This document shows, piece by piece, positions 1-64,000 of a stretch of 64,000 nt of DNA. The notes beneath the pieces were generated by a model. The model did not search any database, had not been told where the DNA came from, and saw nothing but the letters and a program-made list of their open reading frames with translations. Source of the stretch: Polytrichum commune (Eukaryota > Streptophyta > Polytrichopsida > Polytrichales > Polytrichaceae); assembly GCA_950295325.1 (NCBI GenBank), contig OX485806.1, forward strand, positions 50,897,169 through 50,961,168, in the 5' to 3' direction. A program made the translations under genes and the position numbers. Each line of letters begins with the position of its first letter. Position 1 is the first letter of the stretch.

Positions 1-79
1 TTTTTATTTCAAATGATTTTAATCCTCTCTATATTATGCCGCATGTTGTTTTTAAAATGCACTAAGTGATCTACCCGTG

Positions 80-830
80 GCTCAAGATCACCTCAATCGG
101 AGGTGTGAGCTTGGAGTTATGGCCACATGAGTGGGGCGCTGTCCCGGGACTGCGCCCTGGTACAGCAGTGGCCTAGGAGTGATTCCCGGGACTGCCAAGG
201 TTCAAACAGGCATAACGTCCTCAATACTAGCCGAAATGGGGCAATTGAGGAGTCCGTCGGCATCCACGTGAAGCATAGATGAAGATCAAGTGGTCACTTG
301 TTAGCATCAGACATCATACAAGGAAGTTATGATGGTCTGAAACTGCTGGGGCTTCTAGGCCCATCAGCTAAGGGAAAATGTCTACTTGGCCCCAACTCTT
401 GGTAGAGAGACAAAAGGTCTCTTGATGGTGGGGTAGGGGCCCCGCGTAGAGTCCTAGAGGCTTATATGGGTGAGGTGGTGTGGCCTCACCCACCCGAGGC
501 CGAACTGCACGGCCTCCATGGGCTTTGGCCCATTGTCAGGCCATAGTTGCCTAGTATGCTTCGGGTTGTTGTAGTGTTGCTCCGGCAATGCGATGATCAA
601 CATAGGATTGGACTTCCATGGATGGAAATCCACATCGAAGAAACGGGTTACCGATTAAGGGGTGAGTCCTGAAAGCAAAGTAAGAGGGTTGGTTCCCTCC
701 TACGAACTATATGGTCCGGGGTAGGAGGAGCTAACCATTAGCATGGCGGTATGCGAAGAGTTAGCGCTCGTAACCTTTGCTAGAAAGGAAAATTGGCAAG
801 ATTGCTAAGAGGCTAGCAAGGGTTGCAACA
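80..830 (+). mobile_element. 5'-truncated gypsy LTR (family 1)
   Basis: This stretch aligns by eye with the intact LTRs at 31591 and 37672, from the segment containing CTCAATCGGAGGTGTGAGC to the 3' end ..GGTTGCAACA. The first ~220 bp of the LTR are missing. It includes the TATA-like TTATATGG near 463 that all long copies share. It runs directly into internal element sequence at 831, with the primer-binding region deleted. Confidence 0.85.
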
Positions 831-990
831 TGCAAACCTCAAAAAATATTCGGGGGCTAGAATACTGAATGCACCCAAAAGTTTGGAAGGTAATGATGTT
901 GGATTGAAATTCCAATTCAAGATGCTTGGAAGGTAGTGATATTGGAATGGACTTGGTGCAAATAAGACACCCGAGGTCTTTTAAAACCTA
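831..990 (+). mobile_element. Gypsy leader/gag fragment
   Basis: This matches the internal region of the 31.6-kb element at about 32796-32955, including GAATGCACCCAAAA and the stretch ending CCTATGTGCGC. It is non-coding here. The match breaks where a reverse-oriented LTR begins and resumes on its far side, so both flanks belong to one older gypsy copy. Confidence 0.7.
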
Positions 991-1955
991 TGTGCGCAAC
1001 TTGCTAGTTCCCTTAATAATCTTGCCAATTTTTGTTCTTAGCAAAGCTTACATGCGCTAACCCTTCGCATTCCCCCATGCTAATGGTTAGCTCCTCCTAC
1101 CCCGGACGTTATAGTTCATAAGAAGGGAACCAACCCTCCTACTTTGCTTTCAGGACTCACACCTTCATCGGTAACCAATTCCTAGATGTGGACTTCCATC
1201 CATGGAAGTCCAATCCTATGTTGATCAGTGCGTTGCTGGAGCAACACTACAACAACCCGAAGCATACTAGGCAACTATGGCCTCACCGTGGGCCAATGCC
1301 CATGGAGGTCGTGCCATTTGGCCTCGGGTGGGTGAGGTTACACCACCTCACCCATATAAGCCTCTACAACGTTACGCGGGGCCCCTACCCCACCATCAAG
1401 AAACCTTTTGTCTCTTTACCAAGAGTTGGGCCAAATAGACATTTTCCATTAGCCGCTGGGCGCAATAGCCTCGAGCAACTTCAGACCATCATTACTTCCT
1501 TAGATGATGTCTGATGCTAACAAACAACCACCCCATCTTCATCTACGCTTCCCGTACATGCCCATGGATTCCTCACTTGCCCCATTCGGGCAAGAATTGA
1601 GGGAGTTATGCTTGTTTAAACCTTGGGAGTCCCGGGAGGCACTCCCAGGCCACTGCTCTGTACCAGGGCGCTGTCCCGAGACAGCGCCCCACTCAAATTG
1701 CCATAACTCATAGCTCACACCTCCGATTAAGGTGTTCTTAATCATTCTAGAATCATCACGCCATGAGCTACGTATAGCTTATGGCCATATCCTCGTGCCT
1801 CCTAGTCTGTGTGGGTGGGAGGCGTTCTCAACGCCCGAGGCCCTCACCCACACTAGGATCATTTGGGCCAATGGCGGCACAAGTCCCGAGTGTCACTCCG
1901 GGGTCCCTTTGTGCCCGTGGTGTTTTGGGCACTCCTTATAGAGAGGTACGCGACA
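991..1955 (-). mobile_element. Solo LTR, family 1, reverse orientation
   Basis: This is a near full-length (965 bp) reverse-complement copy of the family 1 LTR. It runs from TGTGCGCAAC (degenerate for TGTCGCAACC) to ..GCGACA. No internal domain is attached and gag-like sequence lies on both sides. The flanks ACCTA and TTTGA do not match, so the target duplication is lost or the ends are rearranged. Confidence 0.85.
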
Positions 1956-2270
1956 TTTGACATCCAAATAAATGGTGCAATTAAGATGGATGAATTGGCT
2001 AAGAAATTCATAGTTTGAAATGGAGTTGCGAAAATGGGTGGTGAATGTTTTGTTCAAGTTCTTAATACTTCTTGATGTTGTGGCAGGGATTATCAAGATT
2101 GCGAGAGCATTATTGCTTATCGTCCCGAAAAGAAGTTAGACGATGCTTCACCACAAAGTGGTTTTAACTGAAATAGGTCCGAAAGAAATGAGCACAAGTG
2201 TTTTGGCCCATTATACCAATATAAATTATGCTCCTGTCGTGGACAAAATGTTGAAAGGTGGCTTTGTGCT
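1956..2270 (+). mobile_element. Gypsy gag remnant
   Basis: This is homologous to 32985-33270 of the 31.6-kb element: the GATGAATTGGCTAAGAAATT stretch, the CCGAAAGAAATGAG stretch, and the first unit of the ~57-bp gag repeat (AATGTTGAAAGGTGGC). Stops are frequent in all frames. The repeat unit is cut by a MITE after TTTGTGCT and continues at 2604. Confidence 0.7.
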
Positions 2271-2603
2271 CTCGGGGGGGGCAGTGTGTTAAAAAGTTAA
2301 GGATATAGGTGCGAACAACCACTATTTTATAGGGGGGTATTACTTTCAATTTTTTTTTTCACATGCTATTATTATGTAAATTTCTACTTTGGGTTAATAT
2401 AAAAATGGCTTGCATTACTTATAATTCCAAATTACCTATTATTCCATACCCTATAGTACTTTAAAGATGTCCAGTGCCATTTTTGATACCCTATATTACT
2501 CTTAAGTCCAATTATAAATTTTTGCCCCCATGTTTTTTAAATACCCTATCATTTGTTCGCACGTATATTGCTACTCCAACCAATGACTACCCCCCCCCCC
2601 GAG
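2271..2603. mobile_element. hAT-like MITE with 8-bp target duplication
   Basis: This is a 333-bp AT-rich non-coding element. It begins CTCGGGGGGGGGCAG and ends in a C-run followed by GAG. The ends form imperfect terminal inverted repeats of about 45 bp that share GTGCGAAC near their inner limits. It is flanked by perfect 8-bp direct repeats TTTGTGCT (2263-2270 and 2604-2611). Eight-base duplications are typical of hAT elements. Removing it rejoins a gag repeat unit. Confidence 0.8.
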
Positions 2604-2619
2604 TTTGTGCTACCAAAGC

Positions 2620-4199
2620 TGTGAGGCCTAAACTCCCACCTTTAGCGTCGTAGTCCAGGTGGAAGTTTATTACTCACATTTACTTACTTGAACTCCCTTA
2701 ATCTTTAGTTGTGCTCACACCAACCAATCATGCCACCGATATGAATCACACCCCATCAAGTTTTATGGAATAAGTTGAGGTGTTCAAAAACACCCCTTAT
2801 TATTGTGGGTCCTTTCCCATTCATAATTCACCAAGTCAACACAAAATCCACATCCTGATCCACAATGATAAATCCAACTACCCTAATCTATTCTACTGTT
2901 TGTTTCAACTTGTTTGGACACACTTTGGCACACCAGTCCCACCTCTTCCTAACTGCACTTGAACAACTACCCCCACTAATCCCACTTAGCATCTAATTAG
3001 CAAAATCCATGCCCGTTGGGCTAAAGGCTGCTGGCCTCCTGGTTCACGAAGGTTGCTGGCCTCTACTCAACTGTGGCAGCCACTGCCAAACCCACACCTC
3101 GCTTATCCCCGCACCCTGCAACCAGCATTAGTGTAGAAAATCGGGCAACACCGAGATCTCCCTCCCCAGTTTGCTTGAATGAGCCTTGGGTCCCCGATAG
3201 ATTTAATCCTAACAACCTGCTGTCAATCTCTAGCTCCGATATCGGTAACAGTTGAATTTGGCAGCTGCTAGCTGCCGACTCTCGGCCACCCCTCCCTGGC
3301 TCGCAACTTTACTGTTCGGTTGCATTCCACCCCGTTCTGAACTACCAGGCTTCATGTGACAGCCCATGAGCTCAGAATCTAAACCAATTCAGACAATGCC
3401 GTTTTTTCCCCTTCCTTATTACCCCCTTTACATCCCAAATTCCACCACCAGAGTCGCAATTCAAAATGTGGGCAAGCTTCGAATGGCCTTTCCACCCTCT
3501 TCAGATTTCTCAATTGCACCTCTAATTCATTCCCTTGCCTGGCTACACTCCTGATTATAGCTCCTCCCCTTTGAGGATTGCAGGCTGGTGTCCTCTTCCT
3601 AAGTCGTCCCCTATTTCCAGTTCGTGTGACTCTCCTGCCACCCCCCTGGCCGTGTTGAGCTCCCTCCGTCGGCCTTCCCTCGGAGGTGATGTCGGCTCTC
3701 CTCGCCATCATCCTCCCTCATTCTGCCTGGGCCTCCTTGAAAATCCGCCGCCTAGCCTCTCCCTCATAGCTGCTGTCTCTCCGTCCCCCAGCACCACACC
3801 TCCAGAGCCTCTCGGCAGCCTCAACCGACTTCTGGTCATGTCCCCCGGATTTTACTAGATTACAATTCCCCGCCCCCTAAACGGACACTACTGCCTCCCC
3901 TTATCGGTCAGCAAGAGACGAACTCAATAATGCTTTCACCCCTAATCCTAAAAAATATTTAGCTACTCTCAACCTAAACCCTCAACACTTCACATATCAA
4001 AAACACTAATTTCACAATACAACTCTTCATCATCCTAAAACCCAAATACAAAACCACACCGCTACTACTAACTCAATACAACCCCAAGCCCACAGCCTGC
4101 ACTCTTTTTATGTTTTGAATAACGATGATAAGTTCAAAATCAATTTCTAACAACTTTTTAAGGGTTAACATCACATGTGGGCACCATTTCGGGCTCACA
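2620..4199 (+). mobile_element. Solo LTR, family 2 (TSD AAAGC)
   Basis: This 1580-bp lone element starts TGTGAGGCCTAAAC and ends GGGCTCACA. Perfect 5-bp duplications AAAGC lie at 2615-2619 and 4200-4204. TG..CA ends, short inverted termini and a 5-bp duplication fit a solo LTR, although no internal domain of this family is in the window. The CTCTTTTTATGTTTTG box about 90 bp from the end recurs in other copies. It sits inside the gypsy gag repeat. The short ORFs in it have no recognisable product. Confidence 0.75.
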
Positions 4200-5067
4200 A
4201 AAGCGAATCATATTTGTGCCACGGACATAAATGTTAAAAGTTGGTTTTGCAGATCAAGCCAAATCATGTTTGTATCACATACCAAATGTAAGATGATGGC
4301 TTTGTGGCCAAGGCTAATAGCCTTAAGCCAAGGCCATGTTTTTTGTACTTCATAATCCAAATCAATGAGAGAAATGTCTCATGTGTTGTCAAAGAGGCAA
4401 CGCACTCCTTTATGAGCCCAAAACTTACAAGGGGCTTGGGGCTTGCCGATGCATAGACCGGGCAAGGCCATCAAGGTGCGGTTTGCAAAAGGTGAACTGC
4501 ATGTAACCTTTTAATGTGGGACATTAGATTTTTGTGAAGATTCTACACTATGTGAAATAGATGAGGTGCATGTCATTGTGAAGGTCACTTTCTTTGAAAC
4601 TCACATGGTACATGTGAGACACAAGCAGGTACAAAGAGTTGAATTTGAAATTCACCAGAACTCCTATAGTAGGAGGAATCAAGTTAAAATTGGTCTTAAT
4701 GAACCAAATGAACAATGAAAAAATAATGGTTTTGGTTCAATTAAACAACTTCAAGGAACTTATGGGGAGGCTATGACAAATGGGTCTCCTCCAAACCACA
4801 TTCCTGGAATGTTGGAGAGGTACAAAGATGTATTCACCAATGAGTTGCTCAAAAGTTGCTCAAAAAATAACTTTGCTCAATGAGAGATTGAGTTCTTAAG
4901 CATTGTGATGACAAATGGAGGTGGTGAACGAACATGAAGATGGTCAAGGCAATTCAAGAATGTAAGCAGCCCTTGATTTAAAAAAAAAACTTAGGCTAAT
5001 GTTTGTTGGTGAAATAAACTTGTGATGTAAGATAATGGAGGGGTACATGGACTACCCCGAAGCTAGG
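4200..5067 (+). mobile_element. Gypsy gag-pol remnant, RT core missing
   Basis: This continues the gypsy copy interrupted at 2263. It holds more ~57-bp gag repeat units (4200-4320), then the segment equivalent to 33570-34200 of the intact-LTR element (downstream of gag to RYKDVFTNELLK). It then jumps to sequence normally found after RNase H (GGCTAATGTTTG.., GGGTACATGGACTACCCCGA). The reverse transcriptase palm is absent and many stops occur. Confidence 0.7.
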
Positions 5068-5154
5068 TGGAATGCAATAGGTTAGCGTTTGTGACCCTTG
5101 CTAGAACTGAAAAATGACCAAGGTTGTTAAGGGGGGCTAGCAAAGGTTGCGACA
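5068..5154 (+). mobile_element. LTR 3' fragment, family 1
   Basis: This matches the last ~85 bp of the family 1 LTR (GGTTAGCG, CTTGCTAGAA, ending GGTTGCGACA). It terminates the plus-oriented remnant and abuts a minus-oriented remnant at 5155. Confidence 0.75.
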
Positions 5155-7020
5155 CCATCCATCCCTCGCCTCTGTATGCACCTCAAAATGCTTGTGAAAA
5201 TCCGGAAACTTGAGCACATGTGGCAAAGAAAACTTGCTATTGAGGCCCCTAAAGGCTTGGTGACAAAGCTCATCCCACCCTTGGGATAGCTATTTCTTAG
5301 ACAAGTCGGACAAAGTCCTAGCAACCTTAGAAAACTCTACAATGAAGCGGTGGTAGTAGTTGGCTAGACCAACCAATGACCCAAGTTTTTTTTGAGCCAA
5401 GGGTCACTTCCATTTTTGGATTTCCTTAACCTTTTTCATATTCATCTACCAATTTTATTTGTCACCTTATAGCTCAGAATTTCAATTTCTCACTGAACAA
5501 AATTGTTTTCCACTCCTTGGCGGTACTTTTTTTATCAACCCATTGGTGAGTTTATCCTTGTACCTCGCCAACACCCCACAAATATAGTTCCGGGGAGGCC
5601 CATCTTTCCTAGCCTCCCCATGAGTTCCTTGTAGTTGCTCCAATAGAACCACGACCACTATTTGTTTATTTTCCACTTGAATCGACTTGGTTCCTCCTAC
5701 CATAGGAGTCTTTGTCAATTTCAAACTAAACTCTTTGCCATCATGGTACACCACAAGCGCACCAATTTGCATCTTACATCTACCATGTGAGTTACAAAAA
5801 ATGTTACCTTCAAAATGACAAGCATCTCATTTATTTCACATAGTGTGAAATTTTCATAAAAATCCAATATTCTACATTAGAAAGTTACGTGCATAGTCAC
5901 CTCCTCTGCCTTATGCGGTTCACCCTTTGCAAAGCGCACGTTGATGGGTTTGCCCGCTCTACGCATCGGCAAGCTTCACCTACTTTGTCAGCTTTGGACT
6001 CATGAAAGAATGGGTTGCTCCTTGTTGTTGACCAAATATGAGACATTCATTACATGGACTTGGGCCTTAAGGTACACAAGAACTATGCTTTGGTAAAAGC
6101 CTAGTAGCTTTAGCCATAAAGCCACCTTCTAATGTTTTGTTTCTGACATAAATGTGATTTGCCTTGCTACCACAAATTCACCTTCTAACATTCTGTCCGT
6201 GGCATACACATGATTTGCCTTGGTACCACAAGGCCACGTTTTAACATCCCGTCTGCAATACAAACATGAGTTGCTTTGGTAGCACAAAGCCACCTTTCAA
6301 CATTCAATCCGCGACACGATCATGATTTGCTTTGGTGACAGAAAACCACCATCCAACATTCCGTCCATGACACAAGCATGATTTGCCTTTGTAGTACAAA
6401 TCCACTTTCCAACATTTCGTCCGTGGTACAAACATTATTTGCCTTGGTATAATGGGCCAAACTATTTGCGCTCATTTCTTTGGGACTTATTTTTACTAAA
6501 GCCATTTTGTAATGAAGCGCCGCCCAACTTCTTTTTGGGACCATCAACTTCAATGCTCTCAAAATCTTGATGATCCCCGCCACATCCTCAATAAGCTTTG
6601 GGAACTTCAACAAGGATTCCACCAACCATTTTTACAACCCCATCTAAAACTATGAGTTTCTTAGCCAATTCATCTGTCTTTGTTGCACCATTCATTTGCG
6701 TGCCTCATTTGCACCAAGTTCATTCCAACATCATCACCTTCCAAGCTTCCGGGTGCATTTGATATTGTAGCCCCCAAATATTTTTTGAGGTTTGTGGGAG
6801 CCCTTTCAAAAGACTCTTCCATTTTCCTCACCGAATCCATCATCATTTCCATCATTGTCATTAGAATCAATGGTTTGGTCAACATCCACTTGTACATGAT
6901 CTTTGTTTTAATTTGAGCATCACAACCTTTTAGAGACCTCGGGCTCACCATCATAATCCGCACATTTGATAGCCATCCCTTTCTCCAAGTGCTAGCTTAA
7001 AGATTGGAACCTTCCTCTGA
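5155..7020 (-). mobile_element. Gypsy gag-pol remnant, reverse orientation
   Basis: Read on the minus strand this runs from gag to an RT/RNase H segment. A segment resembling the PBS (TATCAGAGGAAGG) lies near 7010-7025. Gag with the ~57-bp tandem unit follows at 6970-6130 (one 101-codon open stretch at 6625-6320). The post-gag segment ending RYKDKLTNGLIKK lies at 5772-5482, and an RT/RNase H piece with GLANYYHRFI-like and KHFEVHTEARD motifs at 5420-5155. As in the other copies, the RT palm between these blocks is missing. Confidence 0.7.
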
Positions 7021-7027
7021 TACGACG

Positions 7028-7245
7028 TATCAGAACCCTTGCTAACGCCCCTACTAAACTAACTTGGTTATTTTTCAATTCTAGCAAGGGTTAGGAGCGA
7101 TAACCCTTCACATTCTGCCATAGTAATGGTTAGCGCCTCATACCACGGACCTCTTAGTTCATAGGAGGGAGACCAACCCTCTTACACTTGCATTCGGAAC
7201 TCACCACTTAATCGGTACCAATGGTAAGATGTGGATTTCTACCCA
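7028..7245 (-). mobile_element. LTR fragment, family 1 (5' LTR of the minus remnant)
   Basis: This is a 3'-terminal LTR piece beginning (plus strand) TATCAGAACCCTTGC instead of TGTCGCAACCCTTGC. The solo LTR at 7691 has the same variant end. It adjoins the PBS-like sequence of the minus-oriented remnant across a 5-nt spacer (CGTCG). It is cut off at about 7245, where copia sequence begins. Confidence 0.7.
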
Positions 7246-9367
7246 TTAAATTGCTCTACGGATTTAAGCAATTCGGAAGAACATGGTATGAATGCATTCA
7301 CATATTCTTTGAAAATAAAGGCTTTATGAGGAGCCATCATTGTATGTTTTACAAACTTGCCACTACATAGTAATTGTAATTTTATATGTAAACGACCTAA
7401 TCATTTTGGGAAGCAATTCAAACATGATCAACGAGTTGATATCTAGCCTCAAGTACAAATTCAAGATGAATAACCTTAGTGAGTTCCATTTCTTCTTCAA
7501 AGTTCATTTTGAAAGGGATAGGACCCCCATCATTACCATCCATTAATGGATCTACATCAAAACCATTTTGGAACGATTTGAAATGGGGGATTGTAAACCC
7601 ATTGCAATCCCGCTCAACACAAAGACCTCATTAGCAATGCTTTCAAAGGAGGAGTATGAGGATCATTCACACGAAATGAAAGACATTCCGTATCAGAACC
7701 CTTGCTAGTTCCCCTAACAAAACTTGGTCATTTTTCAATTCTAGCAAAGGTCATGAACGTTAACCCTTTGCATTCTGCCATACTAATGGTTAGCTCTCCA
7801 TATTGCGGACCTCTTAGTTCATAGGAGGGGGACAAACCCACCTACTCTAGCATTCAATATTCAACGCTTAATTGATAACCAACGGTAAGATGTAGACTTC
7901 TATCCATGGAAGTTTAATCTTTAATTAATCATCGTGTTCCCAAAGCAACACTAAAACAACCCGAACCATACTAAGCAACTAGGCCCCCATGTTGGGCCAA
8001 TGCCTGTGGGGGTTGTGCCGTTCGACCTCGGGTGGATTTGGCTAGCCACATTGACTCACCCATATGAACCTCTAGGACTTTCAACAGGGACTTTACCCCA
8101 CCATCAAGAAACTTTTCTTCTTTCTACCAAGAGTTTGGGCCAAATAGACAATATCCCCTAGCCGTTGGGACTCGAAGCCCCCAATAGCTTTAGATTATCA
8201 TAATATCTATGTATGATTTTGGATGCTCACATGCAACCACTCCATTGTCATCTACGTTTTACTTAGATGCCGATGGACTCCTCACTGGGTCCCATCGGAC
8301 AAATATTGAGGAAGGTATGCCTGGTCAAACCTTGGCAGTCCTGAAAGCCACTCCCAAGCCATTGTTATACTAGGTCGTTGTCCCGGGATAATGACCCATT
8401 CAAATTTCCATATCCTCTAGCTCACACCTTCAATTGAGATGTTCTTGATCATTCTAGAATGTGCACACCATAAGCTATGCATAGCAAATGGCCTTGCTCT
8501 TGTGATTACTAGTCTTTGTGGGTGGGAGGCGTTCCCAACGCCCGAGGCCCTCACCCACACTAGGATTATTTGGGCCCTCTCAAAAACGGCGCCATAAGTC
8601 TTGGGTGTAACTTTGGGATTCCCCTTGTGCCCATGGTATTTCACGCACTCCTCATGGAGAGGTGCGTGACATTCTATATCACAAAGCGATGGGGTCATTG
8701 ATGTACGCAATCGTGGCCACAAGATCGGATGTCGCATTTGCGATAAGCATGGTAAGCCAATTTATGTCGAAACCAAGTTCAATGCGTTGGATGGCGATCA
8801 AACGAATCATAAGGTACTTGAAGGGCACTTTAGGTATAAGGTTGCGCATTGGACGCAAACACATAAACCTTAAAGGTTATTTGGATGTGGATTGGGCTGG
8901 TGGTGTGGATAACCATAGGTCTTTATCTGGATACGTTTTTTCTATTGGAGAGGGGGCCATGTTGTAGAATAGAAAACGATAACAAACAATGGTACAATCT
9001 ACAATGGAGGTGGAATACATGGCCATGAACCAATGCTCAAGGGAGGCCATTTGGCTTAGTCAACTAATGTAGGACGTAGGATGTGTGCAAGAGGAAGCAA
9101 CGACCATTATGTGCAACAACCAAAGTTTTATGGCACTTGCCAAGAACCCCATAGACCATGATAGGTCATAATATATCGACGTGCAATATCATTTCCTAAG
9201 AGAAAAAATTTGAAAACAAAGTTGTAAAGCTAGAATATTGTCCAATTCAATATATGGTAGCGGATATTCTAACAAAGGCTTTAGCAAGACATACGCATGA
9301 TTTTTCTAGTAAAATAATGGGGTTGGAGTAGAATGTCACCACGCAAAATAAGAGTATTGGAAGATAA
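7246..9367 (+). pseudogene. Ty1/copia pol remnant (RT and RNase H)
   Basis: This is part of a copia polyprotein, split by a solo LTR at 7691-8671. The left part encodes LLYGFKQFGRTWYECI and the RT catalytic box as LYVNDLIILGS; the usual second residue pair DD is ND here. The right part encodes the RNase H region: YHKAMGSLMYAIVATRSDVA, YLKGTLGIRLRIGR, YLDVDWAGG, a degenerate ..EVEYMAM.. and ADILTKALARH near 9265. Several stops and the insertion make it inactive. Gag, protease and integrase are not seen. Confidence 0.85.
7691..8671 (-). mobile_element. Old solo LTR, family 1, inside copia pol
   Basis: This is a 981-bp reverse-complement LTR. Its flanks TTCCG (7686-7690) and TTCTA (8672-8676) differ only by the CG-to-TA change expected of CpG decay. 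Subtracting it joins ..KDIPY to ..YHKAMGS of the copia reading frame. Its divergence from the 31.6-kb LTRs makes it one of the older copies. Confidence 0.85.
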
Positions 9368-9511
9368 TGTTAGGTTGCATTGGTGATATTGCCCCATATG
9401 GATTGTCAACATTGATCATAACCTACACATATAAATAAAAGCATAAAAGGAGGAACCAATCATTCTTTCCATTGTATGCAATCCTTGTGCATTGTGTTCT
9501 ACAGTCTTACA
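9368..9511 (+). mobile_element. Probable copia 3' LTR
   Basis: It follows the RNase H remnant and a purine-rich GAGTATTGGAAGATAA tract. It starts TGTTAGGTTGC and contains a TATAAATAAAAGC TATA/polyadenylation-like box. The 3' limit is uncertain: TTACA at 9507-9511 is one candidate. No matching 5' LTR is in the window. Confidence 0.5.
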
Positions 9512-9779
9512 TTGGTCTCTTTGTTTTCTTCTCTCGTTTCCCAATAGCAAAAGCCCCCAATACTTAGTGGGTTGCTCGATGTACTTTGATTTATCTTATT
9601 TGAAGGCCTAAAATTTATCTCTATGATTTTTTCAGTGTTGTTCATCTTCTTACCACCAACCATCTTTGGTCCTAAATGTTTGGTAAAGTTCTTAGCACCC
9701 ACCACCTCAAGTATCATCATGAAGGTGCCATTTTTTTTCCTTGACAATATTTTCAAATTTTCTATCTCCTTGTATAATA
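9512..9779. other. Unassigned spacer
   Basis: AT-rich sequence between the copia remnant and the point where similarity between the flanks of loci A and B begins. A minus-strand open stretch (9756-9499) has no recognisable features. Confidence 0.4.
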
Positions 9780-10246
9780 TAGGAAAACTTAGTAGTGTGA
9801 GCAGATAGCGGAGAGTGGAGAACAGAGATTGGAGAGCAAAAAATTTTGAGTTTGTTGGATAATTTTAGGACAATGTGTGCCTATTTCCGTGGAATTTATA
9901 GATAGTGTGAGGGCAATTTGTTGGAAAGGTACCCCATTCCCATGGAGATTATAACGCATTCTAGTTCGAGAAACAAGTAGAACCTAAAGGCGTGGAATAA
10001 TGTATTTGTTATCAAATATCTTATAGTCTAGGTTTGAAATGGTTTCATATTAAATTAGGGCTGACGTCAGCAATTGAAATCAAACATCAACAAAACATAT
10101 AGAAAGAGTTGAATGGGGATTTGCAAAATGCACAAAGAAATACAACAAATGAACTTAGAAAATATTTATAAAAAAAACAATACATTTGAGATAGAGTTTC
10201 CAAATGCACGAGGCGTAGTCAACTACTTGCACTACCATGACTATCA
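9780..10246 (-). repeat. 3' flank of locus A, duplicated at locus B
   Basis: This matches 61610-62039 by eye. Shared landmarks are AACTTAGTA(R)TGTGAGC, AGCGGAGAG, ATGTATTTGTTATCAA and GCAATTGAAAT. Similarity begins sharply at about 9780 and 61610 and continues into the last exons of both loci, so this marks one edge of the duplicated unit. No ORF. Confidence 0.65.
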
Positions 10247-10454
10247 TTATAGTCTATCATTATCCTCGCCCTACTCGGCCTGTATGTCTAGAAAATCCAA
10301 TACTAGGTTGTTGAAAGGTCGGATGCGACTAGGAGGTGGAGACGAAGCTTCCGCTAAAAGATTGGCAAGCTCAGCAGCATACGAAGGGAGCTCAAACATC
10401 TTGGAAGGACTCGAACATTTGCCTCAACGAAGGACTGCGTTCTCCCCTAGCACT
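10247..10454 (-). pseudogene. Locus A last exon
   Basis: After acceptor GGTTCAG it encodes a tail matching locus B: MFELPSYAAELANLLAEASS, then RPFNNLVLDFLDIQAE. A TGA interrupts the N-terminal part and a TAG follows QAE, where locus B has CAG. The frame ends TAA at 10247. Confidence 0.65.
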
Positions 10455-10551
10455 CTGAACCCCCAAGCAAGAAGATTAGAAACAAGATGACACATGATGA
10501 TGGGAAAATGACATGAAGGTAAACATGACAAAACATATAAAGTAAACTTAC

Positions 10552-10750
10552 GTACAAAAAAAACCGAATGCGCGTTTGGTCATCTTTTGAAGTGGATAAA
10601 AAATAGAGGTAGACGGTGGGGCAACTGAACGGGGAGTACGCGTAAGTTGGGGATCGCGCATGGGGAGTAAGATTGCATTGAAAATGATGGGGTCATTCTC
10701 AAGGGCCACGATATGCCGCTCAAGTGAGCGACATGCTGTAATCGAACCAC
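10552..10750 (-). pseudogene. Locus A exon completing motif I
   Basis: It starts after GCTTTAG in the phase that completes GGS, giving CGV-GGSITACRSLERHIVALENDP across the splice. This is the motif I loop, helix and acidic ribose-binding strand of SAM-dependent amino-methylases. It ends NAILLPMRDPQ.. and ..KMTKRAFGFFCT at donor GTAC|GTAAGT. The paralogous exon at 62573-62373 reads GGFVIACRFIQHHIVALESD. Confidence 0.7.
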
Positions 10751-11417
10751 CTAAAGCAAAGAGAGGGAAAATGTTAGTATGGAAACTAGTGAAGAAAAAA
10801 TAAGGGAATATTCAAAGTAAGGATGATGCTGAAAGAGAATTGTACTGTGAGGCCAAACCCACCCCCCTTAAGCGTCCTAGTCCGGGTGATGGTCTTGAGA
10901 ATCACATGTAGTGTATGTAGCATGAAAATTGATCTCTTCACATCATTAAGCATTCGTGTCATTTTGAATTACTTTGTTTATTTAGAAGTAGCCTCTTGGC
11001 TCGTGGTCGCGTTGGCCTTTTCTAGGGTCCAACCGGCGGCCTTGGCAACACAAACTCTCAAGGATATTCTCCTTTGGCCTTTGATTATCCTTTCCTTCAA
11101 CTTGCCCTTGCTAGAGTCCTCCATTTTATCCATTTCTTATAAGCGATTGAATCTCCCAAAAAGGACATAAGTGTTAAAAAAACACTCCCTCAATGGTTGA
11201 TCACAAGTACAATTGCCTTTGAGGCCACACGGAATTCTAGATAAACTAATGCTTTAACTATTTGGCTTGCACTACAAAATCTAACACCTAATGTAATGGT
11301 TTATAGAAGTACTAATGTAAGGTTGTTTAGGACTAGCCTTGACTAGCTTCTATGTTAAGTTGATGTGTAGATAAACTAATGCTTCTCACATCAATCCTCT
11401 TCCGGGCAACTCCGAGG

Positions 11418-11846
11418 CTTAGCCACCTCGTCACAGGGTCCAGCAGTCGGCTTAGCCACCTCGTCCAAGGTCCAACAGTCGCTTAGCCACCTCGTCCAAG
11501 GTCCAGCAGTCGCTTAGCCACCTCGTCCAAGGTCCAGCAGTCGCTTAGCCACCTCGTCCAAGGTCCAGCAGTCGCTTAGCCACCTCGTCCAAGGTCCAGT
11601 AGTCGGCTTAGCCACCTCGTCACAGGGTCCAGCAGTCGGCTTAGCCACCTCGTCCAAGGTCCAGCAGTCGCTTAGCCACTTCGTCACAGGGTCCAGCAGT
11701 CGGCTTAGCCACTTCGTCACATGGTCCAGAAGTCGGCTTAGCCACCTCGTCCAAGGTCCAGCAGTCGCTTAGCCACATCGTCACAGGGTCCAGCAGTCGC
11801 TTAGCCACCTCGTCCAAGGTCCAACAGTCGGCTTAGCCACCTCGCT
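11418..11846. repeat. Minisatellite, ~31-33-bp unit
   Basis: About 14 tandem units begin CTTAGCCACCTCGT. They alternate between a CCAAGGTCCAGCAGTCG form (31 bp) and a CACAGGGTCCAGCAGTCGG form (33 bp). The array lies in the family 2 element inside the intron of locus A. The open stretch on the minus strand is only the repeat read through. Confidence 0.9.
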
Positions 11847-12158
11847 AAATTTCACCATAACCAATTGAGCAACTAATTGCTCAAAGGCCCACATGCGAGC
11901 CTTTAGCTACACTCTTAAATGTAATTCCTCAAGATGCTTAATCGGACAATTGCTAACTCTTTTATTCGTCGGCTAATAAGCTAATTAATTACCTAACATC
12001 ACTAACTAATCCACACACGTGGACCCAAGCTCCAAGAGCTCATCTCCATTGAGGGAACTTGAGAGAGAGCTTAACTAACTAACTTCACTAAAAACTAATA
12101 ACCCACACACGTGGCTCAAGCTCTTAAGAGCTTGCTCCCTTGAGAGCTCTTGATGGAG

Positions 12159-13095
12159 TGTCGCGCACCTCTCCATGAGGAGTGCCCGCAACACCATGGG
12201 CACAAGGGGGACCCCGGAGTGACACCCGGGACTTGTGGCGCCATTGGTGAGAGGGCCCAAGTACTCTTAGTGTGGGTGAGGGCCCCGGGCGTTGAGAACG
12301 CCTCTCACCCACGAGGACTAAGAGTCATGAGGGTAAGGCCATAAGTTACGAGTAGCTTATGGCGGTGGAATTCTAGAATGCTAAAGAACACCTCAATCGG
12401 AGGTGCTAGCTAGGAGATATGGCCATTTGAGTGGGGCGCTGTCCCGGGACAGCACCCTGGGACAGCAGTGACCTGGGAGTGGTGCCCGGGACTGCCAAGG
12501 TTTGAGGAGCCATAACTTCCTCAATACTTGCCCGAATGGGGCAGGTGAGGAGTCCATCGGCATCTACGCAAAGAGTAGATGACGATAGAGTGGTCGCTTG
12601 AGAGCATCAGACATCATATGTAGAAGTTATGGTGGTCTGAAGCTACTGGGAGGTTCTAGCCCCAGCGGCTAAGGGAAAATGTCCACTTGGCCCCAACCCT
12701 TGTAGAGAGACAAAAGGATACTTGATGGTGGGGTAGGGGCCCCGCCCAAAGTCCTAGAGGCTTATATGGGTGAGGCGGCTTAGCCGACCGACCCCCCCGG
12801 AGCATACTTGGCAATGTGCTCCGGGTAGTTGTAGTGTTGTTTTGGCAACACGATGATCAACTCAAGAGTGGACTTCCATGGATGGAAGTCCACCTTAGCC
12901 ATTGGCTACCTACGAAGGGGAGAGTCCCGAATGCATGTGTAGGAGGGTTTGGTAACCTAGCCATGAGCTTGAAGGTCCGCGGTTTTGGGAGCTAACCATG
13001 CATGTGCGTGGGATGTGCAGGTTAGCGCTCGTGGCACTTGCTAGGTTGGAAAGGCGGTCAAGCTAAGTGAAGGAAAACTAGCAAGGGTTGCAACA
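12159..13095 (+). mobile_element. Solo LTR, family 1 (TSD TGGAG)
   Basis: This is a 937-bp LTR from TGTCGCGCACC to GGGTTGCAACA, with perfect 5-bp duplications TGGAG at 12154-12158 and 13096-13100. Compared with the 973-bp LTRs it lacks a block around the CCACCCGAGGCC segment and instead has GGCTTAGCCGACCGACC. The fragment at 48846 shares this variant, so the two define a subfamily. Confidence 0.92.
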
Positions 13096-13529
13096 TGGAG
13101 AGAGACGAAAATGAGAGAGAAAACACCTTAAGTAGTAAAAAGGGAGAGAGGGAGAGAGAGGTGAGGATAGGGTGAGAGGATTAGCACCTCCAATCACAAT
13201 CCCTTAACCCTCACCTCTAAAGTAGGGACTAATCCCCTTCCACCAAGCTTCTTTCTTCCTAAACTAACAAGGCGGATCCAAAAGTGGGCATTTAACCCGC
13301 GGAGCTCGCCTCGCCTCACCTTACCCCTTACTCACATAATCAAGGCATTTTCCTATTCAAATCAACCTTGAAATAATCACACAACACTACCTAATGCCTA
13401 AAGTTAAATCCACACCACACTTCACTCTTTTTATGTTTTGTGAATAATCATAATACCTCAAAGTCAAACTAAAATTGGTTTCGAGGAGTTAATCACCACA
13501 TGTGGGCACCATTTTGGGCTTACACGTAC

Positions 13530-13788
13530 CTACACCACACTGCCAGTCCATAATAACATCATTCTTGTCGGTGAAAGTAGCGAGGAGAATAGAGAAGAAA
13601 ACATGATGTTTTTCACGAGCACCTCTCCGAGGTATCCCATCAGAGCGCATCGTCTGGCTCTTCTCATCGGTGTAGGCATTCAACCATCCATATTGCTGGA
13701 GGTTGCAACCATACTCTTGCATGGCCTCCTCACACACTCTGAGAACGGAGTTAACACGAACAAGAACCTTGATGTTGAATTTCCGAGT
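13530..13788 (-). pseudogene. Locus A exon ending in methyltransferase motif I
   Basis: The exon runs from TRKFNIKVLVRVNSVL to KNDVIMDWQCGVG, with donor TAG|GTACG at 13530. The last residues are the first half of a SAM-binding motif I (DxxCGxG). Locus B has the homologous TRKFFIKVLVRNESVL..MGYNLKRDGWLN. The 2.8-kb intron that follows holds a family 2 LTR-like element, which itself carries a solo LTR and a minisatellite. Confidence 0.65.
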
Positions 13789-13877
13789 CTGAAAAAATTA
13801 AAACGATTTCATAAGTCTCAAAACAAGTGAAATAAAAGACAATACATAAGCGTACTAAGAGACAAAGAATTGCTTAC

Positions 13878-14213
13878 CACTCCAGAGGAATCCACAGGGG
13901 ATTGGAGGTCCAAATCATTCATACCAAACCAATCTTCAGCGACATAGAAATTGTAAGTGTGTGCCCAATAAAAAATAATCTTGGAAACAAAGGCACTTGT
14001 ACAATGGGCAAGGACAAAGACACCATGATCATAGAGGTTAGATTTCACAAATGCAAAAAGACACTCATATTATGATTCAAGGAGCTTGTTCCAGAATGGA
14101 ACATCGGTGAAGATGTTGGGCACCGGCAAATTCTTGGGAATGTCTGCGAAGAGCAAATCGAGGCCTTTGTGAGTTGTAGTCGAGGTGTTCACACGGGAAC
14201 GACCTGCCCCAAC
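13878..14213 (-). pseudogene. Locus A methyltransferase-like exon with motif IV candidate
   Basis: The exon begins VGAGRSRVN after TTGCAG and reads GLDLLFADIPKNLPVPNIF, then TDVPFWNK, then a TAA. It continues with LFAFVKSNLYDHGVFVLAH and HTYNFYVAEDWFGMNDLDLQ to donor GTG|GTAAGC. In beta-class amino-methylases a strand ending (D/N/S)PP(Y/F/W) is followed by a helix and a GG(V/I)LV strand. Here the candidates ADIP and DVPF are degenerate and the second strand is GVFVLAH. Locus B gives FADVPEN and DVP*WNK. Catalysis is therefore doubtful even before pseudogenisation. Confidence 0.55.
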
Positions 14214-14310
14214 CTGCAATTAAAACTTCATGAGAAAACAAGAGCAAGGAAAAAAAGAAGCAAACCAAAAGGAAAGGAGCCTGAAAAATGATGAAGGGAA
14301 AGATACAAAC

Positions 14311-15912
14311 CTTGGCAATGAACTCTTGCATACGGGTATGTGCTGGGAGGGGACCTCCTGCAAGCTCAAAATCCAGCATGAGTTGTACCATGTCCACATT
14401 TTCGATGAGGGCAAGCGTGTTAGGCAACTCCGAAGAGGTGGCACTCGTATCTAAGAAGGCCGCCTTCCTCTTGTGAGGCAAGGAGAGAAGAGAAATACCA
14501 CTGTGAGAAGGAATAACAATAGTTTGTGGACAAAAGGCTGAGGGAATACCAGAGGGGACAGCTGATGGAGCAACGGAGGGAGTGCTAGATGGACTCCGTA
14601 GGATGGTGGGTGGCTGAACATGGGTCTTTCAAGCAGACCGAGTGACAAGGTGGGAAGAAGTTGAATGGCGGTATTCTTTGCTCTGCCATTTCCCTTTGGT
14701 GCCTTGGGCGGAGGAAGCTCAACGATGTCAGGCTCCTCAAAGGGGATAATGTTCTCCTCGGGAGCACTACTTACAAGGCTGGCAAAAAAAAAACTTCTCT
14801 TTCCCAAGCACAAATCCTCCATAACAATCCAAGTACAATCCCCCAGTGTCGCAACCCTTGCTAGGTCCCTTAACAATCTTGCCAATTTTCGTTTCTAGCA
14901 AAGGTTACGAGCGCTAACCATTCGCATTCCGTCATGCTAATGGATAGCTCCTCTTACCCCGGACCAATAGTTCATAGGAGGGAACCAACCCTCCTACTTT
15001 GCTTTCGGGACTCACCCCTTAATCGGTAACCCATTTCCCCAATGTGGACTTCCATCCATGGAAGTCCAATCCTATGTGGATCATCGCGTTGCCGGAGCAA
15101 CACTACAACAACCCGAAGCATACTAGGCAACTATGGCCTCACAATAGGCCAAAGCCCATGGAGGCCTTGCCGTTCGGCCTCGGGTGGGTGAGGCCACACC
15201 ACCTCACCCATATAAGCCTCTAGGACTCTACACGGAGCCCCTACCCCACCGCCAACCAACCTCTTGTCTCTCTACCAAGAGTTGGGGCCAAGTGGACATT
15301 TTCCCTTAGCTGCTGGGCCTAGAACCCCCCCAGCAGCTTCAGACCATCATAACTTCCTTGTATGATGTCTGATCATAACAACCAACCACTCCATCCTCAT
15401 CTATGCTTCACGTAGATGCCGATGGACTCCTTGCTTGCCCCATTCAAGGAAGTCTTGAGGAAGTTATGCCTGTTTGAACCTTGGCAGTCCCGGGAATCAC
15501 TCCCAGGCACTGCTGTACCAGGGCGCTGTCCCGGGACAGCACCCCACTCAAATGGCCATAACTCCTAGCTCACACCTCCGATTGAGGTGATCTTGAGCAT
15601 TCTAGAATCACCACGCCATGAGCTACGCATAGCTCATGGCCTCACCCTTATGCCTCCTAGTCTTCGTGGGTGGGAGGCGTTCCCAACGCCCCGGCCCTCA
15701 CCCACACTAGGATCACTTGGGCCCTCTCACCAACGGCGCCACAAGTCCCGGGTGTCACTCCGGGGTCCCCCTTGTGCCCATGGTGTTTCGGCCACTCCTC
15801 ATGGAGAGGTGCGGGACACCCAGCCTGTAGGTGAGACTCAAGAAACTTGGTTGTTTGCGTGGTCATGTACACGCAGAGGCTAGAAAACACGTTCACCCAG
15901 TCCGAGATATAA
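14311..15912 (-). pseudogene. Locus A exon split by a solo LTR
   Basis: The exon starts after TATTGTAG at 15912 with YISDWVNVFSSLCVYM. It is interrupted in ..HLQAG by the solo LTR 15818-14847 and resumes as GLYLDCYGGFV. Locus B reads HLVVGGWYLDCSRGFI at the same place, confirming that the coding frame is continuous once the LTR is subtracted. A T10 run near 14785 causes a frameshift. The exon continues through KRKAAFLDTSATSSE and LIENVDMVQLM to a donor AAG|GTTTG at 14311, at the same position as in locus B. Confidence 0.65.
14847..15818 (-). mobile_element. Solo LTR, family 1, in a coding exon (TSD CCCAG)
   Basis: This 972-bp reverse-oriented LTR is very close to the 31.6-kb LTRs. Perfect duplications CCCAG lie at 14842-14846 and 15819-15823. 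It interrupts a locus A exon, and subtracting the LTR and one duplication gives an uninterrupted codon series matching locus B. It must postdate the insertion of a full element and its LTR-LTR recombination. Confidence 0.93.
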
Positions 15913-16032
15913 CTACAATACAAAAAAAATAAGATAACCATGGAAAATAGCAGGAATGGAGTGCAAAAATGCAAGAAATGAAGTGCACAAGAGCAAGAAG
16001 TGAAGAGTAAAAATGGAGGATAATACCATTAC

Positions 16033-17161
16033 CGATAGGCGATGCGCTTGATAGCCAGAGCACCCTCCTCGAATTCCAAGAAGTTATCACCTTTGGCAAT
16101 GGGAATATCAGGCTTATCGCCGAAGTAAGGCTTGAAGGCTCTGTCCCAATGAAGAATCCTCCAATGATTAACATACTTACGAGGGTGCAAGATAATCTCC
16201 GATGCGTCCCAATCGATATCGACGATGAGGTTGTCCTAAAATGTTTTAATCTGGACCGAGACTTCTTTCTCTAACTGAAATGAGGGAGAGAGAGTGAAAT
16301 TAAATATGAAACAAGAGGAATAAAATCAAATTAAGAAAGCCAAGGAATAGATATACCTTATCCCAAAATGAAGCCTTGTGAAGCCAGTCATCCAAGGCAT
16401 TCTCCCTCATACGTTTGTCGATGGGAAATTTATTCTCCAACCTCTCACGAATTGAGGCCTTCCACCAATGAATCCATTTGGATTTGAATGAAGCTTCGAC
16501 CGGACATGTGACAATTTTTTGCAACTTTTCAATTGTCATGTCTGTCGAGGTGAATTCATTAAAGTGCCGGTCAATCTGCATACGTCCAAAAAAATGAAAT
16601 GAGTTCAGGAGGGTACATAAATGAAATGATTATTCATATAAAAAGAAACATGGAAGTGAAGAAGGGATACCTCGTAAAAGAAGTCCTCCCCATTGTCAGG
16701 ATGTGCAACCAAGATATATTTTTCAAATATGCGTGCTCGAATGGTCTTGATTGTCTATTTATGGGCCTTGCTCATGATATTCCAAATCTCAGTAGCAGTC
16801 CTCTCAGCAACCAGAGTGGTTTGACGGTAATGCCTTACTGCAAGGTCAACTTGAGCCGAAATGTCTCTCTGCAAAAAATAACCTTGTGAGGAAATACAAT
16901 CGGCATGTAAATGCAAAATAGAATGCAAGTAGGGAAATGGAGAAGACGAAATGCAAAATCATAACTTATAAAGAAATTTGTCGAAGACATCCGCGGTGGA
17001 AATTGTACCAAGTAGGGCGACTCTCTGTAATCTTCTTGCATGTTTTGTAGTCAGTAGGAGAGATGAGATTCTTGAACATCGATAACTCCAATATCCCAAA
17101 CGTATGAATTCGAAGGAGTTTGGCATGAATGTTCGCTTTCACGTAATCATGCTCTTTAGAC
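16033..17161 (-). pseudogene. Locus A middle exons (four)
   Basis: Four exons can be placed by GT..AG borders: 17161-~16966, 16868-16671, 16575-16357 and 16274-16033. The last three join in phase (..DFFYE to IDRHFNEF.., ..ASFWDK to LEKEVSV.., ..KRIAYR to YISDW..). They encode a helical, tryptophan-rich region with no motif I recognise. It probably links the ParB-like and methyltransferase-like parts. TAG stops interrupt the second and fourth exons; the latter (..IKTF*DN) looks like a TGG-to-TAG change. Confidence 0.6.
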
Positions 17162-17228
17162 CTGAGAGAAAAAATATGAGAACCGGCCTATAAAAAGAAC
17201 GGAGGAAATAAAAAAAGTATATGCTTAC

Positions 17229-17654
17229 CAATTAATGTCGCTCATTGCGTTGAGGAAGACACCGGTACATCCCTTGGGGTCGACTACAATACAATCCACC
17301 GAGACATGTCTACTCTTCTCGTTAGCGTGGTTGTTGTTGATATGCCTCCACCATGCTGTGAGTCGATGATTTCCTTCCCATACGAAGAACATCTTCCCAA
17401 AGAGATGTGCAAGATCCGGATCCTCCTTTAGTTTGACATCGAACTCCGCGGAGGCCTCTTACCAGAGAGGGCTCCATGAGGCCATAATGGCAAGGGAAAC
17501 CGAGAGGTCTATAGGAATGTCGTTGAAAACCGAAACGTACATTATCCGATCTCCCTCTTGGTATCCCATAACAAACTCACATTCCAAACACAGCAATAAC
17601 ATTGTCCTCTGCAGACTGATGTTGCTCCTCCGCAACCTCAAAAGATTGAGAACC
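17229..17654 (-). pseudogene. Locus A ParB/sulfiredoxin-like exon
   Basis: The exon lies between acceptor TTCTTAG and donor TTG|GTAAGC. It encodes GYQEGDRIMYVSVFNDIPID, then MASWSPLW, then MFFVWEGNHRLTAWWRHI and VDCIVVDPKGCTGVF. The hydrophobic strand followed by GNHRLxAW fits the phosphate-binding signature of the ParB-N/sulfiredoxin fold (GxHRxxA or GERRxxA). A TAA follows ..SPLW, and a one-base shift occurs upstream near 17590, before GYQEGDR. A small 5' exon may lie at about 17890-17800. Fold assignment is by motif only. Confidence 0.6.
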
Positions 17655-17930
17655 CTAAGAACATGAAACCATTTTAGAATTTCCAAACGAACAATAAAAA
17701 AAACACATACAAGTTACCAATATCTTACTAACTATCAAAAAAATAACTCCCAATTTAGTTTGAACCCAAACTAATATAATTATCATATAGGAGACAAACG
17801 AGAACCGACCACATTCAAAGCCGCCATCATGATGAGATACAAGTGTCAAACAGGTCCTTGCGATTGTAAATAAAAGAAACTCCTGAAAAGAAAGCAAGGC
17901 CAAGCCAAAGTCATGTAGGCTCTCTAAGAA

Positions 17931-19076
17931 GAGGCCTCGGATCCGAGGCCTCCTCCATTACCTCAAACATATGCACTTAGCAAAACAAGATAAGGCCGAG
18001 AGTAAAGTCAAGTAGCAAACTCATGTACACCTAACATGTAGATTTCCAAAGCAAGAACTTTCATACAAAGAGGCCTCGGATCCGAGGCCTCCTTCCCTAA
18101 CTCTTACATATGCACTAAACAAAAGAAGACAAGGCCGAACACAAAGTCAAGTAGCCAACCATTCCATGTAAATTTCCAAACCAAGAACATACAATAAAAA
18201 GAGGCCTCGGATCCGAGGCCTCCCATCCTAGCTCCTACATATGCACTTAGCAAAACAAAACAAACCCAAGAGCAAAATAATGTGCATATCACATCTTGAT
18301 TTTTCAAGCACAACCCTACACACAAAAGAGGCCTCTTTTTCTAGCTCCTACATATGCACTTAGCAAAACAAAAAATGGCCGAGAGCAAACTACTTTACAC
18401 ATCACATCTTGATTTTTCAAGCACAAACCTACACCCAAAAGAGGCCTCGGATCCGAGGCCCCTTCCCCTAGCTCCTACATATGCACTTAACAAAACAAGA
18501 AATGGCCGAATACAAAGTCAAGTAGCCAACTCAAGTATAGATAATATTTTGATTTACACACCAAGAACCTACATACCTTGGCCGAGAGTAAAGTCAAATG
18601 GACATTCCATGTAGATTTCCAAACCAAGAACCCACACCCAAAAGAGGCCTCGGATCCGAGGCCTCTTCCCCTTGCTCTTATATATGCACTTAGCAAAACA
18701 AAAAATGGCCGAGAGGAAACTAATGTGCACATAACATTTTGATTTTTCAAGCACAAACATACACTTCAAAAAAACCTCGGATCCGAGGCCTCTTCCCCTA
18801 GCTCTTATATATGCACTTAGCAAAACAAGAAATGGCCGAGAGCAAACTAATAAACACATAACATTTTGATTTTTCAAGCACAAACATACACTTAAAAAAA
18901 ACCTCGGATCCGAGGCGTCTTCTCAAAGTTCCTACATATGCACTTAGCAAAACAAGACAAAGCCAAGAGCAAACTAATGTGCACATAACATTTTTCAAGC
19001 ACAAACCTACATCCAAAAGAGGCCTCTTCCCCTAGCTCTTACTTATGCACTTAACAAAACAAGAAATGGTCGAAAG
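17931..19076. repeat. Satellite array with a 22-bp perfect palindrome per unit
   Basis: These are tandem units of about 115-140 bp (one interval ~200 bp). Each has a 22-bp perfect palindrome made of GAGGCCTC arms around a GGATCC core, followed by a TTCCCCTAGCTCCTACATA-type stretch, ATGCACTTAGCAAAACAAG and GGCCGAGAGCAAA. Palindromes begin near 17931, 18070, 18201, 18441, 18644, 18773 and 18899; half-forms lie at 18328 and 19019. The array lies in the putative intron of locus A between exon 2 and the ParB exon. Confidence 0.9.
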
Positions 19077-19690
19077 CAATGTCAAGTACCAACACATGTA
19101 CACATAACATGACAAGGCCGAGAGAAAGTCAAGAGTACATTCCATGTAGTTTGAGAAAACAAAAACCTCTCCTCACTCAAAACCCTACGTCTCACATACT
19201 TGACATATCAAGACAAGGCCGAGAGCAACTTAAGTGGAAATTCCATGTAGTTTGAGAAATCAAAAACCCTCTCCTCAACTCAAAACCCTACCTCTCACAT
19301 GTTCCTAAACCCAAAACAAGACAAGGCTGAGAGCAAGTCAAGTGGACATTCCATATAAATTGAAAAAGCAAGAACCTCTCCTCACTCAAAACCCTACCTC
19401 TCACATACTAACTTGACATATCAAGACAAGGCCGAGAGCAACCCAAGTGAACATTCCATGTAGTTTGAGAAATCAAAAACCCTCTCCTCAACTCAAAACC
19501 CTACCTATCACATGTTCCTAAACCCAAAACAAGACAAGGCCAAGAGCAACTCAAGTGGACATTCCATGTAGTTTGAGAAAGCAAGAACCTCACGTCACTC
19601 AAAACCCTACCTCTCACATACTCACTAAACCCAAATCAAGACAAGGCCGAGAGCAAGTCAAGTTGACATTCCATGTATTTTGAGAAATCA
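19077..19690. repeat. Second tandem array, ~105-110-bp unit
   Basis: About six units share GACAAGGCCGAGAGCAA, GTCAAGTGGACATTCCATGT, AGTTTGAGAAA and CTCAAAACCCTACCTCTCAC. The unit is related to the neighbouring satellite through its GGCCGAGAGCAA part but lacks the palindrome. Two decayed palindromes reappear just beyond it, at 19758 and 19886. Confidence 0.85.
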
Positions 19691-19975
19691 AGTTAATACA
19701 AAGCAAAATCCTCGGCCAACAGGTAGTTTTACAAAGCAAAATTGTCGGCCAACATTTGGCCTTGGATCCGAGGCCTTTTCTTTTACCTCACCTGATTCAC
19801 TTACCCTAAACATACCAAGGCCGATAGCCATAGTCATGCAGACTAGTCATTTACATTTACAAAAACAATAACCCTCGGCCAAATGGAGGCCTCGAATCCG
19901 AGGCCTCCTTCCCCCAACCTCTCATTATGCACACTTCTAAACCAACATAGCATGGCCGAAAGCCCGACACCTTAC

Positions 19976-20928
19976 CAAAATTTGGAGTATGCCATCCACT
20001 GAAGCCCCAATATCCGTGCCACTATCTTCCGAGCTTCCGTCCTCTGTCGACGTTATTGGAGTGCTCTTTGAGTCACCGAGGTTTACCTGCGCCTTTTCTC
20101 TCCCGCGGCCATGCCCTTGCCTCAATGTTTGTTGTGTTCCGCCCGCCTTGCTTCACAGAAATCTTGAAGCATGGGTCACAATATCCACATTTAGGGTTTC
20201 AGTCCCTGGGCCTCCTCCTTCAGCTCTTTCGCGGCCTCCGAGAAAATTTGATTTCAGATCTTCCTCTACCGCTTTCCTCTTAGACGCCTTCATTTTTTCA
20301 TTTTTTTGAATCGTTGGTTGTCCTGACAGCAGTCCTAGCTCTTCTAACGCCTTCTCAGTTTGTTGTGCTACCTCCACGTTGTCTTCTTCTTCGTAGCTAT
20401 TTCCATTCTCTCCACTCCCCCATCCTCCTATATTTAAGAGATAACAATGTTTATAACAATGATGACAAACCATAATATTTAAGAGATAGTTATTTCACAG
20501 TTGAATTTGTTCTACCATTTTAATTATGTGCTCAGACAACTGAATATATGGAGAACCCGAAGAATATGTACAACGCTTGTAGAGTTCGTCTCTTCGCGTG
20601 AGTCCTCTTGGATGCTGTCATTTCCCAATTCTTCCACTTCTGCCATTGTCTGTGTTTTACTTCCGTCCGCCTCTTCTACAATCGGTGATAAAAGAAAAGG
20701 CCAAATCTCACAGTCTAGCCTCCACGAAGGTTTAGGGTTTAGGTACTTAATGCTTTGGCTCAAATCCTCGGGCGTCCCACGGCCCTCAATTGGCGCATTC
20801 ATTGACTGTATCTTTTGTATCCTCACTGTCTTCCTCTTTTTATCTGTGTAATGTGTAGACGATCGCCTCCTCTTTTTCTTCTTTGATGGTTCCGTTGTCG
20901 GAGGTTGTGTATTGCCTATTTCCTTCAT
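19976..20928 (-). pseudogene. Locus A N-terminal exons 1-2
   Basis: Exon 1 starts at the ATG at 20928, about 100 bp downstream of a TATA box. It encodes a basic tract (KKKKRRRSS) followed by low-complexity acidic sequence; its donor near 20590 is uncertain. Exon 2 (20427-19976) follows an AATATAG acceptor and contains KASKRKAVEED. One in-frame TGA lies near 20151, where the reading frame otherwise continues to a consensus donor TTG|GTAAGG at 19976. This looks like a disordered, nuclear-localised N-terminus. That it belongs to the same gene as the downstream exons rests on strand, donor and order, not on a transcript. Confidence 0.55.
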
Positions 20929-21031
20929 GTGTTTAGCCCTCTTGTAATTCAGACCAAATCGTTTTTTTTTTCCACAACCTCACCACATCAAACTCACACA
21001 TTGGAAAGAGAATGAGCTTGCATTCTTCTCA

Positions 21032-21038
21032 ATATATA
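21032..21038 (-). promoter_or_regulatory. TATA box of locus A
   Basis: TATATAT on the minus strand lies 104 bp upstream of the ATG at 20928, in otherwise featureless sequence. A nested solo LTR (21072-24208) begins 33 bp upstream of it. Confidence 0.5.
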
Positions 21039-21071
21039 ATTCATGTTTAGGGTTTTCCACTTTCTGACAGA

Positions 21072-24000
21072 TGTGAGCCCAAAATGGAGCCCACACATGC
21101 TCTTAAACCTTAAAATTCACTAAAACTTAGGCTTTGATTTTCATCAAATGTGCAAAAACATAAAAAGAATGAGCTTTGAATTTGGAAGTTGAATTAAGCA
21201 TTAGGCTAGGACTTTAGCACTTAATTGCTAGTAAGGGAGTAGCTCAAGTTAGGATTTAGTAACCATGCTTGGGTGTTGGGGTGTTCATTTTGGGCAATGG
21301 CCATGCTTGTGATTCGAGGAGGCCGTTACCCAACGGTGGGTAAGGCTCTGGATTTCCGGATCCATGGAAGAGGCCCCAAGACCTCTCTCACTCTCGGAGA
21401 AGTGAACAAGGGAGGTTTAAACGATGCGGAAGAGCTGCCGAATTTTGGATGTGGGAGGCCGTCCTCGATGAGGGAGGAAGAGGATGGATTATTAGCTGCT
21501 TGAAGAGAGGCCGGATGCCGAATCTTCTATCGGCTGTCTCCATCAGCTCAGTGCGACTTCAAACCAAGAACAGATTGCAGATTCCAGCCCCGACACACAT
21601 GATGAGGGGGAGTGTGCGGAGCTGAACCAGGACCTTCGGCAATTTGCGGCTTGGTCTGCGAATGCAGGCAGGTTGTGAGCCCAAATACAGGTTCACTCAG
21701 GTTATTTAACCTGAAAGTTCATTAAGACTTGAGTTTTGACTTTGCGTTGATAATATTAAAAACATAAAAAGAGTAGAAACATGTGTGTGTGGTTTTTAGA
21801 CCATAAAATATAATGGTGGGGGTTATTGGTCGACCTTCGTAAGGCAATAATAAGGAAATGCCAAGCCGTAGTGGTAGGTAGGAAGTTAGTTAATAGGGGC
21901 GGGGTTCAACCCAGTTGAGTTAGGCTTAACAACTGTTTGATTAAGGGGGGTGCACCTCACCCCTAACAATTTTCGGGCCGGGACCGAAGAGAAGCCCATG
22001 GTCTGTTTTCGGTTGGCTCTCTCTCAATGCGTCTGGGGACGGCTACGGTCAGGGGAAGCAAGGGGCAGTCGAGGGAATGCGGCTAGAGAGATCTCTGAGG
22101 AAGAAATGGACTGAAGCTGATCACGCTCGGGGGACATGGTTGGATGCGAAGGAGGTGTTGCTTGCGCAGCTGGTACGAATAGCAGTTCAGCAAGAGGAGG
22201 GCGAGGAATTGGAGTAGAAAATGAAGGATCCACGACCAGGGAAGAGGCAGGGTGCCGAACCACGCACAAAGCGCCCACGACATTGGGATAATCAATTTCT
22301 GAAGTGCAATGCGGGTGGCACCGCATTCAACGAGCCACATTGCACTGGTTTTTTTTTCCGGTAAGGATTTCTGCAGGCAGCTCGATTAAGCCAAGGGGTG
22401 CAGCGACTTCAAATTCTGGTTGCTCGGTCCCTGCGGTTCGGATTGATGCCTGAGTACGGGGATTCGACGAGCAACATCCTCGGACAGATTGCTACGAATT
22501 GTGGTTGAGCTGGGTTGTAGTCAATCGACGGGATGGGGAAGCACCGAAGTGTGGCAGATGCAGGGGAATCAGCTTAGGCAATGGGCTCAGCATCCAGTGA
22601 AGACGGGATGAACTTCGAGCTGCAGGAAAGGGGTAAGGTACCGGCAGCTAAGGGCTTAGGCCGAGGGGAGGTGCAGAAGGATGCCCAGAGAGGATGCATG
22701 ACGGGCGTTGACGGGTGTCAACCACCAGGAACAACGTAGATCTGGGGCTGGGGGACCGGGACTGAAGGTTTTTACGGGGGCTCGGCCGACTCTGAGGGGG
22801 CTCCCCCAAAGGTTGAACTCACTAATTAAGTAGAAAAAAAGGTTAGGCTAGGGAAGTGTGGGGTTAGCGGGGTAATGAGCTTCAAAATGTGATGCTTACA
22901 CCCTAGGATTGATAGTGTGGAATTGGGTTTTGAGTTTTTTAATGTTGAGAAACAGTGAAGGGAGGACCAAGGAAAAAGAAACATTGCTAAATGCTTGTAC
23001 CTTCATCCATGAATAAATTATTGTGTTGATATTCACATGTTGGGAGGGTACGAATCATACTAGTGGGGTAGAAGGTGTTGAGTGGTGGATGTAATCCACA
23101 TACCCTCATCCGGACTAGGACGCTTAAGGGTGAGGGTTTAGGGCTCACACATGTGAAGGAGCAAGGCGCATCTTCGGTCGACGATTCAAAATAGGCGAGG
23201 ACATTAATGGCAAGTTGCAAGAGGTGAGTTACATGTAGTCGACAGCGTGTTTCACGAAGAATGAGGAGCAGTCCTGGACAATCTGAGGTGGAGTGGAGAG
23301 GCGAGCTAGCAGTTGTCCACATTGAGACAGAGCGAATTAGTTGACTACCATTGTCGCATCAACCGGCTCTGTGACTCCTTGCACAACAGAGGGTGGCATT
23401 CAAACGATTATGCTGCTGCGTTCTAGATCGTTTGGGAAGAATCGACAATAGATGCGGCGGAGCAAGCCAACTAGCAAAGCCAGGCTGTGTCAACGCCTCA
23501 CCTAATCAGACACTTGTTGCGAGCCATCTCGGAGCTGTAGTAATCTCAGCTGCGGCTTAGACAGAGGCAGGCATTCTTTAATCCCAGCTAGCCTTGTGCC
23601 GAGCATGGGGCAGTTGCTGCAAGGCCAGAAGCAGGGAGAACACAGGAGGTGATCTCAACCAGCAGGGGTCCAGGAGGTCCTCATCAATGCCAAGTGGCAG
23701 AGAGGAAGGGAGTCTTCCAAAGGTGGTTGCTGAGGCGAGTCATACCGATTGCTGTTGTGGAAGACAGAGTACTCTATTGGCATTTTTTTTATGATCTCCT
23801 TCATTGCAGTAGCGTGGTTAGAAGTTGGAATGTACAGGTGTGGCTTTGGAATGATTGGTGAAATTGAGGTAGTGGGCATAGGCAAGCCAAAGGTATAATT
23901 GGTGTTGCCTCAATGCCATTATGAAATAACTTAGGTTAGTTAATTAGCTCTTTGTTGTAGGTTGGAGGCTTGAGAGCGGGTGTTGAAGTTTAGTGGGTGA

Positions 24001-24208
24001 TTGTATTTAGTAATGACTACAAGGAATGAGAGTATTTCTAAATACTTGTGACCTTGTGTTCTTCCAATAAAGGTTGTGTGTTTTATATTTACTTGGATGG
24101 AGCATTGAGAGCTTGATTCCAATGGCTAAGGAAAGCCATGCAAGTACATGTGAGCCATGGGCTCTCACCCGGATTACAACGCCCAAGGGTGGCGGTTTAT
24201 GACTGACA
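21072..24208 (-). mobile_element. Solo LTR, family 2, outer copy (TSD ACAGA)
   Basis: On the plus strand it starts TGTGAGCCCAAAATGG and ends GGTTTATGACTGACA. Perfect duplications ACAGA lie at 21067-21071 and 24209-24213. A second copy of the same family (21674-23149) is nested inside; without it the element is about 1.66 kb. The short ORFs within have no recognisable product. It separates the promoters of locus A and the transposase. Confidence 0.8.
21674..23149 (-). mobile_element. Solo LTR, family 2, inner copy
   Basis: This 1476-bp element runs from TGTGAGCCCAAAT to GGGTTTAGGGCTCACA on the plus strand. The flanks CAGGT (21669-21673) and CATGT (23150-23154) differ at one base. It inserted into the outer copy in the same orientation. 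Confidence 0.7.
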
Positions 24209-24255
24209 ACAGACGTTCCCCGTTTTCTTTTTTTTGGCATCCTTCATCTATTCCG

Positions 24256-24263
24256 TATATATC
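24256..24263 (+). promoter_or_regulatory. TATA box of the MULE-like transposase
   Basis: TATATATC lies 40 bp upstream of the ATG at 24303, a good spacing for a short leader. With the solo LTR at 21072-24208 and one ACAGA subtracted, it lies about 75 bp from the opposite-facing TATA box of locus A. Confidence 0.45.
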
Positions 24264-24302
24264 TCTATGGTTTTCTCGTATTTTGTGCCTTCTTTGTCAG
24301 AG

Positions 24303-27300
24303 ATGGCGGAATTCCGTGCCAATGGCTTCGGAGTGCCCATCCTCTTTCCTATAGATGCAGACGGATTTGCACATTTCTCTTCCCTCCACCTTAGTATCAG
24401 GTTCACCTCACAGGATGGTTCAATCTGGGTTGAACGCGAGATTTATGATCCCCTTACCTCTTTGTTGTCCTTGACCATGCGCGAGAATCCCATTCTTGCC
24501 GACAACAGATCATCTGTGAGGAAACTTGTCGCAGGTAAATACAGAGTCTACGGACTCCCTGAATCTCGGCCACACGTTTCCACCGAGATCCGTACCCCTA
24601 TTTTTTCATCCGTTTCCACTTTCAACACCCCTCCCGCCGTTCGTCTCAAGATTGAACCTGGTATTCATACTGTCATACATCTTTCTAATTCATCTCATGG
24701 TGATGAGCCCGTTCATTCCACTCCTATGGTCGAGCCATCTTTGTCCTCCCTCGGTCCCCCCTCCGTGACCCCCCTCTTGTACGCCTTGATCCCATGTGTC
24801 CTCTTCCCCCATCCCCTCCCAAATCCACCCTTTCCATTCTTCAATGTCTTCGTACTCTTGCTTCCATGCCCGGTAGGAAAAACATCCTCAAGAAGCTAGA
24901 TTATGACACCTTGCAAATTGAAGACGTGAATTTCCTCCCCCCTCGCTTTGATGGTGATCTTATGTTTGTCCTACCCCCAGTTGGTGTCTTTTCCTCTCAT
25001 ACGAAGGCCCAATTCATGGACGGCATGGACAAACGCTATGACGGCCATGTTTCAACCAAGACCTAGACCACCAATATCACCAATGACATGGGCTTTGTTT
25101 TTTGCTCCTCCACTTGCGTTGGCCACCTCCAGTGCCAAAATCCTCAGTGCGATTACCTACAACGTGCTCATCGGACCTCCCCGGTCAATGATACTGATTT
25201 CAACGGACTCACCAAAGAGCCCTTCCATGTTGGTGGTCCCTTGCCTTTGGGATCCACTCTAATGTGCTAGATCTGTAAGCAGCCTTCCAAATGCATTGCA
25301 CCATGTCACGCCAAAATCTTCTACGTCCACGGCAATGACACCACTTAGCGTGCCTGTATTCATCTGGGCAACCATCGTCATCCTGTCAAGGTTAGCAACA
25401 ATAGCCGCAAGCGCATCGACGCCCTCATCGAGGAGCACGTCGAGCGAACGCCCCAAGCCACTTATACCAAAATCGTCCTTAAAGCCAGCAACGACGTTGT
25501 GGGTGAGTTCCTCCTCCGCAATGATAGTGATCCTCATCAACTTCTTTTTTTGGAAAAACTTGAGCCCGTTTTTTATCGTTGCAAAGAGTTGAATTCCCCC
25601 CATGTCGCAACCCTTGATAGTCCCCTTAAAAATCTTGCCAATGTCCATTTCTAGCAAATGTTACGAGTGCTAACCCTTCGCATACCGCCACGCTAATGGT
25701 TAGCTCCTCCTACCCCGGACCTTATAGTTCATAGAAGGGGAACCAACCCTCTTACTTTGCTTTCGGGACTCATCCCCTTAATTGGTAACCAATCCTTAGA
25801 TGTGGACTTCCATCCATGGAAGTCCCATCTTATGTTGATCATTGCATTGCTGGAGCAACACTACAACAACCTGAAGCAACTATGGCCTCACAATGGGCCA
25901 AAGCCCATGGAGGCTGTGTCGTTCCGCCTCGGGTGGGTGAGGCCACACCACCTCACCCATATAAGCCTCTCGGACTCTACGTGGGGCCCCTACTCCACCG
26001 TCAAGAGACCTCTTGTCTCTCTACCAAGAGTTGGGGCCAAGTAAACATTTTCCCTTAGCTGTTGGGCCTCGAAGCCCCTAGCAGCTTCAGACCATCATAA
26101 CTTCCTTGTATGATGCCTGATGCTAACAAGCAACCACTCTATCTTCATCTAAACTTCACGTAAATGCCGATTAACTCCTCACTTGCCCCATTCCAGCAAG
26201 AATTGACGAAGTTATGCCTGGTTGAACCTTGGCAGTCCCGGGAATCATCCCAGGCACTGCTGTACCAGGGCGCTGTCCCGGGACAGCGCCCCACTCAAAT
26301 GGCCATAACTCCTTGCTCACACCTCCGATTGAGGTGTTCTTGAGCATTCTAGAATCACCCCGCCATGAGCTAGGCATAGCTCATGGCCTTACCCTCGTGC
26401 CTCTTAGTCTCTGTGGGAGGGAGGCGTTCTCAATGCCCGGGGCCCTCGCCCACATTAGGATCAATTGGGCCCTCTCACCAATGGCACCACAAGTCCCGAG
26501 TGTCACTCCGGGGTCCCCCTTGTGCCCATGGTGTTTTGGGCTCTCCTCATGGAGAGGTGCGCGACACCCCACCTCCGAAACAAGGTAACCACCTTCAAAT
26601 ACTTATGTAGGTTAGGATTTATGGATGGCATTGCCAAGCTTGATGGGGATCTCGAGCATGCTTGGATCATGTCCGACCATGTCCGACCATGTCAGACGCG
26701 TCGCCAAGTGGACCACCATGGCCTGCCATGTATACGACGGAACCTACCAGTGCATTATGACCATCGTTTGCTGTGACTTTCAATTCGAGGACAAGGATGC
26801 TCAAGTGTTTTTCTGGCACAACCTCAACCACGTCATGGCTAGGCATGGAATTCCCAAGCCTCACTTCAAAGGCTTCATGGCGGACAGTGCGCAAGCCAAT
26901 TGGAATGCCGCCAGGATTGTCTACGGGTCCGGAGATCCAAAGGTTCCCATCGATGGGCGCGAGAGAACCTGCTACTTCCATTGGACCCAGTCTTTGGAGA
27001 AAACACACCAAACTTTATATCAAGCACGACTTGCAAGACCAACACAAACGTCTCTGCCTCCAGTATCGTGACGCATCCTCTATGATGGAGGTAGAGACGA
27101 GGTACCTTGCCATCAAGGCCTGGTGGGCTTCGTCTAACTGCACCTCCGAGGAGGGGCTGAAACACCTTCAACTTTGGCTGGCCTTCTGGCACTTTCGATA
27201 TCGACATGGGGTGGCTTCATGGAATTGATGCATTTGTTTTGTTTTAATTTTTTTTTTTATCATTTTTTTTTCAAGCTTTGCTTATTCCTTACAGTGCCAT

Positions 27301-27453
27301 TCCATTTTGCAAGAGAAAATCATGATTGTCGAGGAATTTGCACAAATGCCCAATTGTAACTTTGCCGAATCCATTCACAACAAATGGCTTCAAGCGTTCG
27401 GCAACAAGGGTGGCGATCTATACGTGGTCACTGTGGATGACTACATTCAAGCC
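24303..27453 (+). pseudogene. MULE-like DDE transposase pseudogene
   Basis: Exons read MAEFRANGFGVPILFPIDAD (24303), LDYDTLQIEDVNFLPPRFDG, then a Cys-rich block (CSSTCVGHLQCQNPQC). A zinc-finger-like ICKQPSKCIAPC..RACIHLGNHRHPV follows, with the GNHxHP pattern of MULE N-terminal WRKY/GCM1-type fingers. Next comes a DDE-type core (ACHVYDGTYQCIMTIVCCDF, FKGFMADSAQANWNAARIV, ERTCYFHW). The C-terminal region is WLAFWHFRYRH.., then NFAESIHNKWLQAFGNKGGD after an intron. Frameshifts near 24790, 26690 and 27000 and stops (for example 25064 and 25268) disable it, as does a solo LTR at 25603-26566. The 3' end is lost at 27453, where gypsy sequence starts. Superfamily call is by motif. Confidence 0.75.
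25603..26566 (-). mobile_element. Solo LTR, family 1, in the transposase (TSD CCCCA)
   Basis: This 964-bp reverse LTR has perfect duplications CCCCA at 25598-25602 and 26567-26571. Subtracting it gives an uninterrupted reading (KELNSP to HLRNKVTTFKY), so it landed in a coding exon. It contains a perfect 24-bp palindrome centred on CCCGGG near 26276. Confidence 0.93.
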
Positions 27454-30400
27454 TTCATTCGAGATTTTTCTATGGTTGCTAGAACCTTATTCAACTTGTT
27501 GAAAAATAAGAATAAAAATGGCTATCCTAAGAGTGGGATGAGCCTTGTGACCAAGCCTTTGGGGAGCTCAAAAGCAAGATGTGGTTAAGTTCCCGGGTTT
27601 TCACACGCATTTTAAGGTGCATAAGAAGGCGAAGGACTTAACCATTGGCGGATGTTGATCCAAGATGGATGACCATTGCATATGAGAGCATTAGGCTCAA
27701 TGGTTGTCGAACCTTGTCCAGTTTGTGCAAGAAAGGGCTATCCCAAGAGTGGGATGAGCCTTGCCACCAAGTGTTTGAGAAGCCTAAGAGCAAGTTGTCT
27801 TCGCCGCCTGTGCTCAAGTTTGCGGAGTTTGCCAAACCTTTTGAAGTGCATACATGGACGAGTGACTTTACCATTGGCGGATGTTGTTGCAAGATGGATG
27901 GCCATTGCATATGAGAGCATGAAGCTCGATGGTTGTCCCACCTTGTCTGACTTGTGGAAGAAATGGCTATCCTAAAAGTGGGATGATGTTTGTCACGAGT
28001 CTTTGGGGAGCTTAAGACCAAGTTTTCTTTGCCGCCCGTGCTCAAGTTCGCGGAGCTTGACAAACCTTTTGCGGTGCATACGGGGGTGACTGACTTTGCC
28101 AATGGTGGATTGTTGATGTAAGATGGATGGCCATTGCATATGGGAGCATGAAGCTCGATGGTTGTCAAAGAAGACAACCAACTCCTGACAAAGAACTTCT
28201 TTGCCGTAGTGCATTCTTTGAAGATGTGGCGACATTATTTGGGGTCGCACAAAGCAAAGGTCTACATGGACAATGTGTCCTAAAAGAATTTTGACATACA
28301 AGCGCAAATGAACGCCAAGTCATTGCGGTGGCATGATAGTTTGGTGCTTATGAAGGTGGATTTGATCCACAAACCGGACCGTGGAAATGTGGTGCTGGAT
28401 GCGCTAAGTAGACCGGAAGAGTTCCAAGCAATGAGAACCATCCAAACCTTGTGGCTAATGTGTGCCGGCAAAGGAAACTTGTGATGCAAGATACGGGAGG
28501 GGTAAATTAACTACCCCGAGGCACAAAAGTTTTTAGGTGACTTCGCAAGAGCAAGGTGCTCAAAGAGGTTAAGTTGGTGGACTGGACGAATTGTTCAAGT
28601 GTAAGCAAAGTTGGGTGTATGTGCCACAAGGCAAGTTGAGGCTATCGGTTCGGAAGGAAGAATGTGATAGTCCTATTGCTAGCCATAGAGGAGAAAGAAA
28701 AACTGCCATAGAATGGTGTCTTGGAGGTACCATTGGCGGTGCATAAAAGATGATATAGCCCACTTTGTGAAGGTTTGGATGAAGTGCCAAGCGAACCAAA
28801 CCTCTTACCAAAAGCAAGGCGGTTTCTTGCAACTGTTGTCTATTCCGCCGGGGCCATGGCATTGTATGTGCATGGACTTGATCACAAGTTTGCCGGAGTC
28901 ACATGGGTATGATGCCATCTTGTTGATGGTAGAGCGGTTTGCCAAGTGGGCACACATGGTGCCGATTGTGGGAACCCAGACCGCGTTGGAGACCGCATAG
29001 TCTTTTCTCAAAGGATGGTTGAGGCACCACGGGTTGCCAAGAGTGATTGTGTCGGATCAAGATCCAAAGTTCACAAGTGCATTTTCAATGCATTTCTCTA
29101 AGGAGGTCGGAATGAAACTAGGGATTAGCACGGCCTTACATTCCCAAATGGGTGGGAAAATGGAGTGTGTGAATGGAGTCTTGAAGCAATACCAAGGAGA
29201 TTGGGCGAACTATGTGGGTCGAGCGGAGTTTAGTTGTAATGTAGCCACGCACTTGGCGACCAAAGGGTTGTTTTTCATGGTGGCTTATGGAGTGGATGCG
29301 CTCCAACCTACTAACCTAGCTCTCGAGGGGGCACATTCAACACTAGAGTTCAACCAAGATGGTGAGGATTTGGCCAAGGAGCAAAAACAAGTCTTGGAGA
29401 TGACCAAGTTGTTGGTGGAGAAAGCCCGAAGGTGCTACGAAGTGCAAGTCAATGCCACAAGATGCAAAGTGGAGTATGAGGGGGCCTAAAAGATGTTGTT
29501 GAATGTGGACAACTTTACCTTGGAAGGCCTTATTCCAAAGTTCGTGTCCTAAATTGGAGCTCTGTTTCCCATTGTGGAACAAGTGTTCAAGGACATATAT
29601 AAGTTGGAATTACTGCCCGAGGTCAAAGTGCATCCAACATTTCATGTCTCATTACGAAAATCATTTTAGGACGACACCTTGTGGCCCGATCACAACTAGG
29701 TGATTAGGCCACCTCCCGACCTTGTGGAGGTCATTTGGAACATGAGGTAAGAAGTCATCCTCAAATGTAGGAAACCCAAATGAAAGAAAATGTACAAAGG
29801 AGTACTTGGTGAAATGGTGAAGATACCATGAGAAAGAAACCGCTTAGGTGGCAGCAAGAGACATGGTGAACGCCAAGGAATTGGTGAAGCACTTTGAAGA
29901 AACTAAGGCTAAGGGTTCCAATAAAAAGAAGCGTAGGCATTGATGAGGACATCAATCTCCTTTAGTGGGGGAGATACATTAGTAGCACACTTAGCTTCAA
30001 GGCAATGCCGTCCACAACATGAACCTGTTCTTTGGCTTAAGGCAATAAAGTTCAACTTTAGTGGTGCAAAGAGAAAAGTATGAGATGAGGTCTTAGTCTT
30101 GCACTTGTGTTTGGTTAGTGGAAGAAGGGGAATAGACATGCCAAACTAGGTTGGGTAAGCCGAGTAATTGGGGGCCATGGCTTGGAGGGGCCTTGGATAA
30201 AACCAAGAAACCTCTTAGCCATGGACTTGTCCGGGTGGGGGTAAGGTGATGGCGTGTGCTCATAAAAGTGCTACCCACGAGCTAACGAGAGTTGGCGCAT
30301 GGGAGTCATGAACCCATGTCTCGAAATAGCAAAGTGGGAACCAAGTCGGGCGGGATTTGGCATCATCCCCGTGCGATCGAGGCGTGGCTTAACAATGGAA

Positions 30401-30690
30401 AGCCATCTCGGAGTTGCAACCAAGACAACTTAGTGGAAGCGTTGAGGTCTCGCCTAGATGTGTCATGTTAGGCTAGTGGAGCCTAACGGGGGGAGGCCCC
30501 AAAGGAGGGGCAACCCAAATGGGTCCTAAAGTAGGTGGGTCTCATGTAGGTTAGGTCCTTGGAGGAGAGATCCAAGGTCACTATCGGACCACCTAGGAAC
30601 GACACCTTTGGGACTATGCCAAATTTGAAGATGCATTGTGGGGGTCGTGCCCTAAGGTAAACACAATGCCGCACCATAGAGGACCCTGGC
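27454..30690 (+). mobile_element. LTR-less gypsy fragment (RT/RNase H to 3' UTR)
   Basis: This matches 34340-37590 of the complete element. It begins inside the RT C-terminus (FIRDFSMVARTLFNLLK) and carries three successive RT/RNase H segments. An integrase core follows (RHHGLPRVIVSDQDPKFTSA, open to 29486), then a degenerate tail to about 29945 where the chromodomain would be, then the long 3' untranslated region to CCGCACCATAGAGGA. It has no LTRs. The left end is fused to the transposase exon and the right end to unrelated sequence. Many stops. Confidence 0.8.
29019..29486 (+). pseudogene. Gypsy integrase fragment
   Basis: A 156-codon open stretch has the integrase catalytic-core context RHHGLPRVIVSDQDPKFTSA, with the D of SDQD as the second catalytic Asp. 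The sequence LHSQMGGKMECVNGVLKQY follows, where the E of the usual ..ERVN is changed to C and the preceding residues differ. The copy at 35899 keeps SERVNGVLKQY. GDWANYVGRAEFSCNVATH and HSTLEFNQDGEDLAKE continue the domain. The first Asp lies upstream near 28870. The ORF ends in a stop before the C-terminal domain. Confidence 0.8.
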
Positions 30691-31585
30691 TTGACTGGCT
30701 TGTGGGCGGTTGTTGTGGCTGCACCCAGGGGCCGGGGAATTGATGTCCCATCATCCACGGGCCGGGTTGACCCATCAACCATGGGGCGGCTTGGCCCATC
30801 ATCCACTTTGTTTGCTGTGTGGATGAAGGCAGCAACCACGGTTGTTGCATCCAAGGTGCACTATTGCTGGGCTCCGCGTGTGGTTGGGTTGGAGCTGAAG
30901 TCGTCTTCTTGGGGGGGGGGTCTTGAATATTCACCTTGGCCTCCTCTTTGTTGTGCTCGATCGGGGCACTTCCGTAGTGGCCTCCTGCACTGAAAGGTCA
31001 TCTTCGTCCTCCTCCTCATCTGCAATTGAGATCAAGCCTACAATTCTTGCCATTCGTCCAATGACATGTAAAGAACTTGTGTAGGACAATGCCGTGGAGA
31101 GGAGGCTTGAGAGCATCTAACAACAAGCAGATTGACCAATCCACCTCACTATGTTTGATCTATATAATACTGAAACTGGAAGATTGGTAATTACAACATA
31201 AAAATTGTTCAATATATTCATAATCATGTTTTCAAATGCAATTCAGACCACGTACTCCTACTATAAACTCAAGGATGTTGTCATTCTGGACTGGGCCTTG
31301 GTCCAATTGTACTTGATGGAGCCGGCCACACTAATGAACATGTTGTCAACAATATGTATGTTACCTGGCATGAATGACTAGTAAATGATTAAGTATATGA
31401 CCTAACTTGGATCTAGTGCTAAGGAGATCTGACTCAAAATGAATACCCTCTCACCTTCATTGCATTAGGACAACCCATCTCACATTAGGACCCTCAAAAC
31501 ACCCCATTTTGCTTTGGGACCCTCTACCCATCATTGCATCCAATTTCACAGGTGTGCATGGTAAATATTTGCACATGCTACCAAA
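30691..31585. other. Unassigned spacer
   Basis: No gene recognised. A minus-strand stretch around 31116-30640 encodes an acidic patch (ADEEEDEDDLSVQEATTEV) and a Pro/Trp-rich repeat (PWLMGQPGPWMMGHQFPGPW). It could be a decayed exon, but no family is evident. Confidence 0.4.
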
Positions 31586-31590
31586 CAAAT

Positions 31591-32563
31591 TGTCGCGCAC
31601 CTCTCCATGAGGAGTGGCCGAAACACCATGGGCACAAGGGGGACCCCGGAGTGACACCCGGGACTTGTGGCGCCGTTGGTGAGAGGGCCCAAGTGATCCT
31701 AGTGTGGGTGAGGGCCCCGGGCGTTGGGAACGCCTCCCACCCACGAAGACTAGGAGGCATAAGGGTGAGGCCATGAGCTATGCGTAGCTCATGGCGTGGT
31801 GATTCTAGAATGCTCAAGATCACCTCAATCGGAGGTGTGAGCTAGGAGTTATGGCCATTTGAGTGGGGTGCTGTCCCGGGACAGCGCCCTGGTACAGCAG
31901 TGCCTGGGAGTGATTCCCGGGACTGCCAAGGTTCAAACAGGCATAACTTCCTCAAGACTTCCTTGAATGGGGCAAGCAAGGAGTCCATCGGCATCTACGT
32001 GAAGCATAGATGAGGATGGAGTGGTTGGTTGTTATGATCAGACATCATACAAGGAAGTTATGATGGTCTGAAGCTGCTGGGGGGGTTCTAGGCCCAGCAG
32101 CTAAGGGAAAATGTCCACTTGGCCCCAACTCTTGGTAGAGAGACAAGAGGTTGGTTGGCGGTGGGGTAGGGGCTCCGTGTAGAGTCCTAGAGGCTTATAT
32201 GGGTGAGGTGGTGTGGCCTCACCCACCCGAGGCCGAACGGCAAGGCCTCCATGGGCTTTGGCCTATTGTGAGGCCATAGTTGCCTAGTATGCTTCGGGTT
32301 GTTGTAGTGTTGCTCCGGCAACGCGATGATCCACATAGGATTGGACTTCCATGGATGGAAGTCCACATTGGGGAAATGGGTTACCGATTAAGGGGTGAGT
32401 CCCGAAAGCAAAGTAGGAGGGTTGGTTCCCTCCTATGAACTATTGGTCCGGGGTAAGAGGAGCTATCCATTAGCATGACGGAATGCGAATGGTTAGCGCT
32501 CGTAACCTTTGCTAGAAACGAAAATTGGCAAGATTGTTAAGGGACCTAGCAAGGGTTGCGACA
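31591..32563 (+). mobile_element. 5' LTR of the complete gypsy element
   Basis: It has TG..CA ends (TGTCGCGCACC.. to ..TTGCGACA). It contains an 11-bp inverted repeat with a TGCG loop around 31773-31797, a palindrome around CCCGGG near 31879, and a 10-bp-stem inverted repeat with a 2-nt loop at GGACTTCCAT near 32344. A TTATATGG candidate TATA lies near 32195. Confidence 0.95.
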
Positions 32564-32568
32564 CAAAT

Positions 32569-32585
32569 TATCAGAGCAGGGTTCC
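32569..32585 (+). promoter_or_regulatory. Primer binding site
   Basis: TATCAGAGCAGGGTTCC lies five bases after the LTR end. It resembles the complement of plant initiator-Met tRNA but lacks the TGG expected to pair with the CCA end. Confidence 0.6.
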
Positions 32586-32603
32586 AAGTTTTGAACTCGC
32601 ACT

Positions 32604-33580
32604 TTGAGGGAAACATGGGTATCAAAAATGCGGGGTATGATGGTGAGCCCGGGGTTTCCAAAAGGTTGTGAGGCTCAAATTGGAACAAGGATCATGTGCA
32701 AATGGAGTTTGACCATACCATTGATTTTAATGGTAATGGTGGGCATGAGGGTGGATTCGGTGAGGAAAATGGAGGTGTCCTTTGAAAGGGCTCCCGCAAA
32801 CCTCAAATAGTATTTGGGGCCTAGAATACCGAATGCACCCAAAACCTTGGAGGGTATTAATGTTGGATTGAAATTTCAATTCGAGATGCTTCGAAGGTTC
32901 GGATGTTGAAATGAACTTGGTGCTAATGAGGCACATGGGGCCTCTTAAGGCCTATGTGCGCTATTCAAACGCACAAATGAAGGATACACCTAAAACGGAC
33001 GAGCTTTCTAAGAAATGCATCGTTTTAGGTGGGGTTTTAAAAGCGGGTGGTGGATGCCTTGTTTAAGTCCCCAAGGCTTCTTGAGGACATGGTGGGGATC
33101 ATCAAGTTTGCAAGATCATTGAATCCGATGGTCCCGAAGAAAAGTTTGGCGGCGCATCACCACAAGTGGCTTTAGCCAAAGTTGGTCCCAAAGAAATGAG
33201 TGCAAATTGTTTGGTTCATTTTACTTAGGCAAAATATGTTGGTGCCGCTAACAGAATGTTGAAAGGTGGCTTTATGCTTCCAAGGCAAATCATACTCATG
33301 CCGCGGACGGAATGTTGGAAGGTGGGTTTGTCCTACCAAGGCAATTCATGTTCGTGCCGCATACGGAGTGTGGGAAGGTGGCTTTGTGCTATCAAGGGAA
33401 AACATGTTTGTTTTGTGGACAAATTATTGGAAATTGCTTTTGTGGCACTAAACCAATTCGTCCCACGGACGAAATGTTAAAAGTTGGCTTTGCGGACCGA
33501 GCCAAAACATATTGTTGCGGTGGACGGAGAATTAGATGGTGGCTTTGTGGCCAAGGCTAGTAGCCTTAAGCCAAGGCCAA
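32604..33580 (+). pseudogene. Gag-like remnant with ~57-bp tandem repeats
   Basis: A short open stretch (32604-32807) is homologous to the gag remnant at 6963-6670. From 33250 to 33545 six tandem units of 56-57 bp (AATGTTGGAAGGTGGCTTTG, then a CATG.TCGTGCCGCGGACGG part) encode in turn LKGGFMLPRQI.. or LEGGFVLPRQF... Units that are 56 bp long shift the frame, so the repeat no longer encodes one protein. No CCHC zinc knuckle was seen. Confidence 0.6.
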
Positions 33581-33832
33581 GTCATGTATACCTTGAGGCT
33601 CAAATGAATGGGAGATATGTCTCATGAGTTGTCAAAGAGGCAACGGACTCTTTCATGAGCCGAAAGCTCACAAGGGGGTTGGGGCTCGCGGACGGGTAGA
33701 GCCAGCAAGCCCACCAAAGTACGGTTTGCAAAGGGCGAACCGTATGAAGCAAAGGAGGTGGCGATGCATGTAACCTTTTGATGTGGGACATTAGATTTTT
33801 GTCAACATTTCACTCTATGTGAAATAAATGAG

Positions 33833-34200
33833 GTGCATGTCATTGGAAATGTCACCTTCTTTGAAACTCACATGAGAGATGTGAGGTGCAAGCCGGTGTG
33901 CTTGCGGTGCATTATGATGTGTCATAATGGCAAAGAGATGAAGTTCAAATTGATAAGGACTCCTATGGTAGGAGGACCCAAGTTGAATTTGGTCTTAATG
34001 GACCAAATGAAAAATGGCCAACATAATAGTCGTGGTTCAATTGGAGCAACTCGATAGAACTTATGGGGAGGCTAGGAAAGATGGGCCTCCCCTAAACCAC
34101 TTTGGTGGGATGTTGGGGAGATACAATGATGTATTCACCAATGTGTTGCCCAAAAGTTACCGCCAAGAAATGAAAATAACTTTGCTCAACAAGATATTGA
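33833..34200 (+). pseudogene. Gypsy post-gag segment before RT
   Basis: Fragments read THMRDVRCKPV, HNGKEMKFKLIRTPMVGG and LGRYNDVFTNVLPK. The last is the conserved lead-in to the gypsy RT. The RT fingers and palm that should follow are absent. Confidence 0.6.
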
Positions 34201-34213
34201 GTTCTAGAGGTAT

Positions 34214-35360
34214 GTGGTGACAAAGGAAATTGGTGACAAACATGAAGAATATCAAGGCCATCCAAAAGGAGAATTGGTCCTTGACTCAAGAAAATGGCTT
34301 AGGTCATTTGTTGGCCTAGCCAACTACTACCACCACTTCATTCGAGGTTTTTCTAAGGTTGCTAGGACCTTAGTCAATTTGTTGAAAAAATGGCTATCCC
34401 AAGAGTGGGATGAGCCTTGTCACCAAGCCTTTGGGAAGCTCAAGAGCAAGTTCCCTTCACAAGATGTGGTTAAGTTTCCGGGTTTTCATAAGCATTTTGA
34501 GGTGCACATGGAGACGAAGGACTTTATCATTGGCGGATGTTGATCCAAGATGGATGACCATTGCTTATGAGAGCATTAAGCTTCATGGTTGTCGAACCTT
34601 GTCCGGCTTGTACAAGAAATGGCTATCCCAAGAGTGGGATGAGCCGTGCCACCAAGCCATTGGGGAGCTTAAGACGAAGTTCTCTTCGCCGCCCGTGCTC
34701 AAGTTCGCGGAGTTTGACATACCTTTTGAGGTGCATACGGGGGCGAGGGACTTTATTTGGCGGATGTTGATGTAAAAAAATAAAAATGGCCATTGCATAT
34801 GGGAGCATGAAGCTCGATGGTTGTCCGACTTGTGAAAGAAATGGCTATCGCAAGAGTGGGATTAGCCTTGTCACCAAGTCTTTGGGGAGCTTAAGAGCAA
34901 GTTCTCTTCGCCGCCCGTGCTCAAGTTCGTGGAGTTGGACAAACCTTTTGAGGTGCTTATGGGGGTGAGTAACTTTTCCAATGATGGATTGTTAATGTAA
35001 GATGGATGGCCTTTGCATATGGGGGCTTGAGGCTCGATGGTTGTCAAAGAAGACAACCAACTCATGACAAAGAATTTCTTTGCCGTAGTGCATTGCTTGA
35101 AGATGTGGCGACATTATTTGGGGTCGCACAAAGCAAAGGTCTACATGGACAATGTGTCCTAAAAGTATTTTAACATATACAAGCGCAAGTGAGCGCCAAC
35201 TCATTGCGGTGGTATGGTAGTTTGGCGCTTACGAAGGTGGATTTGGTCCACAAACCGGACCGTGAAAATGTGGTGCCGGATGCGTTAAGTAGACGGGAAG
35301 AGTTCCAAGCAATGAGAACCATCCAAACCTTGTGGCTAATGTGTGCCGGCAAAGGAAACT
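34214..35360 (+). pseudogene. RT C-terminus/RNase H with segment triplication
   Basis: It starts at RSFVGLANYYHHFIRGFSKV. Then three consecutive versions of the segment KWLSQEWDEPCHQAFGKLKS / VLKFAEFD.PFEVHTGARDF / AIAYESIKLHGC appear at about 34390-34600, 34615-34830 and 34845-35050. The remainder of RNase H follows (..FLCRSALLEDVATLFGVAQS..) with HKPDRENVVPDALSR near 35255. Frameshifts and stops occur throughout. The fragment at 27.5 kb has the same triplication. Confidence 0.75.
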
Positions 35361-35898
35361 TGTGATGCAAGATACGGGAGGGATAAATTAACTACCCCGA
35401 GGCACAAAAGCTTTTAGGTGAGCTTCGCAAGAGCAAGGTGCTCAAAGAGGTTAAGTTGGTGGACGGATTGTTCAAGTGCAAGCAAAGTTGGGTGTATGTG
35501 CCACAAGGCAAGTAGAGGCTATCGGTTTTGAAGGAGGAATTTGATAGTCCTATTGCCGGCCTTAGAGGAGAAAGAAAAAAATCGCCATAGAATGGTATCA
35601 TGGAGGTACCATTGGCGGTGCATAAAGGAAGATATAGCCCACTTTGTGAAGGCTTGAATCAAAGTGCCAAGTGAACTGAGCCTCTTACCAAAAGCAAGGC
35701 GGTTTCTTGCAACCGTTGCCTATCCCGTCGGCGCCATGGCATCGTATGTGCATGGACTTGATCACAAGTTTGCCGGAGTCACATGTGTATGATGCCATCT
35801 TGTTGATGGTATAGCGGTTTGCCAAGTTGGCACACATGGTGCCGATTGTGGGAACCGCCACCGCGTTGGAGACCGCATAGCCTTTTCTCAAATGATGG

Positions 35899-36507
35899 TT
35901 GAGGCACCACGGGTTGCCAAGAGTGATTGTGTGGGATCAAGATCCAAAGTTCACAAGTGCATTTTCAATGCATTTCTCTAAGGAGGTCGGAATGAAACTA
36001 AGGTTTAGCACGACCTTGCATTCCCAAATGAATGGGAAATCGGAGCGTGTGAATGGAGTCTTGAAGCAATACTTGAGGAACTTGGTGGGGGCGGACCAAG
36101 GAGATTGGGCGGACTATGTGGGTCGAGCGGAGTGTAATTGCAATGTAGCCACGCACTTGGCTACCAAGGGGTGGTCTTTGGTGGTGGCTTATGGAGTGGA
36201 TGCGCTCCAACCTATTAACCTAGCTCTCGAGGGGGCACATTCAACACTAGAGTTCAACCAAGATGGTGAGGACTTGGCCAAGAAGCGTGAACAAGTCTTG
36301 GAGATGACCAAGTTGTTGGTGGAGAAAGCCCGAAGGTGCTACGGAGTGCAAGTCAATGCCGGAAGACGCGAAGTGGAGAATGAGGTGGGCCAAAAGGTGT
36401 TGTTGAATGTGGACAACTTCACCTTGCCCAAAGGCCTTACTCCAAAAGTTCATGTCCAAAATTGGAGCTTCGTTTTCCATTGTGGAACAAGTGTTCAAGG
36501 ACATGTA
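35899..36507 (+). pseudogene. Gypsy integrase core (203-codon open stretch)
   Basis: This is the longest open stretch in the element. It reads RHHGLPRVIVWDQDPKFTSA (with the second catalytic Asp in WDQD), LHSQMNGKSERVNGVLKQYL (with the catalytic Glu in SERVN) and WADYVGRAECNCNVATHLAT. It ends in the integrase C-terminal region (..QKVLLNVDNFTLPKGLTPK..) with a frameshift. The N-terminal zinc-binding HHCC part lies upstream in broken form (around 35600-35700). Confidence 0.8.
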
Positions 36508-36519
36508 TAAATTGCAATT

Positions 36520-36860
36520 AACGCCGGAGATCAAAGTGCATCCGACATTTCATGTCTCATTACGAAAGTCATTTTAGGACGACACCTTGTGGCCCGAACA
36601 CAAGCAAGTGGTTAGGCCACGTCCCAACCTTGTGGAGGTCATTTGGAACATGAGGTAGGAGTGCATCCTCAAGTGTAGGAAGCCCAAGTGAAAATGAAAG
36701 AAAATGTACAAAGGAGTACTTGGTGAAATGGTGAGGATACCATGAGAAAGAAACCGCTTGGGTGGCGGCAAGAGACATGGTGAACACCAATGAATTGGTG
36801 AAGCGCTTTGAAGAAACTAAGGCTAAGGATTCCAATAAAATGAAGCGTAGGCACTGATGA
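36520..36860 (+). pseudogene. Chromodomain-like remnant
   Basis: The reading HPTFHVSLRKSF..DDTLWPDHNQV-type sequence (here .. HVSLRKSF*DDTLWPEHKQV) is the integrase-chromodomain linker of plant chromoviruses. It is followed by VEVIWNMR.., KCRKPK and a lysine-rich end near 36845. Stops interrupt it. The chromovirus assignment is by this order and context. Confidence 0.5.
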
Positions 36861-37671
36861 GGACATCAATCTCCTTTAGTGGGGGAGAGACGCTAGTAGC
36901 ACACTTAGCTTCGAGGTTAATTACTCCACAACATGAACTTGTTCTTTGGCTTGAGGGAATAAAGTCCAAACTTTAGTGGTGCAAAGAGAAAAGTATGAGA
37001 TGAGGTCCTAGTCTTGTACTTGTGCTTGGTTAGTGGAAGAGGGGGAATAGACATGCCAAACTAGGTTGGGTAAGCCGAGTAATTGGGGGCCATGGCTTGG
37101 AGGGGCTTTGGATAAAACCAATAAACTTCTTAGTTGTGGGCTTGTCCGGGCGGGGACAAGGTGATGGCGCGTGCTCATAAAAGTGCTACCCGCGAGCTAA
37201 CGAGAGTTGGCGCATGAGAGTCATGAACCCATGTCTCGAAAGAGCAAAGTGGGAACCGAGTCGGGCGGGACTTGGCATCACCCCCGTGCGATCGAGGCGT
37301 GGCTTAACAATGGAAAGCCATCTCGGAGTTGCAACCGAGACAACTTAGTGGAAGCGTTGAGGTCTCGCCTAGATGTGTCACGTTAGGCTAGTGGAGCCTA
37401 ACGGGGGAGGCCCCAAAGGAGGGGCAACCCAAGTGAGTCCCAAAGTAGGTGGGTCTAGTGTAGGTTAGGTCCTTGGATGAGAGATCCAAGGTCGCTAACG
37501 GACCACCTAAGAACGACACCTTTGGGACTATGCCAAATTTGAAGATGCATTGTGGGGGTCGCACCTTAAGGTAAACACAATGCCGCACCATAGAGGATGG
37601 CAACTTGAGAATTGGTGTGCCGACTACGAGTATAGTCGATGAGGGCATCGACTCCGTTTGGTGGGGGTGAG
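36861..37671 (+). mobile_element. Gypsy 3' untranslated region and purine tract
   Basis: Non-coding sequence matches 29946-30680 of the fragment copy, ending at the purine-rich tract before the 3' LTR. No gene seen. Confidence 0.7.
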
Positions 37672-38644
37672 TGTCGCGCACCTCTCCATGAGGAGTGGCC
37701 GAAACACCATGGGCACAAGGGGGACCCCGGAGTGACACCCGGGACTTGTGGCGCCGTTGGTGAGAGGGCCCAAGTGATCCTAGTGTGGGTGAGGGCCCCG
37801 GGCGTTGGGAACGCCTCCCACCCACGAAGACTAGGAGGCATAAGGGTGAGGCCATGAGCTATGCGTAGCTCATGGCGTGGTGATTCTAGAATGCTCAAGA
37901 TCACCTCAATCGGAGGTGTGAGCTAGGAGTTATGGCCATTTGAGTGGGGTGCTGTCCCGGGACAGCGCCCTGGTACAGCAGTGCCTGGGAGTGATTCCCG
38001 GGACTGCCAAGGTTCAAACAGGCATAACTTCCTCAAGACTTCCTTGAATGGGGCAAGCAAGGAGTCCATCGGCATCTACGTGAAGCATAGATGAGGATGG
38101 AGTGGTTGGTTGTTATGATCAGACATCATACAAGGAAGTTATGATGGTCTGAAGCTGCTGGGGGGGTTCTAGGCCCAGCAGCTAAGGGAAAATGTCCACT
38201 TGGCCCCAACTCTTGGTAGAGAGACAAGAGGTTGGTTGGCGGTGGGGTAGGGGCTCCGTGTAGAGTCCTAGAGGCTTATATGGGTGAGGTGGTGTGGCCT
38301 CACCCACCCGAGGCCGAACGGCAAGGCCTCCATGGGCTTTGGCCTATTGTGAGGCCATAGTTGCCTAGTATGCTTCGGGTTGTTGTAGTGTTGCTCCGGC
38401 AACGCGATGATCCACATAGGATTGGACTTCCATGGATGGAAGTCCACATTGGGGAAATGGGTTACCGATTAAGGGGTGAGTCCCGAAAGCAAAGTAGGAG
38501 GGTTGGTTCCCTCCTATGAACTATTGGTCCGGGGTAAGAGGAGCTATCCATTAGCATGACGGAATGCGAATGGTTAGCGCTCGTAACCTTTGCTAGAAAC
38601 GAAAATTGGCAAGATTGTTAAGGGACCTAGCAAGGGTTGCGACA
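37672..38644 (+). mobile_element. 3' LTR of the complete gypsy element
   Basis: This is 973 bp, indistinguishable by eye from the 5' LTR, and is followed by the duplication CAAAT. Confidence 0.95.
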
Positions 38645-38649
38645 CAAAT

Positions 38650-41600
38650 GGTCAAGCAGTCAGTCAGCCAATCACGGCGTGATGTCTCCAACATGTTTAG
38701 AGAAAAGAGATAGTCTTGATATGCCAAGCGTATACTAAACCCTTGCACGTACTAAACCCTCCATCTCCACAAACTGCAGAAAAAAATTAAACTTCCACAT
38801 CCAAAATCGGCTGCGAACTGGAACAAAATCCAAATGTGTTTTCTCACTCATTTTTCAAATCCCAGTGGCCTTGTATGGTTTTGGACAATGAAATGAATGT
38901 TGTTTCACTTGTCTCAAAAAGGCTATATGTACAAATCAGGCTAAAATGTTAGAGTTACATGGGTAGTAGGGGAAATTATTGCCTCCCAACAAAGCATCTA
39001 AGGTGTGAAGAGTTGAGAATTATCTTGCCAAACACACTGTGATGCCCAACAAAGGGTCTTCAAACATACTTAGACTGTAGAGAGTGTGCACCCTCTCTGT
39101 CTTACATATCAAAAGATGAAAGGGGGAAAGAAACAAAATACCATGTTTTTCGCTCCATTGCCAAAATCAAACAAACCCACCACATTCCGAAAGGTGAGAG
39201 CGGGGCATTTATATCACATTGAGTTAAGTTATTTATTTTTCTTTGGGTTGGAAACAGTAAAGTGGTGTTGTGGGCATTATCATTCACCAAAGTAAGAGAT
39301 GTTTATTGTTTTTTAGAGAGAAGACAAGTTTAGTGAATCGAAGATGATGATTCCTTGACAATTGCAATTTTGTTTTTGTTAATTACTTCATTCATCAAGA
39401 CTACAAACTACATGCTAAAAAAAAAACCTTCCACATGAAAGATGGTGAGCATACATCAGCTAATGCCACCCATGAACCCACAAACTACATTATGAAAAAA
39501 CCGCCCAAATCCTAAATATTAATCAGACTGGAACAACAGCCACCCCCCAAATCCTGACCATTTCCAGGAAGCACGAGCACACACTTGCACGACATGCCAC
39601 TTGCAAGAAAGCCAACTACTTCAACCCTAAACCAAGAAAATGCATGTGTGATGGACGTCCACAAAACTCACCTGGACTGTACTCGTCCTTCGTCTTCGTC
39701 TCTGCGGACTCCTCCTCTCCATCCATTTGGTGAAGATCTTCCAGAGCTCCCAAATCTGTTGTCTTTGGCTGCAGTCTTCGGCTACGCCGCACTGCCTCGA
39801 GGTTGCCTGGCAGAATAATGCACGAAGACGGCTTCTGGCCTCTCACGCCTGCATCGAACTCAACTCAACTCATAGCCATCACCTCTCAGAATAGCAAATG
39901 ACATCAACTAATGAGAACAAATGCAAAGTGAATGAAGGCAATATTTATATAGGGTATGTGAGATGTGCTTAAGTTCGGAGGAATCACCTCGGTGGGTGTT
40001 GTGGAGAAGGTCAAAGTCACCTTGGCAGGTGATTTTAGTTGACAAAACCACCTCGAGGATTGCTACCAACCTATACACTATACCTCGACAGTTGAAACCA
40101 GAGCCCGCAACATATAAAAACTGCCTACATGTGCACATCATACGTCAAGATACACAGTTGAGCCACGAGAGACGAGGAGTGATTAGATATGCAGCAGAAC
40201 GCCGCAAAGACAACACTTAGGGTGGCACTTGCAGACACACAGCTTACACAGTTGTTGCAAGCGAGGAGCGCATAGACCAGCAGCACTCCACACAACGCAC
40301 GGCGCAGCAGCACAACAACGCAACTCACAGGAGCATATCGCATAGCACAGTACAACAACGCACAACGTTTGGAGACACACAGAGTGCTGTGAGTGCAAGA
40401 GTCGTCACACAGTTGGAGATGCAGTCAATTAGAGACACACTTAGAGGCATCACACACTTAGAGATGCACAACGCACTTAAGGACACACAGAGTGCTTGGA
40501 GAGCACGAGACCGTCAGCGACAGAGCTTGCAATGGGGGACTGCGAGGTCTGGCGAGAGAGGTCGTTCAACATCCAGAATCATGACCGTACATCTGTGTGC
40601 CCCACCACCAACCACGCGCACATTAAGTGACTGAAAAGATACTATAGCCAAAAACCAAAATCAAGGGCATGGCGCTTGCAGCCTCCGCAATTCCGCACCT
40701 CCGTGGCGCCAGGAGTGTGCGCACCGAGCGGCGAAGCGATCTAGCCACAACGGCGTATCAAGACACTAGAAGGTGAGTTTCATTTACATCTCTCTGGATG
40801 CCTGCTCTAGTGGCTTCATTAGCTCTTTCATTTTTGCCACCCTTTTGTCGCGTTTCTCCTCATAGGAGCACCTGTCTTCCCCACCATCCGCATCCTCGTG
40901 GCGGTCGGCAGGTGCAATCCACGGCGCATTTTCCGCACACCACTGTGCGTTTCCACGTGGTGGTGCACACGACATTCTTTCACGGCAATACAAGGATATA
41001 TGCGCGTGCTCTACAAGGATATACGCACAAATTTGCACAATCTTTGTGCCTCCCACTAACTGTCCAACTTAGTTCAATGGGCCAAGACGGTATAGTTTAA
41101 GGAATCCACTCACAGCACAAGCACATTCTTGCAGACTGCACCATGTCCATGTGGATTGTGGTATTTGGATTTGGCCTCTCAACGGCTACAACTTGCTAGC
41201 ATTGCACATGTAAGGCCACACTACTGATGTGGCAAGGTTTCATCCGTGGCATGTACAAATTACTAAATGACTATAAAACTAAGTATGAGAGTAGGGATAT
41301 GACTAAGTATATGACTAATGAACGACTACATGAAGAAATGGTTGGCAACATTGCTAGAACGACTAATAAATGACTAATATAGGACAATTCATCGCCACAA
41401 TGCTGTGTGGATGTGTTAATTAGAGCACCAATTTGCGGAGGAAAAAAAAAAGTTATCGGTCTGCTCGGCCAACATGAATTCTTTACATGTGTGGCATCAA
41501 TCTTTTGTAGTTTTGTGAACATAGCACACGTTTTGTCAATTATGGTGTTGTCATTGCACCTACAAATGGCTGAAGTTGACAGGCGTGGAGCTTATGCACG

Positions 41601-42701
41601 GAGATATAATTGCTAACTGTGCCATTGAGTGCAAATTGGTGCCTTAGTACCATTGAGTCCACATTTAGTGCACATTGCCGTCTTAGGTCACAACCACTAA
41701 GTGCGGAGTTATTTATTACTTAGGAGTCTGAGTCACTTTCATTATGAATCCGCACACTTATTATGTAACGCAGTCAGACCTGAAAACATAATTATCGTTT
41801 GCGGAAGATGCTTCACATACAAATTTTAAACTTACTACAAAATAAAAGTGGTTCAAATCTTATGTACATAAACCGCTAAAAGTACCCAAAAATGAAAGAA
41901 AATAAAGAGTCAAATGGTAATTAGTTTGTACTATTCCTTGCCCCATTCTAGGCCTCCCAAGAACGGTTCCTGAGATAGCCTTGCAGACGATTTTTTTGAC
42001 ACACATTGCTAGAAATTGATCCTATAAATTTTACAATGTTCTCTCCTATGCCCAATCGTGCAAATTTACGGTAGTCCGGTGAAGTCTAATTATGATGTCA
42101 ACAAATTTGATCAAGAGGTGTCGTTATCCTACATGTGTACATACCAGTTGCAGTCATAATCAATAGCCTAATTACAATGTATCTATGAGATGTTATTAGG
42201 AGGTGAGGATATCCTACATACCCTTGCATATGATCTCCCTTTGACATATTCTGAGCTTAAGCCACAACCTATAAAAATTGATTCACATGAGGACTTGAGG
42301 ATACAAAACATTACAAACCATGTTTTGTTCATTACATCTATGAAGGCAACCTTATATGTGATGTGAATTGTCTTCAGATCTCTCACCCTCTTAGACCTAG
42401 CGTTTATTTTGCTACAAGACTTGTACTGCACAAGTCCTATGTATTGAATCTTCTCAAATTGGTCATGTTGGGCAGTTCTTCATGTGTTACTCCACATGAT
42501 GGTCACATGTGACTCCAAACAATTGGGAGATTGGTCTTGTCATCCTTTATTTGGTGTTCTATGCTTTAATTGCTACTGGTTGTGTGCTGAAAAAGATGGG
42601 TTTTCTGGTGCTAGACCTCAGACTTCCTCATTGTTCACTCTGAGTGTGGACATAACAAGATGGTCAGCTGGATTTCACGTGGGCCTTCAGCTTGTGAGTT
42701 A
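38650..42701. other. Unassigned region, no gene recognised
   Basis: No coding family is evident. A minus-strand stretch at 39846-39616 encodes RRSRRLQPKTTDLGAL and an acidic EEESAETKTKDE tail, and may be a decayed exon. From 40200 to 40540 there are loose repeats of ACACACAGAGTGC and CACAACGCAC type. From 41265 to 41390 the motif ATGACTAA(T/G) recurs several times, and 41219 begins CACTACTGATGTGG; either could be subterminal to the CACTA element further right. Confidence 0.4.
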
Positions 42702-44287
42702 TGTCAGCCCTAAACCTCCACCCTTGGTTGCGTCCTAGTCCAGGTGAAGATCTAGAGCTCACATGCCCTTCCTCTCTTTCTCAACTAATCAATCCCATTT
42801 AAGTTACAGTGATCATGCATTAAAACAAACTCCACTCTTTATTATGGGCCACAATGTAATCAGTATTTAAGAATACTGGCACACCTTGTGCCCATCAAAC
42901 ACACACAACCTTCTAACACTTCTCTACCTATCCAAATGCTTAGTCGTTTTCCTAACCACCTACACCATCCCTCCTAAGTTTTAAGATTCACTTCCCTCTT
43001 CTATTACAACCTCCAACCTACTCAACTAGCTTCTAATTCATGATATTGCTCATACCCCTAACAAGTCACTTATTTAATTCCTAATCCCAGATACTATTCT
43101 TTACTACCTACCTTAGGGACAAATCTTAAGCCTTTAGTCTCGGTGCTCTAAGAGATAATCTGCGTTGTTCATGCTGGGACCCGCCCGTCAATGCCCTTCA
43201 ATCACCCGTCACTGCCCGTCAGATCGGCCTAGGGAGCCACCTGACTCCTCCAGGCGGCCTCAGGTGAAGCCAAGCCACTTGTTCGTTGGTGACCTTTTAG
43301 ATGTGAACCTAGCTAACTCACCGAGTTCAGCCTGTAGCGTCCCCCTCGGTTTCCTCCCTCCAGTTCTGTAGCCAGTTGAGCCAGAGAGCAACAAGCAGCT
43401 CAAAGTGAGTCGTTCCCCTGTTGTCAAAAACATTCTTCCCACATACATGTGTGGTTGCCCTGATGAATCCGTGGGCTTAATCTTGGCATCTCTGAATCCA
43501 TTCATTTCACCTTCCACGCTTCTGATTTCTGCAGCTCACACCTGATGTGGGCAGAGTCCCCTTCAACCACCTCTCTTTTGCCACAGTAGAATTTCAGCCA
43601 TTCCTTAATGTTCACTGATCTTGCCTCAAAAATACGGATGAATGTTGCCCTCACCTTCCTCGCTGGTTTCAATCCCTGCGGCGGTTGTAATTTGATGTAA
43701 TTCTGAATTTCAGCACTTCTACTTCACCCATTCGCCTCCTAGCTAACTACCTTCTTGAGCCTTGCTCCGCCCAGTGGGTTTTCGGGATTCCGAGGGTGCT
43801 CACAATCCCCCTCCCTTCTACCCATATTCCATTCACATCAACCAGCAAGTAAACTCACCACTTGGGCAGGGCTCCACCTCCGCCCACACCTCCGAAGCTC
43901 TACCAACCGAAGAGAGGAGACAACTCGGCCGCCGCCCACTCACATTCCATGGATCCGGATTTTGAGCAAAGATAATGGTCCTCCTCCTAATTCAGCCATG
44001 CCCTTAGCCCTTTCCTAACCCCCATCGAGCCTTAAACAAACATCCCTTAACCATTCATGGTTAATAAAACCCAGCTCTACCTAAGTCTAGTCCCCCTGCT
44101 TTGATAATTATCTGCCATAATCCCAACTAATTCCACTGAACTACAACACTATCTTTTAACTTAAATCCAATCCAACTTTAACAATTGCACTATTTTTATA
44201 TTTTGATATAGTGTTGAGAACATCAAATCCTAATTCTAACATTCCCTAAGCATAACAACACATATGAGCACATAATTTGGGTTTATA
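42702..44287 (+). mobile_element. Solo LTR, family 2 (TSD AGTTA)
   Basis: This 1586-bp copy starts TGTCAGCCCTAAACC and ends TTTGGGTTTATA, decayed by C-to-T changes. Perfect duplications AGTTA lie at 42697-42701 and 44288-44292. It lies about 250 bp upstream of the CACTA transposase start. Confidence 0.75.
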
Positions 44288-44537
44288 AGTTATTATAGTT
44301 ATGTAGACTTCTTAGTCTGGCACTAAAGATATTATAACAAGAGTATAACGCAAATCATTGAACTACAAGGCTAATTCAAACGAGAATGCTCTTAGAAGGT
44401 TTGGCTTCTCTATTGGTTTGAGAACTGTAGAAATCTGACCAAGAAAGTTGGGTTCATGTGTAAGGAACTGCAGGCTCTCCCTGAGCACAATGTTCCACGA
44501 CTTAGTTCAGTTCGTTGGCAGTGATTTTTCTCTTTGA

Positions 44538-47500
44538 ATGGACGAAAGAAGACTCCCTCTTGATGACAGGATACGCCAACATCATCGTGATGACCGATTG
44601 TGGAGGAGGGAGCAAGAGAAGGCTACAATGTACAAATTGAAACGACTCCATTGCCCTTGCTGCAAATGCAAAGGTCGAGTTCAATGCTCTTTGCCAAAGG
44701 TAAAGGATCACCTTATAGAAAATGGAAGAGAACCGACATTTCGAGTTTGGCGGGGGCCTGGAGACAAAGACTCATCCGATGACAAATGGGAGCAAGAGTT
44801 TAGGTGACCTTCAGTTGCACATGATGAGCAACTTGATGCACGGCTGGATATGGCCGGCATGGTTGAGGACGCATTTAGATCATTCGATGAGCCCCCACCC
44901 AACCTGCCTACAACGGAACGACAATTGGAGGACATCGTCATGGATGCATTTGCAATCGTCGACGAACTGGCCAATATAGGAACTGATCAATCTGATGATG
45001 AGTTGGATGACAAACCTCTGGGGGACAATGGGTGTAGCAATCCGGAAAAAGAGAATCATGACGACCCACGCGCATTGGAGGAAGCCATGGAAATGGTGTA
45101 CCACGGAGCGTAGTCGTCCGTACTGGCTGCCACCATTTTGATCATGACCTTGTGCACAATACATGGCATGAGTAACAAATTTGCGGACTAGCTCTTCACC
45201 TTTTTTTGTGCACCTTCTTCCTAGTGAGAATCAATTGCCCAAAAACTATTATGCAGCAAAAACCTTGATCCAGAAATTGGGGTTGAATTACAACACAATT
45301 CATGCATGCCAAGGAGGTTGTGTCTTATTTAGGGGGCAATATGAAGATGCCACACGTTGTCCAAAGTGCAAGAAACCTCGATATAGAGACAAGGGCAAAA
45401 AACAGAGACCATGGAAAGTCCTTAGGCACTTTCCTTTGATTCCGAGGCTTAAACGTATGTTTCGCACTCCTGCAATATCTAAGCTTATGTTGTGGCATGC
45501 AAAGAACAAAAGTATAGATGGACTAGTAAGACATCCTTGTGACTCCAAGGCATGGAGGCATGTACACGAAGTTGTAGATTGCAGTTTTGGCAATGACGAC
45601 TGTAACATTCACCTAGGATTGGCAGCGGATATCGTGAACCCTTTCAAATTGCAGTGCTGCAGTTGGAGTACATGGCCGGGAATGTTGTTGAATTACAACA
45701 TCCCCCCTTGGTTGAGCACAAAGAAAATTTTCATCATGTTGGCTTTGTTGATTCCTGGAAAACAATCTATGACCTCATAATTTTTTGATGTGTACTTGGA
45801 GCCCTTGGTTGAGGAGCTTTGGAAGGGTGTGTGTTGCCTACGATGTGTTGAAAAATCACGACTTCCGGGCTCACTTGAACTTGGAAAGCAAACGTATATG
45901 GACACCAGGAGGTGGTTACCACATGACGAGCCCTGGAGGTCCACGACAATGGTGGACCACTATAATGGCCGTGAAGAAGACCAAGGCAATCCCACGGTAG
46001 TCACTGCGGAGGAGCAGGTGCAACGAGCCTTAGAGTACCAGACTTGGCTATATGAGGGCAACAAAGAAGGGGGTGTGGGAGATCCTTCAAAAGTACATGG
46101 TGTCAAAAGGAGGAGTATTCTACACAACCTGTCCTATTGGAAGGTAATGGGTGAATTGCATTTACATATTGCTTGTAGGATTCGAAGATGATGTGGCCTA
46201 TAACAAATTAATGTTCTGGATGTCTAATATTTGAATTTCCACATATATTGTATTGATGCTCGCATTGCACTTTTAAAAGTCAAGAATGTAGATGAAGCGT
46301 ATGGGCACTATCAGAAGACTTGTCCAGGTTGAGCATGGAATCAATGATTGGGTGTGCGTGGGTACTCATTCAATCACTAAGTTGCCAACCTTTACAACAA
46401 AAATCACAGTCATAAACATAGTTGTTGTTTGCCGATTTTTTTGTAGTGGTTGTGGTGTGTGTAGGACATATTCTGAAGTTTATGGATATGCAGGACCTCC
46501 TCATACGATATACGCTGGATGTCATGCATTGCGAGCAAAATGTTGCCAAAAATATTGTGAAGACCGTGACCAGCCTCAAGGACACGGTGAAGATTAGGCA
46601 GGACCTCCAACGCAGAGGCATTAGGAGACATTTGTGGCTTACTCCCCATCCAAAAAAGAATTGCAAAATGTTGAAACCTGCTGGCCCGTATGTGCTGACT
46701 AGTGATGAATTTGACGTTTTTGCGAACACTATTGAGTCCTTGAAGCCTCCATTAGGCCTAGTCTCCAACATGGCACAATACATACGGAAGAAGAAATTTG
46801 GGGATTGAAGTCACATGACTACCATGTGCTTATGCAACAAGTCATGCCTTTAGCCCTGCGCGGTCTTTTACAACATGGACCAAGACTGGCGGTCATGAGA
46901 ATTTGTAAGGTGTTTCGCAAAATATGCAGTAGCGTGTGGAATCTATCGGAGACACAAGCTCTACAAGCAGACGTGGCATGGAGCATGGCACTTCTGGAGA
47001 TTCATTTCCCACTATCATTTTTTGATGTTATGACACATTTAGTATGTCACCCCGTTGATGAATTGGACGTGTGTGGACCTGTATCCTCAAGGTGGATGTA
47101 TCCTATTGAAAGATACATGAAGACATTAAAGCATCATGTTAGGAACATGGCGAGACCGAAGGCGTGTATGGCGGAAAGATATGTGAAGGACAAATGCCTA
47201 GGATTCATAACGGTGTATTTACAAAGGCTCGAGGTTGTTGACCGCCGAGTTTGGGACGCGGATGAAGAGTATGGAGATGCAGAGGAGGTGGTAGAAGGGG
47301 TTGGAGTGAAGTACTTGATGTCACTAGCGCTGAGAGATCTTGCCCACCAATGTGCACTGTCAAATTTGTCTCTCATGGAACCTTGGCACAAGTGAGTCAT
47401 TTTCTGCTATCTTAAACTAGGGAATGACTGTGTGTTCAAAACAAGTAGTACACAATAACATAAATACCAACAGTCATTGTGGACCCCTACAATTAAAAAC

Positions 47501-48017
47501 ACAGTCATAAACAAATTACGCATTTCTCGAATGCCCAGTAGTACATCCACTCACCACCATCTGTTGATTATTAAATGGAAACACTGCAGATTTACTAAAA
47601 GATATACTGAAATTGAACTATGGTCCACTTCGTACCCCTATTATATTCTTTAGGTGCGAGTGGATGAAACATTACGACAATCGGGGTAATCCTATGTATG
47701 TCAGAGATGGATTCTTGGTTGTTAATTTCCGTCACAAAGTACCAAAGATGTCGGAGCCATTTATTTTCCCCAGCCAAGCAACACAAGTATTTTGGTCAGA
47801 AGAAGCGGGTAGACCGGGATGGAGAGTTGTGTTGGCAAAAGAGGCACGCGCAAGAAGACATGAACAATGCACGATAGATGTATTCATCACTATAGGCACA
47901 CAAGTAGATGGAATGGACACAACAGACCGTCTGAATCCATCGCCCACCACCGTCTCCCTAGTGGGAGCCATAGAACTTTTAGATTCCGAGAACTTACTGG
48001 CACTAACGAGATTTTAG
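44538..48017 (+). pseudogene. CACTA (En/Spm) TNP2-type transposase pseudogene
   Basis: In order: an N-terminal Cys motif (HCPCCKCKGRVQC, then VKDHLIENGREPTFRVW) like the transposase-associated domain; an acidic linker; the TNP2 core from LPKNYYAAKTLIQKLGLNY through VLRHFPLIPRLKRMF and GLVRHPCDSKAW; then MLLNYNIPPWLSTKK and VYLEPLVEELWKGV. An intron at 46144-46493 splices YWK to DLLIRYTLDVMHCEQNV. A DUF4218-like part follows (LKSHDYHVLMQQVMP, FFDVMTHLVCHPVDE, RWMYPIERYMKTLK). A DUF4216-like tail comes last (RTPIIFFRCEWMKHYDN, PFIFPSQATQVFW) after an intron ending at 47590. Stops after ..WEQEFR, before FFDVYLEP and elsewhere, plus frameshifts near 45150 and 46800, make it inactive. The TIRs were not found. 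Confidence 0.88.
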
Positions 48018-48845
48018 GTGTGTGTGAGAACATATGATCGCATTTATGGTTGAGCTGAGAAAAAATCGGTTCGTGGAGAGTAGGGGCGGTTGCAGGCAAT
48101 GTAGGGGGGATTTTGGTTGCTATCATTTGTACATGGATACATGGTAAAATTAACTCTAGGTGGAAACACGTTGAACACTGATTTTGGAGGGAAATACATT
48201 CAAGTATGGTAAATTATAATATGACTAGAGAATGAGTCCAATATGACTTGTGGGTGGACGACATTGTGTATGTGGCATGGCCCTCGAAGTGGAAAGCTGG
48301 CTACATTGCAAACGACTGAAATTGATTTTGAAGCACAGCAGTGATGACATCTATGCATGCACTTTGTCTATGAATGTCTTCCATATCAATGAATACTTGT
48401 TAATTCTTCACACCATTAATAAGTGGCATGCCACCTCATTGTCTCAAAAATGTCTACTCATTATCGGTTGTGTTTTAAGTCATTACGGTGACACGTCACC
48501 ACCACGATGATGGTCCATAATTTAATGAATTTCTGTGTGACACATCCCTCAATTTACACATGGGTCTAGGTTTGGTAAAAAACCATTGTAGAGTCATGCC
48601 CGCGTCAGGGCCAACAAGTAAATGATTGCACAATTGCCACATAGGATTTGTCTTCGCGCATCCCCATGCAGTGGATGAACTGAAAGGTACACCTCATAGA
48701 TGTATGTTTTTTGGGGTCCCATTGAATACATTTCATCCAAGAATCACAACCGTGACTGAACAATGACTAAACGTTTGTACACGTCAGCAGAATTGATTGT
48801 GGCGCGCGACCGAGTCATTAAATGAGTACTTGAGTACTCCAGGCC
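48018..48845. other. Unassigned spacer downstream of the CACTA transposase
   Basis: No gene or clear repeat. It probably contains the 3' part of the CACTA element, but I could not find a CACTA/TAGTG terminus. Confidence 0.35.
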
Positions 48846-49280
48846 AAGTGGCTCAAGGAAAATGTCTACTTGGCCCCAATTCTTAGAAGAGAGACAAAAT
48901 GTTACTTGACGGTGGGATAGGGACCCTATCCAAAATCCTAAAAGCTAATATGGATGAGGCGGCATTGCCGACCGACCCCACCACAAGCATACTTGGGAAC
49001 TATGCTTCAAGTTGTTATAGTGTTGCTTTGGCAACACGATGATCAACTCAAGAATGGACTTCCATAGATGGAGGTCTACATGTAATCATTCGCTACCTAC
49101 TAAAGTGAGAGTCCTGAATGCATGTGTAAGAGGGTTTGTTACCAAGCCATGAGGTTGGAGGTCCGCGGTATGGAGACCTAATCATGCATGTGTGTGAGTT
49201 GTGTAGGTGTCGCTCATGACAATTGTTGGAATTGGAAAACGGTCACAATAAATTAAGGGGCATTAGAAAGGGCTATGACA
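48846..49280 (+). mobile_element. LTR 3' fragment, family 1 subfamily
   Basis: This matches the last ~430 bp of the 12159-13095 LTR, including the GCCGACCGACC variant and the end GGCTATGACA. It is heavily decayed (C-to-T and G-to-A). Confidence 0.8.
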
Positions 49281-52200
49281 TTGGCATAATTATAAATACA
49301 ATTTTATTCATAGTAAATCATATATCATCATAATTTTTTAATTGATAATATGATAACCAAAATATATGTTTATTATTTCTTTACAAAGCACAAGCTATAG
49401 TTATAAACAACGAATTTCAACACTCATTTTTTAGGAAGTCGATAAAAAATGTTCCTCCTTGAAAATAAAATAGAGTTTATTTTTTATTTTATTAAATAAT
49501 TTATGAGAATTTAAATTTGATTCAACATGATTTTATTTTTCAAAGTTGCATCAATTTTTCAAATTTTTGAACGCCTCAATCTCAACCTTATACTGCTCTC
49601 TTGAATGTTGCTAACAAAAGGTATTTTCTTCTCAATTGATAATCATTAAAGTATCACAATTTACAAAGAATATTGACAGAATGACCAATACTTCTTGAAT
49701 TAAAAAAATATGCATGTGTATTGTAGAAGATGCCTCAAAGGGGGTGACATACAAGAATAACTCAAGTCTTAACTTTGTTGCTATGGAAAGAAATAATTTT
49801 CCTTAAAATATCTCCTTATATATAGTTTTTTTTCTTTCTTTTTACTAGAATCTATATTCCGAATTATAAATATCTTTTTTTTTCTATATCATATCATATC
49901 TTAACATTCTTCAAAGAGAATTAAGTGCAAACGGTTACAAACATTAAGCCTCTTAGATATTTATAATCATAAATTTCTATTTTTATTTTATACTAAGGTT
50001 ATATATTCCAAAATTTGTTAATTTTGAAATATATAATTTTACCAATACAATTTGACATATTGGATAGTTACCTAGTTATAGATGAGGTGGCTTCAAACTT
50101 GATTGACGTCGTAAAAATACCTATTTTATGTGTGATAATATGAGAGTTGCGCAACACTGGCTTTAGGACCACCACATTATATAGACAAACTAGTTGCACA
50201 TGAAAATCTAGAATTCAAGGCCATATTAGTGTCACAACAGAATGGAAAAACTTACAATGGACATTAAAAAATATATCCTTATTCACAAATAATATATTGA
50301 GATGGAACAAAGATGTGGAAAAAAACTCCAAGGGAAAATTGCAAGGCTTGACAAACATAGCCTAGAAGATATCAAGACTTTCAACACACAGATCCAAAAT
50401 TTAGAAGACAAAATGAAAACATATCAAAGAAAGGATGAAAGATATGTAAGAGCTTTTATAAAATTTGTAACTGAAAGAATGAAAGGGTTATAGAATAGGG
50501 AAAATGACATGACCCTAGACACGATCCAAATGTTGCACACAAAAATCGAGAGATTGTTGAATGAAAAACAAAAAATACAAAAATTTTAGAGGAAGCCTTA
50601 ATTAGCCCCCAAACAATACCCCCAAAAATAACCAACAAGCTAGAACAAATCATCACAATTCTACATTAATTTCCACCAATGATCTTAGTCAACCAACATT
50701 ACCAAGCCATTTGATGCCTAACCTTATTAAGTAACGGGTTGCCAAACCTTGCATGAGGATTAAAACTTACCCATGAAGAACTCAACAAACATTGGGAAAA
50801 AACAAGACTAACGTGCAAGGTAAGCCTTGTATTCATGTGGGATATAGGAGAATTGAACATTCCATTAGGAATACTAGAGTTGGTCACAGTGAATCAAAGT
50901 TTTTATTTTGCAAGGTATTGCCTTCGGGCTATGACATAGATTACCAATCACCATTGAGGTTTTTTCACTACCCCCACATTTAAGGAGGAGTTACAAATTT
51001 TAGCCTAGTATACACCAAGGGAATTGGACCTAATAAATACAATAATAAAGAAAAATGGAGGAGAATTTGCAAGAATTAAAGAGAGGTTTGCGGTAGAAGA
51101 CTTATCGGTGTTTGCAAACGTGGCCAAATGCCACCAATGACTTCAAAGATATTACAATAATTCATTTCCTTTGAAGTTTTTCAAAATTGACATTCAACGT
51201 TATATCAACCACATGCTCCATAATATTGAAGCTACATTCACCAAGAAAGAGTTTTGGATCTACCATTTAGTTGCCATGCTCTTGTTACCATCATTGAATC
51301 CCCGACATTGGAGTGAGATGGTATCTTCCATCCTTTGCCTTGCCATTTATTTAATTTTTTCAACTTGGTTCTTATAAACAATAAAGGATATATATTCTCC
51401 CACTTAAGACCAGCCGTGTAGGCTTATTACAACCTTATTTCTTCTAGTATTATATTATATATAGCAACCTAATTCTCCATGTTCAACATTTTCACTTTGC
51501 AAGTAGTTTAAGTCTTGTAATACTCTTGAGTTTTTTAACCCTATAGAACGAGATTGTTACACTACTAATAGGTTTATCCATATCATGCTTAATTGCTTTA
51601 TCGCAACTCAGAGACACTTCCAAAATTGCCACATTAACATGTTTCTCACCATTTGTAGACAAAATGTGGGCCGTCCATCATTCTCTAAATGGTTGTTGCT
51701 TGTAAATCACCCAAACCACTCGCGGTTTGGATAAAAGCTCACTGATTAGTTAAAAATTGTTATTAGGAATTTGGTCAATGAAAGTTAGTTAGCATTATTA
51801 TGAAAATTAGACAATATACGAAGACCAATACAATTTCGTGCGGATGAAGGCGTAAGCAGAGGATGGCATCGAACAAATGAAGCATTTAGCAGATGGAGGT
51901 TGTTGGATCCACAAGGCGGCAAACAAAGATTATTGCATTAGAGATTTAAGGAAGGATAGGGAGGTTGAAGTCTACCGTAAATGCTAATTATTACATTTAG
52001 GTGCAACTTGATCTATGGCTAGTAAGGCTTTGTGGTTGGGGGGGATTAATCCGCAAGGATAATGTGACTCTCATTCTCACATTTTTTCACGGTTAGAACA
52101 CTCTTTCTCCCCCCTCTCTATGTAGGTAGATGCGCAAAGTTCTAAATAAAATATAAATATGGAGGTTAAACAAAATATTTTATAAATTCTATTAATAATT

Positions 52201-52476
52201 TAATAGGATCATTTTTGAACCATTGGATAAATATTGTACAGATGTGTATTGCTAAAACAAATTAGGAGTGGACATATGGTTGTTGGAGTATAAACCATAG
52301 CCCCTTGTTTTCCAAGGTTGTAATACTTTGTAGGTGCATTAACTTTTCATTTTCATAATTTCATATTGGCCTTGGCTTTTGATACATTAGAATTTGGTTA
52401 TATTAACTTTTGTTGCATTAATATCTTATTATATTAGTTTTTGTTGTATTTGGATATACTTATAATAATTTCTATT
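49281..52476. other. AT-rich region with short unrecognised ORFs
   Basis: Very AT-rich sequence. A 63-codon stretch at 50302-50490 (KKLQGKIARLDKHSLEDIK, coiled-coil-like) and fragments at 50792 and 51171 (FFKIDIQRYINHMLHNIEAT) suggest one decayed protein-coding element of about 1 kb on the plus strand. I do not recognise the family. Confidence 0.35.
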
Positions 52477-53124
52477 TGTCATGCACCTCACCATTAAGAG
52501 TGCCATGTGGTGCTTTTGGGCAGCCCCCTCCGAGGGAGCCTAAAAGTACCGCACAAGCCCTTCGGTGAGGGTGGCCTGCCTTGGTAGGTGTCCAAACCCA
52601 ACCCGGGTGTTATGATATTCAATGAGTCTTTTGGGTTTGTGGAGGGATTTGATAATCGCGTTGTTCATTTCCGATAGGTTGTGCCTAGATTTTAAGTGCC
52701 TTAGGTAATTATCAATTTTCCTAACCTAATGCCTAATCTATCCTAGTTTACGCGCATACGCACCAGCCTTGGGGTCAAGGCAACCTAACCTTACTGAATG
52801 AAATAACCTTACATTTTACCTTGGGCCACATCTAATTCCTTACTTCTTATATATTAAATTATCTAAACAGGGGGACCTTAATTAAGTTCCACCCTATCAA
52901 CCTTCATTCTTAGTTTATGGTTGATTGAACAAAACCTATGTTACTAAGTTCATAATTTATGGCATCACCACCTCCTTGTTTGGTGCACGCCCTAATCCGA
53001 ACCCTTCAAGGCCCTGTACGATCTTACACCCTCCGATCTTAGCCGCTAGAGGGGTATTCTCAATCCTCCCAGTTAAGTTTCCGGTTGGTTTTTGTCCATG
53101 GGGGCTTTAAGAAATTTGGTTATT
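52477..53124. other. Unassigned, LTR-like start
   Basis: At 52477 TGTCATGCACCTCACCAT resembles the start of the family 1 LTR (TGTCGCGCACCTCTCCAT), but the similarity fades within about 30 bp. No gene seen. Confidence 0.25.
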
Positions 53125-53884
53125 GGGGGCATTCACGGTTGGGGTACTACTTTTGGGACAAAGGACTTAAGGACTTTGTCGCATTGATCTTGGTTTTTAT
53201 CATGATTTATTATTATTTGATCAATAAATTTTACATAAATAAGTAGATAGTTCATAAGCTTTATCAAGAAAGATTTTTATTATTATTTAATAATTATCCT
53301 AAATCCTAAACCCTAAACCCTAGGCCACATCAATGGCATTTTTTTGCTATTTAGGTGTGCATTGGTGGTCAATTATTTCCTGTTATGTATCTTGGTACCT
53401 TGGTAAAAGTGTCATGTGTCCATTCATATAATTTTTTTTGTCCAATTCTAATACTAGACGTTCCTTTTACGTGTGGCCGTGAGTATATGTATATTTGGAC
53501 ATGTTTGGTGCCACATGTAAAGTTGGGCAATTGCTATTCAATACATATTTGGTTCTATTGGTACACACTTGAACGATAATTGTGAGGAAAAAAATTAGGA
53601 TCATTTCAATTAATTCTTGTTGTCCTTTTCGTTCCTTGATCCTAAGGTTAGGAAGTAAGACAACACTCCTGAATGTCCTTTAAAGAATAAAATGGATATC
53701 ATAGATGACCCTATTCCTTCTAAATTAACTTTGTCGTTGTACTCAATATGGAGGATGAAATGTAGGTATGATCCAAAATATGCTCCACAATACAAATCCA
53801 ATTATACCAAGTATGTGAAGCTATCAAAAAAAGTCCTTAAACCGTTAGACACCCAAAAGTAGTACCCCAACCGTGAATGGCCCC
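53125..53884. mobile_element. Terminal-inverted-repeat element, 760 bp
   Basis: The ends at 53125-53157 and 53852-53884 are inverted copies of a 33-bp sequence (CATTCACGGTTGGGGTACTA core) with one mismatch. Weaker similarity extends inward (TTAAGGACTTT). TATT flanks both sides, a possible short target duplication. No transposase inside, so probably a non-autonomous DNA element. The superfamily is not clear. Confidence 0.7.
53298..53323. repeat. Short telomere-like repeat
   Basis: About three and a half plant-type CCCTAAA units (one variant) lie inside the TIR element. Confidence 0.7.
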
Positions 53885-55628
53885 TATTAATTAGTTTAAC
53901 ACGGTTTGACCACGAAAATTCAACTTGATGGGACCGGGGAATAAGACAACTTGTGTGTTCAAGGGTTGGGGCCAACAACATGATGGTGGTTTCGTGGGTC
54001 ATTACTCCCACCTTACCACCTACAAATATGCAGAGTGTTCATGACCGTGATTAACCCGGCTTCACCACACACGAACGAGCTATGAATGGAAAGCTACTAC
54101 CACAACACTTAACCGAGAGGCTCCGTACACATGGAAGTTGGAATCCCCCTTGGTGGCTAGGTGAGTTATGCCCCCCTTTGCCGTGCTCCCTGCATTCTTA
54201 AATTGAAAGGTGTAGAGTTAAAATTTTTAGCAATTGACACTCATCTTGGTTTGGCGATGGTTGGTGCGGAACCCCTACTCCAATGCTCGACCGTCCACAA
54301 CACCAACTCGTACCCGCCAACCTTGGACAGACGAACCTCTTTTCATAAGAGAGCAAACACCCATTTGCTTAAACGGTCACAACTTTTGCTCACAAGCTTC
54401 AATTGCAATGATTGTCAGTAATTTGGAAAGCTAACAACAAGAACTATAACTCATGCAATTATCAAAATAATTACATGTATTCCCTTAAATATATGAGCTT
54501 ATAAAATTAGCTCTTATATTTTAAATGGTAGTTGAGACATCTTCTCTAAAACACTTACAACTTTTATATATCATATTAGATTCTTGCAAGCTTACTTATT
54601 TTAGAAAACTAACAACAACACCTATAATACACTTAAAAACCCTAACAACTAAAAAACTTTGCTTTTAGTTATGCGCTTGCAAAGTCAGCGCTTATAAATT
54701 GAGTGGCAGCTGAGATATTTTCATTCAAACACTCATAACTATGCTGCCCAACTCTAATTCTAACAAAGTTAGGTTTTTGGGAAAGCTAACATAAAGGGTT
54801 AGATTCACCTAAAATCTAAAGGCTAAATTATAATTGTTGTGTCTATTATACTTGATTGAAAGTGACACAATTACTTAGGGGTGTATTAAAAAAAACAATA
54901 TTTTCTTTCAAAAGTTCTAACTATAAGAATTCTAACTTATGCCTATATTGAATGAATGAGAATGTTTTCTCCTTCTAACTAAAATTCTAGAAGGCTTTGC
55001 CGTGCTAAAATAAAAATTTGGAGAGAGGATTGAAAGGAGAAGAAGGGGTTTTTATCACCCTTTAAATGAAACGCTCGGCCCTTTCTCCTTTCCGTTCACA
55101 GACGGGTTTCGTTCCTTAAACGGTGGCAACAAAGCCCTCGGTGATGAAAAGGGGGAAGAGATGCCACCTCGCACCCCACTTGCTAAAGCCCTTAGAAAGG
55201 CTTTTTCATTTCTATTTGAACTTCATTTTAGTTTGCAAGGGTAGCAACATGGCCCCCTTGCCCTACTTGAAAAGATCCTTAACACTCGTAGTTGTCATTT
55301 TTTTTTTGCCGTTTCCGGAATTAGTTTTTTTCTTTGCTGGCGCTTGATTTTTACTTGCTTAAATTGGTTGTTCCTAACTTAATCTACCTACTTACTAGCC
55401 CACTACCTTCACACTTCCAATTCGGGTAAAAGTCATTTATTTTTTATCTCTTTGATTTCTAATTTCTACTTGTCCTAGAGTTTTATCCCGAGGGTAAAAT
55501 ACCCTTAGCCAACCTACCTTAATCTAAATGGTTTTTCTTTAAATTTCCTTATTACCAATCTAATGATTTTGCTAAAACACCTCAATTGTGATCCAAATTG
55601 CCGTTGGGGGCAATTTTTAGGATCACAT
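53885..55628. other. AT-rich unassigned sequence
   Basis: No recognisable gene, repeat pair or RNA. Short ORFs only. Confidence 0.35.
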
Positions 55629-56266
55629 GCCCGAAATAACATGGGCTTAAAGGGGACCCCGGAGTGACACCCGAGACTTGTAGCACCGTTGGTGAGAGGG
55701 CCCAAGTGATCTTAGTGTGGGTGAGGGCCCGGGCGTTGGGAACGTTTCCCACCCACGGAGACTAGGAGGCACGAGGGTAAGGCCATCAACTATGCGTAGC
55801 TTATGGCGTGCAGATTCTAGAATGTTCAAGAATACCTCAATCGGAGGTGTGAGCTAAGACATATGGCAATTTGAATAGGGTGATGTTTTGGTACAACGCC
55901 CTTATACAATAGTGCCCTGGGAGTGGCTCCCGAGACTGCCAAGGTTTGAACAAGCATAACTTCTTCAAGACTTTGCCAAATGGGGCAAATGGGGGGTCCA
56001 TCAGCGATTACGTGAAGTGTAAATGAAAATAAAGTGGTTTCTTGTTAACGTCTAAGATCGTACAAGGAAGTTATGGTGTTTTGATGCCGTTCGGGGCTTG
56101 TAGCCCCAGGGCCTAAGGGAAAATGTCTACTTGGCCCCAATTATTGGTAGAGAGACAAAAGGTTTCTTGACAGTAGGGTAGGGGCCCTGCCAAAAATCTT
56201 AGAGGCTTATAGTGATGAGGTGGTGTGGCCTCACCCACCCGAGGCCAAATTGTACAACCTCTAGGG
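55629..56266 (+). mobile_element. LTR fragment, family 1, truncated at both ends
   Basis: This matches LTR positions from about 30 (AACATGGGC..) to the CCACCCGAGGCC segment. It keeps GGACCCCGGAGTGACACC, the ACTATGCGTAGCT hairpin loop region and CCTCAATCGGAGGTGTGAGC. Confidence 0.8.
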
Positions 56267-57438
56267 ACATTCATCAATGCATGTGTCATGTGATTAAAAA
56301 ATTGACTAGTTCAATGCTAGTTTAGTGTGGAAATTTGCATCAAACATGAAGACTATGCATTATAGAAAAAAACGAGGAACAAGAACAAGATTGTGGGGAA
56401 AATGTGTTGAAAGGTACATTTGCGAATGGGCGGTCATGAATGAAGGTTGACAGTGGCGAGGCGCATCATTCATGAACACTTACGAACAATTGTTTGTGAA
56501 CGAGGTGGACGCGGGGTCGCACCCTTTTACAACCATCCGTTCGTGAATAAGGTAGAATTGCACAAGAAAGTGCATCCACATGAACATACACAATACAAAA
56601 AATGTGAGATGATACACGATTTGGACGATCCAATGTAAAGCTCATTTGATCATATATAATTCACTGAAAATGTACAATTTGTCTCATGTGATATTCTTTC
56701 ACAGAGGTTCCTAAGCCAACATGATGACGTGTCCTATAAAATTGATCGACCTAAGGGAGTACGCAAAAAAAAGGCTATTGCAAGTCTTGGATGTCGATGA
56801 AAAGAACGTGCCACAAACATAACGCAAGTGGTTAGAGATGTTACGAATGCGCGTTCATCAATGCATGTGGTATTCTTAAAGATCAGTTACCTTGTCATCG
56901 GGGATAAGGGCAGCGATGCTGGACCAAACAAAAGCTCCCTCCTCAGCAATTAACGGTCACGCATTTGTAATCTCCACCGGTGCAAGCTCCTTTGTCTCCA
57001 TGATGTCGTTCTTACACTTCGCATGAGACGTCATGTTTGCCACCTAGGTCGAGTGTCTCCATGTGTAATTCCCCATGGATGCGGATGGATGTCGAGCTTG
57101 CGCAGGGTTGTCTTTGACGTCCATCCTTTGGACCCTTGTCATGTCAATCAAGCTCCCATGCGTGTCCTCCACAATGACACCGAGTCAATCGGGCTCGTAT
57201 TGCCTATCAACTAACCTGGGGACGATGGTGAAAGAGGCTGTGTCCATGTCTGAAGGCAGTCCTACCCTTGGTGGGGGAGGGGTGAGGACTGCTGGACCTG
57301 AAGTTTCACGGACTAGCATTTGTAAACCCTTATTCTTTCAGATGGCCGCATTGTAGATGGTGGTGTCTGCCGACACTGCAGGGGACGGAGGAGTCCCCAC
57401 TGGCGTAGGGTGGGGCACTGGCTGGTAGGAAGGTCCAC
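56267..57438. other. Unassigned, possible tail of locus D
   Basis: A plus-strand 63-codon stretch at 56447 (RIIHEHLRTIVCERGGRG) is not recognised. Minus-strand sequence between about 57350 and 56900 (for example SGPAVLTPPPPRVGLPSD) could be decayed C-terminal exons of locus D. No firm evidence. Confidence 0.3.
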
Positions 57439-60115
57439 TCATGAACATACTGTGAGGGGGTATCTAGCAAGGAATGGGTACGTTGGTTGAGGGGCCATCG
57501 CAAAACTCTGCATCCTGCTCAGTATCTCTAATATTGCGTTCGTCTTTGGTTTGGAGGCCATCAACTCCTCTTGAATGATAGACATCTTCCTGGCATTCTC
57601 CACTGTAGTTGTCGCCATGTCCTCCTTTATTTTCTGCTCGAGCTTGGCGTTAAGCTCGGCGACAAAAAACGCCTCCCCCTTCACCCTCTTGTTTTTGTCG
57701 AACTCCACCCCAAGCTCGACCATGATGTCCATGTCTCCCTCGTTCTCGTCAAAGACCTCGATGATTGCTCTCTCGGGTAACTCCACATACGGGGTTTTTT
57801 TCGTCCTTCGTTGCGTGTTGGGGAAGTGGTTCAGCAATGGACGGGAGTGTTGGTCGAGGACATCCATGTTCTTCATTTTAGGGACCACCAGCTTGGGCAT
57901 GGGGGGCACTGACGTGGAATAGCCGCCTGGCGTGTCGAGGGCCTCCGTGCCAGAGGTTCGCGCGAGAAATGCAAATTGGGTGGTGCCCGTCGACGATCCT
58001 GTATAACCACTCAGAGTCCCTTGCAGGTCGGATGCACTCACTATTGGGGCCATCATTTGGAGTAGGATGATGTCAAGAACATAGACAATTGGATCCATGT
58101 CGATAGAGAGGACGGGCTCATCATCGTTTGTTTCCAAAACATGCATGTTGAACTCTGTCCTGGGGGCGGTCATGTCATCCAAGTTCATCGTTGATACCTT
58201 AGACCTGTGGAACTTGTACTCTTCCTCATCGATGACATCAACATATGTATTGACGCACAACTCCGACATCTTAGACACAGAGGCAAATGAGTCAATGCTA
58301 TGAGTGAGAAAATAACTTTAGACCAATTAAAAATAACAAAGAATAAAACATTGAATGTTGGAGATGATTGAAAAGTGTAGCATACAATGTTTTACAAGTG
58401 AGCGTTCGTAAAACATACTAGGAGATGGCTTACCATGGCAAGATATATATAAATTTATAGCCTCCAAACACATTGTAAATTGTTTCTCCGTTCATTGCCA
58501 AACCATGCAATACAGAGATGTAGAACTCCATCCTAAGCTTCAACGCCGGGAAGACCGTGTACAACGTCTCATGGAAGAGATCCTTTGGAAAAAGGTGGAG
58601 GATGCTATAGATATTTCTTATTGCCTTTATGGGTACTTGCCCATTCCTAAACGTATTGTACGTCAAGAAAATGAGGCTCACCTCTCCCACCTGCTGTAGC
58701 CCCTGGCCTTGTTGATGGCCACGATCCCTTGCATCTTTGAAGGCACGTATGTGCTGTGGAGGATGTTGTACTTGAACTTGATCGTGTCCTCGTATAGCTC
58801 GGTGACGATGGAGACATTCTCATGTTCCACAATCCACACCCTTGCATGTGGCTCCCTCATGGCTGGCGATTTGGCCTCCATGAATTTCGCCATGAAGGAT
58901 TTATAAAACAACACCCCCTTCGCCTCCTGCCTTGATCTCCCTAAAATCGATAAGCGCGAAGGGGCAATCCCTTCGATCCTCCTTTATCTCGGCCCTGCTG
59001 ACGGTGTCGTCCCATTTGGAGAACGTTGTTATCTCCAACCATGTTGTCACCACACAAAATCTTGGCACATCTTCAAATGTGTTATTCTTCTTCATCTCCA
59101 AGAAAGAGATGTACCGCTGCAATTCTTTGGGATCCGTCTCTGTTTTTTTAGATCTATTGTTTCCTTTGAGCTTGAAAATGGAGATGTGCTCCTTGACCAG
59201 ACTGCGCATCGAGGCACCGTTGATGTTGTATAGTGCCTTGAACTCATTCCATTTTTCCTAGTTGACGTCGCCGTTGGCATAGTAGAGGTGCAATTCTGGC
59301 AAGAGTCCACTCAACTCCCGTATCGCAATGGTCTTCAACTTGTTGTAATCGCACCACTCCTTGATGGAGTACATGCTGGGTTTGTAGTTTGGTCTTTTAA
59401 AAATTGTCTTGGGATAAGGGATGGTCCTTTCGACGGTGTTCCCAAGAACGTGCACAGCACATCGTTGCAACTTTGACTCTGTCAGTCCTTGCAAGGCCCT
59501 GAAAAACTCCCTCATTGTTGGTGGGGCTTCTCTGCTTTGTAGTCGTTGTATTTTTCTTCAGTATAGAGGTTGACCAGCTCGCCCGAGCTGTAAACGTCAA
59601 AAATCGAGGTCCACAACTCCCAGGTGTCTCTATTGCAGCAAATCAGACAAAACTCACCCTTGAGTTTTAAGACTGATTTTGTTGTTGTGAAGTTCATGTT
59701 GATGGAGGAGAATTTGTCTACCATCACATCACAGAACACCAGCAACATAAATACTAACACTCGTTCGCAAGTTGATACATTTTCATAATTCCAATTCCAA
59801 TCTAAACTGTACGAACGTTCATAAACTTACCTTCCAATGTGGAGATTGGGTATTCCCGTTCTTCCTCTCCTTTGGCGGGCATCCATGTGCAACCCAATCA
59901 TCTCTCGCCGCCACTATATTTGCTGCCCACGACGCCTCAAATGCCTTGATTTTGTTTCCGGAATTCAGAAATGTGGATAATTTTTTGAACTTGTCTCAAT
60001 TGTTTGACCACACCAAGAAAACCTTCCAATATCACATGTCTGCCTTGAGCTCGTGTTCAAAATTGTCATCCTTGACGATGATTTGCCACGCTTTGAAGTT
60101 GTGCTAACCATCGAT
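57439..60115 (-). pseudogene. Locus D: broken gene with possible methyltransferase motif I
   Basis: Exon 60115-59831 (NFKAWQIIVKDDNFEHELKA to donor AAG|GTAAGT) has two TGA codons at probable Trp positions. A second block (about 59719-58430) reads VLKLKGEFCLICCNRDTWEL, RTIPYPKTIFKRPNYKPSMY and RFCVVTTWLEITTFSKWDDT. It continues with KFKYNILHSTYVPSKMQGIV and VLHGLAMNGETIYNVF, with one TAG and several frameshifts. The last block is an intact 279-codon stretch (58278-57439) with PVLSIDMDPIVYVLD and a charged, coiled-coil-like C-terminus. LAMNGET followed by SIDMDP resembles motif I and the acidic ribose strand of SAM-dependent methylases. It is a different family from loci A and B, and the function is inferred only weakly. 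Confidence 0.45.
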
Positions 60116-60225
60116 AATCTAAAACTGGACAACACTTCTATGTGAGCGGTGAGCGGAGAACGGATATGAAGTAAAAAAAACATATTGTCAAGACTAAATC
60201 TAGATGTTTTGGGATCTATATTCAA

Positions 60226-61609
60226 ATATACTTGGAATATTCCATATTATTTTGAAAATAGCAAAAATTTATGACCTATTTCTATAGAATGGATAGGTCC
60301 AAAAATAAAAAATATCCTGAATTTGAAATGGTCTCTTTAAATTTGGAAATCGGGAAATGCTAAAAAAATAGAAATTTTATTGTATAATAGATAAGTATAT
60401 AATTAAAACTGATGATGATCTTAAAAAAATAAAAAAATAAAAATTTCAAGATTGGTTTAGGATAAGAATGAATGAATCAAAAAACAAAAGGTGACCAACT
60501 TGCTTCATTTTTATTCCATCACTTTAGTCTTTGTCCTATGTGTGAATCAACTCTAAGGCTTTGACTCCAACAATTATTATTAATGGTTGAAGTAATTATC
60601 TTGAACTGAATATATATGAGGACGCAAACTCAATATGAATGTAGAGACTCATGCATACAATGGGAGAGGAGAGAGACATGTTTGCTGGACTAGCATGGGA
60701 GAAGGAGATTAGAAGTCTAGGAGATCCTCATATTTTCTTTAATCCATCGCCGGAACATGACATAAGTGTTGCAAATCGATATAGTGATGATTACGAGCTG
60801 ACTCCATTTTTGCAGTCCACACAAGCATGAAGGTGGAAGGTGCAAGAGGAGCAAAAACGATATGCAAAAAATGATAGGAGGCGAGCGGATGTGCTAGAGA
60901 AGGACGCCACAAGGGGCATGAATGAAGAGGCAAACCATGCGGTTGATTTGCTGAGACAAGTCGATTGACATGGAAAAAGAGGTCAAGGTGGTAGGCAAAT
61001 CTTCTAGGTCTTTGTCATTTTGCAAGAGGATGAAAAGATTATTACCACATCGTCGTCCATTGAAGGACCGGATGATGGATAAAACGGTATCCTATGATAA
61101 TTTGCTTCGACCGGGTCCACCTCCATCAAGAACAACCGATGAAATGAAGCCCCAAACATCTAAGAGGTTGGCAAACCGGAAGTAGGGTTCATGAAAAGAG
61201 AAGGCATGGTAGGTTTAACATGTAGTGTTCAACGGTCAGAGAAACACATGGCATAGTTGAATATTGTAATGCAACATTTTGAAAGCTATAAAGAAAATCC
61301 ATGAGTTTATATTTTTTATGAAAAACAATTGTGAATACACATGAGGTGCACAAATCGCCACATCCATTAAGGCACAATATAGTACTAGGCCAGGATGAAT
61401 TCTAAGAAGTAGAATGTGTCAAGAGGCCCCCCTCGATGATGAGTTTAACCTCATTGAAGCTAAATGTTGGGGCGTGAATGAACAAGTGAATGTCAGGTTT
61501 TAAATTAGAGACCTTGACAAAACTAAAATAGAGGTGTTTACAATGTAGAAAAAAAGTTTCGTTTGCGGTGGAACTTTGATATCATATCTTTGAAGGCCGA
61601 GCAATTACA
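60226..61609. other. Spacer with unrecognised short ORFs
   Basis: The left half is AT-rich. From 60670 to 61183 plus-strand fragments (FAGLAWEKEIRSLGDPHIFF; KSSRSLSFCKRMKRLLPHRR) may be one decayed gene with stops. No family recognised. Confidence 0.3.
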
Positions 61610-62039
61610 CTGGGAAACTTAGTAATGTGAGCATAGAGCGGAGAGCGGAGTTTGGAGAGTAGAAAATTTGAATTATGATGGACGATTTTCATTGAAGAAG
61701 TGCCTATGACTGTGGATTTTGGAGATACTTTAAATTCAATTCGTTGAAAATGTACTCCATTCCCGTGGATTTTTTAACACAATCTAATTGGAGAAACAAA
61801 TAGAAAGTGAAGAAGTAGAAGAATGTATTTGTTATCAAGGTTATTGTAGTGTAGTTATCAAAAGGTTAAGGGTTAAATTAGGGTTGACATTAGCAATTGA
61901 AATTAAAAAACAACATAAGATGAAGAAGAGGTTGAATGGGGTTTGCAAAAGGTACATGGAAATTCAATAAATGAACTTATAAAAAACTTAAATATAAACA
62001 ATACATATGAGATGGAGGTTCTAAACGCATGAAGCGTAG
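61610..62039 (-). repeat. 3' flank of locus B, duplicate of the locus A flank
   Basis: This matches 9780-10246. The similarity starts at AACTTAGTAATGTGAGC and continues into the last exon of locus B. Confidence 0.65.
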
Positions 62040-64000
62040 TCAATAACTTGGACTACAATGTCTATCACTATCCTCGCCCTGCTCGGCCTCTATGTCTACG
62101 AAATCCAATACTAGTTTGTTGAAAGGACGGGTGCGACCAGAAGGTGGGGACAGTGTTTCCGCCAAAAGATGGGTAAGGTCAGTAGCATACGAAGGGAGCT
62201 CAAACGTCGTCGAAAGGGTTGCAAACATGTCTGCATTAAGGAAACGAATCGGGCTCTCATTTTGAACTCTGAACATAGAGGACGAGAAAAAAAAAATGAG
62301 CACAAGTCAAACATTCTGATCCGATAAGATAGAAATACAAGCAAGCAAGTTAAAAGCCAAGAACAAACTTACGCACACAACAAATCGAATTGCGCTTCGC
62401 CATCTTCCAGGGAGGAGGAGCAAAAACCGACCCTTGTTGTGGGGCAGCATGTTGAGAAGTATTTTCTTGCTCAAGGTCACGCATGGGGAGGAGGATGGAC
62501 TTGAAGATGTCGATGTCCGACTCAAGTGCCACAATATGGTGTTGAATGAATCGGCATGCAATGACGAAACCTCCTAGAAGAACCAAATGCGAGAAAGTGA
62601 GCATAAGAAAATGATTGGGAAATAGAACAAGTATAAAAGAAAAGAAAATATTAAAAAACAAAGACATGAAAAATAAGAAGATGAAAAACCAATCAACGCC
62701 ACATTGCTAATTCATGATAATGTTGTCATTGTCCGTGAGGGCGGAAAAATGATGGAGAAGATTTCAGGGCGTTTTTTACGAGCACCTCATCTTCCCTCAT
62801 CGACTGGTTCTTTGCATCGGCGAAGCTGTTGAGCCAACCATCTCTTTTGAGATTGTAACCCATGTCTTTGAAGTCTGAGGTCCGGACATTCAAAACAGAT
62901 TCATTACGCACGAGCACCTTGATAAAGAACTTGCGAGTCTGCACGAAATGTGAATGATAGAATTAAGAAAACAAAACTGAAAGGAAAAAAAATAAGAATA
63001 AAAAATGATGCGGCTACAGAGGAATTACCAACTTGGAAGGATTAGTTGGCGATTGGAGATCGAAGTCATTCATGCGAAACGAGTCTTTGGCAATGTAGAA
63101 TTTGTAAGTGTGTGCCCAGTTGTGAATTGATCTAAAGACATCAGCAGCGTGTGCAAAAACGAGGACACCGTCGTCATGGAGGTTGGCATTTGTGAAGGCA
63201 AACAAAACCTCAAAGTATGTGGGAGAATGCTTGTTCCACTAAGGAACATCCGACGATGAGGACGAGATGCTCCGCACACGGACGTTTTCGGGCACATCTG
63301 CAAAGAGTAGATCAATCCCTGTGTGAACCTTAGGCTTGATATTTAGACGAGTATGGCCCATTCCAACCTGCAAAGTAAAAATCCAAAGAAAGATTTAAAA
63401 CAATAACAAGTGTTGAATTATATGGAATGAATGGAAAAACAAGAGAATGTCGCACAAACCTTAGTAAGGAATTCTTGGATGCGGCGGTAGGCCGGAGGGG
63501 GAACCTTGGTCCGCATGGGATCCTCTATGAGCTCCCCCATGTCGACATTTTCAATCAAAGAGAGAGGAGCTGACTTCTCAAAAGAAGTTGCGGATGTATC
63601 CAGTGCGACGGCCTTCCTCTTGGGCGGCATGGAGGGGATGGTGACATCGCTGTGGGAAGGAGCGGCAACATGATCGGGGGCAGGGGCAGAAGGAGTGGCG
63701 GTTGGACTTCCAGCCACGGTGCGGCTAGAGCAACATTGCGTTGAACGGAGGCCTTTGTGAAAGAACAAGTGAATACTTGAAAAGAAGCATGAGTAACAAT
63801 CTTCCTACCTTTGCCCTTGTCTTTGACCAAAGCAACATCCTTCTAAGGGGCAGAGCTAACAAGGGTGTTGTAAAGCTTTGCTTCCACCTCGGGAATGAAT
63901 CCACGAGAACAATCCAAGTACCAACCACCAACCACCAAATGCACGGGTGGAAATTTGTAAGTTGCATGTGCATGTACACACAAGGATTGGAGTTGACATC
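62040..64000 (-). pseudogene. Locus B: second ParB-methyltransferase-type gene, 3' part
   Basis: Five exons are visible and match locus A in order and borders. From 64000 (runs off) to 63460: GGWYLDCSRGFIPEVEAK.., PKRKAVALDTSATSFE, LIENVDMGELI. 63367-63029: GIDLLFADVPENVRVRSI, DVP*WNK, DGVLVFAHA, FYIAKDSFRMNDFDLQ. 62938-~62690: TRKFFIKVLVRNESVL, DGWLNSFADA. 62573-62373: GGFVIACRFIQHHIVALESD. 62268-62040: FELPSYATDLTHLLAE, RPFNKLVLDFVDIEAEQGED. A TAG after DVP, a frameshift and a stop near 62700, and a donor changed from GT to AT show it is broken too. The ParB-like part would lie beyond the window. Confidence 0.7.

Follow-up and report, generated by a model that had tools for sequence, protein, structure and literature searches.

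Accessory proteins that combine a ParB-like domain with a DNA methyltransferase domain are already known from algal transposons (PMC12477816). In Ectocarpus, the 21.5-kb element Sola1-1_Ec32 encodes a 1104-aa ParB-like plus N4/N6-type methyltransferase product on the strand opposite its transposase, and such proteins are known also from green and red algal transposons. The available text of that paper proposes that they bind and epigenetically modify their own transposon, does not give the target, and makes no mention of palindromes. In another setting, VANDAL MULEs carry short motifs as tandem repeats in the introns of accessory genes, with motif and protein varying by family, and VANC carries DUF1985/DUF287 (available part of PMC5735166). 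MULE target-site duplications measure 8-11 bp (PMC6446971, in the part available). Methyltransferase genes are also borne by retrotransposons: DIRS elements encode Dam-like enzymes, and other retrotransposons encode DNMTs (PMC5890265, in the portion accessible).

In a 64,000-nucleotide stretch of Polytrichum commune DNA (the window) and in copies elsewhere in the genome, we find a ParB-methyltransferase-like gene and a transposase gene that together form one mobile unit. As in the algal elements, the ParB-like plus methyltransferase gene lies opposite the transposase in a DNA transposon; the algal element, going by its published description, is a Sola1, whereas the carrier here is MULE/IS256-like, with 10-bp duplications and DIPE as motif IV. 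The combination of a MULE with an accessory gene bearing intronic motif arrays recalls VANDAL/VANC of Arabidopsis, but the protein here is ParB-like and methyltransferase-like, the motif is palindromic, and anti-silencing would be by analogy. Likeness to MuDR/MULE and IS256 elements lies in the 10-bp duplications, a SWIM-like tail, and, tentatively, a modeled DDE-type fold nearest ISCth4, and difference in the short, imperfect inverted ends and the additional gene. Methyltransferase-encoding retrotransposons are likewise mobile elements with a DNA-methyltransferase-type gene, as far as the accessible descriptions go; here the element is a DNA transposon, and its beta-class-like domain, with an altered catalytic motif, is fused to a ParB-like domain. 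Within the literature searched, the MULE-like carrier and the intron palindrome arrays are new.

A decayed gene pair in the window

The accessory gene (locus A) begins, as the original prediction had it, at an ATG at 20928 on the minus strand, and its coding pieces extend to about 10274. The transposase, which the prediction started at 24303, lies on the plus strand in a frame with ATGs at 24267 and 24303.

10274-20928, minus strand: ParB-like plus DNA-methyltransferase-like gene (locus A), multi-exon, decayed, recognised by matches to the exons of copy E3 and containing in-frame stops
20928-20575, 20419-19976, 17626-17228, 17160-16999, 16997-16650: locus A matches to E3 exons, 5' half
16578-16354, 16277-15819, 14844-13875, 13788-13528, 10757-10638: locus A matches to E3 exons, 3' half
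14839-15819, minus strand: solo-LTR-like insert within locus A, 99.7% identical to an LTR of the element at 31591-38659
10846-13526, minus strand: LTR-family insert in locus A, itself enclosing 12153-13095, ends read by eye
21072-24208, plus strand: LTR-like insert between the divergent genes, apparently composite, with TG...CA and an ACAGA duplication
24267-27462, plus strand: MULE-like (IS256/Mutator-type) transposase, decayed, 3' part absent, with an LTR insert at 25595-26571

Both genes are broken, and the window copy is a dead relic. The reading frame of locus A is interrupted by stops (LW*EAS, HK*TIK, TF*DNL, ES*YEC), and the transposase has 3 stops in the stretch compared and is truncated at about 27462. 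A Pfam scan of three raw minus-strand frames of 12000-20928 matched no family. Intact copies of the two-gene element are present elsewhere in the genome.

The insert between the genes had been described as a solo LTR. It does start with TG, finish with CA, and have ACAGA on either flank, but within its 3.1 kb there is a second LTR-like start, at 21674, and position 23149 looks like the end of an LTR, and in the DNA compared its only other copy is partial (410 bp, 79%). Because of this composite look and the single partial copy, a solo LTR is plausible, not proven. Without the insert, 232 bp separate the ATGs at 20928 and 24303, close to the earlier figure of about 233 bp; the corresponding spacer is 355 bp in copy E3 and 354 bp in copy C. 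The putative compact bidirectional promoter proposed for this spacer is only partly supported: the short divergent arrangement is retained in A, E3, and C, and the TATA box on the locus A side (TATATAATT) is kept in E3 and C, but the transposase-side TATATAT of the window copy is not conserved there. Short divergent spacing in the window would also be expected if two host genes shared a bidirectional promoter, and could arise between chance neighbors.

Two genes in one mobile unit

Counts across the family argue against host genes or chance. A divergent transposase lies within 20 kb of 88 of the 150 scored methyltransferase-exon matches (99 of 150 within 30 kb), while a shifted control for the 20-kb pairing gave a mean of 1.0 and a maximum of 5; divergent adjacency thus exceeds chance, a comparison of the kind proposed with the original prediction. 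That proposal also called for a look at shared ends and duplications, and these are found as well: among 48 pairs of matching element ends, 41 have both genes between them, oriented as expected, and of the first 10 end pairs (contig C1), 9 carry a perfect 10-bp target duplication; perfect 10-bp duplications are likewise present at copies E3, E2, C, and B. Scored transposase is enclosed in 46 of the 48 pairs, and 33 of the 48 end-defined copies measure 13-20 kb. On the strength of the pairing, the ends, and the 10-bp duplications, we reject the host-gene or chance-neighbor reading, to which we attach practically no probability; the original prediction left open whether the two genes move as one unit or are a captured pair, and these same results bear out the mobile unit.

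Methyltransferase genes are not regularly found without a transposase in this family, yet 11 of 61 close copies (at least 91% identity) have no scored transposase within 50 kb. Seven transposase copies of at least 94% identity lack a scored methyltransferase exon. The element ends do not exclude the accessory gene in the family; for locus A itself, the left end alone was found. Termini of three copies fall in the window:

9782-9802, plus strand: left terminus of the element with locus A (GGAAAACTTAGTAGTGTGAGC), a sharp boundary common to copies B, E1, E2, and E3
60127-61618, minus strand: copy D, with its right terminus at 60127 and the transposase C-terminus; copy B is inserted into it
61612-64000, minus strand: copy B, with its left terminus at 61612 and the 3' part of its ParB-methyltransferase-like gene at 62392-64000

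The left end at 9782 lies outside the 10247-27453 range of the original prediction, and a search of the window together with 46 kb of flanking sequence, allowing up to 4 mismatches, gave no right terminus for this element. Copy B runs past the window to 87239 (window coordinates) and has CAATTACACT at both its ends. Searches for the left terminus of copy D and the right end of copy E1 found neither; the transposase part of E1 is rearranged, and a diverged second copy comes after it. The inverted ends of E3 match at 95% over 39 bp (left positions 12-50 against the right end), with agreement at 4 of the outermost 11 bases.

Gene capture is common in MULEs (PMC6446971 and PMC13317346, as far as available), and the accessory gene could be a captured passenger without function for the element, in keeping with the 5 of 48 end pairs that hold a transposase and no scored methyltransferase exon. 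However, both genes are kept not only by the 41 of 48 end-defined elements but also by subfamilies so diverged that matched stretches of their exons are about 37-72% identical. dN/dS is 0.13-0.21 in the exons compared, where the comparison for the E1 transposase met a second, diverged copy, and in the protein database the ParB exon family is about as widespread as the transposase (230 versus 231 clusters). The correlation seen in the dN/dS comparison would be expected as well if whole elements were inherited together. ParB-methyltransferase genes also recur in other transposon classes (available text of PMC12477816). Given the dN/dS values and the retention in 41 of 48, a functionless passenger is disfavored and seems to us improbable.

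Transposase and accessory protein

The modeled fold of a transposase relative, P0010, is nearest ISCth4 of the IS256 family, at low model confidence, and IS256 and MULE transposases are kin. A SWIM-like CxC...CxH tail can be read from the transposase sequence, and Pfam gave no MULE or SWIM match at E<=1. The 10-bp duplications fall within the MULE range, and terminal inverted repeats enclose the transposase. A Mutator-like DNA transposon with a putative DDE-type transposase is the best explanation of the carrier.

Its accessory gene unites a ParB-like fold with weak methyltransferase matches, on the strand opposite the transposase and inside a DNA transposon. The N-terminal domain is modeled (pLDDT 84.9) with a ParB/sulfiredoxin fold; the best 14 VIA-align rows are all of ParB type, and the best Foldseek E value is 0.0076. 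EGNHR, a GxxR-type phosphate-binding motif that we take to be the ParB box, is present in 42 of 49 aligned relatives, the pattern having missed 7. The ParB/Srx fold and the arrays of palindromic sites are shared with bacterial ParB-parS (with Noc, KorB, and PadC), in contrast to which the domain here has no Pfam ParB_N match and is fused to a methyltransferase-like domain. When the ParB and transposase profiles were run against the sequences of solved structures, neither gave a match at E<=10. In the C-terminal half, which matches DNA methyltransferases weakly, a candidate motif I, DWQCGVGGS, stands opposite DPFMGSGTT in an alignment with DpnA (E 0.016); other weak matches are to PHROG (2e-4) and Pfam (0.086, below the cut-off). 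The catalytic motif IV, (D/S/N)PP(Y/F/W), was not found: at the position that we assume for it from spacing, all 30 close copies read have DIPE or DIPK in place of DPPY, and copy B has DVPE. Peptide patterns from the methyltransferase and ParB alignments found no prokaryotic or viral relatives in viral_contigs or genome_contigs, and the spliced E3 protein had no Pfam match to the VANC family (DUF1985/DUF287) at E<=1.

The altered motif IV bears on the proposal published for the algal proteins, here that an active methyltransferase would modify the palindromes or ends of its own element, licensing transposition or protecting it. A methyltransferase-type motif I, in a stretch in register with DpnA, argues for such marking, as do the suggestion in the available text of PMC12477816 that these proteins bind and modify their own transposon and the resemblance to the retrotransposon-borne Dam-like enzymes of DIRS and DNMTs (PMC5890265, in part). 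With motif IV altered to DIPE or DIPK in every close copy read, however, we regard it as unlikely.

Palindrome arrays in accessory-gene introns

Introns of the accessory gene hold arrays of the palindrome CTCGG-NN-CCGAG, roughly 80-200 bp apart, a single region holding as many as 45 exact copies against an expectation of about 0. The arrays recur in subfamilies whose repeat units differ, with palindrome centers of AT, AA, or TT and outer arms of GAGGC or CCCT; two regions have a variant that differs at one base, and the palindrome is missing from one partial copy. When every 5+2+5 palindrome was ranked de novo, CTCGG-NN-CCGAG came top in 8 of 10 regions; the ten include E3, C, and A, which belong to a single subfamily, and six drawn from the shorter members of the pair list. 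Arm identity is fixed by construction, since sites were picked by the core pattern, and the counts and de novo ranking are free of this bias. Locus A retains a remnant:

17936-18914: intron palindrome array with 7 exact CTCGG-NN-CCGAG cores

These cores start at 17936, 18075, 18206, 18446, 18649, 18776, and 18903 and are the only exact ones in the window; allowing one mismatch gives 9. The arrays may be recognition sites of the accessory protein.

The ParB fold, the conserved EGNHR, and the spacing of the palindromes would also suit a protein that loads on parS-like arrays and spreads, holding, clustering, or segregating copies or excised DNA. However, no ParA-type partner is evident among the listed E3 frames, and it is not apparent why an element that moves by cut-and-paste would need partition; we consider this improbable.

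Discussion

The observed unit, with its ends, duplications, and arrays, the retained pairing of its genes, and the low dN/dS of those exons that were compared, is best explained, with a probability of about 0.6, as a Mutator-like transposon with a sequence-specific, VANC-like accessory factor acting via the palindrome arrays. Two divergent genes, for the transposase and the ParB/sulfiredoxin-methyltransferase-like protein, lie between imperfect inverted ends, and the transposase would mobilize the entire unit, leaving 10-bp duplications. The accessory protein would recognize the arrays of its own element, probably loading via the ParB-like domain, and the loaded protein might then alter related copies in their chromatin or DNA state and keep them expressible, like VANC for VANDAL MULEs. 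By this analogy, the outcome would be anti-silencing rather than marking or partition. More tentatively, and at somewhat less than even odds, self-recognition would have been built here from prokaryote-type parts, with a ParB-like clamp fused to a methyltransferase-like domain, parS-like arrays, protein-palindrome co-evolution between subfamilies, and anti-silencing, and the arrays would be the missing target of the algal-type proteins.

The palindrome arrays supply a candidate target for ParB-methyltransferase proteins, which the algal proposal lacks in its available text (PMC12477816). Moreover, an accessory gene beside the transposase with intronic arrays is the layout described for VANC/VANDAL in the accessible source, built here from unrelated protein parts, and therefore self-recognition by transposons may have arisen more than once.

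Two divergent genes in one mobile unit

Mapping both genes in the window (C4:50,897,169-50,961,168; the genome spans 407.8 Mb over 64 contigs), we recovered the positions and strands of the original prediction, together with the insert and ACAGA duplication that it had placed between them.

20928, minus strand: start of locus A, the decayed accessory gene (ParB-like and DNA-methyltransferase-like)
24267 or 24303, plus strand: start of the MULE-like transposase gene
Between the divergent genes: insert of 3,137 bp, TG...CA, ACAGA on both flanks

Once the insert is removed, the two ATGs lie 232 bp apart. Both window genes are dead: they are interrupted by stops and LTR-family inserts, and the transposase is cut short. 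The window also holds an LTR element at 31591-38659 (LTRs of ~989 bp, 99.7% identical), with related LTR copies at 80-830, 991-1955, 7697-8671, 12153-13095, 14839-15819 and 25595-26571. Window 27453-30683, abutting locus A's cut transposase, is 89% identical to 34336-37597 inside this element.

Across the genome, we scored 150 of 1,000 candidate matches to a 114-aa methyltransferase exon and 150 of 955 to the transposase N-terminus. In this genome such genes are adjacent and divergent above chance: 88 of the 150 methyltransferase exons had a divergent transposase upstream within 20 kb (same-strand, 1), versus a mean of 1.0 and a maximum of 5 when transposase positions were shifted by 0.2-2 Mb in 200 trials; within 30 kb, 99 of the 150 had one. 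For 11 of the 61 exons with at least 91% identity, no divergent partner was scored within 50 kb; seven transposase copies of at least 94% identity had no scored methyltransferase exon. By eye, many listed element matches crowd on contig C4 at ~42-58 Mb.

Exact end patterns numbered 91 left and 77 right (reversed controls, 0), and a right end lay within 45 kb of 48 left ends. Of the 48 end pairs, 41 enclosed both genes in the expected orientation, the others holding the scored methyltransferase exon alone (2), the scored transposase alone (5) or neither (0), and a perfect 10-bp duplication flanked nine of the first ten in genome order (none in one). For two left ends, a same-strand right end lay on the wrong side; for none did one lie on the opposite strand. 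Of the 48 copies, 33 measured 13-20 kb. We conclude, with a probability of about 0.98, that the accessory gene and transposase form one mobile unit.

Outside the repeats, the main aligned stretches of the young copies E1, E2 and E3, on three contigs, show 97-99.8% identity; in each copy the ATGs of exon 1 and of the transposase lie ~356 bp apart. These three share one left terminus with copies A and B. The right side of E1 is partly inverted, this part being 95-97% identical.

Element copies and their duplications (C and B in window coordinates)
E3, 17,479 bp: GATTGTGGAA at both sides
E2: duplication CGGATGGATG
Copy C, 67135-82358, just right of the window: GAATCAGGCC
Copy B, 61612-87239: CAATTACACT

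Copies C, B and D form a three-level nest at 60127-91411, in region R (the window plus flanks) and reaching beyond the window: C is inserted in B, where it separates exon 1 from the ParB exon, and B in turn interrupts the transposase gene of D.

Database gene calls P0001-P0009 and P0130-P0249 read from exons of this family into introns, and the family recurs among public metagenome proteins. Pfam ParB_N matched above cut-off on open frames of contigs C12 and C23 (L001-L003), which we guess to be bacterial contamination.

dN/dS of the two genes

With E3 set against C, A and B, five comparisons of the ParB exon and of one methyltransferase exon allowed dS to be computed and gave dN/dS of 0.13-0.21 (the ParB exon was saturated against B); for the first transposase exon the range was 0.12-0.31. 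Because copies A and B carry stops, some of their divergence reflects decay. The transposase value for E3 versus E2, 0.89, comes from very few changes. Identities of the two genes correlate (Spearman 0.79, 99 pairs), a pattern also expected if whole elements descend together.

Palindrome arrays in the introns

Exact CTCGG-NN-CCGAG cores numbered 41 in E3, 43 in E2, 34 in E1 (counted from the left end onward), 9 in C, 7 in A and 4 in B (rising to 12 in B when one mismatch is allowed); the 8.3-kb piece of copy D had none. In L049-L054, six more regions drawn from the middle and low identity classes, the counts were 37, 45, 32, 0, 24 and 0; the two zero-core regions carry sites one mismatch away, of the form CTCGGAATCGAG (10 in one, 15 in the other). 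With one mismatch allowed, 0-0.2 sites per region are expected. An unprompted ranking of all 5+2+5 palindromes put this core top in 8 of 10 regions. Repeat units vary (~80, 85, 127, 139 and 202 bp), and the distal flanks of their consensuses agree at just 32%. All 41 sites of E3 lie in a single stretch between coding pieces, and other subfamilies have arrays in more than one such position. Region R spans 110,301 bp, of which ~57 kb belongs to none of the copies A-D; that part holds no core even when one mismatch is allowed. No site occurs beside E1-E3 in their flanks. Genome-wide, the 22-bp palindrome GAGGCCTCGGATCCGAGGCCTC occurs at 1,903 sites, against 0 for its reversed control; 49 of the 50 listed fall in three end-defined elements, and one exact site lies outside such elements, at C1:13839475-13839496.

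The accessory protein probably recognises the arrays. That the outcome is anti-silencing, modelled on VANC of Arabidopsis VANDAL MULEs, is a tentative proposal to which we give slightly under even odds.

Relation to known systems

According to excerpts of the published accounts, VANC21 binds YAGTATTAY motifs, which form tandem repeats in VANC21 and VANB21 introns and upstream of VANA21 (PMC5735166); MULEs have 8-11-bp target duplications and can carry extra ORFs (PMC6446971); and methyltransferases are known on retrotransposons (PMC5890265). The 21.5-kb Sola1 transposon of Ectocarpus, as excerpted, has the same kind of gene, with ParB-like and N4/N6-type methyltransferase domains, on the strand opposite its transposase (PMC12477816), whereas the carrier here is MULE-like. 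Thus, on these excerpts, the accessory class is already known. What the window adds is a MULE-like carrier, a changed catalytic motif and, most importantly, the palindrome arrays in the introns.
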